The translations under genes and the position numbers were made by a program. Below, piece after piece: positions 1-64,000 of a DNA stretch of 64,000 nt (the stretch's first letter is position 1; every line of letters starts with the position of its first letter). The notes beneath the pieces are model-generated. The model worked only from the letters and a program-made list of their open reading frames with translations. It was not told the origin of the DNA and searched no databases. Where the stretch lies: assembly GCF_015244565.1 (NCBI RefSeq), contig NZ_JABCQG010000013.1, positions 1 to 64,000 on the forward strand, in the 5' to 3' direction. This DNA comes from Gluconobacter vitians. Lineage in GTDB: Bacteria > Pseudomonadota > Alphaproteobacteria > Acetobacterales > Acetobacteraceae.

Positions 1-225
1 CTTCGCCCAGCGGATGAAAAGCTGTGCCGCCCGCCACCATGGCCCCAGTTCCGCAGGGATGCTGCGCCATTTCGCGCCATTCTCATGACGCCAGAAAATC
101 GCTGCTATCGTCCGCCGCAGATCATGTGGCGGCGTCTTGCCCCTCGGGCGAACCTCCTCAATCAGAGGTTCCCAGATCGCCCATGTCTCGTCCGTAAAGG
201 TGCCTGTTCTGTCTCCTTCTTCCAT
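1..225 (-). CDS. IS5-family transposase, N-terminal fragment (runs off the left edge)
   Basis: The minus-strand frame from the ATG at 223-225 reads MEEGDRTGTFTDETWAIWEP and continues to the window edge with about 75 residues visible. The region includes WRHENGAKWRSIPAELG, the N-terminal helical part (DUF4096-like) of IS5/IS1031-type transposases. The catalytic DDE residues lie beyond the window, so integrity cannot be judged. It is a different subgroup from the two IS5-type transposases at 12.7-14.5 kb. Confidence 0.8.
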   Translation of the reverse strand, partial: MEEGDRTGTFTDETWAIWEPLIEEVRPRGKTPPHDLRRTIAAIFWRHENGAKWRSIPAELGPWWRAAQLFIRWAK

Positions 226-263
226 CCCTACAATATGGGAAGAAATTCAAGATCTAACAGGCC
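1..263 (-). mobile_element. IS5-family insertion sequence, partial (one end)
   Basis: The left edge of the window lies inside an insertion sequence. It holds the N-terminal part of a transposase on the minus strand. The element appears to end at about 263, where the outward tip (minus strand) begins GGGCCTGTTAGATC. The next bases, CTAG at 264-267, fit a YTAR-type IS5-family target. The same CTA provides the stop codon of the neighbouring gene. The other end of the element is outside the window, so terminal repeats and target duplication cannot be compared. Confidence 0.7.
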
Positions 264-1355
264 CTAGCTGGCCTTCTGTCCCTTGAGGCGGGCGATTAGC
301 CGGGAGCTTCTCAACATGGCTTCATCAGCCTGATTCATGGCTGCAGCCAGATCCTCATAGTCGAACTGAACCGGGGCCAGCCGCGTCGATGGCGGAAGCT
401 GCGTAATCTCTTCCTCCGGGATAGCTTGCGTCGTGAAAAGATGATCCTTACGGGGCCGGCCGCGCTTTCGGCCGGGGATGGGTCGTGTTGGAGGTTTCAC
501 GACGTCTCGGAGCGCTCCCATGCCAGCCAGACCAAACAGGCGATGAGCCGTTCGGTGCGTGACTTCCACAACAATGCCTCGGTCCTGGAACGCGCTGAGA
601 AGCTGCAGCGCGCTTTTCATCGACATGCCCAGACGATCCGCCAGCATAGAGGCAGACACGAGCGGCTGGATGGCCAGCACATTGACCGCTTGGGGCGCAC
701 GGGAATGACGACGCTGTGCGCCGCACTTCTCAAGTGCCTGTGTCCTGGCTCGCTCCAGCTGGCGCAGAAGATCGTGCGCGTCCCGGGCTTCGGCCAGAAG
801 AGCATTGAGCCACCAGCACAGCCAGGGCTCGATCTCCCAAGGGGTTCCCGGGGCGAGTGCTTCTATGCCGGTCAGGATCAAGGGCGTCCGGAGAATATCA
901 TGGGAGTGCCAGTACCGGCTTAACGCCGCGCAGAAGGGAGCACGGGGCTGCCCGGCCTGTAACCAGCGATGAAAAGCGATCCCCGCATCAAGGATAGGGC
1001 CCCACCCTGATGACTGATCATTCAGGAACGCTTCGGCTTCTGTAATGGCACTCGTCTGCATAGCATCCGGGCGAGCGTAGCAACGCCAGAGCGTAAAGGC
1101 ATGGGATGCCGCATCCACGGCCGTACCGCGTTCATAGCCGTCCTGGCCAACCACTTTCGGCACGAGGCCATGCAGTTCGGCAACCAGATACCAGGGATCG
1201 ATCAGCCAGCCGTCGACAGCGCTATGGCGCTGAATCGCATCCAGGCGTTGCCGAAACAGGACGGCAGGTACAGCCGAGCCATGTCTCAGCGCCTGATCCA
1301 GACGTCCCAGTTCGAGACTGAAACGGGTGAGCCTCTCGGCGAACGGAGGAACCAT
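264..1355 (-). CDS. DUF1612 / helix-turn-helix protein (RHE_PE00001-like)
   Basis: A 363-residue protein resembling the family on rhizobial and other alphaproteobacterial plasmids that joins a DUF1612 region to a C-terminal helix-turn-helix. The N-terminal half is helical and Trp-rich. A winged-helix-like segment lies near residues 230-270 (LVSASMLADRLGMSMKSALQ), followed by a basic AT-hook-like stretch, GRKRGRPRKD, so DNA binding is likely. The family's role is not established; its link to plasmids suggests regulation or integration functions. AGGAT lies just upstream of the ATG. The TAG stop lies in CTAG directly at the end of an IS element, so the C-terminus may have been reset by the insertion. 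Confidence 0.75.
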   Translation of the reverse strand: MVPPFAERLTRFSLELGRLDQALRHGSAVPAVLFRQRLDAIQRHSAVDGWLIDPWYLVAELHGLVPKVVGQDGYERGTAVDAASHAFTLWRCYARPDAMQTSAITEAEAFLNDQSSGWGPILDAGIAFHRWLQAGQPRAPFCAALSRYWHSHDILRTPLILTGIEALAPGTPWEIEPWLCWWLNALLAEARDAHDLLRQLERARTQALEKCGAQRRHSRAPQAVNVLAIQPLVSASMLADRLGMSMKSALQLLSAFQDRGIVVEVTHRTAHRLFGLAGMGALRDVVKPPTRPIPGRKRGRPRKDHLFTTQAIPEEEITQLPPSTRLAPVQFDYEDLAAAMNQADEAMLRSSRLIARLKGQKAS

Positions 1356-1606
1356 TGATCCTATGAGACGTCGCTTTTCGGATAGTCTCCAAGATGGACC
1401 TGCTTTTTGAGCGCTTCAAGGGAAATCGTCATTTGAGTCCTCGACCGGAAGGATGAGTCACAGGGCCTGATTTGCGCCACGCTCCGAACAGGATGTCATG
1501 ATTGTTTGTCTGAGAGACTTTTCCGTTATTTCACAGGCCGGAAGGCGCGCTGCGTCTCTCGCCTATGAGCCTTCAATACCACCAAGCGGCCCGTAGCAAC
1601 AGCATT

Positions 1607-1634
1607 AAATTACCCTAATATCCTCAAAAGGTAA
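1607..1634 (-). promoter_or_regulatory. Candidate sigma70-type promoter for the DUF1612/HTH gene
   Basis: Read on the minus strand, TTACCT (complement of 1629-1634) and TAATTT (complement of 1607-1612) are separated by 16 bases. They lie in an AT-rich patch about 250 bases ahead of the ATG at 1355. Placement is by motif only. Confidence 0.3.
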
Positions 1635-1668
1635 GTCTCAGTCTTTTTTCCAAAAATCGCCCCCTCTT

Positions 1669-1712
1669 CACCCCCTATGTCCGTTAATTTACTTTATCGG
1701 ACATAGGGGGTG
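1669..1712. repeat. Perfect 15-bp inverted repeat with an AT-only-but-one loop
   Basis: CACCCCCTATGTCCG at 1669-1683 pairs exactly with CGGACATAGGGGGTG at 1698-1712 across a 14-base loop that has a single C. No T-run follows on either side, so an operator or other protein-binding site is more likely than a terminator. It lies in the gap upstream of the DUF1612/HTH gene. Confidence 0.75.
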
Positions 1713-2087
1713 GGACACAAAAAAGACCCGAAAAGGCCTTTTCGAGGCGTGTTCCAGGGGCGCTCATCCAAGGACAACGTCTGCTTCCAGAAAGACAGCC
1801 TAATCGTCTCTGGCCCTCTTCGCGATTGCCGTTTCAACTTACGCAGGTCTGTAACCATTCTGAGGCTCGCGGCTGACTTGGGGGGGAAAGCGGAGTGTCC
1901 GCTATCGGCAAATAGTGGAGAAAAACTGACAGTAATTCGTTCGAACTCAGCGAAACCTCTACAGCCACGTTTTCCCTAGGGCAGAATTCATTTAACAGAC
2001 AGCAAGCACATCTATTCATAGAGTTCGTCGGACAATAAATCTGATCCACGGACAACTCTGAGACTGGCAACCGGCTGCGAGTATCGT

Positions 2088-3341
2088 TTACCCGATCAAC
2101 AGTCGCGCACCGAGTGCCGTGAAGAGCGCAACGGGCATGGCCACGGCACCAAGCCTGAGAAATTGCAAAAACCCGACCTCTTCGCCTTCTCGACGGATCA
2201 CCTGCAACCAGAGGATTGTGGCCAGAGATCCCGTCACGGACAGGTTTGGGCCAAGATCCACACCGATCAACAGGTGATCGATCACCAGTCGCGGGACATG
2301 CGCCTGCGCCACTGTCTCACTGGCAATCAAGCCGGCAGGCAGGTTGTTCATAATATTGGAGATAAAGGCCAAAAGAGCGCCAGCTCCCCAGGCAGCAGTG
2401 ACAGGATCGCTTTTGGCGGCGTGCTGAAGCAGGCGGGCAAGCACCCCGACCACTCCAGTACTTTCAACGGCGGCCACCAGAACGAACAGGCCGCCGACCA
2501 GCGGGAGAACGCCCCATGAAATATCCCGCATGAGCGCAATCGGTGATCGTCGCACCAGCACCGACACGCCCAAACCTGTTCCAATGCCAGCAAGTGCTGT
2601 TGGCAGGCCGAGAGACAGATCAAATGCGGACACTGTGACAAGCAGAAGCGCGGTCAGGACGATGCCGACAAAAGCCGCCTTGCCGCCCAGTGTTAATGGG
2701 GTGGCTGCAACCTGTGAGGCGCAGTCCTGACGCAGGTGTGACCGTTCCATGAGGCGCAAAACCAGATAGGTCGTCATGATTGCCAGGAGCGATGGTAGCG
2801 CGAATGACCTCATCCATGATCCCAGCGCGGGGAGTGCGCCGTCATACAGAACCAGGTTCGCCGGGTTGGAGACGGGCAGGACAAAGCTTGCCGCATTGGC
2901 GACGAGTGCACAGGCAAACAACGGCGGAAGGGGATCAGCTTTTGCCTTTTTTGCTGCCGCGAACACGGCGGGAGTCAGCACAACAGCCGTCGCATCGTTG
3001 GACATGAACGTCGTCACCACGACACCGGCCAGATAGACCAGTGTGAACAGCTTTGCCGTTGAACCTGCGGCATGATTGACGGCCCAGGTGGCTATCCAGT
3101 CGAACAGCCCGTTTGCACGCGCCGTTTCACTGAGCAGCATCATGCCGATCAGAAACAGATAAACATCGCCACCTTTCAGAAGGCCGGCCTCCGCCATTGT
3201 CAGAGGGATCAACCCCACCAGCACAAGAGCTGCGGCCCCTATGACGGCCCATATCCACTCCGGGGTCCGGAACGGTCGGAGAATAACACCGGCCGTCGCC
3301 AGAACAGCGATCGTCCAGATCGCCTCCTGGTGAAAGGTCAT
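2088..3341 (-). CDS. ArsB/NhaD-superfamily ion permease
   Basis: A 417-residue, many-helix membrane protein beginning MTFHQEAIWTIAVLA. It carries motifs typical of ArsB-type anion permeases: FMSNDATAVVLTPAV, ISNIMNNLPAGLIA and GVDLGPNLSVTGSLATILWL. These match the two halves of the permease, with paired N-rich hairpins. The likely role is efflux of arsenite or another oxyanion. A longer reading frame extends to 3887, but it would overlap the upstream MFS gene by about 550 bases. The ATG at 3339-3341 overlaps the MFS stop as ATGA, so I use that start. It is distinct from the second ArsB at 15.2-16.5 kb. Confidence 0.85.
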   Translation of the reverse strand: MTFHQEAIWTIAVLATAGVILRPFRTPEWIWAVIGAAALVLVGLIPLTMAEAGLLKGGDVYLFLIGMMLLSETARANGLFDWIATWAVNHAAGSTAKLFTLVYLAGVVVTTFMSNDATAVVLTPAVFAAAKKAKADPLPPLFACALVANAASFVLPVSNPANLVLYDGALPALGSWMRSFALPSLLAIMTTYLVLRLMERSHLRQDCASQVAATPLTLGGKAAFVGIVLTALLLVTVSAFDLSLGLPTALAGIGTGLGVSVLVRRSPIALMRDISWGVLPLVGGLFVLVAAVESTGVVGVLARLLQHAAKSDPVTAAWGAGALLAFISNIMNNLPAGLIASETVAQAHVPRLVIDHLLIGVDLGPNLSVTGSLATILWLQVIRREGEEVGFLQFLRLGAVAMPVALFTALGARLLIG

Positions 3342-4600
3342 GCCGACACCTGATCGGCAGATCGCAGGGTCGATGCCGAACCTATCCAGAGCCCGAGCGA
3401 TACGATTGCAAAGCAGCCCAGAGTATAGAACGCCACGGGATATCCCAGATCTTCGGCAAGCCACCCTCCCAGCGCCGGAGAAAGGCTTGCTCCAATGCCC
3501 TGCGCCGTCATGACGACGCCCTGTCCGATATTGATCCGTCCGGTTCCGTTCAGCAGTCTGGCCACCAGACCCGGCACGGCGACACTCTGAAGCCCCGCAC
3601 CGATCCCATCGAGGATCTGCACCGGCCACACCCCCCAATGCTGGATGAAGCTTCCCGCGATCAAACCACGCAGCGGTAGGGCGGCAAACGATATCAGTAG
3701 GACGATCCAGTAACCACGGTCCCTGACGAAACGTATGGCCAGCAGGCTCACGATGATCATCACAGCCTGTGCGACCATCACGGTCATCGCCGTGAACATG
3801 GCTGGATTGCCTTTGCCTGCACTGACGACCGCCATGCCATACAGCGGGAGCATCGCGGCGTTTCCGAGATGGAAGAAACACAGACAACTCGCGAGAATGA
3901 GAAGAGGCTTGTGTCGCAGAAAGGATCGTAACCCCTCGGCCGTTCCCTCATCGTCAGCGGGTTTATCGTCCAGTCCGCGTGCAGCCTTATGATCTATGGA
4001 TTTTTCCGGGATCAGGAGCACCGCAGAAATGGCGAACAGACCGAAGGCCACTTCAAGAAAGAAAATCGCTGAGAGGCCAAACTGCCATCCCAGCCAGCCG
4101 GACAGTCCGGCCCCGGCCATATTGCCAGCGTGGTTCCAGGCCTGGTTACGGCCGATCTGTATGTTGAAGCCTTTCTGGCGCACGATCCCGAGCGTTATGG
4201 CCGCCATCAGAGGGCCGATTCCGGCTCCGGCCAAAGCGGTTGCAAGCTGACTGACTGTCACAACGGCCACGGATTGCGAACTCAGGAGAAGAAGAGAAGC
4301 GGAAATCGTGCAGAACGCGGCCACAATGACAAGCAACCGCTTTTTCGTGGTGTGATCAATCAGCGCGCCCGCGGGAATGGTGGCGAGCATTCCGCCAACT
4401 CCACCCACGGTCATGACGGTTCCGATCGGCCCCGTCTGCCAGCCGTGACGCTGAAGAAAAACGCCCAGAAAGGGCCCTATCCCGGCCTGGACGTCCGCCA
4501 TGAAAAAATTGAGAGCGCATAAGGCGAACAGAGCCCGATTGAGCCCTGGAATAGCAGGAGTTTCGTCAGCAACGACTGTGGCAGTACGAGGCGGGGTCAT
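3338..4600 (-). CDS. MFS transporter
   Basis: A 420-residue protein with about twelve hydrophobic segments and the MFS loop pattern GALIDHTTKKRLL between helices 2 and 3. The stop overlaps the start of the ArsB-like gene (ATGA), so the two are translationally coupled and probably work together. Pairing suggests export of a metalloid species or organo-metalloid, but I cannot assign a substrate and do not recognise it as ArsJ. The TTG at 4624 is a possible start; I prefer the ATG at 4598-4600 because an AGAG element lies at good spacing ahead of it. Confidence 0.8.
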   Translation of the reverse strand: MTPPRTATVVADETPAIPGLNRALFALCALNFFMADVQAGIGPFLGVFLQRHGWQTGPIGTVMTVGGVGGMLATIPAGALIDHTTKKRLLVIVAAFCTISASLLLLSSQSVAVVTVSQLATALAGAGIGPLMAAITLGIVRQKGFNIQIGRNQAWNHAGNMAGAGLSGWLGWQFGLSAIFFLEVAFGLFAISAVLLIPEKSIDHKAARGLDDKPADDEGTAEGLRSFLRHKPLLILASCLCFFHLGNAAMLPLYGMAVVSAGKGNPAMFTAMTVMVAQAVMIIVSLLAIRFVRDRGYWIVLLISFAALPLRGLIAGSFIQHWGVWPVQILDGIGAGLQSVAVPGLVARLLNGTGRINIGQGVVMTAQGIGASLSPALGGWLAEDLGYPVAFYTLGCFAIVSLGLWIGSASTLRSADQVSA

Positions 4601-4951
4601 CACGTTCTCTTCGTTCAGCAGCAAGCTTTAACTGAGTTCGAGAGAATAAGTTACAAAACTATTTTCCTAGTGCTTTCTGCCGAATTTATTGAAGTAATTA
4701 TCAATGCCACTCTTCAGACAAAGTCGTTCAAGCAGGAAAATGTCCGCTCTCGGAAAATGCTTTTCTACGCTTTTACGTCGTGAGTGAGGGCGTAAGCGGA
4801 CGTGCTGCTTACGCCTCTTCTCGGACGTCGCAGGGCCGTCCGAAGCTTTCTCAAAGCGGACGTCGCAGCACGGCATACAAGGGCTTGTCTCTGCCAGTGC
4901 CGGAGCGGTTCATCGTACCCTGCGCCTGAAATCAGGTAGCCAGGACATCAA
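4601..4951. other. Intergenic region, 350 bp, with a 9-bp hairpin
   Basis: No convincing gene. A hairpin is formed by GGCGTAAGC (4789-4797) and GCTTACGCC (4807-4815) with a 9-base loop. Nearby GGACGTCGCAG occurs twice (about 4823 and 4858). The region separates the czc operon (ending at 4952) from the MFS/ArsB pair and must hold the promoter of the latter. It may be decayed IS or repeat sequence. Confidence 0.45.
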
Positions 4952-6319
4952 TCAATAGTTCTTCGATCCCTCCCAACTGGCTTCGACTTCGGTATCGCCG
5001 GACGGGAAACGAACAGTAACGACAATACCCCTTGTTTTTCCTGGAGCAGGGGAGGTTATCGTGATGTCAGCCTGAAGCTGAAGAGAGACCTGTCGCACTA
5101 TCGCAAGCCCGAGACCACTGCCTTCAGCGTTAGTTTTACCTCTCACGAAGGGCTTTTCCATATTCTGCAAACTCTCAAGTGTGAGGGGATCGCAGTCATT
5201 AAAGATCAGAATTTCGGAATTCTCCGTTACAATCACGTGCGCCGGCCGCAGAGAAGAACCATGAAGAACAGCATTTTCCAGAAGATTACGAAACAGGATC
5301 CCTGCGGCATCCATGTCGCCCCGAATCATGAGATGAGGGACTCCTGAAAGGTCAATGGTCTGGTTTTTTTCTCGCTCAAGCTCCCGTGCCAGAAACTGGA
5401 TGACAGGCACCAGATCAAATATATCCCCCGTAAGAGCGATTCCCGACGTTACTCGTGAAAGCTGAAGGAGTTTTTCCATCATCCGGCCAATCCTGCGGGC
5501 CTGGTGCATGATGGTCGTCGCGCGCTCTTCATATTCTGAACGCTGAAGCAGATTTCTGAGGACCTGCACCTGCGCCAGAAGCGCGCCTATGGGGTTGCGC
5601 AGCTCATGTGCGGCATTCGCGGCAAAGGCGCGTTCGGTCGAGAGCGCCATTTTCAGACGTTCAAGAAGAAGATTGACGGCGGAATGAATTGTCACAAGCT
5701 CTTCGGGCAGATCCAGCGGCGGGATTGGAACCAGATTGGTACCGCCTCTACTCCTGATTTCGTGCTGAAGGCTTGTGAGGGGACGCATGGCGCGGCGGAC
5801 GCGCCAGCGGACCAAGACCCAGATTGCCGGAAAAAATATCACCATTGGCAGGACTGAAATCAGGATAGCCCGCCTGACTGCTTCATTTCGGTGAAAGGCC
5901 GGCTCCCCCACCAGAATGTAATGGCGACCGGATGCGGAAGGGACACTATACACCCGGAACGACGGCACATTGTAAAATCCCATTTTCAGTCGGGGAACAA
6001 ACAGCGTCTCTGGTGCATTCTGCGATCTCACCTCAAGGCGGCCGTCCGGCGAGGCAATCTGATAGGCCAGTGTACGCCGATTCACACCGGGCAGGCGTGC
6101 GACCTGACCACCTGGCGTGGTGCTCTTCTGATCCGTTCTGTCCAGTTCACTGATGACGAACTCCAGGCGTTCGGCCACTTCCTGCAGCGAGTTGTCGAGA
6201 CGCTCCGTGACTTCATAGCGGGTAAAGGCCGCGACGAGGATACTGAGCAACACCAGCGCGCCTAGCACGATAATCAGTGTCCCGGACACTATGCGGGACG
6301 CCAGGCTCCAGCGCTTCAT
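4952..6319 (-). CDS. czcS: Sensor histidine kinase of the czc operon
   Basis: A 455-residue, membrane-bound class I histidine kinase. The first membrane segment is at about residues 12-32 and the second at about 150-170, bracketing a periplasmic sensor domain. The phospho-acceptor is His238 in NAAHELRNP. The N box is FRNLLENAVLHG and the G box is GSGLGLAIVRQV. The gene overlaps its response regulator by one base and lies last in the czcCBA-RS operon, so it probably senses periplasmic divalent metal ions, as CzcS and CopS do. Membership of the QseC/CzcS group is from overall layout; the ligand is inferred. Confidence 0.88.
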   Translation of the reverse strand: MKRWSLASRIVSGTLIIVLGALVLLSILVAAFTRYEVTERLDNSLQEVAERLEFVISELDRTDQKSTTPGGQVARLPGVNRRTLAYQIASPDGRLEVRSQNAPETLFVPRLKMGFYNVPSFRVYSVPSASGRHYILVGEPAFHRNEAVRRAILISVLPMVIFFPAIWVLVRWRVRRAMRPLTSLQHEIRSRGGTNLVPIPPLDLPEELVTIHSAVNLLLERLKMALSTERAFAANAAHELRNPIGALLAQVQVLRNLLQRSEYEERATTIMHQARRIGRMMEKLLQLSRVTSGIALTGDIFDLVPVIQFLARELEREKNQTIDLSGVPHLMIRGDMDAAGILFRNLLENAVLHGSSLRPAHVIVTENSEILIFNDCDPLTLESLQNMEKPFVRGKTNAEGSGLGLAIVRQVSLQLQADITITSPAPGKTRGIVVTVRFPSGDTEVEASWEGSKNY

Positions 6320-6980
6320 CAGGATGAACTTTCTGCAAGGCTGTAGCCTCTGCCCCGGACCGTCACGATCAGGCCGGGTCCGGTTTTCTTTCGTATCCTG
6401 CTGATAAAGACTTCAATGGCATTGCTCTCCACATCGTCGCTGAGGCCATAAAGAGCATCTTCGATCTGCTCGCGGCTGCACAGTGCCCCCGGTCGACGGG
6501 CAAGAAGTTCGACAATGGCCCATTCGCGCGCGGAAAGATCGATCGTGCGTCCTTCACGTCTGAGCTGTCGCCGAGAAAGATCGATCTCCACGTCATCAAT
6601 GATCACAATATTATCCGGCAATGCGATGTATCGTCTGGCGACTGCTTCAATACGGGCGACGAGTTCGTCGAGATCGTAAGGCTTGACGATATAATCGTCT
6701 GCTCCCTCCGACAGACCTGCAATCCTGTCGCTTATCTGGTCCTGAGCGGTTGTGATCAGGACAGCCAGAGAAGAACGATTTCGCCGGATCTCACGCAGAA
6801 GGTACCGGCCATTGCCGTCTGGAAGCCCGAGATCGAGCAGAAGAAAATCGTAAGCGGACGCTCTCAGGGCTGCCCGCCCGTCAGTCAGGGTTCTGAACCA
6901 GTCGGCAACATGACCAGCCTGACGGACACGGTCCCTGACGGCAGAACCAAGAGCCGGTTCGTCTTCGATGATCAGGATTT

Positions 6981-6984
<4 letters not shown>
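6319..6984 (-). CDS. czcR: OmpR-family response regulator of the czc operon
   Basis: A 221-residue regulator with an N-terminal receiver domain: acidic pocket IIEDEP, phospho-acceptor Asp51 in LLLDLGLPDG, conserved lysine in VKPYD. The C-terminal OmpR/PhoB winged helix includes LSAREWAIVELLA and VESNAIEVFISRIRKK. Its start overlaps the czcA stop (ATGA) and its stop overlaps the kinase start, so all five genes are probably translated from one message. It likely activates the czc promoter upstream of czcC. Confidence 0.9.
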
Positions 6985-10058
<3,074 letters not shown>

Positions 10059-10065
10059 GGCGGTG

Positions 10066-11262
10066 TCAGTCTCCGTCGGACAGATCAGAGGTCTGTATGA
10101 TGGCTTTCAGGGCAAATGCGCCATGCGTCACAATCCTGTCGCCCACCGTGAGGCCGGAGACGATGACCTTTTGTCCGGCGCTTTCGGCACCGACCTGAAC
10201 CTCTTGCGGGCGAAAACGGTCGGGGCCGACGGGCAGGAAGACGGTGCTGATGCCGTTGATCTCCGTAACGGCACTTTCGGGCACGATAATGCCTTCAGTT
10301 CGGGCGCGTGTCGGCAGGTGCGTATTGAGAAACATGCCCGGGTGAAGATGGCCTCCGGGGTTCGCTGCGCGGCTGATGACACGAACAAGGCCGGTCACGG
10401 GGTCCGCCAGATCGCCGACTGACGTTATCTTCGACGTCAGCAAGGTCATTGCGCCATCTGCTGGCAGTTCCGTTGTCTGCTCACCACCTTCGACGATCTG
10501 AGCGGCATCCTGCGGGAGGATGTCCGATACGATCCAGACCGACGACATGTCGGCCAGAGCCACCAGTTCCGTCGCGGGCGAGATATCATCCGCAACACCG
10601 ACAAGCACGCTCTGCACCTCACTCGTGGTCGGCGAGATGATGGAGGATGTCTCATCTGTGGGGGTGATCTGTCCCTTGTCCGATTCCGTTACGGAATTGT
10701 ATTCTTCATCAAGCTGGTGTTGCAGAGTATCCACATCAGCCTGCCGGGCCGTAATATCGTCTCTTGCTGCTTTGAAGAGCGCTAGACGGTGCCTGGTTTC
10801 TCCGGCGGCAACCGTTATCCCTTCCAGATCACGGCTCCGGCTATAGGCTGCGGCAGCATTCTGATAGGCTGCCTGTGCCGTCGACAACGCAGACTGCGCC
10901 TTTGTCATCTCAAGGCGGACCAAATGCAGGGAGTGATCCTGATACGTAAGAAGAACCTCGCCCTTGCGGACATGCTGTCCAGGTACAACAGCCACATTCA
11001 GAATTTTTCCTGATCCAGCAGGATGAATGCGAACGATACGGCTCGCGTCAGACATGACGGTGCCCATTGCGTCGAGATTTTCCCCGAGCGTGCCATGTTG
11101 CACCACTGAGATCACCAGCTTGGCATTCGCCCGTGCAGCCGCTCCCATCGTGATGGTCTGTTCGTCGTCTGTCGCGAATGCGGGCTGTGTGAGCGCCCCG
11201 GAGAGGCAGAACAGCGCCAGAAGCCACCTCTGGTGTCCGATGACGACTATTCTGAAGCTCAC
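10066..11262 (-). CDS. czcB: Periplasmic adaptor of the Czc efflux pump (CzcB-like)
   Basis: A 398-residue membrane-fusion protein. It has an N-terminal signal-like hydrophobic segment ending near QPAFA, a split lipoyl-like domain (HPAGSGKILNVAVVPGQ), a central Ala-rich coiled coil, and the C-terminal beta region VPESAVTEINGISTVFL. It links the RND pump to the outer-membrane channel. I place the start at a GTG overlapping the czcC stop as GTGA, preceded by AGGAG at about seven bases. An ATG further upstream would overlap czcC by 50 bases and has no better support. Confidence 0.87.
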   Translation of the reverse strand: MSFRIVVIGHQRWLLALFCLSGALTQPAFATDDEQTITMGAAARANAKLVISVVQHGTLGENLDAMGTVMSDASRIVRIHPAGSGKILNVAVVPGQHVRKGEVLLTYQDHSLHLVRLEMTKAQSALSTAQAAYQNAAAAYSRSRDLEGITVAAGETRHRLALFKAARDDITARQADVDTLQHQLDEEYNSVTESDKGQITPTDETSSIISPTTSEVQSVLVGVADDISPATELVALADMSSVWIVSDILPQDAAQIVEGGEQTTELPADGAMTLLTSKITSVGDLADPVTGLVRVISRAANPGGHLHPGMFLNTHLPTRARTEGIIVPESAVTEINGISTVFLPVGPDRFRPQEVQVGAESAGQKVIVSGLTVGDRIVTHGAFALKAIIQTSDLSDGD

Positions 11263-12572
11263 TGGAATTCTCCTGCTGCGATTAATGTCCGGATGATTGC
11301 GGCATGCCAAGCGATCTCCGCCTGATTACGCGTCTGCAGTGCGCTGTACGCAGCAGCTCTGGCACGCAGAAGTTCGATCAGCGATGTCTCACCAGCCTGC
11401 CACGACCGAACCATCTCATTGGCGCGCTTGTTCATATCGTCAGCGGACAACACTGAATTTCTGAATGTGTCCTTTGCCGCTGTCAGGTGGACAAAAACCT
11501 GCGCCAGTTCCTGGCGTACGCTTCGACGGGCCTGCTGTTCTTGGTTGGAGGCCGCGGCTAGCTTGTTTCTCGCTTCGGCCTCCAGCGGGACATTGCGGAC
11601 GTCACTCGGCAGAGGGACCGACACTGTAATGCCCACCCGATCATCCCATGGGCTGCCATACTGTTTCTCATGAATCGCAGCGACACCAACTTCCGGGTCG
11701 GGCATGAATGAAGCCCGTGCCAGACGCATACCTTCTTCCGCCGCACGGACAGCCTGCTGTGCGGCTCTTACACGCGGATCGTTGTCCTCAAGAATCCTGA
11801 CGGAAGTCAACCTTGCACGCGCGGCAGCCGGATCATCGTAGGAGAGGATGTTCGGTACCCCGGAGCGGCCCAGCACGATGCGAAGCGCTGACGTCGTCGT
11901 TTCAACCTGCTCGACGGCCAGTGAATGCTCGCTGGCTGCGTTCGCCAGATCGGCGGCGACGGCATGCTCATCTGCCAGAGTATTCTCACCAGACCGGACG
12001 CCATGCTGGACAGACAGTTTTATTTTTTCCAGCGTTTCCCGCAGTGTCTGAGCAATGCTGAGACGTTTCCGGGCCATCAGCACGCCGGCGGAGGTATCCA
12101 GAACCCTCATGGCGACAGCCATCCGCTCCACATGCAGCCGTTCCTGTACGGTCAAGGCTTCTGCTTTCGCCGCTTTAACAGTAGCGGTGCCCTGTCCGGG
12201 CAACCAGAGGGGAACAGAAACACTCCCCTCGTAGGTTGTGTATCCCTCATTGCTGCCGATGGCGTGATCGTCAAAATACTGACCCGACACCGTCGGGCCT
12301 CCTGCAAACCAGGAGTCGGCAGCCTCGGCCCGTGCCGATGCCGAACGATAGTTCGTATTCAGTTCATCCCGCCCCGGATCGACGGACCATGCCGCTTCCA
12401 CCCCCTGGGCAAAGGTGAGGCTCTGACCTCTGGCCTTTGAAATAAGAGCTGAAGAAAAGCAGAGGGTGAACAGGGTGAGAGCGATACAGAAAGTACGGAT
12501 TTTCAGGAAATGAATCCCTGCCCATTCCGAGGCGCGGTTAACGACCTGATAATCGACATGACGAGTACACAT
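11259..12572 (-). CDS. czcC: Outer-membrane channel of the Czc pump (CzcC/TolC-like)
   Basis: An outer-membrane efflux protein of up to 437 residues, with the repeated long helices of the family (LTFAQGVEAAW near the N-terminus; SWQAGETSLIELLRARAA near the C-terminus). A hydrophobic segment, FCIALTLFTLCFSSALI, then KARGQ looks like a signal peptide but starts about 25 residues after the first ATG. The true start is therefore probably internal or a non-ATG codon. It is the first gene of the czcCBA-RS operon, and its promoter must lie between 12573 and the insertion sequence at 12703. Confidence 0.85.
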   Translation of the reverse strand: MCTRHVDYQVVNRASEWAGIHFLKIRTFCIALTLFTLCFSSALISKARGQSLTFAQGVEAAWSVDPGRDELNTNYRSASARAEAADSWFAGGPTVSGQYFDDHAIGSNEGYTTYEGSVSVPLWLPGQGTATVKAAKAEALTVQERLHVERMAVAMRVLDTSAGVLMARKRLSIAQTLRETLEKIKLSVQHGVRSGENTLADEHAVAADLANAASEHSLAVEQVETTTSALRIVLGRSGVPNILSYDDPAAARARLTSVRILEDNDPRVRAAQQAVRAAEEGMRLARASFMPDPEVGVAAIHEKQYGSPWDDRVGITVSVPLPSDVRNVPLEAEARNKLAAASNQEQQARRSVRQELAQVFVHLTAAKDTFRNSVLSADDMNKRANEMVRSWQAGETSLIELLRARAAAYSALQTRNQAEIAWHAAIIRTLIAAGEFQ

Positions 12573-12702
12573 GAAGTTCAGTCGGCTTTCTGTATCATCG
12601 CGTGAATGAGCTGCGGCAGGATCTTCAGTATATCAGGCGAACCTGACAGTTTCCTGAACGCTGCCCACGATCACGACATCGAACTGTTCGGCCATTTCCC
12701 GG

Positions 12703-13588
12703 CTAAGAGCCTGTTTGGAAAATCGATCTGATGTGATTCAAGCTCTGGATGTGGACGCCAGAGCAGAGGGGCCGGATGGCCAGGATCACCCGTAAGACGA
12801 AACGCTACCCGTCTGACATGACAGACGAGGAATGGGAGCGGATCGTGCCATTGATGCCAGGTCCTGAACGTCGTGGCCGCCCACGAGAGGTTGAATTCCG
12901 TGAGGTGATCAATGCGGTGCGCTATCTCGTTCGTTCAGGCTGCGGTTGGCGGATGCTGCCGATCCACTTTGGGCACTGGCGCACGGTCTATGGCTGGTTT
13001 CGTGAGCTGGCGCGACGGTTCCTGTTCCAGACCATCCATGACGTTGAACTGATGCTCGACCGGGAGCAGGCAGGCCGCGAGGCCAGTCCGACAGCAGCGG
13101 TGATCGACAGCCAGAGCATCAAGGCGCCTCATGCCAGGACAAGGGGTTACGATGCCGGCAAAAAAGTCGTCGGACGCAAGCGGCATATCGCCGTCGACAC
13201 GGACGGGCGCCTTCTGATGGTCAACCTGACTCCGGCCGACATCTCCGACAGTGCCGGCGCTCAGATGATCCTGGATGCGATCCGCAGGCGTTGGCCGTGG
13301 GTGAAGCATCTGTTCGCCGATGGCGCCTATAACCGCTTGAAGTTGATGGACAAGGCGACTTATCTGGATTTCATCGTCGAGATTATCCGCCGCCATGACG
13401 GAGCAAAGGGCTTCGAGGTGTTGCCGCGACGCTGGGTGGTCGAGAGGACCTTTGGCTGGATGACCCGCTGGCGCCGGCTCGTGCGTGATTACGAGCGCCG
13501 CGTCGACGTGTCACAGGCCATGCGTCGCCATGGGCGCCAATCTCATGCGCAGAAATGCTCACCCGTGATTTTCCAAACAGGCTCTTAG
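12703..13588 (+). mobile_element. IS5-family insertion sequence, copy 1 of a tandem pair
   Basis: Terminal inverted repeats begin CTAAGAGCCTGTTTGGAAAA at 12703 and mirror the right end (the complement of the bases ending at 13588). One transposase gene lies between them on the plus strand. The right end directly abuts the next IS. No clean target duplication is visible, because the right flank is another IS. Confidence 0.85.
12749..13588 (+). CDS. IS5-family transposase, copy 1, C-terminus frameshifted
   Basis: 279 residues with the DDE fold: first Asp in AVIDSQSIKAP, second Asp in HLFADGAYN, Glu in RRWVVERTFGW. It aligns with copy 2 (about three quarters of residues identical by eye) until near 13522, where it lacks 5 bases relative to copy 2. 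The last 20 or so residues are therefore out of frame and the frame stops inside the terminal repeat. The catalytic residues are intact. Activity is uncertain because the C-terminal helix is replaced. Confidence 0.85.
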   Translation: MWTPEQRGRMARITRKTKRYPSDMTDEEWERIVPLMPGPERRGRPREVEFREVINAVRYLVRSGCGWRMLPIHFGHWRTVYGWFRELARRFLFQTIHDVELMLDREQAGREASPTAAVIDSQSIKAPHARTRGYDAGKKVVGRKRHIAVDTDGRLLMVNLTPADISDSAGAQMILDAIRRRWPWVKHLFADGAYNRLKLMDKATYLDFIVEIIRRHDGAKGFEVLPRRWVVERTFGWMTRWRRLVRDYERRVDVSQAMRRHGRQSHAQKCSPVIFQTGS

Positions 13589-14492
13589 AGCCCTTTTGGA
13601 AATTCGCTGTGATAGGTTTTCAAGAGGTTTTGAGCGTGATTCAACGGCAGGATGTGGACGCCAGCCCAACGAGGCTGCATGGCCAGCATTACGCGCAAGA
13701 CGAAACGCTATCCGTCTGATCTGACAGATGAGGAATGGGAGCGCATAGCGCCTCTGATGCCCCCTGCGAACCGGCGTGGCCGGAAACGGACAACCGATTT
13801 CCGTGAGATCATCAACGCGTTGCGCTATCTCGTGCGCTCAGGCTGCGGCTGGGAGATGCTTCCGGTTCATTTTGGCCCATGGCAAACGGTTTACTGGTGG
13901 TTCCACAGGCTGATGCGCCGTTTCCTGTTCCAGACCATTCATGATGTCTGTTTGATGCTCGATCGTGAAGCGGCAGGACGCGAAGCCAGTCCATCGGGTG
14001 GTGTCATTGATAGCCAGAGTATCAAGGCACCCCACGCAAAGACACATGGTTATGACGCAGGCAAGAAGATCGTTGGTCGCAAGCGGCACATTGCCGTCGA
14101 TACGGCTGGCCGACTGCTTCTGGTCAGACTGACACCTGCCGATATTTCGGATAGTGCGGGCGGACAGATGATCCTTGATGCCATTCGTAAACGCTGGCCG
14201 TGGGTGAAGCACCTGTTCGCAGATGGGGCCTATGACCGCTTGCAGTTGATGGACAAAGCCGCCTTTCTCGACTTCACAGTCGAGGTCATCCGGCGGTCAG
14301 ATACAGCAAAAGGGTTTGAAATCCTGCCGCGTCGGTGGGTTGTGGAACGGACCTTCGGCTGGATGATCCGCTGGCGTCGCCTTGTGAAGGACTACGAACA
14401 GCGGATCGACGTCGCAGAGGCCATGATCCACATCGCCATGGGAAGCCTCATGTTACGCAGAAACGCTCATCCCTGAATTGCCAAAAGGGCTC
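13588..14492 (+). mobile_element. IS5-family insertion sequence, copy 2 of a tandem pair
   Basis: Inverted ends GAGCCCTTTTGG at 13588 and CCAAAAGGGCTC ending at 14492 enclose one intact transposase gene. The end sequence differs from copy 1 (CCCTTTT against CCTGTTT), so this is a related but separate IS, not a duplication. The right end touches the arsH stop codon at 14493-14495. Confidence 0.88.
13652..14476 (+). CDS. IS5-family transposase, copy 2, intact
   Basis: 274 residues, full length for this group. DDE residues are in GVIDSQSIKAP, HLFADGAYD and RRWVVERTFGW. The C-terminus, MGSLMLRRNAHP, is the usual ending of the group and is the reference that exposes the frameshift in copy 1. It catalyses cut-and-paste or copy transposition of its own element. 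It starts at the same MWTP motif as copy 1. Confidence 0.92.
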   Translation: MWTPAQRGCMASITRKTKRYPSDLTDEEWERIAPLMPPANRRGRKRTTDFREIINALRYLVRSGCGWEMLPVHFGPWQTVYWWFHRLMRRFLFQTIHDVCLMLDREAAGREASPSGGVIDSQSIKAPHAKTHGYDAGKKIVGRKRHIAVDTAGRLLLVRLTPADISDSAGGQMILDAIRKRWPWVKHLFADGAYDRLQLMDKAAFLDFTVEVIRRSDTAKGFEILPRRWVVERTFGWMIRWRRLVKDYEQRIDVAEAMIHIAMGSLMLRRNAHP

Positions 14493-15191
14493 TCACAGCT
14501 TTTCAGGCAGGCGGTGTTCTGATCTGCGCTCGCTGTAGCGATCGACAAGGTAGTCGGCCCGGTCCCGCAGCAGCCAGGTGAACTTCATCAGTTCCTCCAT
14601 GACATCCACCATCCGGTCATAAAGGGGAGACGGTTTCATCCGATCATCGTCACCGAACTGGGTATAGGCCATCGGCACGCTGGACTGATTGGGGACGGTG
14701 AACATCCGCATCCATCGTCCCAGCACCCGCAGGGCGTTGACGGAATTGAAGCTCTGCGAGCCGCCCGAAACCTGCATGACCGCTAGCGTGCGACCTTGCG
14801 TCGGGCGGATCGATCCTTCGGTCAGAGGCAACCAGTCGATCTGGTTCTTGAATACTGCCGTCATGTTCCCGTGGCGTTCGGGGCTGCACCAGACCTGGCC
14901 TTCCGACCAGATCGAGAGTTCCCGCAGTTCCTGAACCTTGGGATGCGTAGGCGGCACGGAATCCGCAACCGGCAGGCCAGTCGGGTCGAACACCCGTGTC
15001 TCGGCCCCCAGTACCTTCAGGATGCGTTCGGCCTCCAGAACCAGCAGACGGCTGAACGAGCGCGGCCGCAGCGAGCCATACAGCAGCAGGATGCGTGGCG
15101 GGTGGTCAACCCGTGGTTGCGGTTCCAATCGTGCGAGATCGACCGGTTCGAGATACTCCGGGTGCAGGGCGGGCATTTCCGGCTTGGACAT
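14493..15191 (-). CDS. arsH: ArsH NADPH-dependent organoarsenical oxidase
   Basis: A 232-residue flavodoxin-fold protein with the FMN-binding signature [14 protein letters not shown] and the ArsH pattern [19 protein letters not shown]. ArsH proteins oxidise trivalent methyl- and aryl-arsenicals using NADPH and FMN in the cytoplasm. The gene is last in arsRCBH, 25 bases after arsB. The stop codon touches the end of an IS, so the C-terminal tail may have been trimmed or altered, though the conserved core is complete. Confidence 0.92.
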
Positions 15192-15216
15192 GGTTCCATC
15201 AGATCCTTCGGTCTTG

Positions 15217-16512
15217 TCAGGGATGGCTGATCAGGGGCAGCCACAAGGCCAGTGCGGCAAGTGTGACCAGCAGGACGGGTGGCGTGATCACCAGACCCAC
15301 CGTCATGTATTGCCCCCAAGTGACCCGACGGTTTTTGGATGCCAGCACATGCAGCCACAGCAGGGTGGCGAGACTGCCGATCGGGGTAAATTTCGGCCCG
15401 AGGTCACAGCCAATGACGTTGGCGTAAACCATCAGGTCGCGGGTCAGAGGCGTGATGTCGTGCGCCTGCTGGATCGCGAGCGCGCCGATCAGAACACCGG
15501 GCATGTTGTTCATGATGGACGATAGAACAGCCGCCAGAAAGCCGGTGCCGATGGTGGCCGTGAACGTCCCCTGATGACCGAGCCAGACCAGTACCACTGC
15601 GAGATGATCGGTCAGCCCGGCATTGCGCAGCCCGTAGACCACCAGATACATCCCCAGCGAGAAGAACACGATCTGCCACGGCGCGCCCCGCAGCACGCGG
15701 CTGACGGGAATGACCTTTCCATATCCGGCAACTGCCAGCAGGGTACTGACAGCCAGGCAAGCCACGATACAGACCGGGATATGAAACGGCGCCGTCAGGA
15801 AATAGGCCGCCAGCACCAGGGCCAGCAGCGGAAAAGCCGCGCGGAACACATGTCGGTCACGAATAGCCGTGACAGGTGCAGGCAGTTCAGAGACGGGATA
15901 GGTCTGGGGCACCTGCCGCCGGTAATAGAGCCACAGCACGGCAAGTGTCGCGCCAAGGGCGGCCAGATCGACGGGGACCATGATCGCGGCGTAGCGGTCA
16001 AAGGGAATGTCGAAGAAATTGGCGCTGACGATGTTCACCAGATTGGAAGTCACCAGCGGCAGGCTGGTGGTATCCGCGACAAAGCCGGTCGCGATGATGA
16101 AGGCCAGCGCCGCGCCATGGTTCAGGCGGAGTTGTGTGAGGATGGCAATGACGATGGGCGTGAGCAGCAAGGCCGCACCATCATTGGCGAACACGGCCGC
16201 GATGGCCGCCCCCAGCAGCACGATCAGCGGAAACAGCGTCCGGCCTCGCCCTTTGCCCCAGCGCACGACATGCAGGGCCGCCCAGTGGAAGAACCCGGCC
16301 TCATCCAGAAGCAACGAGATGACGATCAGCGCGATGAAGGTAAAGGTCGCATCCCAGACGATGTGCCAGACGACCGGGATGTCGTGCCAGTGGATCACAC
16401 CGGTCGCCAGAGCCACGGCGGCACCGGCCATCGCACTCCAGCCAATACCGAGGCTACGAGGCTGCCAGATGACGAAAACCAGTGTTGCAATGAAAATGGC
16501 GAGGGCCAGCAT
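15217..16512 (-). CDS. arsB: ArsB arsenite efflux permease
   Basis: 431 residues, the classic ArsB length. It has about twelve membrane segments and the signatures [32 protein letters not shown] and [20 protein letters not shown]. It exports As(III) and Sb(III) by proton antiport or, with ArsA, by ATP; no arsA is present here. It lies between arsC (35-base gap) and arsH in one operon. Confidence 0.95.
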
Positions 16513-16547
16513 CAGACGATCCGCTTTCCGACCTCATCCACGATCTT

Positions 16548-16934
16548 CTAGCCGTCCTCCCTGGCAAAGGCACCCTTCTGCGGCGCGGGAAGAAGGTCCA
16601 GCACCGTTTCGGACGGACGGCAGAGCGCAACGCCGAGCGGGGTGCCGACGATGGGCCGGTTGATCAGGATCGGGTGTGCGATCATGGCGTCGATCAGCGT
16701 ATCATCGCTCAGGGCCGGGTTGTCGAGGCCGAGTTCATGAAAGGGCGTGCCCTTTTCCCGCAGGACCGCGCGCACCGGAACCCCCATACGGGCGATCAGA
16801 TCAACCAGTTCGGCTCGGCTCGGTGGGGTTTTCAGATATTCGATGATCCGGGGCTCCTCGCCGCTGTTGCGGATCAGTGCCAGCACGTTGCGCGACGTGC
16901 CGCAGGCCGGGTTGTGGTAGATCGTGATGGTCAT
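16548..16934 (-). CDS. arsC: ArsC arsenate reductase, glutaredoxin-coupled type
   Basis: 128 residues beginning MTITIYHNPACGTSRN, with catalytic Cys11 in the HNPxCGTSRN motif of the ArsC/Spx family. It reduces As(V) to As(III) for export by ArsB, using glutathione and glutaredoxin. A longer frame reaches 17060, but the ATG at 16932-16934 overlaps the arsR stop as ATGA and begins exactly at the family's N-terminus. Confidence 0.95.
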   Translation of the reverse strand: MTITIYHNPACGTSRNVLALIRNSGEEPRIIEYLKTPPSRAELVDLIARMGVPVRAVLREKGTPFHELGLDNPALSDDTLIDAMIAHPILINRPIVGTPLGVALCRPSETVLDLLPAPQKGAFAREDG

Positions 16935-17284
16935 GGGCAGGATTCCGGGCTCGGGCAGCAGGAAGACAGGTTCGCGATCAGGGGTGCGCAGAGTTCGGGG
17001 CTGCCCGCACAGCAGTCCCTGACGAGGAAAAGCATCAGGTCGCGCAGGCGCGGAAGACACGCGCGATAGACGATCAGCCGACTGTGGCGCTGCGAGGTCA
17101 GCAGGCCAGCGCGCGTCAGGGTGGCGAGATGGGCCGAGATCGTGTTCTGCGGGACATCGAGGTGCCGCGCGACGTCCCCGGCGGGCAGCCCGTCCGGTTC
17201 GTGGCGCACCAGCAGGCGGAAGATCTCCAGCCGCGTGGACTGGGACAGCGCATTGAGGGCCGAGAGTGCGGATTCTGTATCCAT
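16931..17284 (-). CDS. arsR: ArsR arsenic-responsive repressor
   Basis: A 117-residue ArsR/SmtB winged helix with recognition region VPQNTISAHLATLTRAGLL. It lacks the classic CxCxxC metal site in the DNA-binding helix. Instead it has Cys91, Cys92 and Cys99 near the C-terminus, plus a second pair (109-110) and Cys116. This resembles the C-terminal As(III) site of Acidithiobacillus ferrooxidans ArsR. It is the first gene of arsRCBH and should repress it until As(III) binds. Confidence 0.92.
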   Translation of the reverse strand: MDTESALSALNALSQSTRLEIFRLLVRHEPDGLPAGDVARHLDVPQNTISAHLATLTRAGLLTSQRHSRLIVYRACLPRLRDLMLFLVRDCCAGSPELCAPLIANLSSCCPSPESCP

Positions 17285-17330
17285 AAATCGACGATCACGG
17301 ATATATGGGATGAAGTCAAGACTACCTAGG
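17285..17330 (-). promoter_or_regulatory. arsRCBH promoter/operator region
   Basis: Directly upstream of arsR, the minus strand carries TTGACT (complement of 17314-17319), then AT-rich ATATATCC and an imperfect dyad around ATCCGTGATCGTCGAT. The -10 box is not clear at standard spacing. The location immediately before an ArsR start is the expected autoregulatory site. Confidence 0.45.
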
Positions 17331-17361
17331 ACATGCCTCGTTCAGAGCTTGGAACGCGGCT

Positions 17362-18057
17362 TCACACGCCGAACAGGCGGCCGATTCCGCCCGTGACGAT
17401 CATTGCCACAATACCCCAGAACGTCACACGCAGTGCTGGGCGCAGAGGCGCCGCACCGCCAGCAATCGCACCAACGACGCCCAGAACAGCGAGAACTACG
17501 ACGGACGTCAGGGACACGCCCCAGGACACCCAGGCCACGGGGGTCAGAACAGCTGCCAGCACGGGCAGTAATGCTCCGGATGAAAAGGCGGTTGCTGAGG
17601 CGAATGCCGCCTGTATGGGTCTTGCCGCCGTGGCCTCGGACAAACCCAGTTCATCCCTTGCATGGGCACCGAGCGCATCATGCTTCATGAGGGCGACGGC
17701 GACCTTGCGCGAGAGGTCTTCATCCAGCCCTCTCTTCTGATAGATCCCGGCCAGTTCGGTGACTTCGCCCTCCCAGTCCGTGACCAGTTCCTGTTTCTCG
17801 CGGGCGATGTCGGCGTGTTCGGAATCGGCCTGGGAACTGACCGAGACATACTCGCCCGCCGCCATGGACAGGGCGCCCGCGACAAGCGCGGACAGTCCCG
17901 CGACGAGAATGCTGCCGCGTGTCGCATGAGAACTGGCAACGCCGACGATGAGGCTGCCGGTCGACAGCGTTCCGTCATTGGCGCCGAGAACAGCCGCACG
18001 CAGCCATCCCAGTTTCTCGACGGCATGACGTTCGGCCAAAGGATGGAGACGCGACAT
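17362..18057 (-). CDS. VIT1/CCC1-family iron or manganese transporter
   Basis: 231 residues from MSRLHPLAERHAVEKLGWLR. The signature GANDGTLSTGSLIVGVA is followed by MAAGEYVSVSSQ, both hallmarks of the VIT family, with about five membrane helices and a cytoplasmic acidic metal-binding segment between helices 2 and 3 (DSEHADIAREKQEL...). It moves Fe(II) or Mn(II) out of the cytosol. A longer frame adds 33 unlikely residues (to 18156); the chosen start matches the family N-terminus. It is transcribed toward arsR and away from cytochrome b561. Confidence 0.88.
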   Translation of the reverse strand: MSRLHPLAERHAVEKLGWLRAAVLGANDGTLSTGSLIVGVASSHATRGSILVAGLSALVAGALSMAAGEYVSVSSQADSEHADIAREKQELVTDWEGEVTELAGIYQKRGLDEDLSRKVAVALMKHDALGAHARDELGLSEATAARPIQAAFASATAFSSGALLPVLAAVLTPVAWVSWGVSLTSVVVLAVLGVVGAIAGGAAPLRPALRVTFWGIVAMIVTGGIGRLFGV

Positions 18058-18253
18058 AAGATGACCTGCTGCTTCTGGTGAATACAAATAAAGGTTAAGA
18101 TGCATCATTTGCCGCGACAACAGATATTTCATTCTGATATTGCGAGTTATTTTCAATATTATTTATGTTTTAGGAAAATCTGTTCTGTTCAGAATCCTGT
18201 CAGGTAAGCATGATACGGAAGTGGATTCAGGGTTCTTTTTTGCCGAGACGTAT

Positions 18254-18823
18254 ATGCCTTATTCAACGCCGGACATCACGGATAGCCTGCTGCGTTACGA
18301 CAGGCCGACGATCATCCTTCACTGGATGACGGCCTTTCTGGTGCTGCTTCAGTTTGCTCTTGGCGAAACCTGGAACTGGCCAACAAAACCCGTCCATCAT
18401 CTGATGGTGGTCGCGCATCTGACAGTCGGCATCCTGCTGACTGCAATCATGGCGTTCCGCATTGTCTGGCGTCTGACGAAAGGCCGGCATCTGTCGGACC
18501 TTCTCGTGCCTGTGGACCGGGTATTCGCCCTTGGAGCAGAGTACACGCTCTATGTGCTGCTTCTGGCGGAAATCTTGCTGGGCTATCTCTGGCGATGGGG
18601 TGCCGGGCAGACGATGAGTTTTTTCGGCTTCCTGATTCCATCCCCCTTTGCGCGGTTCCCGGCGGAAACCGTGACGTGGTTTCAGACGCTACATTACTGG
18701 AACGCCTGGCTGATTATGGGTCTTGCGACAGGCCATGGCGCGGCGGCGCTTTTTCATCAGTTTGTCCTGAAAGACAAAGTGCTTGGACGCATGCTGCCGC
18801 GGGGTTCCTCACTCAGTCAGTGA
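18254..18823 (+). CDS. Cytochrome b561 family protein
   Basis: 189 residues from MPYSTPDITDSLLRYDRPT with four membrane helices. Candidate haem-ligand histidines are in TIILHWMTAF, VHHLMVVAHL, TLHYWNAW and GHGAAALFHQF. Such proteins pass electrons between quinones and periplasmic acceptors, or act as superoxide oxidases. A longer frame begins at 18140, but residues before MPYST do not resemble the family. The ribosome-binding site is weak. It is divergent from the VIT gene and shares an AT-rich intergenic region (18058-18253). Confidence 0.85.
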   Translation: MPYSTPDITDSLLRYDRPTIILHWMTAFLVLLQFALGETWNWPTKPVHHLMVVAHLTVGILLTAIMAFRIVWRLTKGRHLSDLLVPVDRVFALGAEYTLYVLLLAEILLGYLWRWGAGQTMSFFGFLIPSPFARFPAETVTWFQTLHYWNAWLIMGLATGHGAAALFHQFVLKDKVLGRMLPRGSSLSQ

Positions 18824-18939
18824 TTGCGATCGGGAACCTATCTGATTTTCATGATTGAGCAGCATCGTGATGCCGGATCGCCAACAACGTCAGCTTTTTT
18901 CGACTTCCGTTGTACAACAGACGTTCCGCTGCCCCCCCC

Positions 18940-19185
18940 TTAGCGGACTTTCATTGCCTCATCTGCCCATAGGGCAATCTTACTTGCGGAGGGATTTTCA
19001 AGGTTCTCCGCTGCCTCAGCAGCGCTCGCTGCAAGACGATGCATCGTTACTGTCCAGGGGGCGTCTTCCGCTTCGTTCGGGAGGGCGGCGTTGATATACG
19101 CGCAGGCATCCACGAACTGCCTCAGTCCCTCGACGAACAGGGCTTCACAACCGGCCATGCTGCAGTCTTGCCGGTGATCAGTCAT
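18940..19185 (-). CDS. Small unknown protein downstream of vapC
   Basis: 81 residues starting MTDHRQDCSMAGCEALFVEG, Ala/Glu-rich and mostly helical. The start overlaps the end of the PIN toxin gene by eight bases, so it is probably the third gene of the Phd/VapC operon. No family recognised. A longer start at 19236 would run further into vapC and has no advantage. Confidence 0.55.
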   Translation of the reverse strand: MTDHRQDCSMAGCEALFVEGLRQFVDACAYINAALPNEAEDAPWTVTMHRLAASAAEAAENLENPSASKIALWADEAMKVR

Positions 19186-19606
19186 GCTGCGGTTTCCACG
19201 GGTCGAGGAGTGCCACTCCGGAATGCCGGAAATCATCCGTGTTCCGTGTCACGACCGTCATGCCATGTACCAGGCCGGTCGCGGCGATGAGGGTGTCGCG
19301 CTCCGGGCCCGGATCCGGAACATGCAGGTGAGCGCAGCGGCGGGCGACCGCCAGATCGATGGGAAGTACCCGCTTCGAAAACTCGGGTAGAACGTAGTTC
19401 TCCAGCCAGTTCCGCAGAACGCTTCCCTGGGCGGGATCCCTGCGCTCGATCCGCATGACACCGACATCCAGCTCCATGACGGTGATGGCAGACAGGAAAA
19501 GGGTCTCGGCCTCCACCTGCTCTGCCCATCTGGCGACATTAGGGTCGGCCCTGCCCGCCCGCACCTTTCGCAGTTCGGAAACAACATTCGTGTCCAGCAG
19601 GAACAT
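19178..19606 (-). CDS. vapC: VapC-like PIN-domain toxin
   Basis: A 142-residue PIN ribonuclease of the VapC/FitB type. Acidic catalytic residues are Asp5 in MFLLDTNVVSEL, Glu in SAITVMELDVGV, and Asp in ERDTLIAATG and RNTDDF. It cleaves RNA (VapC proteins often cut initiator tRNA or rRNA) when free of its antitoxin. The start shares one base with the antitoxin stop (TGATG), so the pair is translationally coupled. Confidence 0.9.
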   Translation of the reverse strand: MFLLDTNVVSELRKVRAGRADPNVARWAEQVEAETLFLSAITVMELDVGVMRIERRDPAQGSVLRNWLENYVLPEFSKRVLPIDLAVARRCAHLHVPDPGPERDTLIAATGLVHGMTVVTRNTDDFRHSGVALLDPWKPQHD

Positions 19607-19860
19607 CAGCCCAAGTCCGCGGGACGCAGGCCGAGGATCATGGGCGTCGGATCGAACTCGATGTCTTCCGCACCAGGCAGGGCGAGTGCATCCGCGATCT
19701 TTCGCGGTCTGTGGGTCAGCCGGCGATAGTCGTCGATACTCAGCAGAACATGGGCCGGCCTGCCGCGGTCGGTGATGAAGACAGGCCCCTCAACGGCAGC
19801 CTTTTTCGCCCGGGACGTGTCCTGGTTGAACTCACGACTGGAAAATGTGGTGACAGTCAT
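19606..19860 (-). CDS. Phd/YefM-family antitoxin
   Basis: 84 residues with the Phd N-terminal DNA-binding fold (TTFSSREFNQDTSRAKKAA, then GPVFITDRGRPAHVLLSIDDY) and a C-terminal toxin-binding tail. The start is set by AGGAGGCTCCCGAG ahead of the ATG at 19858-19860; a much longer frame upstream is not supported. It neutralises the PIN toxin and should repress the operon. Confidence 0.9.
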   Translation of the reverse strand: MTVTTFSSREFNQDTSRAKKAAVEGPVFITDRGRPAHVLLSIDDYRRLTHRPRKIADALALPGAEDIEFDPTPMILGLRPADLG

Positions 19861-20021
19861 CTCGGGAGCCTCCTGTTTCTTATGTAGCGACATTACTACA
19901 ATGAAGCAGGCAGCGCCACAGAAATCGGGCTCTTCCGGTCTGCACTCACAAACGGGCCAGCCAGTGTCCTTCACAGGGCAGGTGCCCGATCTGGAGCTGA
20001 CATTCTGAACGGAGAAAGCCG

Positions 20022-20210
20022 ATGAACACGATGGAGCATGGTGGTGCAATGGCAGTCGAGCGTGTGAAACGCCTCGTGGCGGAGGCGCGCTGCCGCACGG
20101 CCTCTTCGAAAAGTCTGCGGCCGGAGGATAGTTCTGCTGACGCGACTGAGGGAAACGCGAGCGTGGCCCCAACGCGGGAGAATGATCCGGGGTCGTCCCG
20201 TCAGCAATGA
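20022..20210 (+). CDS. Possible small protein, unknown
   Basis: 62 residues beginning MNTMEHGGAMAVERVKRLVA, preceded by GGAGAAAGCC at good spacing. Composition is plausible but no family is recognised, and the C-terminal half is low in hydrophobic residues. It occupies part of the otherwise empty 19861-20379 gap between the antitoxin and the HNH-like gene. Could be spurious. Confidence 0.35.
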   Translation: MNTMEHGGAMAVERVKRLVAEARCRTASSKSLRPEDSSADATEGNASVAPTRENDPGSSRQQ

Positions 20211-20379
20211 CGGGATATATCCCGAGCGCCTCGACATTCCCTCTTTCCACGACGGCCGCGTGGCCGTGCCTTTTGTAGTGATTGCCTTGACGACACTCAT
20301 TCCTCTTTGCGTCCCGTTTGAGCGCCGTAAGGAAGCAGCCCGGGGCGGTGCCACGTTCAACGGGGAGCAGAAGTGCTGG

Positions 20380-21018
20380 ATGGCGCACCGGGACAAGCTC
20401 GACGCTCTATTGCCTTTCGTGCCTTACCGGTATCGGCCGGACCGCAAGCCTCCCTACATCCGTCCGTGGATGGTGCCCCAGGCTCTGTGGGGCTTTAATC
20501 TGCGCGCCTTCCTGGCGCCCGAAGACTGGAACCGGATCCGGAAGGATGCCTATGCGCGCTCCGGGTCCCGCTGCCGGGTGTGCGGAGGACGAGGACCTCA
20601 ATGGCCGGTCGAAGCTGACGAAGGGTGGGCGTATGACGACGAGCGGCGGATCCAGACCCTCAAAGGGGTGATTTCCCTCTGCCCTGACTGCCATGGCGTG
20701 CGTCACTGGGGGAAGACCATGGCCGAGGGCAGGCAGGATGCCGCTTTGGCCTGGATGGCAGAGGTGAATGGCTGGAGCCACTCCGAAGCGGCGCGGTGCG
20801 GAGACCAGGCCATGAAGCAGTGGCATACGCGCAGCCGCCATACCGACTGGCAGTGCGACATCTCCTGGGCCATCAGAACCTACAGTGTTGTGCCGATCAG
20901 GGACGGCGAAACGCTGGCCCGCGAGCTGAACCGGAAATTCGTGCGGCAGGCGCAGACGCGCGTTGGCATCAGGGCCGGGCATGTTACGCACATTGAACAT
21001 CTGATCGGTGAGCGATAG
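20380..21018 (+). CDS. HNH/zinc-site protein, unknown role
   Basis: 212 residues from MAHRDKLDALLPFVPYRYRP. A zinc knuckle is formed by CRVCGG and CPDCHGVRHWG about 45 residues apart, the treble-clef layout of HNH-type nucleases, with VEADEGW and GVISLCPDCHGVRH in place of a strict HNH triad. Likely a nucleic-acid-binding or cutting protein. A frame open from 20182 exists, but the added N-terminus is not family-like. It points toward the integrase, with a convergent HNH gene between. Confidence 0.6.
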   Translation: MAHRDKLDALLPFVPYRYRPDRKPPYIRPWMVPQALWGFNLRAFLAPEDWNRIRKDAYARSGSRCRVCGGRGPQWPVEADEGWAYDDERRIQTLKGVISLCPDCHGVRHWGKTMAEGRQDAALAWMAEVNGWSHSEAARCGDQAMKQWHTRSRHTDWQCDISWAIRTYSVVPIRDGETLARELNRKFVRQAQTRVGIRAGHVTHIEHLIGER

Positions 21019-21085
21019 GAAGCAGCCCCCTTCCCCCGCCGGCTGAAGGCCCGTCGCATTCCAGACGGCTGCCTGATCTGACCCG

Positions 21086-21532
21086 TTACAGGCCCAGAGG
21101 CGGGACCCCGGCCCGATACAGTCCTTCGAACAGATCCCCAAGCGCCAGGCGCCGTCGGAAGGTCAGGCGTCGTTGAGCCAGATGATACATCCGGTCGTGC
21201 AGCAGATGGCAGCGCTGACAGAGGGCACGCAGATTGTGCAGCCGGTTGCTGGTGGGATCATGATTCAGATGGGCCGCTGCCAGAACCACCTTCGTCTGTC
21301 GTATTTGCAGGTGCTCGATCAGGTCCGGAGGCGAGATGCGCCTGCCCCGGCCATTGAACCAGTGCCCCGTCTCCGGATGCTTCCACCGGCCACCCGGCAG
21401 CACCTGAAGGTGATGTCCATGCGGCCGGCCGCAGCGCTGACAGACACCCCCTGCCCGCTCGAACCGCACCTGTCGGCTCAGTTCAGGCCAGTTAGAGGGG
21501 TAAAGCGGCTTCAGTTCCGGTCGGATCGGCAT
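21086..21532 (-). CDS. HNH endonuclease domain protein
   Basis: 148 residues with CQRCGRPHGHHL followed by the HNH core AAHLNHDP, NLRALCQRCHLLHD. Two CxxC pairs hold the structural zinc and the HN...H residues form the beta-beta-alpha metal nuclease site. Probably a stand-alone homing or mobile-element nuclease. Convergent with the gene at 20380 and head-to-head with the recombinase at 21645. Confidence 0.8.
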   Translation of the reverse strand: MPIRPELKPLYPSNWPELSRQVRFERAGGVCQRCGRPHGHHLQVLPGGRWKHPETGHWFNGRGRRISPPDLIEHLQIRQTKVVLAAAHLNHDPTSNRLHNLRALCQRCHLLHDRMYHLAQRRLTFRRRLALGDLFEGLYRAGVPPLGL

Positions 21533-21644
21533 TCAGTCTTCGTTAACACATTTCCGGCCTGCGTTGGACAGTGTTTGTTCTCCTCTCTGCCCTACCCCGG
21601 CTTCGTGCTATCAGAAGTCAGGTTCTGGTTTCGCGGAGGCGTTC

Positions 21645-23084
21645 ATGCTCAGCCATCTTCACATCGCAGGCTCGGCAAAGGCTGCCCGTGAGGCCGTCCT
21701 GGACCGGCTGGACCAGAAGACCCGGCAGCAGCTTCCTGCCGGCGATCTGACAGAAGCGGTGGCCCTTCTCTCGACCGGTCGCTTCTCCCCTCATCTCTCT
21801 CTGGTCATTCGCGGCATCGAATACCGCGACAACGAATTTGCCGAAGACACGGTCCTGTCCACCGATGTTGAGACGGCAGAGGAGGCACTGGCCATCGCCA
21901 GTGCCCATCTGACCGCCCTGCCCTCCGGGCACGAACTGGCGATTGCTCTGGATCTCGAACCCGAACCGGTGTTCGTCGCCTGGCTCAGGCCGAAGGCCGC
22001 CAGGCGGCGCAAAGCGGGATCGCAGACAGCCACGCTGGCCTCTCCTCTGGGTCAGCAGTCTGGCGCGGTCCTGCAGTGGTTCGATGCCCTGACTGACGAG
22101 GCCCTGCCCGACTATGACGGGACGCTGGTGACGGCGGAGCGCGCCTCAAAGACCTATTCCCGCGCCGCGAAGGCACTGAACACACGTCGCACCTATCGAT
22201 CGGCCGTGCGCTCCTGGTGCGCATGGGCGGCAGGACATGGGCTCCCTGCCCTGCCCGCCCGCAGCGAGGATGTCGCCGCCTATCTGGCTGATCTTGCGCT
22301 GCAGAAGAAGCGACCCGCGACGGTGGATCTGCACCGTGCCGCACTGCGCTATCTGCACCATGTTGCCCACGTTCCCGTCCCGACCTCCCATGCCCTTGTG
22401 TCTGAAACGGTTGCAGGCATTCGCAGGACGTCAACGGAAAGCGCGTCCCGTCAGGTCAAGGGGCTGACCTGGGATCTGCTGAGCGAGGTCATCGAGCAGA
22501 TCGATACGGATGATCTGGTGGGCGTTCGGGACAAGGCCATTCTTCTGCTCGGCTTTGCTGGCGCCCTCCGACGGTCCGAAGTGGCGGCGCTGTGCCTGGA
22601 GAATGTGGCGCTCGATGATGACGGGATGCGGATCCGGCTGGACCGCTCAAAGGGCGATCGCACCAGTCAGGGTGTCGAGGTGGCGATCCCGAGGGGGATT
22701 ACCGGTCTCTGCCCGGTTCGGGCGTATGAGGCGTGGCTACGCGCGGCCAGACTGAAAGAAGCCAAGGGACCGGTTTTCCGGCGCGTGTGGCTTCCGCCAG
22801 CCGCCGAGGCCGGTCAGCCCCCTGCCCTGCCCGCCATGGGTTCAGAGGCGCTGTCTGACAGGTCTGTGGCCCGCATCATTCAGAAGCGCTGCCTCGATGC
22901 GGGACTGACAGGCGATTTCAGCGGGCACAGCCTGCGACGCGGCGCGATCACCACAGGAGCTCGTGACGGCACGGATCTGGTCTCGCTCAAGCGTTTCTCC
23001 CGCCACCAGACCTTCGGCGTGGTGGAGAAATATATCGAGGTCGAGGACGCCATGACCAAGCATCCAGGGCGCAGCCGGTTTTGA
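21645..23084 (+). CDS. Tyrosine recombinase / phage-type integrase
   Basis: 479 residues from the ATG after GGAGGCGTTC. The N-terminal third is extra. A SAM-like core-binding domain follows (residues near 180-260, TRRTYRSAVRSWCAW). The catalytic domain has Arg in GALRRSEVAAL, HSLR, RHQTF and the nucleophile Tyr in VVEKYIEVED. It catalyses site-specific recombination, probably integration or multimer resolution. The location beside a partition locus suggests resolution of plasmid dimers or a former integrated element. Confidence 0.9.
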   Translation: MLSHLHIAGSAKAAREAVLDRLDQKTRQQLPAGDLTEAVALLSTGRFSPHLSLVIRGIEYRDNEFAEDTVLSTDVETAEEALAIASAHLTALPSGHELAIALDLEPEPVFVAWLRPKAARRRKAGSQTATLASPLGQQSGAVLQWFDALTDEALPDYDGTLVTAERASKTYSRAAKALNTRRTYRSAVRSWCAWAAGHGLPALPARSEDVAAYLADLALQKKRPATVDLHRAALRYLHHVAHVPVPTSHALVSETVAGIRRTSTESASRQVKGLTWDLLSEVIEQIDTDDLVGVRDKAILLLGFAGALRRSEVAALCLENVALDDDGMRIRLDRSKGDRTSQGVEVAIPRGITGLCPVRAYEAWLRAARLKEAKGPVFRRVWLPPAAEAGQPPALPAMGSEALSDRSVARIIQKRCLDAGLTGDFSGHSLRRGAITTGARDGTDLVSLKRFSRHQTFGVVEKYIEVEDAMTKHPGRSRF

Positions 23085-23151
23085 AAGAGTCGCCCACATG
23101 GGCCTGTGCACTTTTGAAGCCCCGCTTATCTAGCTCCCTCTCCTCTTCGGC

Positions 23152-23463
23152 TTATTCTGCTCCGTTGAGTAGGCCTAGTAGATGACGGACAAAGTCTTCA
23201 GTGTTTGGGAATGCCTGAGCTTGCTCTAAAAATTGAGCCTTAGTTTCGGGACGAAGCTTGATGTTTAGTTGTGCTGTCCGCCCGCTTTTTCTCAGGGAAC
23301 GGCCGTCAATGTGTATCTTATCTGACCTGCCTGTGAAGCCCGCCTGTGCAGCGTCCGCAATCGCGGCCGAGGTTGTACTCTTATCGATTTTCGGGCGGCG
23401 TGGCGTAATTGAGTCAACAGCTGCACCGAAATCGATTCTAGCCGCCTTCCGTGGTTCATCCAT
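23152..23463 (-). CDS. Small ribbon-helix-helix partition partner (ParB-like)
   Basis: 103 residues. The N-terminal half is basic and flexible (KAARIDFGAAV...). The C-terminal half, TAQLNIKLRPETKAQFLEQA, then EDFVRHLLGLL, has the strand-helix-helix pattern of RHH proteins such as ParG and omega. The ATG at 23461-23463 has GGAG nine bases upstream; an upstream GTG at 23469 is less well spaced. Lying directly after parA and near a repeat array, it is the likely centromere-binding protein. Confidence 0.65.
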   Translation of the reverse strand: MDEPRKAARIDFGAAVDSITPRRPKIDKSTTSAAIADAAQAGFTGRSDKIHIDGRSLRKSGRTAQLNIKLRPETKAQFLEQAQAFPNTEDFVRHLLGLLNGAE

Positions 23464-23479
23464 CGTCACTTACTCCGTC

Positions 23480-24157
23480 TCAAGCGTGCTGTTTGGCAGT
23501 TTGTACGAGCACGTCCCGAACCTCTGTTGCGAATGCTTCAGCGTTCTCAATAGCTACAGCCGGGTTGCGCACTTCCTTAGGTGACAGATCGTAAATTGTG
23601 CCACCCAGGCGAAATGGTGCTTTAAATGCAGACCTCTCGACCAAGGAAGTACCCATCATGGGAATACCGTTTTCATCGAGCTGCTGTTTGATTTCGCGCA
23701 TGCCCTTGTCAGTAATAATCGGAGATGTTTGTGCGAAGAATACTCGAAACGGTATAGTTCGTTTGAATACGGTTTCTTGCCTCTTGATGAGCTTGATGAT
23801 GCTGGCAGCCTCGTCCGCATCTAATTGACTTCCCTTCATAGGGATTAGCGCAAGATCGGCCCGCCCTAAGCCAACACTGACCTCGACGTTCTTGCTTCCT
23901 TCGAGATCGACAATCACGAAAGGATCAGACGCGTTGTCGACGACCTCCGCAACGTCACTTCCCAAAGCAGATACCACCGTTAGGGCGGCAGGCACCGCAT
24001 CTGGAAACCTTTCTGCCCATCGGCAGAGAGGAGCATTGGGATCAGCGTCGACCACTGTTGTTTTCACTTCATTAGCGGCAAGCACGGAGGCCAGTGTCAA
24101 TGCAGAAGTCGTTTTACCCACGCCACCTTTGCTGCTCGCAAACACAATGATCGGCAT
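23480..24157 (-). CDS. parA: ParA-family partition ATPase (type Ib-like)
   Basis: 225 residues beginning MPIIVFASSKGGVGKTTSAL, the deviant Walker A of ParA/MinD proteins. VDADPNAPLCRW and VIVDLEGS are the A' and Walker B motifs. It is short, without an N-terminal HTH, like the ParA/ParF and VirC1 group that works with small RHH partners and repeats upstream of the operon. It moves plasmid copies apart over the nucleoid. AAGGAAACAAAA precedes the ATG. Confidence 0.92.
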   Translation of the reverse strand: MPIIVFASSKGGVGKTTSALTLASVLAANEVKTTVVDADPNAPLCRWAERFPDAVPAALTVVSALGSDVAEVVDNASDPFVIVDLEGSKNVEVSVGLGRADLALIPMKGSQLDADEAASIIKLIKRQETVFKRTIPFRVFFAQTSPIITDKGMREIKQQLDENGIPMMGTSLVERSAFKAPFRLGGTIYDLSPKEVRNPAVAIENAEAFATEVRDVLVQTAKQHA

Positions 24158-24209
24158 TTTTGTTTCCTTCCAGAGATCGTGCCTTAGCCGGAACTAAGCC
24201 TGTGAACCA

Positions 24210-24860
24210 ATCTAGATAGATACGCTACCCGCTACCGTCAAGATACCTGCTATCCAATAAGTAGCGAATATCCAAAAGATAGCAGATATCTCAATGGTAG
24301 CGGGTAGCGATGTGGAGGGCATGAAAGCCGGAAGACTTTCCCGTTCCTGCAGCAATCTGCTGGTAGTGGCTACCCAATGTAGCCGGGTAGCGGGTAGCGA
24401 CGTGGAACGGCATGGAAGCCGGAAGACCCTCCCGTTCCTGCAGCAATCTGCTGGTAGCGGCTACCCAATGTAGCCGGGTAGCGGGTAGCGACGTGGAACG
24501 GCATGGAAGCCGGAAGACCCTCCCGTTCCTGCAGCAATCTGCTGGTAGCGGCTACCCAATGTAGTCGGGTAGCGGGTAGCGACGTGGAGCGGCATGGAAG
24601 CCGGAAGACCCTCCCGTTCCTGCAGCAATCTGCGGGTAGCGGCTACCCATTATAGCCGGGTAGCGGGTAGCGACGTGGAACGGCATGGAAGCCGGAAGAC
24701 CCTCCCGTTCCTGCAGCAATCTGCGGGTAGCGGCTACCCAATGTAGTCGGGTGGTGGGTAGCGACGTGGAGCGGCATGGAAGCCAGAAGACCCTCCCGTC
24801 CCTGCACCAATCTGCGGGTAGCGGCTATCCATTATAATCGAGTAGCGGCTACCCAAGCCT
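24210..24860. repeat. Centromere-like array: six 91-bp tandem repeats built from GGGTAGC heptads
   Basis: Units recur with CGTGG (TGTGG in the first) at 24311, 24401, 24492, 24583, 24674 and 24765, a period of 90-91 bases. Each carries paired GGGTAGC heptads (GGGTAGCGGGTAGCG) and an inverted pair, GGTAGCGGCTACC, separated by a conserved GC-rich spacer with CCTGCAGCAATCTGC. The stretch 24210-24310 nearest parA has more dispersed GATAGC/GCTACC variants and probably contains the parA promoter. The position immediately upstream of a ParA/RHH operon matches the centromeres of such loci. Confidence 0.85.
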
Positions 24861-25133
24861 CTTGGCTACTGCCCAACGTCGCGGGCTCTTTCCCTATGTG
24901 GGCGGCGAGAAGGAAAGAAGAACTGTAGAAGGGAAGGCAAAATAAGGCACTGCCTATCAATCGCCCTCGATGCAACAGGTGGGTCAGCGTCCGTCCTCCC
25001 CATGCTCGCCAGCTGCGCCGGCTGTGCGTGAGTGCGGATGACTCAGATCCTGCCGCTGCGCGGCACTGTTGCACCGCGGGCGATCGATAGGCCGTCGCAA
25101 GGATGTTCAAAAACCAGAAATGGATCGAGCATC
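24861..25133. other. Intergenic region, about 270 bp, no convincing gene
   Basis: A minus-strand frame of 92 residues (24832-25110) overlaps the repeat array and has unnatural composition. The region must contain the promoter of the 25134 operon. CGATCGATAGG near 25080 and GGCACTGTTGCACCGCGG are seen but no clear -35/-10 pair. Confidence 0.4.
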
Positions 25134-25511
25134 ATGCGCCGCTACCAGTTCCCCTATGTTCCAGCGCCTCGCGGTCGGCCGCCTTTGCGGTGGACTGATA
25201 CCCAGGAGCCCATGTCCTGCCGTCGGTGCAACGCGCACTGGGAAGAGGGCGACCCGGCCCTGACCATCGCCTGCACGGGCTGTCACGCGCCTGCACATGA
25301 GCCGTGCCGCCGTGGATCGGGTGGCAACGAGCAGGTCTGTGCCTGCCGGGACGAGGCGGCCGTGCAGCTTGGACTTCTCTCACGCTGTGAAGGCCTGAGC
25401 TGGGATAACCGGCATGTAAAGCCACTCATGCTCCGGGCCGCTCCTGTCCCCACCGCCCTGATGTGTCGCTCTGTCCGGACAGGTGCTCCTGTCAGCAGGT
25501 TTGTGCCATGA
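25134..25511 (+). CDS. Zinc-site protein (RING/PHD-like cysteines), unknown
   Basis: 125 residues from MRRYQFPYVPAPRGRPPLRW. Cysteines and histidines follow the order CRRC, CTGCHAPAHEPC, CACR, a cross-brace-like zinc pattern unusual in bacteria. The stop overlaps the start of the PP-loop gene as ATGA, so the two are translationally coupled. No specific family recognised. The ribosome-binding site is weak (GATCGAG). Confidence 0.6.
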   Translation: MRRYQFPYVPAPRGRPPLRWTDTQEPMSCRRCNAHWEEGDPALTIACTGCHAPAHEPCRRGSGGNEQVCACRDEAAVQLGLLSRCEGLSWDNRHVKPLMLRAAPVPTALMCRSVRTGAPVSRFVP

Positions 25512-26227
25512 CGCCGGATCTGACCTCCTATGACAGCATCATCGTGGCCGTCTCGGGCGGGAAAGACGGCACCGCCTGCCTCCTTGCCCTCCTTGAAGCC
25601 GGTGCTCCGAAGGACCGCCTGGAACTGTGGCACCACGAGGTGGACGGGCAGGGGCCATCCTTCATGGACTGGCCCTCCACCTCGCCCTATGTGAGCGCGT
25701 TGGCGCAGGATTTCGGGCTGCCGCTCTATCGCTCCTGGCGAGAGGGCGGCTTCGAGCGGGAGATGCTCCGCAACGCTGCCCCGACGGCGCCTGTCCTTTT
25801 CGAAAGCCCTGACGGGCTGATCCGTACAGGAGGGCAGGGGCCAAACGGCACACGTCTGCGGTTTCCTCAGGTCTGGGACAGTCTGAAGCGCTGGAACGTG
25901 ATGCCGGCGCTGCCATACCGCATCGGCTTTTCCAGGCTGTCCTGTGCCACCTGTATTTTTGGCGATGCGCGGCAGTTTGCAACGATCCGCTGGCTCGATC
26001 CTGCCCGCTTTGAGCGCCTCGTACAGTACGAGCAGCAGTTCGGCTGCACCATCAAGCGGACCGTCTCCCTGGAGCAGTTCGCGGAGCAGGACAGGCCGTA
26101 TGACGCTGCCCTGTCAGCGCCCGATCTGGCCCGCGCGTGCCTGTCGTCGCGGCCGATCCCGACCGTCCTCACACCAGCCTGGGAGCTACCGGCCGGAGCG
26201 TTCGGGCAGGGGGCAGGGCCGACTTAG
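25508..26227 (+). CDS. PP-loop ATPase of the PAPS-reductase/phage type
   Basis: 239 residues with the PP-loop SGGKDGTACLLALL at residues 15-28 (Gly in place of the usual Ser of SGGKDS) and a second conserved region RLSCATCIFGDARQF with a CxxC pair. This layout matches PAPS-reductase-family proteins common in phages and plasmids and distantly DndC, not sulfate-assimilation CysH. These enzymes adenylate a substrate; the CxxC may hold Fe-S or zinc. Coupled to the zinc-site gene upstream and followed by a DNA methylase-helicase, a DNA or RNA modification role is possible but unproven. Confidence 0.75.
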   Translation: MTPDLTSYDSIIVAVSGGKDGTACLLALLEAGAPKDRLELWHHEVDGQGPSFMDWPSTSPYVSALAQDFGLPLYRSWREGGFEREMLRNAAPTAPVLFESPDGLIRTGGQGPNGTRLRFPQVWDSLKRWNVMPALPYRIGFSRLSCATCIFGDARQFATIRWLDPARFERLVQYEQQFGCTIKRTVSLEQFAEQDRPYDAALSAPDLARACLSSRPIPTVLTPAWELPAGAFGQGAGPT

Positions 26228-26424
26228 AAAAAAGTAGAAAAAACAGACGGTTGAAAAAGGAAAAGGAGGGGAGGGGGCAGCACAGGCCAGCCCGCCCCGC
26301 AAGAGGTGGGTCCGGCCGTGTCCTCGCTACGCTGCGGGCCGGGCGGTCCCGACGCTGCGCGTCGCTCTGGCAGGTCGCGCTGTCCTGCGCTCGCCGGAGA
26401 GGGTCAGGAAAGGAAATAAAGACG
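26228..26424. other. Structured intergenic cassette A (G/A-rich tract plus GC-rich hairpins)
   Basis: A purine run (GAAAAAGGAAAAGGAGGGGAG) at 26252-26275 is followed by GC-rich self-complementary sequence, including GACGC-TGC-GCGTC near 26360, then a ribosome-binding site. It shares GGCCGTGTCCTCGCT (26314-26328) with cassette D at 40764. The same layout is found before 37471, 39522, 40879 and 51247. Confidence 0.6.
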
Positions 26425-26685
26425 ATGTCAGAGACCCTCGAACGCCCCGCACAGGCCACGGCCTTTGAACCCAGACAGGCTCACAAGGAAGGCTGGACGC
26501 TCCTCGAAGGATGCGGACCCGAGAACGACGAGACGCATCTGGTGGGTCTGCATTGCAGCGATCCGCAAGCCTGGTGGCGCGTGGCGACGAAGGCACGGGA
26601 AGGGTCGGCCTACCACTGTGACGCGCTGGCCCGCCTGTCCGAGGGCGAGTGTGAGCAGATCCGCCTGCGCTTTGGTCCCCTCTGA
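26425..26685 (+). CDS. Small unknown protein
   Basis: 86 residues from MSETLERPAQATAFEPRQAH, ending EGECEQIRLRFGPL. Contains HLVGLHCSDPQAWWRVATKA; no family recognised. AGGAAAGGAAAT precedes the ATG. It sits between the PP-loop gene and the giant methylase-helicase, all in one direction. Confidence 0.6.
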   Translation: MSETLERPAQATAFEPRQAHKEGWTLLEGCGPENDETHLVGLHCSDPQAWWRVATKAREGSAYHCDALARLSEGECEQIRLRFGPL

Positions 26686-26799
26686 CCCCGAACTGATCCG
26701 GGAGGCCTGACGCCTCTCTCCCCGCACTGATCCTGTTTTCCGGCCCCCCGGTCTGCCTCCGTGCAGCACCGGGCGCTGCCGCTTGTCCGGAGTTTTTCC

Positions 26800-29700
26800 A
26801 TGTCCACGTCCCAACTGAGCTTTTTCGATACCTCAGCACTCGGCGGCAGCCAGTCCAATCTGTACTGGGGCGAGCTTCCGGGAGACCGCGCCCTTGAGGA
26901 AGCCGCCGCTGCGGCCCAACAGGGGGCAAAAGCCCCGGCCCCGATCCCCGCTGTCCTGCCGAAGGTGGACTTTGCCCTGGCCGGAACGCGTGGTCTCGCC
27001 CAGGGCTGGAAAGAGCGTGCGCGAGACAATCTTGCGGCGATCCGCCTTCTGGCCACGCTTGAAGCCGAAGACCGCAACGCCAGCCCCGACGAGCAGGCCG
27101 TCCTTGCCCGTTTCACAGGGTTCGGGGCCGGAGAGCTGGCCAACAGCCTGTTCCCGCGTGCGGGAGAGACCTTCCGGGCAGGGTGGGAAGAGATCGGCAG
27201 CCAGCTTGAGGAACTGACCAGCCAGCAGGAGCGGGCGGGTCTGGCACGGGCGACACAGTACGCCCATTACACGCCCGAGCTGATCGTCCATGCGATGTGG
27301 GATCTGGCGGCGCAGATGGGCTTCCGGGGTGGACGCGCTCTGGAGCCGGGCTGTGGCACAGGGCTTTTCATGGCGAGCGTGCCCCCGAAGCTGGCCCCGA
27401 AAACCGCGTGGACCGCAATCGAGAACGATCCGCTGACGGCCCGGATCACGCGCAAGCTGTTTCCGAACCAGTGGGTCCGGTCCGAGGATTTCACGACGGC
27501 CAAGCTGGCGGAACGCTACGATCTGGTCATCGGCAACCCGCCCTTCAGCAACCGCACGGTTCGAGGCACGGACGAGCTGGGCCGCCTTGGCCTGTCCCTG
27601 CATGACTACTTCATCGCCCGGTCCATCTCCCGTCTGCGTCCCGGAGCGCTGGCGATGTTCGTCACGTCGCGGTGGACGATGGACAAGTCCGATGCTGGCG
27701 CACGGCGCACAATATTCGAGACAGCCGATTTCGTGGGCGGCGCACGCCTGCCAGCGGGTGCCATGCGCGACGATGCCGGAACCGATGTCGTGGTGGACGT
27801 GCTCGTATTCCGCCGCCGCGCACCGGGCGAGGATGCAGGCGATGCCACCTGGCTGGACGTGGCTGCGCTGGAGGACACCGATCAGGGCGAAGGCCCGCTG
27901 CGGATCAACCGCTACTTCGCGGAAAACGGCCAGCAGGTTCTCGGCCGGCACGACTGGACGAGCGGTCAGTTCGGACCCGAATACACCTGCAAGGCCAATC
28001 CGCTCCAGATGCTGGACGAGGCCCTGCCACTGGCCCTTGGCCGTCTCTCTTCGCTAGCCCGCTTCCCCGTCCCGCAGACACTCGATGTCGCGGCGGTGCA
28101 GGATAACCACGCCGCCGAGATCGGAACGGCCGCAGACGGTGCCCTGCTGAAAGAGGGGAGCTACCTGCTGCACAAGGGCGCGCTGCACCAGATCATTGAC
28201 GGCGAAACCGTGCTGGTGAAGGTGAAGAAAGGCGAGCAGAAGGAAGGGATCTTCCAGAAGCACGCCGCGATCATCAAGGGCCTGATTCCTGTCAGGGATG
28301 CGGCCCGGCTCGTGCTTCGGGCACAGGTGGAAAACCTGCCCTACAGCGCCCATCAGGCCGATCTCAAACGCGCGTATCAGGCCTTCGCCCGTCAGTTCGG
28401 AGCGATCAACCTCACCAACACCACAACGCGGGTGGATGAAGAGACGGGTGAGGAGAAGTCCACACAGCGGCGTCCGAACCTTCAGCCCTTCTACGATGAC
28501 CCGGATGTGTGGCTGGTCAGCTCGATCGAAGAGTATGACGAGAAGGCCCAGACCGGCCGTCCGGGTCCGATCTTCAGCGAGCGCGTGATCCAGGCGCCGT
28601 CCGAGCCCGAGGTTCACGGCGCTCATGATGCGCTGGCGGTCTCCCTGCACGAGACAGGCGGCGTGGACGTCGAGCGCATGGCGGAGCTTCTGGGCCGCCC
28701 AGGTGAGGAGGTGCTCGCCGAACTCGGATCCTCGGTCTATCTCGACCCGATCCGCAGCACAGGTGGCCGTGAGGTCTGGGTGACGGCAGACGAAGCCCTG
28801 TCAGGCGCGGTTCGCACCAAGCTGGCGCAGGCCCGGGAGGCGGCCGAGCGCGACCGACGCTATCAGCGCAATGTCGCCGCCCTTGAAGAGGTCCAGCCCG
28901 AAGACCTGCGCCCGTCCGACATCACCGCCCGTCTGGGAGCCCCGTGGATCCCTGTGCCGGATGTCGAGGCTTTCGTCGCAGAGGTCATGGGGGTCCGCAC
29001 GACCATTCACCACACGCTGGAGGTGGCGACCTGGAGCGTGGACAAGAGCGGGTTTTCCGGCAAGGCGGAGGCCACCTCGGTCTGGGGGACGCAGCGCCGT
29101 CATGCCGGGGATCTGCTGGACGATGCGCTTAATCAGGCCAGCCCGAAAATCTGGGACACCTGGCGCGATGTGAATGGCGAACACCGTGAACTGAATACGA
29201 AGGAGACCGAGGCCGCCAAGGAAAAGCTGGCCGCGATCAAGACCGCGTTTGAGACGTGGGTGTGGCAGGACACTGACCGCGCCGAGCGTCTGGTGCGGCT
29301 GTATAACGATGCGTTCAACAACCTTGTCCCGCGCACGTTCGACGGCTCCCACCTGAAACTGCCCGGAGCGAGCACAGCAATCAGCCTGCGCGACCATCAG
29401 AAGCGGGTGATCTGGCGGATCATCGCCAAGGGCAGCACCTACATGGCCCATGCGGTGGGGTCCGGGAAGACGTTCTCGATGTGCGCGGCCGTGATGGAGC
29501 AAAAGCGCCTCGGCCTGATTTCCAAGGGCATGATCGTGGTGCCCGGGCACTGCCTTGCGCAGATGGCGCGTGAGTTCATGATGCTCTACCCGAACGCCCA
29601 GATCCTCGTGGCGGACGAGACCAACTTCGTGAAGGACAAGCGCCAGCGGTTCCTGGCCCGGGCGGCTACGGGGAACTGGGACGCCATTGTCATCACGCAT

Positions 29701-31908
29701 GACGCCTTCAAGTTCGTGCCGGTCGAGAGCGCCTTTGAGCAGGAAATGGTCGAGGACCAGATTGCGTCCTACGAAAGCCTTCTGGAGAACGTGAACCGCG
29801 ATGACCGCCTGTCGCGCAAGCGCATCGAGCGCCTGAAGGAGGGAATGGAAGCCAAGCTGAAGGCCCTGTCCAGCCGCAAGGATGACATGGTGCATCTCGG
29901 CGAGATCGGGGTGGACCAGATCCTCGTGGATGAGGCGCAGCAGTTCCGCAAACTGTCTTTCGGCACGAACCAGTCCGATCTGAAGGGGATCGACCCGAAC
30001 GGCAGCCAGCGCGCCTGGGATCTGTTCGTCAAAACGCGCTACCTCGCCAAGCGTAATCCCGAGCGCGTGCTGGTGATGGCGTCAGGCTCGCCGATTACCA
30101 ACACCCTGGGCGAGATGTTCTCGATCCAGCGGTTCATGGACCTGCCAGCCCTTGTCGAGCGTGGCCTGCACGAGTTCGACGCCTGGGCCGCAAGTTTTGG
30201 CGAGACCCGCACGGAACTGGAGCTTCAGCCGAGCGGTCTTTACAAGCCTGTCACGCGGTTCTCCGAGTTCGTGAATGTTGCCGACCTGATGGCGATGTAT
30301 CGCGACTTTGCCGACGTCGTGCAGCAGGACGACCTGCGACGCTACGTGAAATTGCCCGAGATTGCGGGCGGCAGGCGTGAGATCGTCGTGGCCGATAGCG
30401 GGGACGCCTTCCGAGAATATCAGAAGACGCTTGCCGAGCGGATCAAGACGATTGAAGAGCGCACGGGCAAGCCCCAGAAGGGTGACGACATCTTGCTGTC
30501 CGTCATCACCGATGCCCGGCACGCGGCCATCGACCTGCGTTTCGTGCGGAACTGGGCGGATAACGACAACAGCAACAAGCTGAACGTCATGATCCGCAAG
30601 GTCTTCCGGATCTGGCAGGACACGTCGGCCAACCGTTACACCGACCCCGAGACGGGACGGGCATATGACCTGCCGGGTGCCACGCAGATGATCTTCTCGG
30701 ATTTGGGCACGGAATCCGCCCTGGAGACACGCGGTTTCTCGGCCTATCGCTGGATCCGCGACGAGCTGATCCGCATGGGCATCCCGCGCGAAGAGATCGC
30801 CTTCATGCAGCACTACAAGAAGAGCGCTGCCAAGCAGGGGCTCTTCCGCGACATGAACGCGGGCCGCAAGCGGATCCTGATCGGATCGTCCGCGACCATG
30901 GGAACGGGAGTGAACGCGCAGCAGAGGCTGATCGCCCTGCATCATCTCGATGTGCCCTGGCTGGTCTCGGACATCATCCAGCGTGAAGGCCGGATCGAGC
31001 GGCAGGGCAACCAGAACCCGGTCATCCGGATTTACGCCTATGCCCTGAAAGGCTCGGTGGATGCGACGAACTGGCAGATGCTGGAGCGCAAGCAGAAGTT
31101 CATTTGCCTTGCCATGTCCGGAGACCGGACGATCCGCCGTCTGGAAGATGTGGGGGCGGAAGCCGACCAGTTTGCCATGGCCAAGGCCCTTGCGTCAGGG
31201 GATGAACGCCTGATGCAAAAGGCGGGACTGGAGGCCGAGCTGGCCCGCCTGGAGCGGTTGCAGGCCGCGCATCACGACGACCAGTACAACGTCCGTCGTG
31301 CCATTGACCGTGCCGAGCGTGACCGTGAGACGGCGCAGGCCGTGATCCCGCGTCTTCAGAACGACATCGCAAAGCGTGAGCCGACGCGCGGTGAAGCGTT
31401 CAGGCTGGTGCGCAAGGATCGGGAGATGACCGAGCGTGAGAAGGCCGGTCTGTGGCTTCTCTCGCAGGCCCGTCTCGCCGCGAAGTCCGGGGAGAAAGGC
31501 AAGTGGACGTTAGGTGCGATCGGCGGTTTCGAGATCCTGTGCGAGACCTGGCGCACCCGCTTTGACGGGGAGGAGACATGGGACGCAACCCTCGGTCTTG
31601 TGCTGGACGGGCGCATCCTCGGCATGGACTTCGACCGCGAGACAAGCCCGGTCGGGCTGGTCAGCCGCATCGAGAACGCGCTGCTGCGGTTCGAGGTCGA
31701 GCTGGCGGACGCGCGCCGTCAGGTGGAAGAAGCCGAGCGCAAGCTCCCCGGCTACCGCGCCCGTGTGGGTCTGGCGTTCCCGGAGGCGGCGCTGTTGCAG
31801 GAGAAGCGCGAGGCCATGGCGGCCCTTGAGGCGGATCTGGCAGCCGATACGCAACGCCGTAACGACGCGGAAGAGGCTGAAGCAAAGGCCGCGCTCGAAG
31901 CTACGTGA
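26800..31908 (+). CDS. Giant DNA methyltransferase-helicase fusion (DarB-like)
   Basis: About 1702 residues from the ATG preceded by GGAGTTTTTCC. The N-terminal third is an adenine-N6 methyltransferase fold: SAM-binding ALEPGCGTGLFM near residue 180 and catalytic NPPF near 245. The C-terminal half is an SF2/SNF2 helicase: Walker A AVGSGKT near 885, VDEAQQFRKL near 1043, and motifs V-VI SSATMGTGVNAQ...IQREGRIERQGNQNP near 1363-1405. Long helices close the protein. P1 DarB, which protects incoming DNA from type I restriction, has this architecture, and related proteins are frequent on plasmids. The role here is inferred. Confidence 0.85.
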   Translation: MSTSQLSFFDTSALGGSQSNLYWGELPGDRALEEAAAAAQQGAKAPAPIPAVLPKVDFALAGTRGLAQGWKERARDNLAAIRLLATLEAEDRNASPDEQAVLARFTGFGAGELANSLFPRAGETFRAGWEEIGSQLEELTSQQERAGLARATQYAHYTPELIVHAMWDLAAQMGFRGGRALEPGCGTGLFMASVPPKLAPKTAWTAIENDPLTARITRKLFPNQWVRSEDFTTAKLAERYDLVIGNPPFSNRTVRGTDELGRLGLSLHDYFIARSISRLRPGALAMFVTSRWTMDKSDAGARRTIFETADFVGGARLPAGAMRDDAGTDVVVDVLVFRRRAPGEDAGDATWLDVAALEDTDQGEGPLRINRYFAENGQQVLGRHDWTSGQFGPEYTCKANPLQMLDEALPLALGRLSSLARFPVPQTLDVAAVQDNHAAEIGTAADGALLKEGSYLLHKGALHQIIDGETVLVKVKKGEQKEGIFQKHAAIIKGLIPVRDAARLVLRAQVENLPYSAHQADLKRAYQAFARQFGAINLTNTTTRVDEETGEEKSTQRRPNLQPFYDDPDVWLVSSIEEYDEKAQTGRPGPIFSERVIQAPSEPEVHGAHDALAVSLHETGGVDVERMAELLGRPGEEVLAELGSSVYLDPIRSTGGREVWVTADEALSGAVRTKLAQAREAAERDRRYQRNVAALEEVQPEDLRPSDITARLGAPWIPVPDVEAFVAEVMGVRTTIHHTLEVATWSVDKSGFSGKAEATSVWGTQRRHAGDLLDDALNQASPKIWDTWRDVNGEHRELNTKETEAAKEKLAAIKTAFETWVWQDTDRAERLVRLYNDAFNNLVPRTFDGSHLKLPGASTAISLRDHQKRVIWRIIAKGSTYMAHAVGSGKTFSMCAAVMEQKRLGLISKGMIVVPGHCLAQMAREFMMLYPNAQILVADETNFVKDKRQRFLARAATGNWDAIVITHDAFKFVPVESAFEQEMVEDQIASYESLLENVNRDDRLSRKRIERLKEGMEAKLKALSSRKDDMVHLGEIGVDQILVDEAQQFRKLSFGTNQSDLKGIDPNGSQRAWDLFVKTRYLAKRNPERVLVMASGSPITNTLGEMFSIQRFMDLPALVERGLHEFDAWAASFGETRTELELQPSGLYKPVTRFSEFVNVADLMAMYRDFADVVQQDDLRRYVKLPEIAGGRREIVVADSGDAFREYQKTLAERIKTIEERTGKPQKGDDILLSVITDARHAAIDLRFVRNWADNDNSNKLNVMIRKVFRIWQDTSANRYTDPETGRAYDLPGATQMIFSDLGTESALETRGFSAYRWIRDELIRMGIPREEIAFMQHYKKSAAKQGLFRDMNAGRKRILIGSSATMGTGVNAQQRLIALHHLDVPWLVSDIIQREGRIERQGNQNPVIRIYAYALKGSVDATNWQMLERKQKFICLAMSGDRTIRRLEDVGAEADQFAMAKALASGDERLMQKAGLEAELARLERLQAAHHDDQYNVRRAIDRAERDRETAQAVIPRLQNDIAKREPTRGEAFRLVRKDREMTEREKAGLWLLSQARLAAKSGEKGKWTLGAIGGFEILCETWRTRFDGEETWDATLGLVLDGRILGMDFDRETSPVGLVSRIENALLRFEVELADARRQVEEAERKLPGYRARVGLAFPEAALLQEKREAMAALEADLAADTQRRNDAEEAEAKAALEAT

Positions 31909-32457
31909 AAATTGGGAAGATAGTCAGAAATGGGGGGAATGCTGAATGTCTGCTTCTCGAAATCGAAGCTGGAAAGCTGCCTCTCACACTGGAGCAGAAC
32001 CCCCGTATCGAGAAAGGCAAAAGCCTCTGTTGATACCTCGAAAATTAACCTCGAAACGCTGCTTTCGACCAAGCACCTTCGAAACGCAAACCCGCGAACG
32101 AGAGAGAAAGGACGGGATTGCTCCAGAATGGCCGCAGTTCGGGCGTCACGGTGCAGCGATCGGAGCTGAACTGAACACGATGCGATCTGAACAGCCTTCT
32201 CCGAAACTCCTCCTCATTGATCGGTTCCTGGAGGTTCTGCTCGATATGCTGCTGTATCTCGGTTGCCGACAGCTTCGTCGGATCAACAAGAATCCAGCCC
32301 AGTGGACGAGTGACGTAGAACTGATTGTAGGGTGAGCACGCCAACCACGCATGGCTTGAGCAAAGGCGTGTTGTTGCCATGTTATCAGAAGGCATCTCGG
32401 TCACGTTCACACTTGTCACTGGAATGGGTCGCAGCCTCGCTACGACCCAATTGTCTG
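31909..32457. other. Intergenic region, about 550 bp, with one doubtful frame
   Basis: The region lies between the convergent methylase-helicase and GH15 genes. It holds overlapping frames on both strands; the minus-strand one (32045-32419) is the more protein-like and is listed separately. No terminator hairpin with a T-run was seen. Confidence 0.4.
32045..32419 (-). CDS. Possible protein or gene remnant, unknown
   Basis: Up to 124 residues; the middle part, YVTRPLGWILVDPTKLSATE then IQQHIEQNLQEPINEEEFRR, looks like real protein. The ends do not, and no good ribosome-binding site is visible. It could be a remnant left by rearrangement between the two large genes. A plus-strand frame over the same bases is less convincing. 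Confidence 0.3.
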   Translation of the reverse strand: MTSVNVTEMPSDNMATTRLCSSHAWLACSPYNQFYVTRPLGWILVDPTKLSATEIQQHIEQNLQEPINEEEFRRRLFRSHRVQFSSDRCTVTPELRPFWSNPVLSLSFAGLRFEGAWSKAAFRG

Positions 32458-36318
<3,861 letters not shown>

Positions 36319-36379
36319 TCAGCTCCATCGCGGCATGACCGGCGCTGACCCCATGTCAGGCTGTCACAAGAGTTACACT

Positions 36380-36408
36380 TTCATACTTTTAATGAAAATT
36401 TGACGCAA
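36380..36408 (-). promoter_or_regulatory. Candidate promoter of the GH15 gene
   Basis: On the minus strand, TTGCGT (complement of 36403-36408) and TATGAA (complement of 36380-36385) are 17 bases apart in an AT-rich patch about 70 bases before the ATG. The rest of the 36313-36584 gap shows no gene. Confidence 0.35.
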
Positions 36409-36584
36409 GCGGGCAAAGAAAACGTTTGGTTGCAGGGCGCGGAAAGTGCGCTTCCCATGAGCACCTTACTGACGTGTTTATCGGGCGCCTGCCGCCTAAA
36501 GCAGGATTGGGTAGGGCCAATGTCCGGAGTCGGGAATGTGATCTGGGCATCCGAACGTCCGAGACGAGGGCGGAAGCGGTCTTC

Positions 36585-36998
36585 TCAAGGATAGCGAGAA
36601 ACGCGTCGTGCCGTAGGCAGAAGCTTCCGGAATTGTGTCAGTACGGGACGCATGAACGCGTCACTGAACTGACCGAGGGATGACGTGTGCTGCAAGTAAT
36701 ACGAGGTAGCGGTCGGATCCAAGTTGTATTCGTCCAACAGGATCCATTGGCGCAATTCCTGATCAAGGCCTGCTCGCTTTTTCTCGGTTGCTGGGACTTC
36801 GACTGCAATGCGTGGCCCAGAGGGTTGTTTCGTCGTCAGGGGAAGGAGCAGAACGTATTGACGATCATCACGTCCCACAAAGACTGCGGCCACGGCCGTT
36901 GGACGATTTTTGCGTCCTTCTGTTTCGCCACTCCCGCTCTGCCAATGCCAGAGATAGGGGTATCGCAGAACCATCCCGGGCCTAAAAGGCTGACTCAT
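36585..36998 (-). CDS. PemK/MazF-like toxin of a toxin-antitoxin pair
   Basis: 137 residues with the beginning FRPGMVLRYPYLWHWQ and EGRKNRPTAVAAVF, then VLLLPLTTKQP, in the PemK/MazF-like SH3 barrel order (GxV, R-P, T-TxxP). Such toxins cut mRNA. The start overlaps the antitoxin stop as ATGA. Assignment is by motif order and operon context, as sequence identity in this family is low. Confidence 0.7.
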   Translation of the reverse strand: MSQPFRPGMVLRYPYLWHWQSGSGETEGRKNRPTAVAAVFVGRDDRQYVLLLPLTTKQPSGPRIAVEVPATEKKRAGLDQELRQWILLDEYNLDPTATSYYLQHTSSLGQFSDAFMRPVLTQFRKLLPTARRVSRYP

Positions 36999-37249
36999 GG
37001 TTCTGTGCGGGTTTCCAGCAGGTAACCATCAATCGCATTTGCTACGTCGTGCACCAGATCCTGAGGCATTTCCGTAGTGGCACCGGCAGTACGCTCTGGT
37101 GCGCTTCCCACCAATGCCTCGTATTGTTCGACACTTAGCATGACCAACCGTGGTTTGCCGCGCTGATTAATTGAAATTGGCCCTTGCAGGGCGCTGGCGA
37201 TGATGTCTCCGGATTTGCGGGACAAATCGCTTGTCGAGAATGTGCGCAT
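36995..37249 (-). CDS. Phd/YefM-like antitoxin
   Basis: 84 residues: MRTFSTSDLSRKSGDIIASA, then GPISINQRGKPRLVMLSVEQYEAL, the Phd fold. The C-terminal tail should bind the downstream PemK-like toxin. AGGAGAACGCT precedes the ATG. A mixed pair of Phd antitoxin with PemK-type toxin is less common than Phd/Doc or MazEF. Confidence 0.85.
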   Translation of the reverse strand: MRTFSTSDLSRKSGDIIASALQGPISINQRGKPRLVMLSVEQYEALVGSAPERTAGATTEMPQDLVHDVANAIDGYLLETRTEP

Positions 37250-37318
37250 AGCGTTCTCCTTTATTTACATAAAATACAGCATTCACGGATTTGATGCAAT
37301 TTCTGAAGGAAGAGTGTT

Positions 37319-37470
37319 TTGAAAGGGGGAAGGACAAGAAGGAAAGGCGGGGCTGTCACGAACCAGCCAGCCGCGCAAGGCTCAGGCCGGGCGCGCTTCG
37401 CGCGGCCTTGCGCGGCTGGCTGGCCCGTGACGCGGGAGGGACATCTGAAAAATTATAGAAAGAGCGTTCC
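37319..37470. other. Structured intergenic cassette B with a 19-bp perfect hairpin
   Basis: A purine-rich run (37319-37350) precedes an inverted repeat: CCAGCCAGCCGCGCAAGGC (37363-37381) and GCCTTGCGCGGCTGGCTGG (37405-37423), perfect over 19 bp, with a GC-rich loop that can pair further. The ParB ribosome-binding site follows. A fold of this strength ahead of a start codon would affect transcription or translation of parB. Confidence 0.75.
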
Positions 37471-39333
37471 ATGGCCGAGCTTCGCCGCGTTGATCCGAAA
37501 ACCCTTGTGCCCAATCCGAACAATCCGCGCTCTTCCATCGGAAGTCTTGAGGAACTGCGCAAGCTGGCGCTGAATATCAAGGCGATTGGCATCCTCCATC
37601 CCCCGGCAGTCCGCGAACTGGAAGATGGACGCCTGATGATTGTGGCCGGGCACCGTCGCGCGCAGGGAGCCATCTATGCGGGCCTTCCTGAAATTGACGT
37701 GTATGTCGGTGACCAGAGCGATGACCTCGATGCACTGGCCGCCGTCAGCGAGAACTTCGTCCGTCTCGACATGACGGAGCCGGAGCAGTGGAACAGCGTC
37801 ACCCGTCTGCGTGAGGAGCTTGGCTACACGGATCCGCAGGTCTGTTCGGCCCTGATGGTGACGCCGACCTATCTCAAGCGCCTGAGTCTGTTGGCCAAAC
37901 TGCATCCGCCCATCCTCGATGCCATCGCTCTTGGGCGTGGACCGGATGACCGCCAGCGCAAGATCCTCGCCCAGGCGTCTTTGGAAGAGCAGCGCGACGC
38001 ATGGGCGGAGACGTATGCCGAGAGCGTCGAGGACGGAGAAGACCCGGCCGAGTACCGCCTGAAGGCGAAAGATCCGAAGGACACCGTGGCCTGGGAAGCG
38101 CTCGCCCGGAACCTTGAGCAGCGGGAATGGTATGCCCGCAACGCCCGGTTCGGTGATGATCTTGCCCGCAGGCACAACATCGTCTGGATGGAGGATCTGT
38201 TTGCCGAGCCCGGAACGGACAGCCGCTATACGCTCGATGCCACGGCTTACGCCGCTGCGCAGCAGGACTGGCTGGACAATGAGCGGCCCGAACGCTCCAT
38301 TGTCCTGACCACGGACGAGTACGGATACATCCGCGCCCCCGAAGGCTTCATTACCATGGGGACCTGGATGCCGACACAGGAGGGTGAGGTGATGGGTTAC
38401 GGCCTCAATCCCCGGACCCTGAAGATCGTGGAAGAACGCTGCCGTCCGTCTGTTGCCTTTACACAGAGCCACGCGAACGTATCCGCAGAGCCCGAGGCCC
38501 CGAAAGAACGACCGGATGTTTCCGGGACCGGCCACAAGATGATCGGCGAGATCCGCACCGTCGCCTTGCGCGAAGCCCTCGGCGAGGTGGCCGAGACAGC
38601 CGATCCATGGGAGCTGATCGCAGCCCTCCTGCTGGCGCTGGAAGCCGAGAACGTCCGTGTGCATGGCGATGCCAGCGGAAACAACTGGTCAGAGCCAACC
38701 GCCCGCACGCTTGCGATGGCTGACCTGTTCCCCGAAGGCAGCCTTGTCCGTGACGAGACGCTGATCCGCCGCCATGCCGTCGCCGTCCTGCAAAGCATCC
38801 TGAACTGCGACGTGTCGATGCACAGCGGCAGTGGCCTGCCCGCGCAGCTCGTGGGCGTCCTGTTCGGAGCCGACCAGAAGATGCCCAGCATGGCCTTTGA
38901 GGCGTTCCTCAAATGCTACAGCAAGCCCGGCATCACCAAAGCGGTTCAGGCCGAAGGCCTTGCGCCGCAGAACACCGGCAAGGAGATGCGTGCGGTCCTT
39001 ATGAACCATGTCGGGGAAGGCCACTGGCTGCCCGAGGTGGCGTCCTTTGCGCAGGCGCAGGACGTCTGGACGCAAAAGCAGAAGAAAAAACAGCAGAAGA
39101 TCCGCGAGCTGGAAAGCGTGGTGGACGATGAGGACCTGGACGAGGTGCCTGAAGATGATTTCGATGGAGCAGCCGATGATGAGGCCGACCTGTCGAACGG
39201 CCCTGTCGTGCCAGTGACGGAGCCGGACTCAGAAGAGACCTTCTCTCTCGACGCGCCCGAGCCCGAGCAGTCGGAGCAAAACGAGGCCATGCAGTTCATG
39301 CGTGACCACCTCGAAATCGTGGTCGTGGCCTGA
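37471..39333 (+). CDS. parB: ParB/Spo0J-family nuclease-like plasmid protein
   Basis: 620 residues. The N-terminal ParB domain (residues 1-95) has PNPNNPRSSIGSLEELRKLA and GHRRAQGA, the nucleotide-binding box. An HTH region, VCSALMVTPTYLKRLSLLAK, lies near 125-150. The long C-terminal part is unusual, ending in a highly acidic region. It is unlinked to the ParA at 23.5 kb, which has its own RHH partner, so this may serve another system or regulate plasmid genes, as many stand-alone ParB-like plasmid proteins do. Confidence 0.85.
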   Translation: MAELRRVDPKTLVPNPNNPRSSIGSLEELRKLALNIKAIGILHPPAVRELEDGRLMIVAGHRRAQGAIYAGLPEIDVYVGDQSDDLDALAAVSENFVRLDMTEPEQWNSVTRLREELGYTDPQVCSALMVTPTYLKRLSLLAKLHPPILDAIALGRGPDDRQRKILAQASLEEQRDAWAETYAESVEDGEDPAEYRLKAKDPKDTVAWEALARNLEQREWYARNARFGDDLARRHNIVWMEDLFAEPGTDSRYTLDATAYAAAQQDWLDNERPERSIVLTTDEYGYIRAPEGFITMGTWMPTQEGEVMGYGLNPRTLKIVEERCRPSVAFTQSHANVSAEPEAPKERPDVSGTGHKMIGEIRTVALREALGEVAETADPWELIAALLLALEAENVRVHGDASGNNWSEPTARTLAMADLFPEGSLVRDETLIRRHAVAVLQSILNCDVSMHSGSGLPAQLVGVLFGADQKMPSMAFEAFLKCYSKPGITKAVQAEGLAPQNTGKEMRAVLMNHVGEGHWLPEVASFAQAQDVWTQKQKKKQQKIRELESVVDDEDLDEVPEDDFDGAADDEADLSNGPVVPVTEPDSEETFSLDAPEPEQSEQNEAMQFMRDHLEIVVVA

Positions 39334-39521
39334 AGCAGGGAGAGGGAAAAGAAAAGGAAAGGAGGGGAGGGGCGCTGCCATCGCGCTCCGTCCGGGTCAA
39401 AAGGTGGCTCCTCACCGGCTGCGCCGCTTCCGGTGCCGGCGCACGCGCCGCTTTTGACCCGGCCCTCCCGCGCTGACGCTGGAGAAGACATCACGAAAAT
39501 CCAAAGGAAAAGGATCAGACG
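39334..39521. other. Structured intergenic cassette C with 12-bp inverted repeat
   Basis: Purine-rich run (39334-39371), then CCGGGTCAAAAG (39392-39403) pairing with CTTTTGACCCGG (39451-39462) around a GC-rich interior that itself can fold (CCGGTGCCGG). Followed by AAAGGATCAG before the next start codon. Same architecture as cassettes A, B, D and E. Confidence 0.7.
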
Positions 39522-40202
39522 ATGTTCGTCCCCACTCTTGCTCCCATTCAGGTCGGCACCCGCGTTTATACTCACCTCTACAGCCGGGGAGCCGGAATCG
39601 TCATGGCTGTTTACGGCAAGGAAAGCCCGACCACCGTCCGGTCCCTGTCGCGTGGCGGGGCCATCGTGTCGGGCGGGAGCGCCTCCTATGACATCGTCTT
39701 TGCCTGTGGCTCGATCTCCCGTCGTCTGCCCGAGGCCATTCTGCGCGGTGTCCAGTGGCGGATCGAAGCCGACAAGAAACTGGCAAGCGCTGAGGAGATC
39801 GCCTTCCTCCGCACCCATGCCGAAGAGGTTGAGGCTGAGAAGGTGGCAGCCGAAGCGCGCGCGAAAGCCGAACATGCCGCCGAGGTCGCAGCACTCCGCG
39901 TCAATCCGGACTATGCCGATCTGGAGCAGGGCGACGACAGCAGCGGCACGCTGGCGGCCAAAAACATCCGCCGGATGCTGAAGAAGGCTTTCCCGAAGGT
40001 GAAGTTTTCCGTCCGCAAGAGCCACTACGGCAGTGTGATCGTGCGGACCGAGGAGGATCTGGACGAGACGGCGACCGAAACCCTCCAGGCCATCACGTCG
40101 CGGTTCAAGTCCGGTTACTACGACTGGCAGTCCGACTGCCACCTGACCAGAAACAGCCCTTGGCAGGATGTGTTCGGCAGCTCCGAATTTGTGAGCGACT
40201 GA
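39522..40202 (+). CDS. LPD29-like protein, unknown
   Basis: 226 residues. The N-terminal part, VGTRVYTHLYSRGAGIVMAV, looks like a small beta domain; a charged Ala/Glu coiled segment follows. The C-terminal part, NIRRMLKKAFPKVKFSVRKS, resembles the large polyvalent-protein-associated domain LPD29 found in mobile-element proteins. No enzymatic motif seen. Followed by a strong terminator at 40228. Confidence 0.65.
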   Translation: MFVPTLAPIQVGTRVYTHLYSRGAGIVMAVYGKESPTTVRSLSRGGAIVSGGSASYDIVFACGSISRRLPEAILRGVQWRIEADKKLASAEEIAFLRTHAEEVEAEKVAAEARAKAEHAAEVAALRVNPDYADLEQGDDSSGTLAAKNIRRMLKKAFPKVKFSVRKSHYGSVIVRTEEDLDETATETLQAITSRFKSGYYDWQSDCHLTRNSPWQDVFGSSEFVSD

Positions 40203-40227
40203 GCCTCTCTTTTTTCGTCCGCCCTTC

Positions 40228-40256
40228 AAGGCCGCCCGCTCCGGGGCGGCCTTTTT
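40228..40256 (+). terminator. Rho-independent terminator
   Basis: AAGGCCGCCC (40228-40237) pairs perfectly with GGGCGGCCTT (40244-40253) across a six-base loop, followed by TTTTT. Ends the transcript of the LPD29-like gene. Confidence 0.9.
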
Positions 40257-40274
40257 CAGTTCAGGAGCCCTGAC

Positions 40275-40682
40275 ATGCCCGTTTTTACTGTGACGCTCAG
40301 CGAGCGCCAGCTTCTCTCCGATCGCGTCACCTTTCAGGTTGAGGCCCAGACGGCCGAGGCAGCCGGTCAGCTCGTGCTGGACGCGACGGCTGACGAGCCG
40401 AACATGAGCGGCCTGCGCTCTGTTCGCCTGCCAGACGGTCAGAACGCCGTTCTCGAACCCGAAAACGTGGACGGCAATGAGGTCTCGGTGTCCGTCCGCC
40501 CGGTCGATCAGCCGGATGCGGTGGCCACGCAGATCGGCGCGTGCTGGCATCTGGATCTCTCGGCACCTGAAGCGCGCCGCCTTCTTCCTGTCCTGACCGG
40601 TGCGGTTGTGGACGAGGACGACCCCGTCACGCGCGCGCTCTGTGCCCGCCTGGCGCGGCAGGTCGCCAATCTCGCGCAGTAG
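40275..40682 (+). CDS. Unknown plasmid protein
   Basis: 135 residues from MPVFTVTLSERQLLSDRVTF, with AGGAGCCCTGAC upstream. Early beta strands and an acidic middle (LEPENVDGNEVSVSV); C-terminus helical. No family recognised. Confidence 0.7.
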   Translation: MPVFTVTLSERQLLSDRVTFQVEAQTAEAAGQLVLDATADEPNMSGLRSVRLPDGQNAVLEPENVDGNEVSVSVRPVDQPDAVATQIGACWHLDLSAPEARRLLPVLTGAVVDEDDPVTRALCARLARQVANLAQ

Positions 40683-40878
40683 GAGACGGGAAAAGAAAAA
40701 GGGGGAAGGGGGAGAAGGAGAGGGCAGGCACCACACCGGAGCCTGTCTGGCAAAGGGTGGGTCGGCCGTGTCCTCGCTGCGCTGCGGGTCGTCCGATCCC
40801 GCTGCGTTGCAGCGCCTTTGCCAGCCAGTCTCCGCTGCGGTCGCCGGAAGAGGTCATGAAAGAAAACAGGAGAATGAC
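40683..40878. other. Structured intergenic cassette D
   Basis: Purine run (40684-40725) then CTGGCAAAGG (40747-40756) pairing with CCTTTGCCAG (40815-40824). The interior GGCCGTGTCCTCGCT (40764-40778) is shared with cassette A. Followed by a ribosome-binding site for a tiny membrane protein. Confidence 0.7.
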
Positions 40879-41007
40879 ATGGCCGACTTTTCCGATCTGC
40901 GTCCCCGCAACCGCACGGAATGGCTCGAACTCGCAGGGTTCGTAGCGGGCGTCGCGCTGTTCGCAGCCTTCATCGTTCTGGTGGTGGTGCTTCCCGCCTT
41001 TCTCTGA
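40879..41007 (+). CDS. 42-residue single-span membrane protein
   Basis: Begins MADFSDLRPRNRTEWLELAG and continues into a hydrophobic helix (VALFAAFIVLVVVLPAFL) at the C-terminus. AGGAGAATGAC precedes the ATG. A short N-in tail with one membrane span suggests a regulator or pump-associated peptide; the role is unknown. A hairpin (GCCGCCC/GGGCGGC, 41022-41039) without a T-run follows. Confidence 0.65.
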   Translation: MADFSDLRPRNRTEWLELAGFVAGVALFAAFIVLVVVLPAFL

Positions 41008-41061
41008 CCGATCCGAGATCAGCCGCCCTCACGGGCGGCCCTGTCCTGTGTGGAGATCACC

Positions 41062-41412
41062 ATGCCGACATACACTCTGGCTGCCATCCCTGCGGCCTCT
41101 CACGGGAGCCTCATCTCCTGTTCGTCCCCTGACCGCTACAGACAGACACGGATCGAAGCGCCTGATCTTGCCGGGATCCGGGCGGCCGTTGTCGAGTACG
41201 GCACGCGCCTGCGCGGCGACTATCCGGAGGCCTCCTTTCTTGTGTCAGTGACACCCGAGCGTGGGAGCGATCATCCCGAGGGCTTCTGCGACGCCCGCTG
41301 GAAAGGATCTCTGGGCACCGAGCAGTGGATCAGAGTGATTCCTGAAGAGACGCCGTTCAAAGCCTACCTCACTCAGGTCGAGGCGATGCTCGCCCGCGAG
41401 GTGCGGTCATGA
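41062..41412 (+). CDS. Unknown plasmid protein
   Basis: 116 residues from MPTYTLAAIPAASHGSLISC; GGAGATCACC precedes this ATG. Contains SFLVSVTPERGSDHPEGFCD. The stop overlaps the next gene as ATGA. No family recognised. Confidence 0.65.
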   Translation: MPTYTLAAIPAASHGSLISCSSPDRYRQTRIEAPDLAGIRAAVVEYGTRLRGDYPEASFLVSVTPERGSDHPEGFCDARWKGSLGTEQWIRVIPEETPFKAYLTQVEAMLAREVRS

Positions 41413-41930
41413 ACGGCTTGGAGCCAGCGTCCATTGCGTGCCCGTCCCTGCGGCGGCCGCCGATCGGGCCTCAGGGCCTCACCGCAACGCAGTTCAGTGA
41501 CACAGCCGAGAAAGCGAAAATCGGGAACGCGCTGCTGGCCTTCATCGCACGCGGGTTTCCGCAGAGCGCGTGGAACCGCACACTTTACAACCGCCTGAGC
41601 CAGATGTTCGGGCATATCGCCCATTTCGACATCCATGGCTTCTGGGGCGCGCAGTTCTCCACGACACAGGCGCGTCTGGGCTTCCTGCGCGGCATCGTCC
41701 TGCACGGCTGTTATGGCGATCCGGCCTGGACCTGGTCGGACGTCGAACGCGACATCCGCAACCGCATCATCGGCAGCGGGCTGATCGACGCTTACACGCG
41801 CGCCCTTGCCGCCGAGCAGGAGGCACGCGACCGGGCCGATCTGGCCCGTCTGGCACAGCGCTTCAGGATCTCCCTGCCATCCGAACACCAGCCTCTCCCT
41901 GCCGCGCCCGTGCAGGCCGAGCTTTTCTGA
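41409..41930 (+). CDS. Unknown plasmid protein
   Basis: 173 residues, largely helical, with WNRTLYNRLSQMFGHIAHFD and WTWSDVERDIRNRIIGSGL. Translationally coupled to the preceding gene by ATGA. It is followed by ssb after 26 bases, suggesting a plasmid DNA-metabolism operon. No family recognised. Confidence 0.7.
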   Translation: MNGLEPASIACPSLRRPPIGPQGLTATQFSDTAEKAKIGNALLAFIARGFPQSAWNRTLYNRLSQMFGHIAHFDIHGFWGAQFSTTQARLGFLRGIVLHGCYGDPAWTWSDVERDIRNRIIGSGLIDAYTRALAAEQEARDRADLARLAQRFRISLPSEHQPLPAAPVQAELF

Positions 41931-41956
41931 CACGGGCCAGAGAAAAGGACAGAGCA

Positions 41957-42307
41957 ATGGCTCAGACCCTCAGCCTTGCCATCGTCATTGGCAACCTTGG
42001 CGCGGATCCTGAGATCCGCACAGAACAGGACGGACACCGCGTGGCCCTTTTCCGTCTGGCGACGGACAGCCACCGCACCGACACACACACCGGCCGCCGC
42101 GTCCCCCAGACCGTGTGGCACAGGATTTTCTGCCACAACGATTTTCTGACAGATCTTCTGGAGCGACGCGCCCGCAAGAGCCAGCTCGTGTTCGTGCGCG
42201 GCGCTTACGAAGTCCGCCCGGGTACCGATCAGGGGCCGCCTGAACCCGAGATCGTCGTGAGCGCCCAGGACGGGGATGTGAGGATCCTCACCGACACAGG
42301 CCGCTGA
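41957..42307 (+). CDS. ssb: Single-stranded DNA-binding protein
   Basis: 116 residues with the OB fold of SSB: LAIVIGNLGADPEIR at the start, then VALFRLATDSHR and FVRGAYEVRP. Shorter than chromosomal SSB and lacking the acidic DDDIPF-type tail, as is common for plasmid SSBs. It probably protects single-stranded DNA during transfer or replication. AAGGACAGAGCA precedes the ATG; a longer frame reading through from 41570 is a shadow of the upstream gene. Confidence 0.88.
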   Translation: MAQTLSLAIVIGNLGADPEIRTEQDGHRVALFRLATDSHRTDTHTGRRVPQTVWHRIFCHNDFLTDLLERRARKSQLVFVRGAYEVRPGTDQGPPEPEIVVSAQDGDVRILTDTGR

Positions 42308-42336
42308 CGTCCTCTTTCTTCGTAACACGCACGCAA

Positions 42337-42361
42337 ACCGGCCCTGGAGCCGGTCTTTTTA
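42337..42361 (+). terminator. Rho-independent terminator after ssb
   Basis: ACCGGC (42337-42342) pairs with GCCGGT (42349-42354) around CCTGGA, followed by CTTTTTAT. Confidence 0.85.
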
Positions 42362-42399
42362 TACCCGCTTCCTGACAGAGGCGGGTCTCAGGAGGTTTT

Positions 42400-42621
42400 A
42401 TGTTCTATGCGACGCCCGCTCTCCTCACAGTCCCTCGCAGTCAGGCGCGCGCCCTGAGCGTCCGCCTTATGGCAGAGGCCGTGCTCCTGGAAGACACGGA
42501 TCAGTCCCTCATGCTGCCATCGCGCCTGACGGCCGGTTTCCGCCGCAAGGCCGCGATCCTGCGCCGTCGGTCACACGAGAAGCTCCTGGACAGCCTTGAT
42601 CGTCCGGAAGGTGTGGCATGA
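42400..42621 (+). CDS. Small unknown protein
   Basis: 73 residues, Arg-rich and helical (RSQARALSVRLMAEAVLLED). CAGGAGGTTTT before the ATG is a strong ribosome-binding site. Coupled by ATGA to the next small gene. Confidence 0.65.
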   Translation: MFYATPALLTVPRSQARALSVRLMAEAVLLEDTDQSLMLPSRLTAGFRRKAAILRRRSHEKLLDSLDRPEGVA

Positions 42622-42806
42622 GGACGGCGACGATGAACCGCCGCGCGTATTCACGCCGTTTCTGGGAAGGAAAAACGCGGTTCTCACAGGCCGTGAGACG
42701 CACACTGGCGGAACTGGAACGACAGAAAGGGCAGACGAAGAAGGACGAAGACGGGATGGCCGACATCGAGTCTTCGAAAAAAAGGCTATCCGGCGTTTGG
42801 GGTTGA
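42618..42806 (+). CDS. Small basic protein, unknown
   Basis: 62 residues, very basic (MNRRAYSRRFWEGKTRFSQA), the start overlapping the previous stop as ATGA. Possibly nucleic-acid binding. Convergent with the HTH antitoxin gene at 42840, with 33 bases between. Confidence 0.55.
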   Translation: MRTATMNRRAYSRRFWEGKTRFSQAVRRTLAELERQKGQTKKDEDGMADIESSKKRLSGVWG

Positions 42807-42839
42807 TGGGCTGAATCCCCGGCTCGTTGTGAAGGTAGC

Positions 42840-43118
42840 TCAGGCCACTGCCTGAGCTACCATATCGGGGTGACGTCCGATGACCCGGACGTAGGCTACA
42901 GCGAAGTCGGGGGCCATCGCCCGTGCCTGTTCCCAGTCACGTAACGTGCCGACAGGGACGCGGAAACGGCTGGCAAATTCGACCTGAGACAAACCGAGAT
43001 CGTTACGGGTTTTACGGATCAACCGCGCTCTTTGCCCACGCTCCATGCCTTCGGTGGATACCGCACGGTCTTCGGAATCCGCCGGATCAGCAGGCAGAAT
43101 GATATGCTTTCTCTTCAC
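42840..43118 (-). CDS. XRE-type HTH antitoxin partner of BrnT
   Basis: 92 residues with the helix-turn-helix LGLSQVEFASRFRVPVGTLR followed by DWEQ. The gene overlaps the BrnT-like toxin gene by 32 bases and takes the place of BrnA. It should neutralise BrnT and bind the palindromes at 43370-43418. Confidence 0.85.
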   Translation of the reverse strand: MKRKHIILPADPADSEDRAVSTEGMERGQRARLIRKTRNDLGLSQVEFASRFRVPVGTLRDWEQARAMAPDFAVAYVRVIGRHPDMVAQAVA

Positions 43119-43359
43119 CTTTGTTGCTCCTTCTCACGGAAATGAAGCGGGGCAGATCGTCCCGCCAGACAAACACACCGGTGCACAGCTTCTCGCCCAC
43201 GACGCCAACCACTTTGTAGCGATCCTCCTCATCCTCGATGCGGATGGTGGGCAAGATCAGGTGATTATCGTCCTCGAAAATACGGTCGCCAAAGGCCAGA
43301 GACAGCTTGTGCTTTTTTTGGTTGGCGAGGTCTTTTGCGGGGTCAAACCTGTTATCCAT
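43087..43359 (-). CDS. brnT: BrnT-like ribonuclease toxin
   Basis: 90 residues beginning MDNRFDPAKDLANQKKHKLS, then FEDDNHLILPTIRIEDEEDR and FISVRRSNKGEEKAYHSA, matching BrnT (RelE-like fold, Dx(3)N..KH, RxxR..E). The start at 43357-43359 is chosen because it matches the family; a longer frame to 43470 would cross the operator. Cleaves RNA when unopposed. Confidence 0.85.
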   Translation of the reverse strand: MDNRFDPAKDLANQKKHKLSLAFGDRIFEDDNHLILPTIRIEDEEDRYKVVGVVGEKLCTGVFVWRDDLPRFISVRRSNKGEEKAYHSAC

Positions 43360-43369
43360 GAGACGACAA

Positions 43370-43418
43370 TACGGGATACCCGTAGTTATTGCAAAGAGAA
43401 AAATACGGGTATCCCGTA
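43370..43418. promoter_or_regulatory. Paired palindromic operators of the BrnT locus
   Basis: TACGGGATACCCGTA (43370-43384) and TACGGGTATCCCGTA (43404-43418) are each palindromic, are reverse complements of one another, and lie 34 bases apart centre to centre, about three helical turns. They flank the expected promoter right ahead of the toxin ATG. Confidence 0.85.
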
Positions 43419-43470
43419 ACTTTTGGCCATTTCGACAGGTCGCCATCAACCTCATATGCCGGATAGACAA

Positions 43471-44056
43471 AAAAAGCTGAGGCCGAGGGCTTCAGTCGCA
43501 GATGGCACGGGCAGACTGATGACACTTCTTGAAGGATCCGTTCATGCCGAACCATCAGACGTTGCCGCTTCAACCACCCCTTGCGGGGTGGCACGGAGCT
43601 GTGTTCCGACCTCGCCGTCATGCGATCAGTGTGACAGTCACGGTCCGAGGGTCTCAAGACAACCCTTCGGGCTCCAGACCGCGTCTTTCGTCAAAAGAGG
43701 GCCGCGTTCATCGCAGGACGGTGTCCCGCGCTGCCCGCAACCCGCTTTTGCCGATCCGCAGTCTTCCGGTCCTGACACCCTCGGCCCGCAACTGTCGTGT
43801 TCCTGGCAGGACGGGACGAGAAAAACGTCTCCACACAGCTCCTTTCAGCGGCAACACCGGGGGCTGCGCTGCCCCCGAAACCCCCGCAGGACGAACAAGA
43901 AAAACTGGTTTTTGGCGCGCTGGACGCAAGAACTATTTTATTCAATCAAGTAAATATATTGCACGGTATTCCGTTGTATTCAGTGGATATTGTGACGGTA
44001 ATTTACTATACTTTCCAAAGATCGAAAGTAACGGACGTTCGGGAGGATTTTCCGTC
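43471..44056. other. Intergenic region, 585 bp: structured GC-rich part, then AT-rich promoter region
   Basis: No convincing gene; the frame open from 43529 is an in-frame extension of the 44057 gene with implausible composition. Seen: an AGTCGCAGA motif at 43494-43502, GGCAGGACGGG...AAAACG at 43805-43827 (also in the 52.5 kb repeat), hairpin GGGGGCTGCGCTGCCCCC near 43860, and AT-rich 43930-44030 with TATACT (44007-44012) and TGGATA 17 bases upstream as a weak promoter. Confidence 0.55.
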
Positions 44057-45037
44057 ATGGCTTACCAGAACTCGCCTCAGCAGATGAACGACGAACTCCA
44101 GAAGTTTCGTGACGAGATCAGTTGCATCGTTGTTCTGGAACAGGCCGGTTACAGGTTCGCCCGGTCCGAAAGTTCCGCCCGTCACATGCGCTTTCGTCGC
44201 CAGAAGGGCGAGAGCATCATCGTGACCCACGGCGGCAAGGGCTGGTGGGATCCGCACAATTCCTCTTCGATCGTCAAAGGCTCGGTCATCGACCTGGTCC
44301 GGTTCCTCAATCCGGGAATGTCCCTTGGCAACGCACGCGTTGAACTCCGTGGAATGCTGGGCCTGACGCCGAGCGGGGCCGAGTATGTGGCGGAACCGAA
44401 GGAGCGCAAGCCCGCGCGTGATCCGAAATATATGTGGAAGAACCGTCAGGCTCCCCATCCGGGGTCGGCCGCCTGGACCTATCTGACCCGTGACCGCGCC
44501 TTGCCGGAGAGCATCCTTCGTCTCGCAATTCAGCAGGGCCTCCTGCGGGAAGGCATGAAGGGCACGGCCTGGTTCGCCCATAGCAACAACGCAGGCGAGC
44601 TGACCGGCATGGAGATGCGCGGGCCGGAATATCGCGGCTTTTCCTCGGGCGGCGGTGGCAAGATGCTCTTTCGGATGAGGACTGGCGAAAAAGGGGAAAC
44701 GCCCGTTCGTCTGGTCATCGGTGAGTCTGCCATCGACGTGCTGTCCTATGCGGCCATGGACCCGTTCAATTTCGAACCCAGCCTGTATGTCTCAACAGGT
44801 GGCGGCATGAGCCCCGAGGCCCTGGAGGAGTTTCGTGCTCTTCTCGGCACCATTGAGGCAGGCGGCCGTGTCATGATTGCCGTGGACTGCGATGCCCAGG
44901 GTGATCGTTACGAAGAAATCTATGCGCCCATGATCCGTGAGGCCGGGCTGAAACCTCTGCGCTACTCGCCGAGTGCCAGGGACAAGGACTGGAACGCGGT
45001 CCTGCAGCGCCGCGCCCGTCAGGACGTGGCCGCATGA
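44057..45037 (+). CDS. DUF3991/TOPRIM primase-like protein
   Basis: 326 residues. The N-terminal part (IVVLEQAGYRFARSESSARH, IIVTHGGKGWWDP) is the DUF3991 primase-like region; the C-terminal part is a TOPRIM domain with Glu in LVIGESAIDVLSYAA and Asp residues in IAVDCDAQGDRYEE. Proteins of this kind occur on plasmids and phages and may prime or repair plasmid DNA. GGGAGG precedes the ATG. It is coupled to the next gene (ATGA). Confidence 0.85.
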   Translation: MAYQNSPQQMNDELQKFRDEISCIVVLEQAGYRFARSESSARHMRFRRQKGESIIVTHGGKGWWDPHNSSSIVKGSVIDLVRFLNPGMSLGNARVELRGMLGLTPSGAEYVAEPKERKPARDPKYMWKNRQAPHPGSAAWTYLTRDRALPESILRLAIQQGLLREGMKGTAWFAHSNNAGELTGMEMRGPEYRGFSSGGGGKMLFRMRTGEKGETPVRLVIGESAIDVLSYAAMDPFNFEPSLYVSTGGGMSPEALEEFRALLGTIEAGGRVMIAVDCDAQGDRYEEIYAPMIREAGLKPLRYSPSARDKDWNAVLQRRARQDVAA

Positions 45038-45705
45038 AACAGAGCAAATCCCGTCTGAGCTGGCAGGCCGTCACGCTGATCCTGTGGCGGCAGGACACAG
45101 AGGCCATCAAAGTCTGGAAGCGTGCCGGGGTGGGATCCTCTGCTCCTGAGGTCTTCTGCGAGGCGCAGACGCCCGAGGGGCTGGTGCAGGGCGTCGTGAT
45201 CGGCGGTGATCGCCTGAATGATGCCTGGGACCGCGACGGCGAGCTGATCGTCTTCACCCGCAAGTCCACGATCGTCCGTCTGAACGGACCTGAACTCCCA
45301 ACGCTCACTTTGTCAGCCTGCCCCAAGGCTTTTGAGGACGTCATGATGTATAACGACACACGATCAACGGCCTGCCAGCATATCGACCAGATGGTTCTCA
45401 AGAGCGGCCTGACCTTCAACATGCTGGGCCACGAAAAGGCCTCTGCGATCTGGATGGATCATGCGCGCCGCCTCGGCTGTACGGATCCTGAAGCGCCGGA
45501 GATGCCGGTCCCGCATCAGCTTGTGTGGCTGGGCAGCGGCCTGAACCGCGCACTGGCCCTCGTCATTGCCGGGCGTTGGGACGGCCCTCATGAGGGCTTC
45601 AATCTCTATCATCCGCTGACCCTTTTTACTGACAGCAGCAATGTCGTGGCCGTCGAGGATCCGGTGGCGTCTGAAGTCTATCCGGTTGAGCAGGTGCCCG
45701 CATGA
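45034..45705 (+). CDS. Unknown plasmid protein between TOPRIM and UvrD-type genes
   Basis: 223 residues from MKQSKSRLSWQAVTLILWRQ. Includes VVIGGDRLNDAWDRDGELIV. It overlaps both neighbours as ATGA, so three genes form a tightly coupled unit. No family recognised; DNA metabolism is inferred from context. Confidence 0.75.
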   Translation: MKQSKSRLSWQAVTLILWRQDTEAIKVWKRAGVGSSAPEVFCEAQTPEGLVQGVVIGGDRLNDAWDRDGELIVFTRKSTIVRLNGPELPTLTLSACPKAFEDVMMYNDTRSTACQHIDQMVLKSGLTFNMLGHEKASAIWMDHARRLGCTDPEAPEMPVPHQLVWLGSGLNRALALVIAGRWDGPHEGFNLYHPLTLFTDSSNVVAVEDPVASEVYPVEQVPA

Positions 45706-47750
45706 GCGCCTATCCCCAAACCCTCGCACCCGTACTGGATCCGCTGACCCCAGTGCAGCGTGAGGCCGCCATGGCGCTTGGGCGCGTGCTGGTCCTGGCC
45801 GGGGCCGGAACGGGAAAAACGAAGACGCTTACGGCTGGTGTGGCGTGCCGGATCCAGATGTATGGGATGCGCCCGTCACAGATCCTGTGCGTGACCTTTA
45901 CCAACAAGGCTGCTCAGGAAATGCGCGAGCGCATCACGAGCGTCTTAGGCGAGGGACAGGCTCCGTTCTGGCTTGGCACCTTTCACGGCCTCGGCGCGCG
46001 GCAGCTCCGGGCGGAGCCTGAGGTGGCGCAGTTGCATCCTGGCTTTGACATCCGCGACGCAGACGATGCGACGGCGCTGATCCGCCGTCTCATGAAGGCC
46101 ATGGACCCGGATACTGTGCCCGAACCGGACACAGGCAAGAAGTGTGACGTCCGGCAGGTCAAGACAATGGGCGAGCGGATCGGGCATATGAAGGAGAACC
46201 TCGTCACACCTGAGGCCGCACCGGCCTGGGTACGCGGGCTGATCGAGCGCCGCCGTGCGGCGCGTCAGATGGTCGATGTCGAAGGCTGGGAGTTTGCTGT
46301 CCGGCTCTACCAGATCTATCAGGCCACCCTGCGCGAGCAGAACGCCGCCGATTTCTCGGACCTGCTGATGTGGCCAACGCTTGCGCTGATGAACGACCGA
46401 TCCTATCGTGACAGGTGGTCACAGCGCTTTACGTCCGTGATGGCCGATGAGTTTCAGGACGTGAACCGTGCACAGATGCTCTGGCTCACCTATATGTCTG
46501 AATACTCACGAGAACTCTTCGCTGTGGGCGATGATTCGCAGTCAATATATTCTTGGCGTGGGGCCAAAATTGGCTTCATCCGGAACTTCGTTCGGGAGTT
46601 TGACGGGGCCAGACTTTTCAAGCTCGAAGAGAACTTCCGCTCCACGCATCATATCCTCCAGGCCGCCAACGCCATCATCGCGCGAGACCCGGGTCGGATC
46701 CCGAAGACGCTGTTTACCCAGAAGGGCGATGGTCAGAAGATCGAGGTGCTCACCTACGATTATGCGTCAGATGAGGCCGACGCGATCGCGGCCGAGATGG
46801 GACGTCGTGCGGCAGAAGGTGTGGCCTGGCATGACATGGCGATGATCTATCGGATCAACCGTCTGTCCCGCTCTCTGGAAGAAGCGCTGCTCAAGGCGCG
46901 TATCCCCTACGAGATCATCGGCGACGTCGGGTTCTACCACCGGGCCGTGGTGAAGGACGCGCTCGCTTTCCTGATGCTGGCGGCCTGTCCGGACAGTCGC
47001 CAGTCCGATGAGGCGTTCCGGCGCGTGGCCAATGTGCCCAGGCGAGGCCTTGGCGCCAAGGCGCTTGGCCAGATAGAGCAGGAGGCGCAGGATCGCGGCC
47101 TCAGCCTGTGTGCGGCCGTCACTACGGCAACGCTTCCCTCCAAGGTGCGTGACAGCCTGCTTGCTTTCCGTGAGACGGTCTCCCGGATCGGCCAGATCCC
47201 GGACATGCGGCTTTGCGATCGCCTCGATACGCTTCTGAAAGAGACGGGCTGCTACACGATGTGGCGGGAGGCCGCGTCCGAAGAGGGGGAGACGGCCTTG
47301 CAGAACCTGTCCGAGCTGGTCGGGCTGGCCGAGGGCTTTACCCGGCTTCAGGATCTTCTGGAGCACGCAGCCCTTGCCACGGCCTCACCGAACGAGCGTG
47401 GGCGCGATCGGGTGCAGCTCATGACCATGCACCGCGCCAAGGGTCTGGAGTTTCCCCACGTTTTCCTGCCAGCCTGGGAAGAGACAGTCTTTCCGGGGAT
47501 GGGCGAGCGCAATTATGAGGAGGAGCGCCGTCTGGCCTATGTGTCGCTGACCCGTGCGATGCAACAGGCCACGATCAGCAGTGTCGGCTATCGTCAGGGT
47601 GTTTCAGCGAGGCCGTCAGGCTTCATTGAGGAAATCCCAGCCGAGCATCGCGTGACGGGCTGGCTGCGCCAGCAGGGGCAATCGAAGAGAAGAGAGACAG
47701 GGGGCCGGTTCCGGCACACGGCGGCCGCTCTTGATGCCATGGGGTTTTAA
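45702..47750 (+). CDS. UvrD/PcrA/Rep-type superfamily 1 helicase
   Basis: 682 residues with all SF1A motifs: Q motif and Walker A VLAGAGTGKTKTL near residue 32, motif Ia VTFTNKAAQEM, Walker B VMADEFQDVNRAQ near 247, motif III VGDDSQSIYSWRGA, motif IV LEENFRST, motif V MTMHRAKGLEF and motif VI EERRLAYVSLTRA. A 3'-5' DNA helicase for plasmid replication or repair. Translationally coupled to the upstream unknown gene. Confidence 0.95.
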   Translation: MSAYPQTLAPVLDPLTPVQREAAMALGRVLVLAGAGTGKTKTLTAGVACRIQMYGMRPSQILCVTFTNKAAQEMRERITSVLGEGQAPFWLGTFHGLGARQLRAEPEVAQLHPGFDIRDADDATALIRRLMKAMDPDTVPEPDTGKKCDVRQVKTMGERIGHMKENLVTPEAAPAWVRGLIERRRAARQMVDVEGWEFAVRLYQIYQATLREQNAADFSDLLMWPTLALMNDRSYRDRWSQRFTSVMADEFQDVNRAQMLWLTYMSEYSRELFAVGDDSQSIYSWRGAKIGFIRNFVREFDGARLFKLEENFRSTHHILQAANAIIARDPGRIPKTLFTQKGDGQKIEVLTYDYASDEADAIAAEMGRRAAEGVAWHDMAMIYRINRLSRSLEEALLKARIPYEIIGDVGFYHRAVVKDALAFLMLAACPDSRQSDEAFRRVANVPRRGLGAKALGQIEQEAQDRGLSLCAAVTTATLPSKVRDSLLAFRETVSRIGQIPDMRLCDRLDTLLKETGCYTMWREAASEEGETALQNLSELVGLAEGFTRLQDLLEHAALATASPNERGRDRVQLMTMHRAKGLEFPHVFLPAWEETVFPGMGERNYEEERRLAYVSLTRAMQQATISSVGYRQGVSARPSGFIEEIPAEHRVTGWLRQQGQSKRRETGGRFRHTAAALDAMGF

Positions 47751-47753
47751 GGC

Positions 47754-47966
47754 ATGCCCGATCATCACAGTCCTGACGACAGGCCATACACCTCCCTGCG
47801 GCCCAGGACGAAGTCTGGCTGGCTTTATGACTGCGACGTGTGCGGGAAGGGGGCGGCTTTCGGGTTCATCGGACCGAAAGGCGATACGCACTACTGCTCC
47901 GAACACCGTCATCTGGGACGAGGTGTTGCCCCGGCTCCTATGCCGCGAGCGACGCGACCTCAGTGA
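47754..47966 (+). CDS. Small zinc-binding protein
   Basis: 70 residues with CDVCGKGAAFGF and THYCSEHRH, a CxxC...CxxH zinc site. It starts three bases after the helicase stop. Role unknown. Confidence 0.6.
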   Translation: MPDHHSPDDRPYTSLRPRTKSGWLYDCDVCGKGAAFGFIGPKGDTHYCSEHRHLGRGVAPAPMPRATRPQ

Positions 47967-48031
47967 CCTGTCATGTTATCTTGCGTATAGACAGACACTC
48001 TACACAGTCAAAATTTGAAAAGGCATTTGAA

Positions 48032-48523
48032 ATGACCACAGACGTTGAAACAGATTTCCGTCATCTAACGGCCGATATTGTCGAAAGCTACGTCAGTGCT
48101 CATGAGGTACCGGTAGAGCAGATTCCCGAGCTGATCCGGACTGTCCATGCAGCCCTGGCGTCGGCCGGTCAGCCGCCCGAGCCAGAGCCAGTCGAGCTGG
48201 TCCCGGCCGTCAATCCGAAGCGGTCTGTGTTTGAGGACCACATTATCTGTCTCGAAGACGGAAAGAAGCTGAAGCTTCTCAAACGTCATCTCAAGAGCGC
48301 GTATAACCTGACCCCGAATGAATACCGCGCCAAGTGGGGCCTGCCTTCTGACTATCCCATGACCGCGCCTGCTTACTCCCGTCACCGCACGGATCTGGCT
48401 CACAAGATCGGTCTGGGGGCTACGAAGGGCGGTCGGAGCAATCCGGCTTCCGAGCCAGAAGAACCAGAGATTCCCGTGCGTCAGATCCCGCAGAAGCGTC
48501 GCGGACGCCCTGCAAAGGTCTGA
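48032..48523 (+). CDS. MucR/Ros-family transcriptional regulator
   Basis: 163 residues starting MTTDVETDFRHLTADIVESY and continuing through IICLEDGKKLKLLKRHLKSA and YRAKWGLPSDYPMTAPAYS, the MucR signature. The zinc finger is degenerate: only one Cys (in CLEDG) remains of the usual pair. The basic C-terminal tail RRGRPAKV is AT-hook-like. MucR proteins repress AT-rich horizontally acquired promoters. AAGGCATTTGAA precedes the ATG. Confidence 0.92.
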   Translation: MTTDVETDFRHLTADIVESYVSAHEVPVEQIPELIRTVHAALASAGQPPEPEPVELVPAVNPKRSVFEDHIICLEDGKKLKLLKRHLKSAYNLTPNEYRAKWGLPSDYPMTAPAYSRHRTDLAHKIGLGATKGGRSNPASEPEEPEIPVRQIPQKRRGRPAKV

Positions 48524-48609
48524 GTCTCTTTTAGGAAGTCGCAGAAGCGGTCTTTACCTTTGCGGGGTAAAGCGATCTTTTCAGATCCAATGAACCGCAA
48601 GGATCGACC

Positions 48610-48981
48610 GTGACCCGATATATTTCTTCTCTTGCCCTGGCAGCCGGCCTCACGGCCGCTGCCCTTTCGCCAGCTTTTGCCCTCGATCCCGCGCTCGGGA
48701 GTATGGGGCCTGTGACACCCAACCTGTCGGGCAAAGGCCATACGGCATCTGTCGCGACCGCATTTGAAGTCATTCCTGACAGTCTTCAGGATCTTCTGAA
48801 CAAAAATTACCTCATCCATTCTAGCGCGGGCGAGGAAGGCAACATCCTGATCCTTCAGAAGGACAATGGCCCGGCACGATCCTACACCTGGGTGCGGTGC
48901 GAGCTGATCGGTGATCACAATGGCAATACGCGTCTGACCTTCAGTCAGCATGTGACGTCCACCTGCTGGAAGCTGAACTGA
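48610..48981 (+). CDS. Secreted protein, unknown
   Basis: 123 residues with a clear signal peptide (MTRYISSLALAAGLTAAALS, cleaved near AFA-LD). The mature part has two Cys near the C-terminus (WVRCELIG, STCWKLN). GTG start with AAGGA upstream. Preceded by AGTCGCAGA at 48537-48545. Coupled by TGATG to the next gene. Periplasmic; no family recognised. Confidence 0.75.
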   Translation: MTRYISSLALAAGLTAAALSPAFALDPALGSMGPVTPNLSGKGHTASVATAFEVIPDSLQDLLNKNYLIHSSAGEEGNILILQKDNGPARSYTWVRCELIGDHNGNTRLTFSQHVTSTCWKLN

Positions 48982-49376
48982 TGTGCGATGTCATGCCGGT
49001 CTCAAAGACCGGACCTTTTCGTCCGCAGACCCAGCAGGTTGTGGATGCGCTGAACACGGCCTTTCCTGGCCTGTATGCGGGTGTCTGCAAGGCCGCCGAT
49101 CTGCCGTCCGACGCCGATGAGGCTGAGCATGACGAGGATCTCGAAGAGGACGGACTGCTCAGCGATTTCGTCTTCCTGTCGGATGGATGGGCTGTGCGGG
49201 TCGATTACGATCCTGAAGATCCGGATCTCTGCCTGGGCCTGTCGGCTGGCAGCACGGAGGCACCTGCTGAAGGTCTGGAAGTCGATCTTGATGACGGTGA
49301 GGAAATTCCGGATGGCGTCCTGAAAGACGTCACGGACTTTATTGACGAGGAACGCCAGGCGTCGGCAAAACACTGA
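48981..49376 (+). CDS. Acidic unknown protein
   Basis: 131 residues, strongly acidic (ADEAEHDEDLEEDGLLSDF and a Glu/Asp-rich C-terminal half). The start shares one base with the previous stop. Composition is like DNA-mimic or antirestriction proteins, but no specific match is recognised. Confidence 0.65.
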   Translation: MCDVMPVSKTGPFRPQTQQVVDALNTAFPGLYAGVCKAADLPSDADEAEHDEDLEEDGLLSDFVFLSDGWAVRVDYDPEDPDLCLGLSAGSTEAPAEGLEVDLDDGEEIPDGVLKDVTDFIDEERQASAKH

Positions 49377-49443
49377 CCTGTCTCGATAAGGGAGGCCCCT
49401 CTGTGGCTTTCCTTATCCATCTCAGCAAGGAAGGACTGGCCGC

Positions 49444-49809
49444 GTGACTGGTGAACCGATCTATCCCGCCCCCTGCACATATGAGAGCCTGACCGAGCAG
49501 CAGAAAGAGGCTGTTGGTCAGTTCATGTCAGAGCGTTTGAAGCAGAAAACCCGAGGTATTCTCCCGGGAACGCTGCATACGGTGGCCGAAAAAGGGCGGA
49601 TTCATGCTTTCGTCTCCTGGGACGAGCATCATGTTTATGAAGTCAGCCCGATCACCAGCCTTCGCCTGGTGCTCGATCCTGATGGGCGCCCTTTGGGCTG
49701 CCCGAAAGACGGGCTTCTCTATCTCTCCGACGTTAGCGGGGAGGTGGTTGTCCAGATCCTTCCGACAACCCGGTATACAGCGGCCGCCATCGGTATTGCC
49801 GTGGAATAA
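49444..49809 (+). CDS. Unknown plasmid protein
   Basis: 121 residues with a GTG start after AAGGAAGGACTGGCC. Contains FVSWDEHHVYEVSPITSLRL. No family recognised. Convergent with the NERD gene, 11 bases apart. Confidence 0.6.
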   Translation: MTGEPIYPAPCTYESLTEQQKEAVGQFMSERLKQKTRGILPGTLHTVAEKGRIHAFVSWDEHHVYEVSPITSLRLVLDPDGRPLGCPKDGLLYLSDVSGEVVVQILPTTRYTAAAIGIAVE

Positions 49810-49820
49810 GACGCTATCGC

Positions 49821-50414
49821 CTATCTCTTTGTGTGATGGGCGACGCGCACGATCCTCTGCCACAAGCCCATCATCAGTCCTGACGCCTCTCCGCAGTTGT
49901 GTCGCAGTTCGTCGGCGAGGGCGTTCGGGGTTCTGACACAGGCCTGAAGGGCCGGGCTGACGCTAGCGCGCCCTGTCAGGACCACGCGATTCAGGATCTC
50001 CACATCCAGACAGGCCTGTGACGTCACAGCGCGGACGGCTGCGCAATGGCCCGCATTCTGGCGAAGAGGGCTGTAGATCAGCCGGCCCCCTTCTTCTTTG
50101 CCTAAACGTTGGCGCCAGTATTCGTCATTTGGATGCCCGCTCAGATGGCCCGCATAGTGCTTGGTCTCGATGACCATGAGGGCACGGGGCAATAGGACGA
50201 GATGGTCGATCTGGGTTGTGCCTTCCCCCGAGGCTTTAGGTAGATGAACGTCGTGGAGACTGGGCTGTCCGAGTTCGTTCAGGAGGGTTCGGATCCTGTC
50301 TTCGCCTTTCGCGCCTTTGAGTTCTGCCTGAAGGCTCTTCCAGGCCGCGTGCGCGTCGTCGCTCCGCTCAACGCGCGAAGGCCCACCCCGGGGCCTCAGC
50401 CTCAGGCGAACCAC
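49821..50414 (-). CDS. NERD-domain protein (nuclease-related)
   Basis: 197 residues with GAKGEDRIRTLLNELGQPSL, then TQIDHLVLLPRALMVIETKH, the PD-(D/E)XK-like NERD core (Asp in IDH, ETK). A GTG start at 50414 is used. Immediately upstream another frame reads MTIYSHKREYQQWFA then stops, with AGGATG before it, suggesting a frameshift near the N-terminus or a short leader. NERD proteins are linked to DNA processing. Confidence 0.75.
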   Translation of the reverse strand: MVRLRLRPRGGPSRVERSDDAHAAWKSLQAELKGAKGEDRIRTLLNELGQPSLHDVHLPKASGEGTTQIDHLVLLPRALMVIETKHYAGHLSGHPNDEYWRQRLGKEEGGRLIYSPLRQNAGHCAAVRAVTSQACLDVEILNRVVLTGRASVSPALQACVRTPNALADELRHNCGEASGLMMGLWQRIVRVAHHTKR

Positions 50415-50582
50415 TGCTGGTATTCCCGTTTGTGAGAATAAATCGTCATCCTGTTCTTCCCTGTATCTGTACTGAGGGTAAGACTAGGCGTTCGGCCTGC
50501 GACTTATACGCTGAGGGACAGTGCTCTTACGGACCGGTACCCAGAAACTCATCCAGCAGCGCCAAAGCAGAAAAAGAAGACA

Positions 50583-50610
50583 AAAAAAGCCGGGGCAAAG
50601 CCCGGCCTTT
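50583..50610 (-). terminator. Rho-independent terminator of the 50636 gene
   Basis: GCCGGG (50589-50594) and CCCGGC (50601-50606) form the stem. On the minus strand it is followed by a run of T (complement of AAAAAAA at 50582-50588). It lies 30 bases after the stop codon of the minus-strand gene. Confidence 0.85.
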
Positions 50611-50635
50611 CTGATCCCATACGGGAGAGTGGCGT

Positions 50636-50989
50636 TTACTGCGGCTGACCGCTCGGCGCTTCGGCAGCAGTCCCATTCATCTGACCCGGCTTTGTGGAAT
50701 GCTCCACGTCATAGGCCGTGGCCTTCTCTTCATAGGAGCCTTTGGCTCCTGGATGATCCTTGTCATAAAGCGCCGCCTTCTGACGTGCTTCCTTCCGATA
50801 TTCATGTCGGACGTACATACCGGTGATGCATCCGCCCGTGGCGCCCAGAACACCATGATGGTTGGCAACATGGCCACCTACGGCGCCTGCGGCACCGTAC
50901 TTGAGGCATCCACCCGGCTCTGCCTGGGCGGATGCAAGTGTTGTTCCCAGAAGTCCGGCAGCAGCGGCAATCATCAGGGAGGTTTTCAT
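50636..50989 (-). CDS. Small secreted glycine-rich protein
   Basis: 117 residues: signal peptide MKTSLMIAAAAGLLGTTLAS, then CLKYGAAGAVGGHVANHHGV with alternating Gly/small residues like a glycine-zipper membrane segment, then a charged tail. The start at 50987-50989 follows AGGATGCTTTT. Similar short zipper proteins are envelope proteins; the function here is unknown. Confidence 0.75.
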   Translation of the reverse strand: MKTSLMIAAAAGLLGTTLASAQAEPGGCLKYGAAGAVGGHVANHHGVLGATGGCITGMYVRHEYRKEARQKAALYDKDHPGAKGSYEEKATAYDVEHSTKPGQMNGTAAEAPSGQPQ

Positions 50990-51246
50990 AAAAGCATCCT
51001 GTTTCTCAATAGGCTCCGGCAAGGCCGGATCGTTGAACATCCATAGAAACAGATGACGGTTACAGGAGTTGCAGGTGGGGACAGGCAGGGAAGGGGCAAG
51101 AAAAGGAAGTCCAGTCGCCACAGGCCGTCTGGCCGCCACAATGGTTCGGCCGCACGCGGCCCGCACCCTGGAGGGCGCGCCATTGTCCCGTCCAGCCGTC
51201 TGCGCCTTGCGGGAAAGCATCTGAAAAGAGAAAAAGGAAGCTTTCC
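50990..51246. other. Intergenic region with structured cassette E
   Basis: From 51053 the bases show a purine-rich run (GGCAGGGAAGGGGCAAGAAAAGG), then paired CCACAATGG and CCATTGTCC around GC-rich sequence with CCGCACGCGGCC, then AAAAAGGAAG before the GTG at 51247. It fits cassettes A-D. The minus-strand promoter of the 50636 gene must also lie here. Confidence 0.55.
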
Positions 51247-52062
51247 GTGGCTACTCCCGTCACAACAGTCTTTACGCTCACCGGCCCGCAGGACCGTCTG
51301 CGCCAGATCGCCGAAGAGCGCGCCTACCGGACCTGTGCACCAGACCAGATGGCGTGGGAGAACGACACCACGCTGGTGATGACCCTCGAAAATGGCATCG
51401 GCACGTCCTTCCTCGGGCACGGTCACGGGCTGTCCGACGACTATCCGGACGTCAGTATCCGGGGCATGGAGTATTTCGACAGCTTCGATGATCCGGGCTT
51501 TGCCAAATGGCAGGGCGGTCAGCTCGTGTATGAAGCAGACCTCATCACCGTTTTTTCGATCCTGTTTCCAACGGATCCTTCGAGAGACTGGGCGGGCTGT
51601 AGCGCCAGCTTCTGGCACAGGTCTCAGCCTCTCCCGGCGGCCATAGCTGAGAACTGTCCGGACTTTGACCTGATGCCATTGCGGCAACTGGCAGAGCCAG
51701 CGCCCGGATGGGTCCAGACCTCGGATGGCTTCGCCACCCTTTTCCTCCGGCTGCCCTCAACACCCGATGCGCAGGATGGTCTCGGCGTGATCTTCTATCC
51801 GGGGATCGGCAGATGCACCCTGCTGACAGGTATCGACCGCTTCGGCGGCGTGGCCCTGTTTAGGCGTCAAGCTTATGGACAGATACGCGCACAGTGTCCC
51901 GAACTGCGTGCCGTCCTGCGAGAGTGCTGGAAGGCTGATGAGAAGAAGAGGCGGAAAGCGCGCCAGAAGCAGAAGGTGCTGAGGAGGAGATTGAAGAAGG
52001 CAGAGCAGGAGAGAGGGGATAATGTGTTTTCTTTCTTCGATACTGACTCGTGGGTGGTTTGA
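51247..52062 (+). CDS. Unknown plasmid protein
   Basis: 271 residues with GTG start after AAAAGGAAGCTTTCC. The middle has DGLGVIFYPGIGRCTLLTGI; the C-terminus is a very basic coiled segment (ADEKKRRKARQKQKVLRRRL). The basic tail suggests nucleic-acid contact. No family recognised. Confidence 0.65.
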   Translation: MATPVTTVFTLTGPQDRLRQIAEERAYRTCAPDQMAWENDTTLVMTLENGIGTSFLGHGHGLSDDYPDVSIRGMEYFDSFDDPGFAKWQGGQLVYEADLITVFSILFPTDPSRDWAGCSASFWHRSQPLPAAIAENCPDFDLMPLRQLAEPAPGWVQTSDGFATLFLRLPSTPDAQDGLGVIFYPGIGRCTLLTGIDRFGGVALFRRQAYGQIRAQCPELRAVLRECWKADEKKRRKARQKQKVLRRRLKKAEQERGDNVFSFFDTDSWVV

Positions 52063-52082
52063 AGGGCAGAAGAAAAGAAGGA

Positions 52083-52443
52083 TCGGGGCGGCCCTGACGG
52101 GTTCGTTCACCCTATTCCGCTAGGCTCCTGCGTCGCCAAGCTCCACCGAGCCACAGGGTCCAGCCGCCCTTGGTCGGGCGTCTGGCCCCTGCGTCTCGGC
52201 CCTTCCGGGTAACGGTTCACCCGCATCCTTTTCCGATGACGGACGGTCCTGGTGTGGGTGATCGGTTCGTGAGACGGCTCCTCAACCTCCCCGGCCAGTC
52301 CTGCGGACCGTCCGGGGAGGCACGTTCCACGACGGCGGCCTCGCATCCAGCGTTCAGTCTGACAGTCGCCGTGCCAGTCCGTAAAGCCACTGCGCGACCC
52401 TCGGCGGCAGGTGTCAGGCCCGCGTCTGCTGCAGGGCCGCACG
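52083..52443 (+). repeat. 361-bp direct repeat, left copy
   Basis: Matches 54177-54537 at a constant offset of 2094 bases with only a few substitutions and no indels. Non-coding in appearance, with CCTATTCCGCTAGGCTCCTG and CCGTCCGGGGAGG. It directly follows the stop of the 51247 gene. Confidence 0.95.
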
Positions 52444-52841
52444 CGACCCCGCATCAGCCGCAAACCTGCCCCCCTTGCTCAGGACGCTCCGGGCTTGACG
52501 GCCTGTCCCGTCGCCCGTCTTGGCCAGTGGCAGGATGGGCTCAGGAAAACGCCACCGTCGTTCCACTCTCGTCGCCGTCAGTGTGCTCGCCGCACGGGCA
52601 GGATGGGTCTAGGAAAACGACAGGTATTCATGAAGTAATCAAGAAATCTTTTTACTTGTCCTGCAAAAATAAATCGCGTTTTATGGCGCTTTTCCGCGCT
52701 TTTCCGCGCTTTTTCTCTTGTCATGAAAGGCCGGAAAGGCTATCTTTTACTTGTCGAGAGGGATTGGCCCTCAAGACAAAGCGCCCCGGTTAGTGCTGTA
52801 ACACCAAGCCGGGACTTCGCTAGACTAGAAAGGTTCGTTTC
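52444..52841. other. Repeat-rich leader of the 52842 gene
   Basis: Contains GGCAGGATGGG...AGGAAAACG twice (52529-52551, 52597-52619), the second also ending the right repeat copy at 54538. AT-rich 52640-52700 follows, then CGCTTTTCCG three times in tandem (52687-52715) and CTTTTACTTGTC near 52745. No gene. Could be an origin, a structured leader or a promoter region; GAAAGGTTCGTTTC precedes the ATG. Confidence 0.5.
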
Positions 52842-53510
52842 ATGTCCGACGCAGCAACCACAATCGCACCGAAGGCCCAGAACCGCAAGGCTGCAAACAA
52901 GGCCAGCCCCGCCGCCGTCCGCCGTTTCAACGAAGCCCGCGAACGCACCAAGGCCATTGCCGCTCCCACGCTGGCAGACGTCATGCGCCTTGCCCCCAAC
53001 GATGACAAGATCGCCGCTATCGTTCAGCATTTCGGTTTCGAGGCTGGCGACTATGACGAGCTAATGGGGGCCGGTCTCAGCATGATCCGCGACCAGTACA
53101 CGCTTCTTGAGGATGTGCTTGTCGTCACCGACTTCCGGGGCGAGCGCAATTTCAAGGCCATGGAAATGCACCTTGGCCGCATCGTGGACGGCCTGATCCG
53201 CTCTGCCTATGGGGCCGCCAATTTTTACGAGAACAAGCGCCAGCTTGCCCGCGACGAACAGAACTCTTTCAGCAACGAAAGCCGCGACGAAGACCGCCAA
53301 GGCATCGACGGCGGGGAAAACCGCGTAGATCGGGCCGTCCGTTTCGCTGCACAGCAGGCCCCCAAAGCTTACGCGCTCGCCGTCATGGCTCAGGGCGCAT
53401 GTGACGCCTACCGCGAACTGATCGGGGAAGACTGGAAGCCTTACGTCAAGGACAACGCCCGCAGCCTCACCGAGAACGTCCGCGCCGCACAATGGGGGGC
53501 CGTTCTCTAA
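52842..53510 (+). CDS. Unknown protein inside the direct-repeat segment
   Basis: 222 residues from MSDAATTIAPKAQNRKAANK. The N-terminal part is basic and Ala-rich; the centre is helical with YDELMGAGLSMIRDQYTLLE and MEMHLGRIVDGLIRSAYGA. No family recognised. It lies alone between the two 361-bp repeats with the membrane gene, so it may be part of a transposed or duplicated module. Confidence 0.75.
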   Translation: MSDAATTIAPKAQNRKAANKASPAAVRRFNEARERTKAIAAPTLADVMRLAPNDDKIAAIVQHFGFEAGDYDELMGAGLSMIRDQYTLLEDVLVVTDFRGERNFKAMEMHLGRIVDGLIRSAYGAANFYENKRQLARDEQNSFSNESRDEDRQGIDGGENRVDRAVRFAAQQAPKAYALAVMAQGACDAYRELIGEDWKPYVKDNARSLTENVRAAQWGAVL

Positions 53511-53723
53511 CCCCCACAGGCCGGGCCAGCAGGTCCGGCCACTCACCGGGGCCGCGCTGACGGCCTCGGCTCTGCCCTCGGTCTCTTCTCCCGTCCGCCC
53601 TTTTCAATTCCCCCGTCGTTTTTTCCGGGAAGGCGGACGCGCCTCGTCGGCGCGGAGTGTTTTGCCCCCAATGCTCGCCCCCCACAGGGGGGCTGCGCCA
53701 AGGCAATCGAAGAAGCGAAGGGT

Positions 53724-54071
53724 TCAGATTTCTTCGATCATGGAAGAGAGTAGTTCGAGCAACCAGCCTCCGAACCCTGCCATCAAAGCCACGTCCAGAG
53801 CGCTGATCGCCTCCTTCTCGTGTCCCAGCAGGTACAATCCAAGAGACAGGACGGCGCAAAGAGCCGTAACCGGGATCGCCAGAAAAAGTGCGTACCGGGT
53901 CGAGCGCCGCAGCCAAAGCATCATCGTCGCCATGCACGCTGTAGCGATGTCGAAAAGCGCATAGGGTGTGCCAAGGAGCTTGGCGCTGTTTCGCTCACGA
54001 ATAGCCGTAATTAGCCACTGGAGACCAAACAGAAAGAGGAAATACGGCCAGACCGTCGGTATGGTGAGCAT
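53724..54071 (-). CDS. Small integral membrane protein, unknown
   Basis: 115 residues with about four hydrophobic segments (TVWPYFLFLFGLQWLI; YALFDIATACMATMMLWL; YALFLAIPVTALCAVLSLGL; ISALDVALMAGFGGWLLELL). AAGGA about ten bases upstream supports the ATG at 54069-54071; an earlier GTG at 54092 is possible. Lies within the segment bounded by the direct repeats. Confidence 0.75.
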   Translation of the reverse strand: MLTIPTVWPYFLFLFGLQWLITAIRERNSAKLLGTPYALFDIATACMATMMLWLRRSTRYALFLAIPVTALCAVLSLGLYLLGHEKEAISALDVALMAGFGGWLLELLSSMIEEI

Positions 54072-54176
54072 CTGTTTCATGTCCTTAATCACGAAGCGGA
54101 CGCCTCGGATGATGGCGTGTTTTTTGCTTCAGAAGGGCAGAATGACGCGGAAAGATGCGACTGGCAGAAAAAGGGT

Positions 54177-54537
54177 TCGGGGCGGCCCTGACGGGTTCGC
54201 TCACCCTATTCCGCTAGGCTCCTGCGTCGCCAAGCTCCACCGAGCCACAGGGTCCAGCCGCCCTTGGTCGGGCGTCTGGCCCCTGCGTCTCGGCCCTTCC
54301 GGGTAACGGTTCACCCGCATTCTTTTCCGATGACGGACGGTCCTGGTGTGGGTGTTCTGTTCGTGAGACGGCTCCTCAACCTCCCCGGCCAGTCCTGCGG
54401 ACCGTCCGGGGAGGCACGTTCCACGACGGCGGCCTCGCATCCAGCGTTCAGTCTGACAGTCGCCGTGCCAGTCCGTAAAGCCACTGCGCGACCCTCGGCG
54501 GCAGGTGTCAGGCCCGCGTCTGCTGCAGGGCCGCACG
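54177..54537 (+). repeat. 361-bp direct repeat, right copy
   Basis: Copy of 52083-52443. The match then resumes at 52597 (GGCAGGATGGGTC...), so this copy equals the left copy with 153 bases (52444-52596) deleted between two GCCGCACG repeats. It lies just after the Fic gene on the minus strand. Confidence 0.95.
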
Positions 54538-54568
54538 GGCAGGATGGGTCTAGGAAAACAGGGGGCGA

Positions 54569-56044
54569 TCAGCCGGGGCCGGGTGTTCGGGCAGACGAAA
54601 GAGACGGGTGGCCTGCCGGGTCCGTTGTGGAGGTCAGGGCGGGCTGGCCGGTCAGGGTCTGGATCAGGGCGCGGCCCGGTTCAGAGGTGGGAGTCCGGCT
54701 GGCATGGCGGGCGATGTCCCGATCCGTCCCGGACAGTTCTGTCAGGATTTCTGCTTCCCGACCGTGAGCGGCACCAAACGCAAAGGCCTTTTCCCGACTG
54801 TCGCCATAGGCTGCCATGTCCTTCTGCACCTTGCCCAGCTCGCGCGCGAAAGTGGGATTGTGGCGCAGTTCTTTTTCGATCTCTTTCCCGAGCGCGGCAT
54901 GACGGCCTCCGGCCTTCATGCCGGTGAAGGCCTGTGCTGCATCGCCGCCCTCCTGGCGGATCGCGGCCTCGATGTCGCGGCAGACGAGGGAAGGCGGGGC
55001 CGACCAGAACGCATGAAGAGAGGCGGCGGCCTTGCGGCCTTCTTCCTTGGCCTGCGCCAGGAGCGCGCTTTCGCGCTTCTCTTCCGCAGGCCCGAAGACA
55101 GCCGGAATGACCGGACGCGGTACGGGTCGAAGCGTTGGAGCAGCAGAGGCCGTCAAAAAATCGGACTGCACGGTAACAGTGTATCCGCCATCCTGTCGGA
55201 CGGCGTTTCGGAGATCCGCTACGGGGACCGCCACGATCCCCTCAGGCGTTTCGAACGCACCGGAAAGGCTGGTCCGGCTTTTGAAGATCCCCAAGACCGT
55301 TTCCCCAGGCGCGGCCGTGCGGATGACGAGGTCATCCAGCGGCCTTGCGGCGGGGCCAGAGCCCATGTCCTGCAGCAGCTCCTTAAGGGCACGCGCACGG
55401 GTGGGATCGGTGGCATCTGTCAGCAAGGCGGGCATAGCAGGGTGATCCGGATCCTGCGTGCCGGCGATGGACGCGGACACCATGCGGGCTCTTGTGATGA
55501 CGGAGAGGTCCACGTTATGCCCGTAATGACGGCCGAGTTCCGCGATGAACGCGTCCTGCGTTCGGCCGTTGCCCTCCCTGTACGGGTGGACATAATTGAG
55601 TTCGTTTAGAACCTTTCCGGCGACGGCCGCGAACTGTTCCGGCGTGGAGTTCTTCAGGACATCCGGGTTGCGGATCGGCTTGAAGGCTTCGTTTAGCCCC
55701 ATGTCGATATGGGAACCGGGCAGGAAGGTTGTTGACCCTTTCCGCATGGAGCCGATCGGTTCGACCCGTGCTCCGTCCACGACCGGCCTTTCGTGGCGCA
55801 TGTGACCAGCCCACTCATAGACGTCCTGGAAGATATGCCGATGGATGGCCTTCAGGTGGTCGGCATCGAAATGCCCGGACGGCCCCAGACCCATCCGGAT
55901 TTCCAGAATCCTGTGACTGGTGCGGCGGTACTCTTCGGGGTGAAGCTCGGAATGGCGGCGCAGGCCGAGACGGTTTCGCAGAACGTCCGTCTGGTCAGGA
56001 TCATCCGAGACGTTCGGGTAGGTGTAACCGTGGGCAGGAGGCAT
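54569..56044 (-). CDS. Fic-domain AMP-transferase-like protein (VbhT/Bep type), altered active-site motif
   Basis: 491 residues. The N-terminal Fic domain has the motif HPYREGNGRTQD at residues 153-164. The catalytic His153 and the GNGR anion hole are intact, but the second Arg of HxFx(D/E)GNGRxxR is Asp164. A beta domain (FETPEGIVAVPVADL) and a helical, basic C-terminal region follow, like the Fic-OB-BID layout of VbhT and Bartonella Bep proteins, which suggests transfer through a type IV system. Typical Fic enzymes AMPylate targets (gyrase/topo IV for VbhT). The start is seven bases after the antitoxin stop. Confidence 0.85.
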   Translation of the reverse strand: MPPAHGYTYPNVSDDPDQTDVLRNRLGLRRHSELHPEEYRRTSHRILEIRMGLGPSGHFDADHLKAIHRHIFQDVYEWAGHMRHERPVVDGARVEPIGSMRKGSTTFLPGSHIDMGLNEAFKPIRNPDVLKNSTPEQFAAVAGKVLNELNYVHPYREGNGRTQDAFIAELGRHYGHNVDLSVITRARMVSASIAGTQDPDHPAMPALLTDATDPTRARALKELLQDMGSGPAARPLDDLVIRTAAPGETVLGIFKSRTSLSGAFETPEGIVAVPVADLRNAVRQDGGYTVTVQSDFLTASAAPTLRPVPRPVIPAVFGPAEEKRESALLAQAKEEGRKAAASLHAFWSAPPSLVCRDIEAAIRQEGGDAAQAFTGMKAGGRHAALGKEIEKELRHNPTFARELGKVQKDMAAYGDSREKAFAFGAAHGREAEILTELSGTDRDIARHASRTPTSEPGRALIQTLTGQPALTSTTDPAGHPSLSSARTPGPG

Positions 56045-56051
56045 CGACGCG

Positions 56052-56267
56052 TCAGAGGGCGGGATTCAGTCTCCGCCCCAGTTCGGCGAGGTCGATCTGT
56101 CCCGCGACGAACGACTGGCAGGCATCCTCGATAAGGGGATCATGCGTGTAGCCCTGCCGTCTCTGGGCCGCGAGGGTCCATTCGACCGCATCCTGACGGC
56201 GCGCGCGCTCTTCATCCGAAAGGGCGGAAAAAGGCGTCGGAGCGAAGAGGGTTTTGGCTGAACTCAT
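56052..56267 (-). CDS. VbhA-like antitoxin of the Fic protein, degenerate inhibitory motif
   Basis: 71 residues: RRQDAVEWTLAAQRRQGYTH followed by FVAGQIDLAELGRRL matches the helix-turn and closing helix of VbhA-type antitoxins. In place of the inhibitory (S/T)xxxE(G/N), the sequence has Ala34-Gln-Arg-Arg-Gln38-Gly39, so both key residues differ. Position directly before fic fits the family. The ribosome-binding site is weak and the start could be elsewhere in the 56516 frame, but this ATG gives the family N-terminus. Confidence 0.75.
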   Translation of the reverse strand: MSSAKTLFAPTPFSALSDEERARRQDAVEWTLAAQRRQGYTHDPLIEDACQSFVAGQIDLAELGRRLNPAL

Positions 56268-56393
56268 AGGAAGAAAATAGCGGTTTTTTCCCGGAATGGC
56301 AATGTTTTCTGGGCTTCGCGGCCTCTCTGGATGCGTATTTTGAAGGAGCGATTTTTTACGCTCAGTCGCAGAACGCGACGGCAGGATGCTTTT

Positions 56394-56672
56394 ATGACGA
56401 AGAGCCTTTCCCCTCTCGATAGCCGCCCGAAGCACCTGACCGGGCCGCGCCTGTCTCTTGCCCTGTTCCGGATCGGATGGTCCGAGCGTCAGGCCGCCGA
56501 GAAATGCGACATGCACCGCAACCAGTTCCGGCGCTGCCTGGAGGGCACGTCCTCTCTCCCGGCTGATCTGTCTTTGTGGTTACTGGATCTGGAAGCGGCC
56601 CATGTGGCCCATCCCTGTCCCCGGCAGAGAAAGGCCGATCCCATTCTCGCCGAGATCCGCAAAGCCGGGTGA
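56394..56672 (+). CDS. Small HTH protein
   Basis: 92 residues from MTKSLSPLDSRPKHLTGPRL. The HTH-like part is LSLALFRIGWSERQAAEKCD, MHRNQFRRCLEG. Preceded by GGCAGGATGCTTTT and by AGTCGCAGA at 56364-56372. Divergent from the Fic/antitoxin pair, so it may control it; unproven. Confidence 0.65.
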   Translation: MTKSLSPLDSRPKHLTGPRLSLALFRIGWSERQAAEKCDMHRNQFRRCLEGTSSLPADLSLWLLDLEAAHVAHPCPRQRKADPILAEIRKAG

Positions 56673-56727
56673 CATTGCCCGCGACGTGGTGGCTTCCGGT
56701 GTCTCCACGTCCAGGCTCAGGGGATAC

Positions 56728-56751
56728 AAAAAAGGCAGCCCGGAGGCTGCC
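56728..56751 (-). terminator. Rho-independent terminator of the 56761 gene
   Basis: GGCAGCC (56734-56740) and GGCTGCC (56745-56751), loop CGGA; on the minus strand a T-run (complement of 56728-56733) follows. Ten bases after the stop codon. Confidence 0.88.
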
Positions 56752-56760
56752 TCATTGTTA

Positions 56761-57162
56761 TCAGTCGTGATGATAGCTGAAACCTTGTGTACCATCTGAC
56801 ATGAGAACCGGCTCACAGCGGGCTGTCGGGTCGGCTGCCGCTGCGTAAGGCTTGATGAGTGCCTGCTTTACCCAGCCTGACTTCATGTTCATTTGCAGCG
56901 CTGAAATATAGCCGTTTACCGGTGCCGTATCTGATTTTACGGCCAATACTTCAGCGGCTCCGCCCATGGTCTGCGCACCGTCCCGGGGCTCGCTGTAAAG
57001 CATAGGTGGATGGTTGAAATCCATCTCCTGCTCGTGGGTCAAATTCAGCATCGCACAGCTATACCCCGGCAGGGTCTTCACTACGTGGCGTGCGGCAGCC
57101 ATGGCGTGAGACGATGTAAACGCCGCAACGACAAGCAAAGGGAAGTAGAGTGTCCGTTTCAT
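56761..57162 (-). CDS. Secreted SH3-like small protein
   Basis: 133 residues with signal peptide MKRTLYFPLLVVAAFTSSHA. The mature part (ALQMNMKSGWVKQALIKPYA) resembles bacterial SH3 repeats in periplasmic proteins. Cys residues at about 36 and 117 could bridge. It lies 19 bases downstream of the transglycosylase gene, same operon. Confidence 0.7.
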   Translation of the reverse strand: MKRTLYFPLLVVAAFTSSHAMAAARHVVKTLPGYSCAMLNLTHEQEMDFNHPPMLYSEPRDGAQTMGGAAEVLAVKSDTAPVNGYISALQMNMKSGWVKQALIKPYAAAADPTARCEPVLMSDGTQGFSYHHD

Positions 57163-57181
57163 GGTTGAATCCTAGCGTTTA

Positions 57182-57994
57182 TTAAGAGTTTAGAACAGGC
57201 AATGTTGCGCCTGATCCCATCTTGTCTGCGACTGATTGCCTCCACTGACTGACCGTCTCACCTGCGGAAATGCCATTTTTTGCGAGTGCAGACGCGCTGT
57301 ACGAAGGAAGTGTCTCGGCCATGGTCGCGTCCGGATTGGCCTGAGCGATGGCCCGACCCGATGATGGCCCGAAATTATAGTAACCTCTGACATCCACGGA
57401 GGTGGGGTTGCTGATCCCTTGATTTTGTAGATAGGTCGCGCCGTCCTTCAGGTACTGAGCGGCTGCTACTGCTTGTGTTGCCGGATCCTGTTGGCCTGCC
57501 GTTCCGGACGTAATGGTGCTGGCGAGGCCGGGGTTGGCCGCGAGTGCTTTGCTCATTTCTTCGCTGTAGGTTCCATTGGACATCTGGAACGCACCGGTAA
57601 TCGTGTTTCCTGAGCTGTTCGCCGTATAGACATTCTGACAGCCTGATTCGACCTGACAGGTTGCGGCCAAGGCGGCCGGATTGACGCCGAGGGAAGATGC
57701 GTTGTCAGCGGCCTGATAGCCCCATGCGCGACTATAAAGTGTTTGCAGGGCGTCCGATCCATTCGAAACGGGCTGAGTGGTCTGGATGACCTTGCCGTCT
57801 CCGCCGATCTGCTGGACGGTCCCTGCTGGTACCGTGAAGTTCGGCAGGCCGACTTCCGGATAGACGACATGCGGGACTTCCGGCAGGCCGTTCGGCACTT
57901 CAATCGACTGTGCCTGGCACGAACCGCTGAGGCCAAGTCCGGCCGAGAAAGCCAGACCTGTAATCAAAAAGGATTGTTTGAAGGGCGGCGGCAT
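57182..57994 (-). CDS. VirB1-like lytic transglycosylase
   Basis: 270 residues with a signal peptide (MPPPFKQSFLITGLAFSAGL). The SLT-type catalytic core has Glu in ATCQVESGCQNVYTANSSGN and GAFQMSNGTY. Such enzymes open peptidoglycan for conjugative type IV pili or secretion. CAGGAGTGCTCA sets the ATG at 57992-57994. The stretch before residue 85 is extra. Upstream are AGTCGCAGA and a TGTGTCC/GGACACA palindrome. Confidence 0.85.
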   Translation of the reverse strand: MPPPFKQSFLITGLAFSAGLGLSGSCQAQSIEVPNGLPEVPHVVYPEVGLPNFTVPAGTVQQIGGDGKVIQTTQPVSNGSDALQTLYSRAWGYQAADNASSLGVNPAALAATCQVESGCQNVYTANSSGNTITGAFQMSNGTYSEEMSKALAANPGLASTITSGTAGQQDPATQAVAAAQYLKDGATYLQNQGISNPTSVDVRGYYNFGPSSGRAIAQANPDATMAETLPSYSASALAKNGISAGETVSQWRQSVADKMGSGATLPVLNS

Positions 57995-58080
57995 TGAGCA
58001 CTCCTGTGTTGGGGTGGTCAGTATCCGCCTGTAGTCTGCGACTTTGAGTATTGTCTGAACAGCGCTTGTTGGCCCGAGGT

Positions 58081-58103
58081 GGTGTGTCCGTTTTGGACAC
58101 ACC
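58081..58103. promoter_or_regulatory. Palindrome GGTGTGTCC-N5-GGACACACC (candidate operator)
   Basis: Perfect 9-bp arms, 5-base loop GTTTT, no T-tail. It lies upstream of the transglycosylase gene and at the stop of the upstream gene. A closely related site is at 60201-60219. Confidence 0.75.
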
Positions 58104-58672
58104 TAAATCAGGTGATCGAGGATAATTCCGAAGACGGTTCCGCCCACGATCATGGTGGCGAACCATCCGGCCCGCTTGCTGATTTCGTCCCGTCGAACAC
58201 GAGTGCCTGCCATCACGATCTGCGCCTTCATGCTTTCGGCGATTTCGCCTTTAACGGTGCCAAGGACTTCCGCGACCTTCGCCTTGACGGTCTTTTCGTC
58301 AATCTTCTGGAGCTGGCGAGAGGCTGCCACGCCTTCATGAAGAGCACGCCTGACCTCAATAACCTCTTCTGTTGCCGAGCGTGTGCATTGATCCAGCAGG
58401 CTCTCGCACTTGGCAACGCACTGCTCCATGCGTGTCTCGGCCTCCTGAAACAGCGCTCTATGCGCTGCCTCCGAGTGTTCACGATCCTTGAGAAGGAGGG
58501 CCTGATGAAGATTGTTCATCTCCATCAGGATCATGAGGCCATCCAGAACCTTGGCCTCAGGTGAACGCGGCCGGAGCGTCCAACGATGCGTCTGCTCGCG
58601 CAGCGCATCCAGTGAGCTTTCAAACCTGCCCTGACAGTCAGAAATCCTCTGGGTGAGGCCGTCAGACATCAC
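58103..58672 (-). CDS. Coiled-coil protein with C-terminal membrane anchor
   Basis: 189 residues, mostly helical heptads (REHSEAAHRALFQEAETRME) and one C-terminal membrane segment (WFATMIVGGTVFGIILDHLI). Looks like an inner-membrane-anchored tail protein of a transfer apparatus. The ATG overlaps the ATPase stop (ATGA). No named family. Confidence 0.75.
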   Translation of the reverse strand: MMSDGLTQRISDCQGRFESSLDALREQTHRWTLRPRSPEAKVLDGLMILMEMNNLHQALLLKDREHSEAAHRALFQEAETRMEQCVAKCESLLDQCTRSATEEVIEVRRALHEGVAASRQLQKIDEKTVKAKVAEVLGTVKGEIAESMKAQIVMAGTRVRRDEISKRAGWFATMIVGGTVFGIILDHLI

Positions 58673-59511
58673 ACGTCACTTTCGGCCGGAACAGGGAGGC
58701 CTTTAGGCATGTCTGGCAGGCGAGGCGCGCCTAGTTCTCGCAGGAAGATAGGGAAATCGCGGCGGTACCAGCGGTCAATCGCGAGACGGTCGAAGATCGA
58801 ACTGGTCGGGAAGCCGTCCTTTTGTTCGCCCTCGGCATAGGCGCGGAATGTGAGCGTTCGGTCACAGACATCTTTCATGGGTTCGGCAGCCGGATAGAGG
58901 ACGAGCTTTGCGCCGTTGTCCATGGCTTCGACAACTGCGGGATGAATGGCAACTTCTTCGAAGACATCATCCACGTCCAGGGAAGGAGGAATGAGGCCTT
59001 CGTTGAGAATGACTGCGGCGTTCCGGGGAGAGAACTTCTTGTTCGTCTGGAGGTCTTCCAGATAATCGAGATCTGCGCGTTCATGGCCGATGAGGAAAGC
59101 CACAGAGAGCGTGATGCCCATCATATCGAGGGCGCGTGTCAGTGATTCCGTGCGGATTAACTCATGCAGCGCTGTCCATCCGCCGCCGATGTCGAGAATG
59201 GCGTCATGGCGACTTTCCATGAGAGACTGGATCTTCTCTTCCAGCCATTTCCGCTGACGTTTCGTGTCACCGCCTGTGGGGCTTTTCGCATCATGGAAAC
59301 TGGAAATGGAGTGCGACCGGTTCAGCAGGTCGGTGTTCCAGATCTCGGGGGTGCCGCCCTGCTCGTGGATCGTCTGAGCCAGAGCGTTGAGCAGGGTCGT
59401 TTTCCCGACCCGCTGGCGGCCAATGATCGTAAAAATAACCGGCTTGCGCTTGGGGGCTGCCTTCTGGTCGGCAGCGCTCGTAGCGGCTTTGGCGGCAATA
59501 TCCTTGGTCAT
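58669..59511 (-). CDS. P-loop ATPase of the transfer region
   Basis: 280 residues. Walker A is FTIIGRQRVGKTTLLNAL near residue 28; DIGGGW near 106 may be Walker B. The middle contains LIGHERADLDYLEDLQTNKK. Distant from ParA. It forms a coupled pair with the coiled-coil membrane protein, suggesting a DNA-transport or positioning function. The leader (59512-59603) is an inverted duplicate of the BRO gene leader. Confidence 0.75.
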   Translation of the reverse strand: MTKDIAAKAATSAADQKAAPKRKPVIFTIIGRQRVGKTTLLNALAQTIHEQGGTPEIWNTDLLNRSHSISSFHDAKSPTGGDTKRQRKWLEEKIQSLMESRHDAILDIGGGWTALHELIRTESLTRALDMMGITLSVAFLIGHERADLDYLEDLQTNKKFSPRNAAVILNEGLIPPSLDVDDVFEEVAIHPAVVEAMDNGAKLVLYPAAEPMKDVCDRTLTFRAYAEGEQKDGFPTSSIFDRLAIDRWYRRDFPIFLRELGAPRLPDMPKGLPVPAESDV

Positions 59512-59603
59512 GGATGGTCGGCTCCTGATGAGGCAGCCCCCTCACTGTGAGGTGGGCTTCTCTTCCTCTTTCGGACGCCATAGTGCGGGGCCAGTCTGCG
59601 ACT
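59512..59603 (-). repeat. Inverted duplicated leader, copy ahead of the ATPase gene
   Basis: Read on the minus strand it begins AGTCGCAGA and runs 92 bases to the ATPase ATG. It matches 60537-60628 (plus strand) with about six substitutions and no gap. Contains a CCTCACAGTGAGG hairpin and CAGGAGCC ribosome-binding site. A reading frame starting at 59581 (MASERGREAH...) parallels the 25-residue frame of the other copy. Confidence 0.92.
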
Positions 59604-59625
59604 TAACCCTGCCGCGCAAAAAAAA

Positions 59626-60180
59626 TCAGTCTGGCGTGAGCCTTCTCTTCTCTTCCTTACGTGCCCGAAGCTTTGCCCTGATGTGCTCCAGAGACTGGCG
59701 GCCCTCAGCAGAAATGTTCGTATGCGGGTCGGCGTCTCTGGAGGGCGATGGCGTTACGGCGACTGAAATGGCGGGCACCCGTGGCGTGTCGGCAGGTCGT
59801 GGCGCGACGGGTCTTTCCTCACGTTCCGCGTAATACTCTTCTACTGCGGCAGGCCGCCAGTCTGCCGGGGTTCGGCTCGGCGGTTCTGGCGTCTGATCGG
59901 GTGTGTCGTTTGCCGGTTTTCCGACTGTGATTCTCTCTCGCTCGCTCTTGAGGCGGGACCACATTTTTCTGATGGCCCCAAGTCCAACCGGAGAGAGCTC
60001 GACCTCCACACCATCTTTTCTCGCAGCTTTGGCGATCATCTCCCAGGTGGCGATCTTCGCATCGCGAAGTTCAGACACGATGTCCTGATTATTTCTCAAC
60101 CACTGATAGACGGCTTTCGAATGCGGCTGAGCGGGGCGTGTCTTGTGTGCCTCCTGGATCTCTCTCAGTGCCTTGGACAT
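59626..60180 (-). CDS. Unknown transfer-region protein (possible DNA-binding accessory)
   Basis: 184 residues from MSKALREIQEAHKTRPAQPH. N-terminal helices (YQWLRNNQDIVSELRDAKIA) then LGAIRKMWSRLKSERERI and a Pro-rich linker before a basic tail. Likely a DNA-binding accessory protein acting at the nearby iterons or origin of transfer. Another start at 60282 lies upstream within the palindrome region and is less likely. Confidence 0.65.
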   Translation of the reverse strand: MSKALREIQEAHKTRPAQPHSKAVYQWLRNNQDIVSELRDAKIATWEMIAKAARKDGVEVELSPVGLGAIRKMWSRLKSERERITVGKPANDTPDQTPEPPSRTPADWRPAAVEEYYAEREERPVAPRPADTPRVPAISVAVTPSPSRDADPHTNISAEGRQSLEHIRAKLRARKEEKRRLTPD

Positions 60181-60200
60181 GCTCACTTTCGCCCCCGCTT

Positions 60201-60219
60201 TGTGTCCATTTCGGACACA
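60201..60219. promoter_or_regulatory. Palindrome TGTGTCC-N5-GGACACA (candidate operator)
   Basis: 7-bp arms with 5-base loop ATTTC, 21 bases before the 60180 ATG. Near-copy of the 58081-58103 site. Confidence 0.75.
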
Positions 60220-60294
60220 CCTCTCACGCTGCGCCGTTTTCACGGCCTCTGGTGTATCGAACCTCTTTCGCAGGCGAGGCATCTCCGTGTCAAG

Positions 60295-60403
60295 TTCGAG
60301 GCGTCATAGAGGCGACTACGAGGCATCTACGAAGCGATTTCGAGGCGTTCTCGAAGCGACTACGAGGCGAGATTGAGAATTAACGAGGCAACTATGAGGC
60401 AAA
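60295..60403 (+). repeat. 11-bp iteron array
   Basis: About nine tandem units of TACGAGGCGAC and variants: starts at 60295, 60306, 60317, 60328, 60339, 60350 and 60361, a degenerate 10-base unit at 60372, then 60382 and 60393. Constant 11-base spacing puts all copies on the same helix face. Lies between the divergent 59626 and 60629 genes. Confidence 0.85.
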
Positions 60404-60628
60404 GAAAAGAGCTTCTTCATAGACCATTGCACCGTTGGTGCGGACGGCTCCGCCGTGCGGGCTTGGAAGGGCGTCGGAACTAACGACGCCCTTTGCTGTC
60501 TCCAAAGCGTGCAAGGCCGTTTCTTTCAGGCATCTTAGTCGCAGAATGGCCCGGCACCATGGCAGCCGAAAGAGGAAGAGAAGCCCACCTCACAGTGAGG
60601 GGCCTGCCTCATCAGGAGCCGACCATCC
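60404..60628 (+). other. BRO gene leader: duplicated 92-base segment and a 25-residue upstream frame
   Basis: The duplicated part is 60537-60628. It carries AGTCGCAGA at 60537, a hairpin CCTCACAGTGAGG, the Shine-Dalgarno CAGGAGCC, and a small frame 60559-60636 (MAAERGREAHLTVRGLPHQE plus five residues) whose TAA overlaps the start of the BRO gene. No other gene in the region. Confidence 0.8.
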
Positions 60629-61393
60629 ATGACTAAGGACACGGATACCGAAGCGGGATTTGTCGCCGCAGAGCCAGTTCATGATGCTGCCCGTACCACC
60701 GAGTTTATGTTTCAAAACCACTGTTTGGAGGGCGTGGTTCACGAAGGTAAACTCTGGCTCCGGGCGAGCCAGGTTTGCATGGTACTGGGGCTCTCGAATT
60801 CACGCGATGCAATGCTGCGGCTGGATGATGACGAGCACACTTCAATGAAGATGATGACCCATGGAGGTTTGCAGACGGTCAACGCGGTCAGCAGAAGTGG
60901 TGCCCTTCACCTCACCTTTGTTTCTCGCTGTCCTCACGCAAAGGCCTTCCGTCGATGGGTTACCGATGTGGTCTTGCCGGAAGTTTTCGAGACAGGCTCC
61001 TACCTCGGCAAAGACCGTGCTCGGGCCGGTGTTGAGGGAGCCGAGATGATGCGGCTTAGAGAGAGGCTCCGACTGCCAGGCCGGTATATGGTTCTGAACC
61101 TGCCGGGTCGGCCTCTTCACATCGAAGCGCGAGATCTGGAAGAAATCCTTGTCGAGGTTGATCAGGCCGATGTGCAGGCGTTGGTGAGTTCTGCCCAACT
61201 CGTCGGCTCCTTGTGGCGGAACTTCCGAACAGAGGACGTCATCCTGAACAAGGCCGTGACCGAAAATTCCTGCTGCCAACAGCTTGATCAGGCCATCTCT
61301 CTGAGCACTCGACTGGCGCAATGGGTCATGCAGGCGGCCAGCACCGCGCAGAAGGAGAGGGAACGGCCTGACGAAATGATCTCAGTCGCATGA
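60629..61393 (+). CDS. BRO-N domain protein (Bro-family antirepressor)
   Basis: 254 residues. BRO-N part: LWLRASQVCMVLGLSNSRDA, then VSRSGALHLTFVSRCPHAKA and FRRWVTDVVLPEVFETGSY. Such proteins are DNA-binding regulators in phages and plasmids, often antirepressors. The C-terminal half is helical and specific to this protein. Its stop overlaps the next ATG (ATGA). It probably controls transfer genes. Confidence 0.85.
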   Translation: MTKDTDTEAGFVAAEPVHDAARTTEFMFQNHCLEGVVHEGKLWLRASQVCMVLGLSNSRDAMLRLDDDEHTSMKMMTHGGLQTVNAVSRSGALHLTFVSRCPHAKAFRRWVTDVVLPEVFETGSYLGKDRARAGVEGAEMMRLRERLRLPGRYMVLNLPGRPLHIEARDLEEILVEVDQADVQALVSSAQLVGSLWRNFRTEDVILNKAVTENSCCQQLDQAISLSTRLAQWVMQAASTAQKERERPDEMISVA

Positions 61394-61740
61394 GGGCTTT
61401 CTATCCTGCCCTCATGACAGATCAGACTCAGACCCCCGACCGCGCTCCCGAGACCGATGTTTCGGATCGGGAGCTTCTTCAGCACCTTCTCACCCGCTCT
61501 GACGAACAGGGCGAGGAGATCCGGTTCATCAGCGAAAAGCTGAGTATCCTGATCGAGATTCTGACGCCGTCGGAGAAGGGAGACGGCCCGACACTGGACG
61601 ACATTCTTGCGCGCTTGGTCGAGCTGATGAAGGATCAGGAGCCGGTCATCAGGCGCATCGACCACACGACCGCCCGCAACAATGACCTCCTTGAAGGCCG
61701 TAAGGTTCGTCCGAAGACAGAGGACGGCCGCACGTCATGA
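61390..61740 (+). CDS. Small relaxosome-accessory-like protein
   Basis: 116 residues; coiled (LLTRSDEQGEEIRFISEKLS). The start at 61390 overlaps the BRO stop; an ATG at 61414 is an alternative. The stop overlaps the relaxase ATG, so BRO, this gene and the relaxase are coupled. MobC/TraJ-type accessory role inferred from position only. Confidence 0.65.
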   Translation: MRAFYPALMTDQTQTPDRAPETDVSDRELLQHLLTRSDEQGEEIRFISEKLSILIEILTPSEKGDGPTLDDILARLVELMKDQEPVIRRIDHTTARNNDLLEGRKVRPKTEDGRTS

Positions 61741-64000
61741 TGACCTTCCGCAAGATTTCGGCGGAGTGTAACGGCAAGTTCGTGGCCGCCTACTTTACCG
61801 AAGGGGCACCGGATCCGGAGCATGATTTCCGCACGGACACCGGCAAAGTGCCTGACGGCGACGGTCAGCGCCTTACGAACTACTACCTCGGCCGTGATGG
61901 CCGGGCCTCGTTCAATCCGGGTATGAGCCAGCAGATGGCGGACGTGCTCGGCGTGGATCGGCGGGCCATGCCCACAACCGAAACACTTGCGGCCCTGTTC
62001 GAGGGAAAGCGCGCTGACAATGGTGAGCAATGGTCTCAGGCGAAGCGAAAGATCAGCGCCTATGATCTGACCATGGCCCCGCATAAATCGGTCACACTGG
62101 CTGCCGAGTTCGCGCCAACACAGGCCGAAGGGGCCGCAATCTGGAACGCTGTTCAGCGGGCCAATGACGCGACCATGCAGTATGTGGCCCGCGAGTTGGG
62201 CTTTGCCCGACGCGGTCACGGTGGGGAAGACGGAGAAGAAGCCGGGGAGGTCGCCTGGACGTCCTACCGTCACCGCACGTCTCGCCCGACCCTGACCCTG
62301 CATGATGCCGAGACCGATACGACTTATCTGCGTGAGGCCCCGACCGGGGGCGATCCGCAGATGCACATCCATAACTCGCTCTACAATGTGGTTGTGACCG
62401 AGAGCGGGCATGTGGGCTCGCTGGACACAAAACGCCTGCGCTCCCGCGTGCATGAGTTCGGCGCCTTCTTCCAGGCGGAACTGGCGGATGAGCTTCGCAA
62501 GCTCGGGATCGAGCAGTCCTACGACGCCAAGGAGCAGGCGACCGTTATCTCCGCCGTTCCGCAGGAGGCCTGTGACGCTTTTTCCAGCCGCACGGCCGAG
62601 GTGACGCGATCCGCTCGGGCCTATGCCGAGAAGGAGGGGCACGACTGGAATACCATGACGGCCGAGCTGAAAAACAAGATGCTCAAGGCCGCCAGTCTGG
62701 CGCACAGGCAGAAGAAGAATGAATCCGCTGACGACGTTCAGGCCTGGCGCGAACGGGCCGCCGCGATTGGCTGGGAGCATCACAGCGTCATGGGCACGGC
62801 TGAGGCCAAGGAGGTATCTGTCGCGGACCGGCATGAGCAGGCCTATGTGTTCGCGGCCAAGCATCTCGGAAAGGAATTTGAGACGGCGGCCGTTCTCGAT
62901 CACGACAAGCTGAGGATGTATGCCGCTCGCGGCCTCATTGGAGCGGGCATCCCCGGGGGCATTGAAGACATCGACCAGGTGGTCAAACTGATCGAGGACA
63001 AAGGCCTTGAGGTTAGAGGCGAACAGGTCAGCCTTGTGTCGTGCGTGAAGAATGACCGGGTCCGCGTGACGAACACGGCACAGATCCGTGTCGAGGAGAC
63101 CCTTGCCAAGGAGGCCGTTCGGGCCTCGGCAGATCGCAGTGCTTCCCTCTCGGACGCCCAACTCACAGAGGCCATCGCGCGATGCGACCTCGATTTCGAC
63201 AACGAACACGGCCAGTCCCAGAAGGCGGCGATCTACGCCCTGGGGAAGGCCGGAAAGATTTCGATGCTCACGGGTGTTGCCGGCTCTGGCAAGACAACGC
63301 TGCTTCAGCCGCTCGTGGACGCCTGGAGGCGGGACACCCGGTTTTCGGAGAAGGGCCGTGAGATGATCGGTCTTGCGACGGCCTGGCGTCAGGCGGATGC
63401 GCTTGGCGATGCCGGGATCCATCAGCGCTACGCCATGATGCCCTTCCTCAGCCGCCTTGAGAAAGGTGAGCAGACCGTGGACGAGAACACGGTGCTGGTC
63501 ATTGACGAGGTCGGCCAGATCGCACCGCGCCAGATGCTTCAGCTTCTGGAGCTGCAACGCGCGAGCGGCTGCACCATCAAGGCCCTGGGCGATCGGGAGC
63601 AGGCTCAATCCATTGAGGCCGGTGATACTGTCGAGATCCTGCGCAGGGTTCTGGCCAAGGAGGATATGCCGGAGCTGCTGTCCACGGTCCGCCAGACAAC
63701 GGCCCGCAATCGTGAGATTGCCGGACTGTTCCGTGGCGAGACACCAGATGCGGATGCACTGGACGCGCTTCGACCCAAAGGAAAGGCCGCCTATGCCAAC
63801 CGGGATCAGGAAAATGCGGACGATCCGCGCAACGCCTTTCACTTTGAGGAAGTCCGCCGCGCCATCGACATGAAGCGCGAAGACGGCACCATCCGTCTGG
63901 TCGGCGGCGATCAGGACGAGGTTCTGCAAAAGATTGCCGAGCTTTATGTCACGCGCCGCGACGCTCTGGCCGCGTCCGGATCAAAGCGCGGGATCAGCAT
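61737..64000 (+). CDS. MobF/TrwC-type conjugative relaxase-helicase, partial (right edge)
   Basis: At least 754 residues, open at the right edge. The N-terminal relaxase has tyrosines Y49/Y50 in TNYYLGRDGRA and the metal-binding H210-x-H212 in QMHIHNSLYN. The helicase begins with Walker A LTGVAGSGKTTLL (K519) and Walker B VLVIDEVGQIAP. It nicks the transfer origin, stays bound to the 5' end and unwinds the strand during conjugation. The start overlaps the upstream stop as ATGA. A long minus-strand frame over the same bases is an antisense shadow. Confidence 0.92.
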   Translation, partial: MMTFRKISAECNGKFVAAYFTEGAPDPEHDFRTDTGKVPDGDGQRLTNYYLGRDGRASFNPGMSQQMADVLGVDRRAMPTTETLAALFEGKRADNGEQWSQAKRKISAYDLTMAPHKSVTLAAEFAPTQAEGAAIWNAVQRANDATMQYVARELGFARRGHGGEDGEEAGEVAWTSYRHRTSRPTLTLHDAETDTTYLREAPTGGDPQMHIHNSLYNVVVTESGHVGSLDTKRLRSRVHEFGAFFQAELADELRKLGIEQSYDAKEQATVISAVPQEACDAFSSRTAEVTRSARAYAEKEGHDWNTMTAELKNKMLKAASLAHRQKKNESADDVQAWRERAAAIGWEHHSVMGTAEAKEVSVADRHEQAYVFAAKHLGKEFETAAVLDHDKLRMYAARGLIGAGIPGGIEDIDQVVKLIEDKGLEVRGEQVSLVSCVKNDRVRVTNTAQIRVEETLAKEAVRASADRSASLSDAQLTEAIARCDLDFDNEHGQSQKAAIYALGKAGKISMLTGVAGSGKTTLLQPLVDAWRRDTRFSEKGREMIGLATAWRQADALGDAGIHQRYAMMPFLSRLEKGEQTVDENTVLVIDEVGQIAPRQMLQLLELQRASGCTIKALGDREQAQSIEAGDTVEILRRVLAKEDMPELLSTVRQTTARNREIAGLFRGETPDADALDALRPKGKAAYANRDQENADDPRNAFHFEEVRRAIDMKREDGTIRLVGGDQDEVLQKIAELYVTRRDALAASGSKRGIS

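What the first reader, a model, noticed from the sequence alone, without database searches (positions are those of the whole stretch)
25134..31908. Zinc-site protein, PP-loop enzyme and DarB-like methylase-helicase in one block
The PAPS-reductase-like protein (SGGKDG, CxxC) is coupled to a RING/PHD-like zinc protein and followed by a giant methylase-helicase. PP-loop enzymes with CxxC take part in DNA phosphorothioation (DndC) or nucleoside modification. This could be an uncharacterised DNA-modification or antirestriction module of acetic acid bacterial plasmids.
Basis: inference. Interest (0 to 1): 0.6.

Follow-up and report, generated by a model that had tools for sequence, protein, structure and literature searches.

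The report
Plasmid anti-restriction block, one enzyme broken
A Gluconobacter plasmid carries a gene block that probably helps plasmid DNA survive in new cells, but the enzyme gene that made the block look special has lost its core here, and several related plasmids have broken copies of the same gene.

Summary
The three genes exist, but the central one is not intact. Against its full-length relatives the PP-loop (PAPS-reductase-like) gene has an in-frame 252-nt deletion between 7-bp direct repeats. It removes 84 of 323 residues, 17 of 44 family-invariant positions and core strands of the fold. No Pfam domain is recognised and the genome holds no second copy. The zinc gene, a small ORF and the 1,702-aa DarB-like methylase-helicase gene are open. 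In relatives the block is real: 15 of 26 genomes in the genus have the PP-loop gene, and all 15 also have the zinc gene and DarB (one DarB only a fragment). Elsewhere an ArdC anti-restriction gene often takes the zinc gene's place. Zinc, ArdC, DarB and ParB hits within 8 kb lie on the PP-loop strand in 122 of 122 cases. PP-loop relatives occur in 1,542 of 72,556 plasmid records, IncC included. In the window's lineage the PP-loop gene is broken in 9 of 19 copies (8 distinct lesions); its neighbours show two lesions. A second lineage does not show this.

The parts
25134..25511 (+). zinc protein, 125 aa; C29, C32, C47, C50, C58, C85, H94 invariant in 17 aligned homologues; stop codon overlaps the next start (ATGA)
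25508..26227 (+). PP-loop (PAPS-reductase/DndC/BrxP-like) gene with an internal in-frame deletion, 239 aa instead of 323; probably inactive
25868..25874 (+). deletion junction: the single remaining copy of the 7-bp direct repeat CAGGTCT that flanks the missing 252 nt in the relative L003
26425..26685 (+). small conserved ORF, 86 aa (phrog_38215), open in 17 of 17 readable lineage-A copies
26800..31908 (+). DarB-like protein, 1702 aa: LPD36-type GFGAG, TP motif, NPPF adenine methylase, SF2/SNF2 ATPase motifs; open throughout (longest ORF starts 26761)
37471..39333 (+). ParB_N-domain protein; ParB homologues lie within 8 kb of the PP-loop gene in 19 of 50 fully flanked genome loci; membership of the block less certain

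Best explanation
This is the remnant of a plasmid establishment/anti-restriction block. In its fuller form it reads: zinc-finger (or ArdC) gene, PP-loop gene, small ORF, DarB-like methylase-helicase, often with a ParB-like gene nearby. The most likely working is that after conjugative entry the DarB-like protein translocates along the plasmid duplex, N6-methylates adenines and shields the DNA from recipient restriction (inferred from P1 DarB). The zinc protein binds nucleic acid and takes the place ArdC holds elsewhere (inferred). The intact PP-loop enzyme activates a substrate with ATP (fold predicted; ATP use and substrate inferred). In this plasmid the PP-loop gene carries an in-frame deletion at a 7-bp repeat, while the other genes stay open (shown); loss of activity is inferred from the missing motifs and strands. 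The same gene is broken repeatedly in this plasmid lineage (shown), so its activity may be dispensable or costly once a plasmid is settled (inferred).
For: Deletion and junction; no second copy. Deleted residues 121-204 hold 17 of 44 invariant positions and, in the model of an intact relative (pLDDT 93.8), helix 131-145 and strands 154-158, 175-177, 191-195. For the intact relative P0005 the best-scoring stretches of the PF01507, BrxP, DndC and APS-reductase models all cross this part; the window protein has 0 Pfam hits at E <= 1. Omega medians among relatives: DarB 0.04, zinc 0.08, intact PP-loop 0.11. Lineage A: PP-loop broken in 9 of 19 copies, 8 distinct lesions, against 2 DarB lesions and none in zinc (19 copies) or small ORF (17 copies); binomial p = 3e-5. 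Co-occurrence and co-orientation. ArdC neighbours.
Against: No function was tested. The deletion is in frame and the rest of the gene shows no clear decay (omega 0.19 against L003, 7 non-synonymous and 12 synonymous changes), so a retained truncated protein is not excluded; the window protein still matches the PHROG family 424 'phosphoadenosine phosphosulfate reductase' through its flanks (E 7.8e-12). In lineage B the PP-loop gene is not preferentially broken (2 of 14 compared, against 4 DarB genes). The lineage-A test was chosen after seeing the data, and some single-base lesions could be sequencing errors. Outside Acetobacteraceae DarB is near in only 5 of 27 fully flanked loci, so PP-loop and DarB are not obligate partners. 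ArdC, zinc and DarB roles in this plasmid are by analogy only.
Confidence: 0.7

Rival explanations
1. The truncated protein is kept for a non-catalytic role, or the reading frame is kept because translation is coupled through the ATGA overlap.
For: Three of four large deletions in lineage A are multiples of three (252, 126, 321; the fourth is 86). Frame open, omega 0.19. PHROG 424 still matches the flanks.
Against: Three or more of four in frame is expected by chance in about one case in nine (my arithmetic). The 321-nt copy also has a stop at codon 157. Core strands of the fold are gone. Contigs of G001 and G011 have zinc, small ORF and DarB genes and no PP-loop gene (DarB truncated in G011).
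Confidence: 0.12
2. The window's PP-loop protein is an active DNA-modifying (DndC-like) enzyme.
For: SGGKD loop and CxxC remain.
Against: RWCS...K and TGERAEES..R motifs, invariant Cys131 and core strands deleted; no other copy in the genome.
Confidence: 0.03
3. The PP-loop gene is metabolic cargo (sulfate assimilation) unconnected with its neighbours.
For: APS/PAPS reductase fold, Z 14.1, rmsd 3.5, 192 residues; annotated as PAPS reductase family in most of the plasmid rows listed.
Against: SGGKD loop with C131 and C230xxC233, whereas I recall assimilatory reductases as having another loop and a C-terminal cysteine motif (recalled, not tested); two PAPS-family genes already on another contig, C8; neighbour hits co-oriented 122 of 122.
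Confidence: 0.06
4. The deletion is an assembly or sequencing artefact.
For: Draft genome, 93 contigs; reads not available.
Against: A clean 252-nt in-frame gap at a 7-bp repeat is a typical slippage or recombination product, and three other lineage-A copies have other large deletions.
Confidence: 0.04

Closest known systems
DarB-type LPD36-adenine methylase-SNF2 proteins (phage P1 DarB; polyvalent proteins, PMC5512222, passages seen)
   Same: phrog_10089 match over residues 39-1700 of P0003; GXGA, TP, NPPF and SF2 motifs present
   Different: On a plasmid, single chain of 1702 aa, with zinc and PP-loop genes upstream; protection never tested
ArdC (R388; PMC7213743, abstract and outline seen)
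   Same: In Roseomonas L006, Methylosinus L007 and Sphingomonas L044 the gene just upstream of the PP-loop gene has an ArdcN domain; MPTase-PolyVal checked for Methylosinus only
   Different: No ArdcN match in the window's genome; the zinc protein stands there, and the ArdC queries found nothing within 8 kb in the Gluconobacter loci
BrxP of type-4 BREX, DndC and SspD (PMC12839542 passages; PMC10853773 abstract, outline and passages)
   Same: All 11 intact relatives scanned match PADLOC BrxP (best E 7.6e-16) and DndC; 9 match SspD
   Different: No BREX, Dnd or Ssp partner is annotated beside it in the plasmid stretches; far below the NCBIfam DndC cut-off (23.6 of 290.4 bits for P0005); the window copy lacks the matching region
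Anti-defence islands of plasmid leading regions (PMC11541004, passage seen)
   Same: darB genes listed in one such island; in IncC pAM04528 the PP-loop gene lies within 4 kb of the RepB-family initiator gene and mobI
   Different: The main text of that paper has no match for PAPS, phosphoadenosine or reductase; position relative to oriT not determined here
Phage_zn_bind_8 zinc fingers (PF24623)
   Same: 10 of 17 homologues match at E <= 0.1, best 1.8e-4
   Different: The window protein is below cut-off (16 of 24 bits); C29, C32, C85 and H94 lie outside the matched stretch 38-76

Membership tests
DarB-type methylase-helicase | N-terminal LPD36 GXG(G/A/S) motif | tested here: met
   GFGAGE at residue 107, window 27118; motif as given in PMC5512222
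DarB-type methylase-helicase | adenine methylase TP and NPP(Y/F) motifs | tested here: met
   HYTPE at 156, GNPPFS at 245
DarB-type methylase-helicase | C-terminal SF2/SNF2 ATPase | tested here: met
   GSGKT 887, VDEAQ 1043, QREGRIERQG 1394; ResIII above Pfam cut-off, SNF2-rel_dom and Helicase_C below theirs
DarB-type methylase-helicase | protects DNA in cis against type I restriction | not testable with these tools
   needs bench work
PAPS-reductase/DndC/BrxP-type PP-loop enzyme (window copy) | SGGKD PP-loop and CxxC | tested here: met
   SGGKD at residue 16, SCATC at 145
PAPS-reductase/DndC/BrxP-type PP-loop enzyme (window copy) | RWCS...K and TGERxEES..R core motifs and the surrounding strands | tested here: not met
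   deleted; no Pfam match, intact relative matches PF01507; PHROG 424 still matches the flanks
Dnd phosphorothioation system (intact relatives) | DndE and partner genes on the same replicon | tested here: inconclusive
   PF08870: 0 of 13 genomes or records, but the control rang nowhere; DndB query hit only phage KB12-38 and, weakly, Leptolyngbya among the 93 loci
Dnd phosphorothioation system (intact relatives) | cysteine desulfurase encoded beside it | tested here: inconclusive
   PF00266: 1 of 12 plasmid or phage records, 8 matches in the window's genome; housekeeping desulfurases can substitute (PMC12839542, passage)
RING/PHD zinc finger | significant profile match | tested here: inconclusive
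   window protein: PHD 11.6 of 24 bits, Prok-RING_1 10.6 of 29.1; homologues: Prok-RING_1 5 of 17 (best 0.0012), PHD 2 of 17 at E <= 0.1
ArdC | ArdcN domain | tested here: not met
   0 matches in the window's genome; control rang in 2 of 14 genomes and in 4 plasmid records

The most novel reading that the evidence does not exclude
Intact members of this PP-loop family (near-full-length relatives in 1,464 plasmid records, some distant and some possibly broken) are the catalytic part of an undescribed ATP-dependent DNA modification, perhaps sulfur-based. It would be written on entering plasmid DNA by a team of ArdC or zinc protein, the PP-loop enzyme and a DarB or Strawberry-notch-type translocase. 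The mark would be useful only at entry and costly afterwards, which would be why resident Gluconobacter plasmids of one lineage, this one included, keep breaking the enzyme while keeping the rest.
Probability: 0.25. Interest if true: 0.75.

Novelty: new variant of a known kind. Interest (0 to 1): 0.4.

Why it matters
DarB-like and ArdC proteins are known anti-restriction factors. A PP-loop enzyme of the DndC/BrxP superfamily that travels with them on plasmids, and alone on IncC, is an untested enzyme in a setting that may control which cells plasmids can enter. The natural series of intact, broken and missing copies in Gluconobacter plasmids offers pairs for testing what the enzyme adds. For this window it corrects the record: the enzyme gene is broken.

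Tried and rejected
A class V aminotransferase 3' of DarB in L003 looked like a DndA partner. The family is on 1 of 12 records and not at that place in L004, L007 or the window, so it was dropped. The CxxC region matches PDB 21fy_C 'PptA' weakly (E 0.001-0.003); a paper search for it listed nothing relevant. The AlphaFold model of the zinc protein is poor (pLDDT 62), so no fold search was run with it. DndE search: control silent, not usable. No DndC, BrxP or SspD structure appears in the rows shown of the fold searches; this shows nothing about membership. No control for plasmid carriage as such was made: genomes without this plasmid type tend to lack all genes together, so the Fisher p overstates functional linkage. 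Literature: no paper describing this PP-loop gene with DarB or ArdC was noticed in the listed results (at most 20 papers listed per search); subscription journals are mostly missing from that library.
Full report
WHAT IS THERE. The window is the first 64 kb of a 99.6-kb contig, C13, in a 93-contig draft genome. Its genus group holds genomes whose contigs match named Gluconobacter records, for example G018 with G. aidae, and one, G011, whose contig has the length and match position of a Neokomagataea tanensis plasmid record. On the + strand follow a zinc protein gene (25134-25511), a PP-loop gene (25508-26227, ATGA overlap), a small ORF (26425-26685) and a 1,702-aa DarB-like gene (26800-31908). 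Upstream lie a ParA-type gene on the other strand and a 91-bp repeat array. Downstream come a GH15-domain gene on the other strand, a ParB_N gene, a DUF3991/Toprim gene and a UvrD helicase gene. The block's GC, 64.8%, exceeds all 115 sliding windows of its size (mean 60.4%).

THE PP-LOOP GENE IS BROKEN. The full-length relative in G. thailandicus HD924 (L003) is 972 nt; the window's gene is 720 nt and lacks one stretch of 252 nt. In the relative this stretch is bounded by CAGGTCT at both ends, and the window keeps one copy. The 60 plasmid rows listed (of 1,459 records) all align to the window protein in two or more pieces. The genome holds no other copy. An alignment of 34 intact relatives has 44 invariant positions, of which 17 lie in the missing residues 121-204, including Cys131, Lys136 and the TGERAEES..R segment. 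The model of an intact relative is confident (mean pLDDT 93.8) and has the APS/PAPS-reductase fold (best Z 14.1, rmsd 3.5, 192 residues). The deletion takes out one long helix and three strands. The window protein has no Pfam match, while the intact relative matches PF01507 at 129-233 and BrxP and DndC models within about 125-240. Against this, the window protein still matches PHROG 424 and, weakly, PHROG 2302, both named phosphoadenosine phosphosulfate reductase, through what remains. I infer that it is catalytically dead. The event may be recent: dS to L003 over what remains is 0.07.

THE OTHER GENES ARE OPEN. Among relatives the median omega is 0.04 (DarB, 45 pairs), 0.08 (zinc, 53 pairs) and 0.11 (intact PP-loop, 35 pairs); the small ORF was not measured. 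The DarB-like protein has the motifs given for the LPD36-methylase-SNF2 group in the passages of PMC5512222. The zinc protein has seven invariant Cys/His in 17 homologues. Its best profile is Phage_zn_bind_8, below cut-off; PHD and RING profiles are weaker for it.

IS THE BLOCK REAL? In 26 genomes of the genus the PP-loop gene (intact or broken) is in 15, the zinc gene in 18 and a strong DarB match in 18. I dropped two weak DarB matches, G005 and G008; G007 counts with a DarB fragment only. All 15 PP-loop genomes have both others; of the other 11, three have the zinc gene and three have DarB; Fisher p = 1e-4 for each. Plasmid carriage is an obvious confounder. In 80 genome loci from a profile scan (207 relatives confirmed, best 80 kept), the gene ending within 250 nt of the PP-loop start is the zinc gene in 20 of 21 Gluconobacter loci; the 21st, L091, has it too, but its PP-loop gene is split. 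In 19 other Acetobacteraceae loci it is ArdC in 8, DarB in 5, zinc in 4, none of these in 2. In the remaining 40 it is ArdC in 14 and none of these in 26 (grouping made by me from record titles). DarB lies within 8 kb in 11 of 12, 10 of 11 and 5 of 27 loci that have 8 kb on both sides. All 122 such hits (DarB 39, zinc 31, ParB 26, ArdC 26) are on the PP-loop strand. For comparison, 44 of 65 other genes within 8 kb in six annotated plasmids are (hand count). In loci outside Acetobacteraceae other families recur: a Strawberry-notch-type helicase in 8 of the 47 loci clustered, a C5 DNA methylase in 6, a SLOG-domain protein in 10 (Pfam run on one or two members each).

HOW WIDESPREAD. The intact protein finds relatives in 1,542 of 72,556 plasmid records, 1,464 of them over at least 80% of its length; 1,146 are typed conjugative (most are below 60% identity). 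In the IncC plasmid pAM04528 it lies within 4 kb of the RepB-family initiator gene and mobI; no DarB or ArdC hit was found in the 18.7 kb fetched. Among 50,697 phage records 8 match, and only Pseudoalteromonas phage KB12-38 exceeds 40% identity over most of the length (44.6% over 96%); there a DndB gene lies 2 kb downstream.

REPEATED LOSS. I compared 33 distinct Gluconobacter copies of the block, assigned by best match to P0005 or P0009 to lineage A (window, 19 copies) or lineage B (14). Left out were one more lineage-B copy, G016:C9, in which PP-loop, zinc and DarB genes are all uninterrupted, and the more distant copy on NZ_CP102495. In A the PP-loop frame is broken in 9 copies by 8 distinct lesions: deletions of 252, 126, 86 and 321 nt, a shared stop at codon 67 (2 copies, one with a further 1-nt insertion), a 1-nt deletion, a stop at codon 309, and an interruption at codon 252 that may be an insertion or a contig break. 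The zinc gene is open in 19 of 19 and the small ORF in 17 of 17 readable copies. DarB, fully or partly readable in 17 copies plus three separate contig pieces, has 2 lesions, in L130 and in G016:C23. Weighted by sequence length, 8 PP-loop lesions out of 10 has p = 3e-5; dropping the codon-309 stop gives 1.4e-4. In B the pattern is absent: PP-loop 2 of 14, four damaged DarB genes (a fifth not found within reach in L056), one clearly damaged zinc gene (L058) and three with altered ends (L059, L128, L131). A and B together give p of about 5e-4 to 4e-3, depending on what is counted. Contigs of G001 and G011 have zinc, small ORF and DarB genes with no PP-loop gene between them; DarB is truncated in G011. 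Lineage A was singled out after the data were seen.

MECHANISM. Shown: gene order, deletion, selection on the genes, repeated breakage; predicted with high confidence: fold of intact relatives. Inferred: DarB-like methylation and translocation protects plasmid DNA in cis, as reported for P1 DarB (PMC5512222, passages); ArdC lets R388 escape HsdRMS in recipients (PMC7213743, abstract), so the shared slot suggests that the zinc protein also acts at entry. The intact PP-loop enzyme has an SGGKD loop and three invariant cysteines, C131 and C230xxC233, which would fit adenylation plus sulfur or metal chemistry. Type-4 BREX uses a related enzyme for phosphorothioation (PMC12839542, passages), so a sulfur mark on DNA is the boldest reading. 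No Dnd partner was shown on the plasmids, and the one search for DndE had no working control.

VERDICT. The interpretation survives for intact relatives as an untested idea and probably fails for this window.

Noticed in passing
window 24296-24831: 5.9 copies of a 91-bp tandem repeat (94% match) between the ParA-type gene and the zinc gene; possibly a partition or replication site.
   Followed up: no
window 32458-36312, - strand: 1,284-aa protein with a GH15 domain (E 3.6e-12) between DarB and the ParB-like gene; not at this place in L003.
   Followed up: partly
window 37471-47750: ParB_N, DUF3991/Toprim and UvrD genes; DUF3991 and UvrD genes also lie near the block in Roseomonas L006 and Methylosinus L007.
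   Followed up: partly
window 54569-56044, - strand: Fic-domain protein (E 2.1e-12).
   Followed up: no
window 6981-11310, - strand: AcrB-type RND pump with HlyD-type partner.
   Followed up: no
L102:12884-13900: A further protein family, no Pfam match at E <= 0.01, in 12 of 47 clustered loci; its member in phage KB12-38 is annotated as a PAPS reductase; 21 phage records match it.
   Followed up: partly
L041:8490-16586: Pseudoalteromonas phage KB12-38: two annotated PAPS-reductase genes, a C5 methylase, DndB and a 'sulfate reductase' among other genes within 8 kb, a candidate DNA modification cluster.
   Followed up: no
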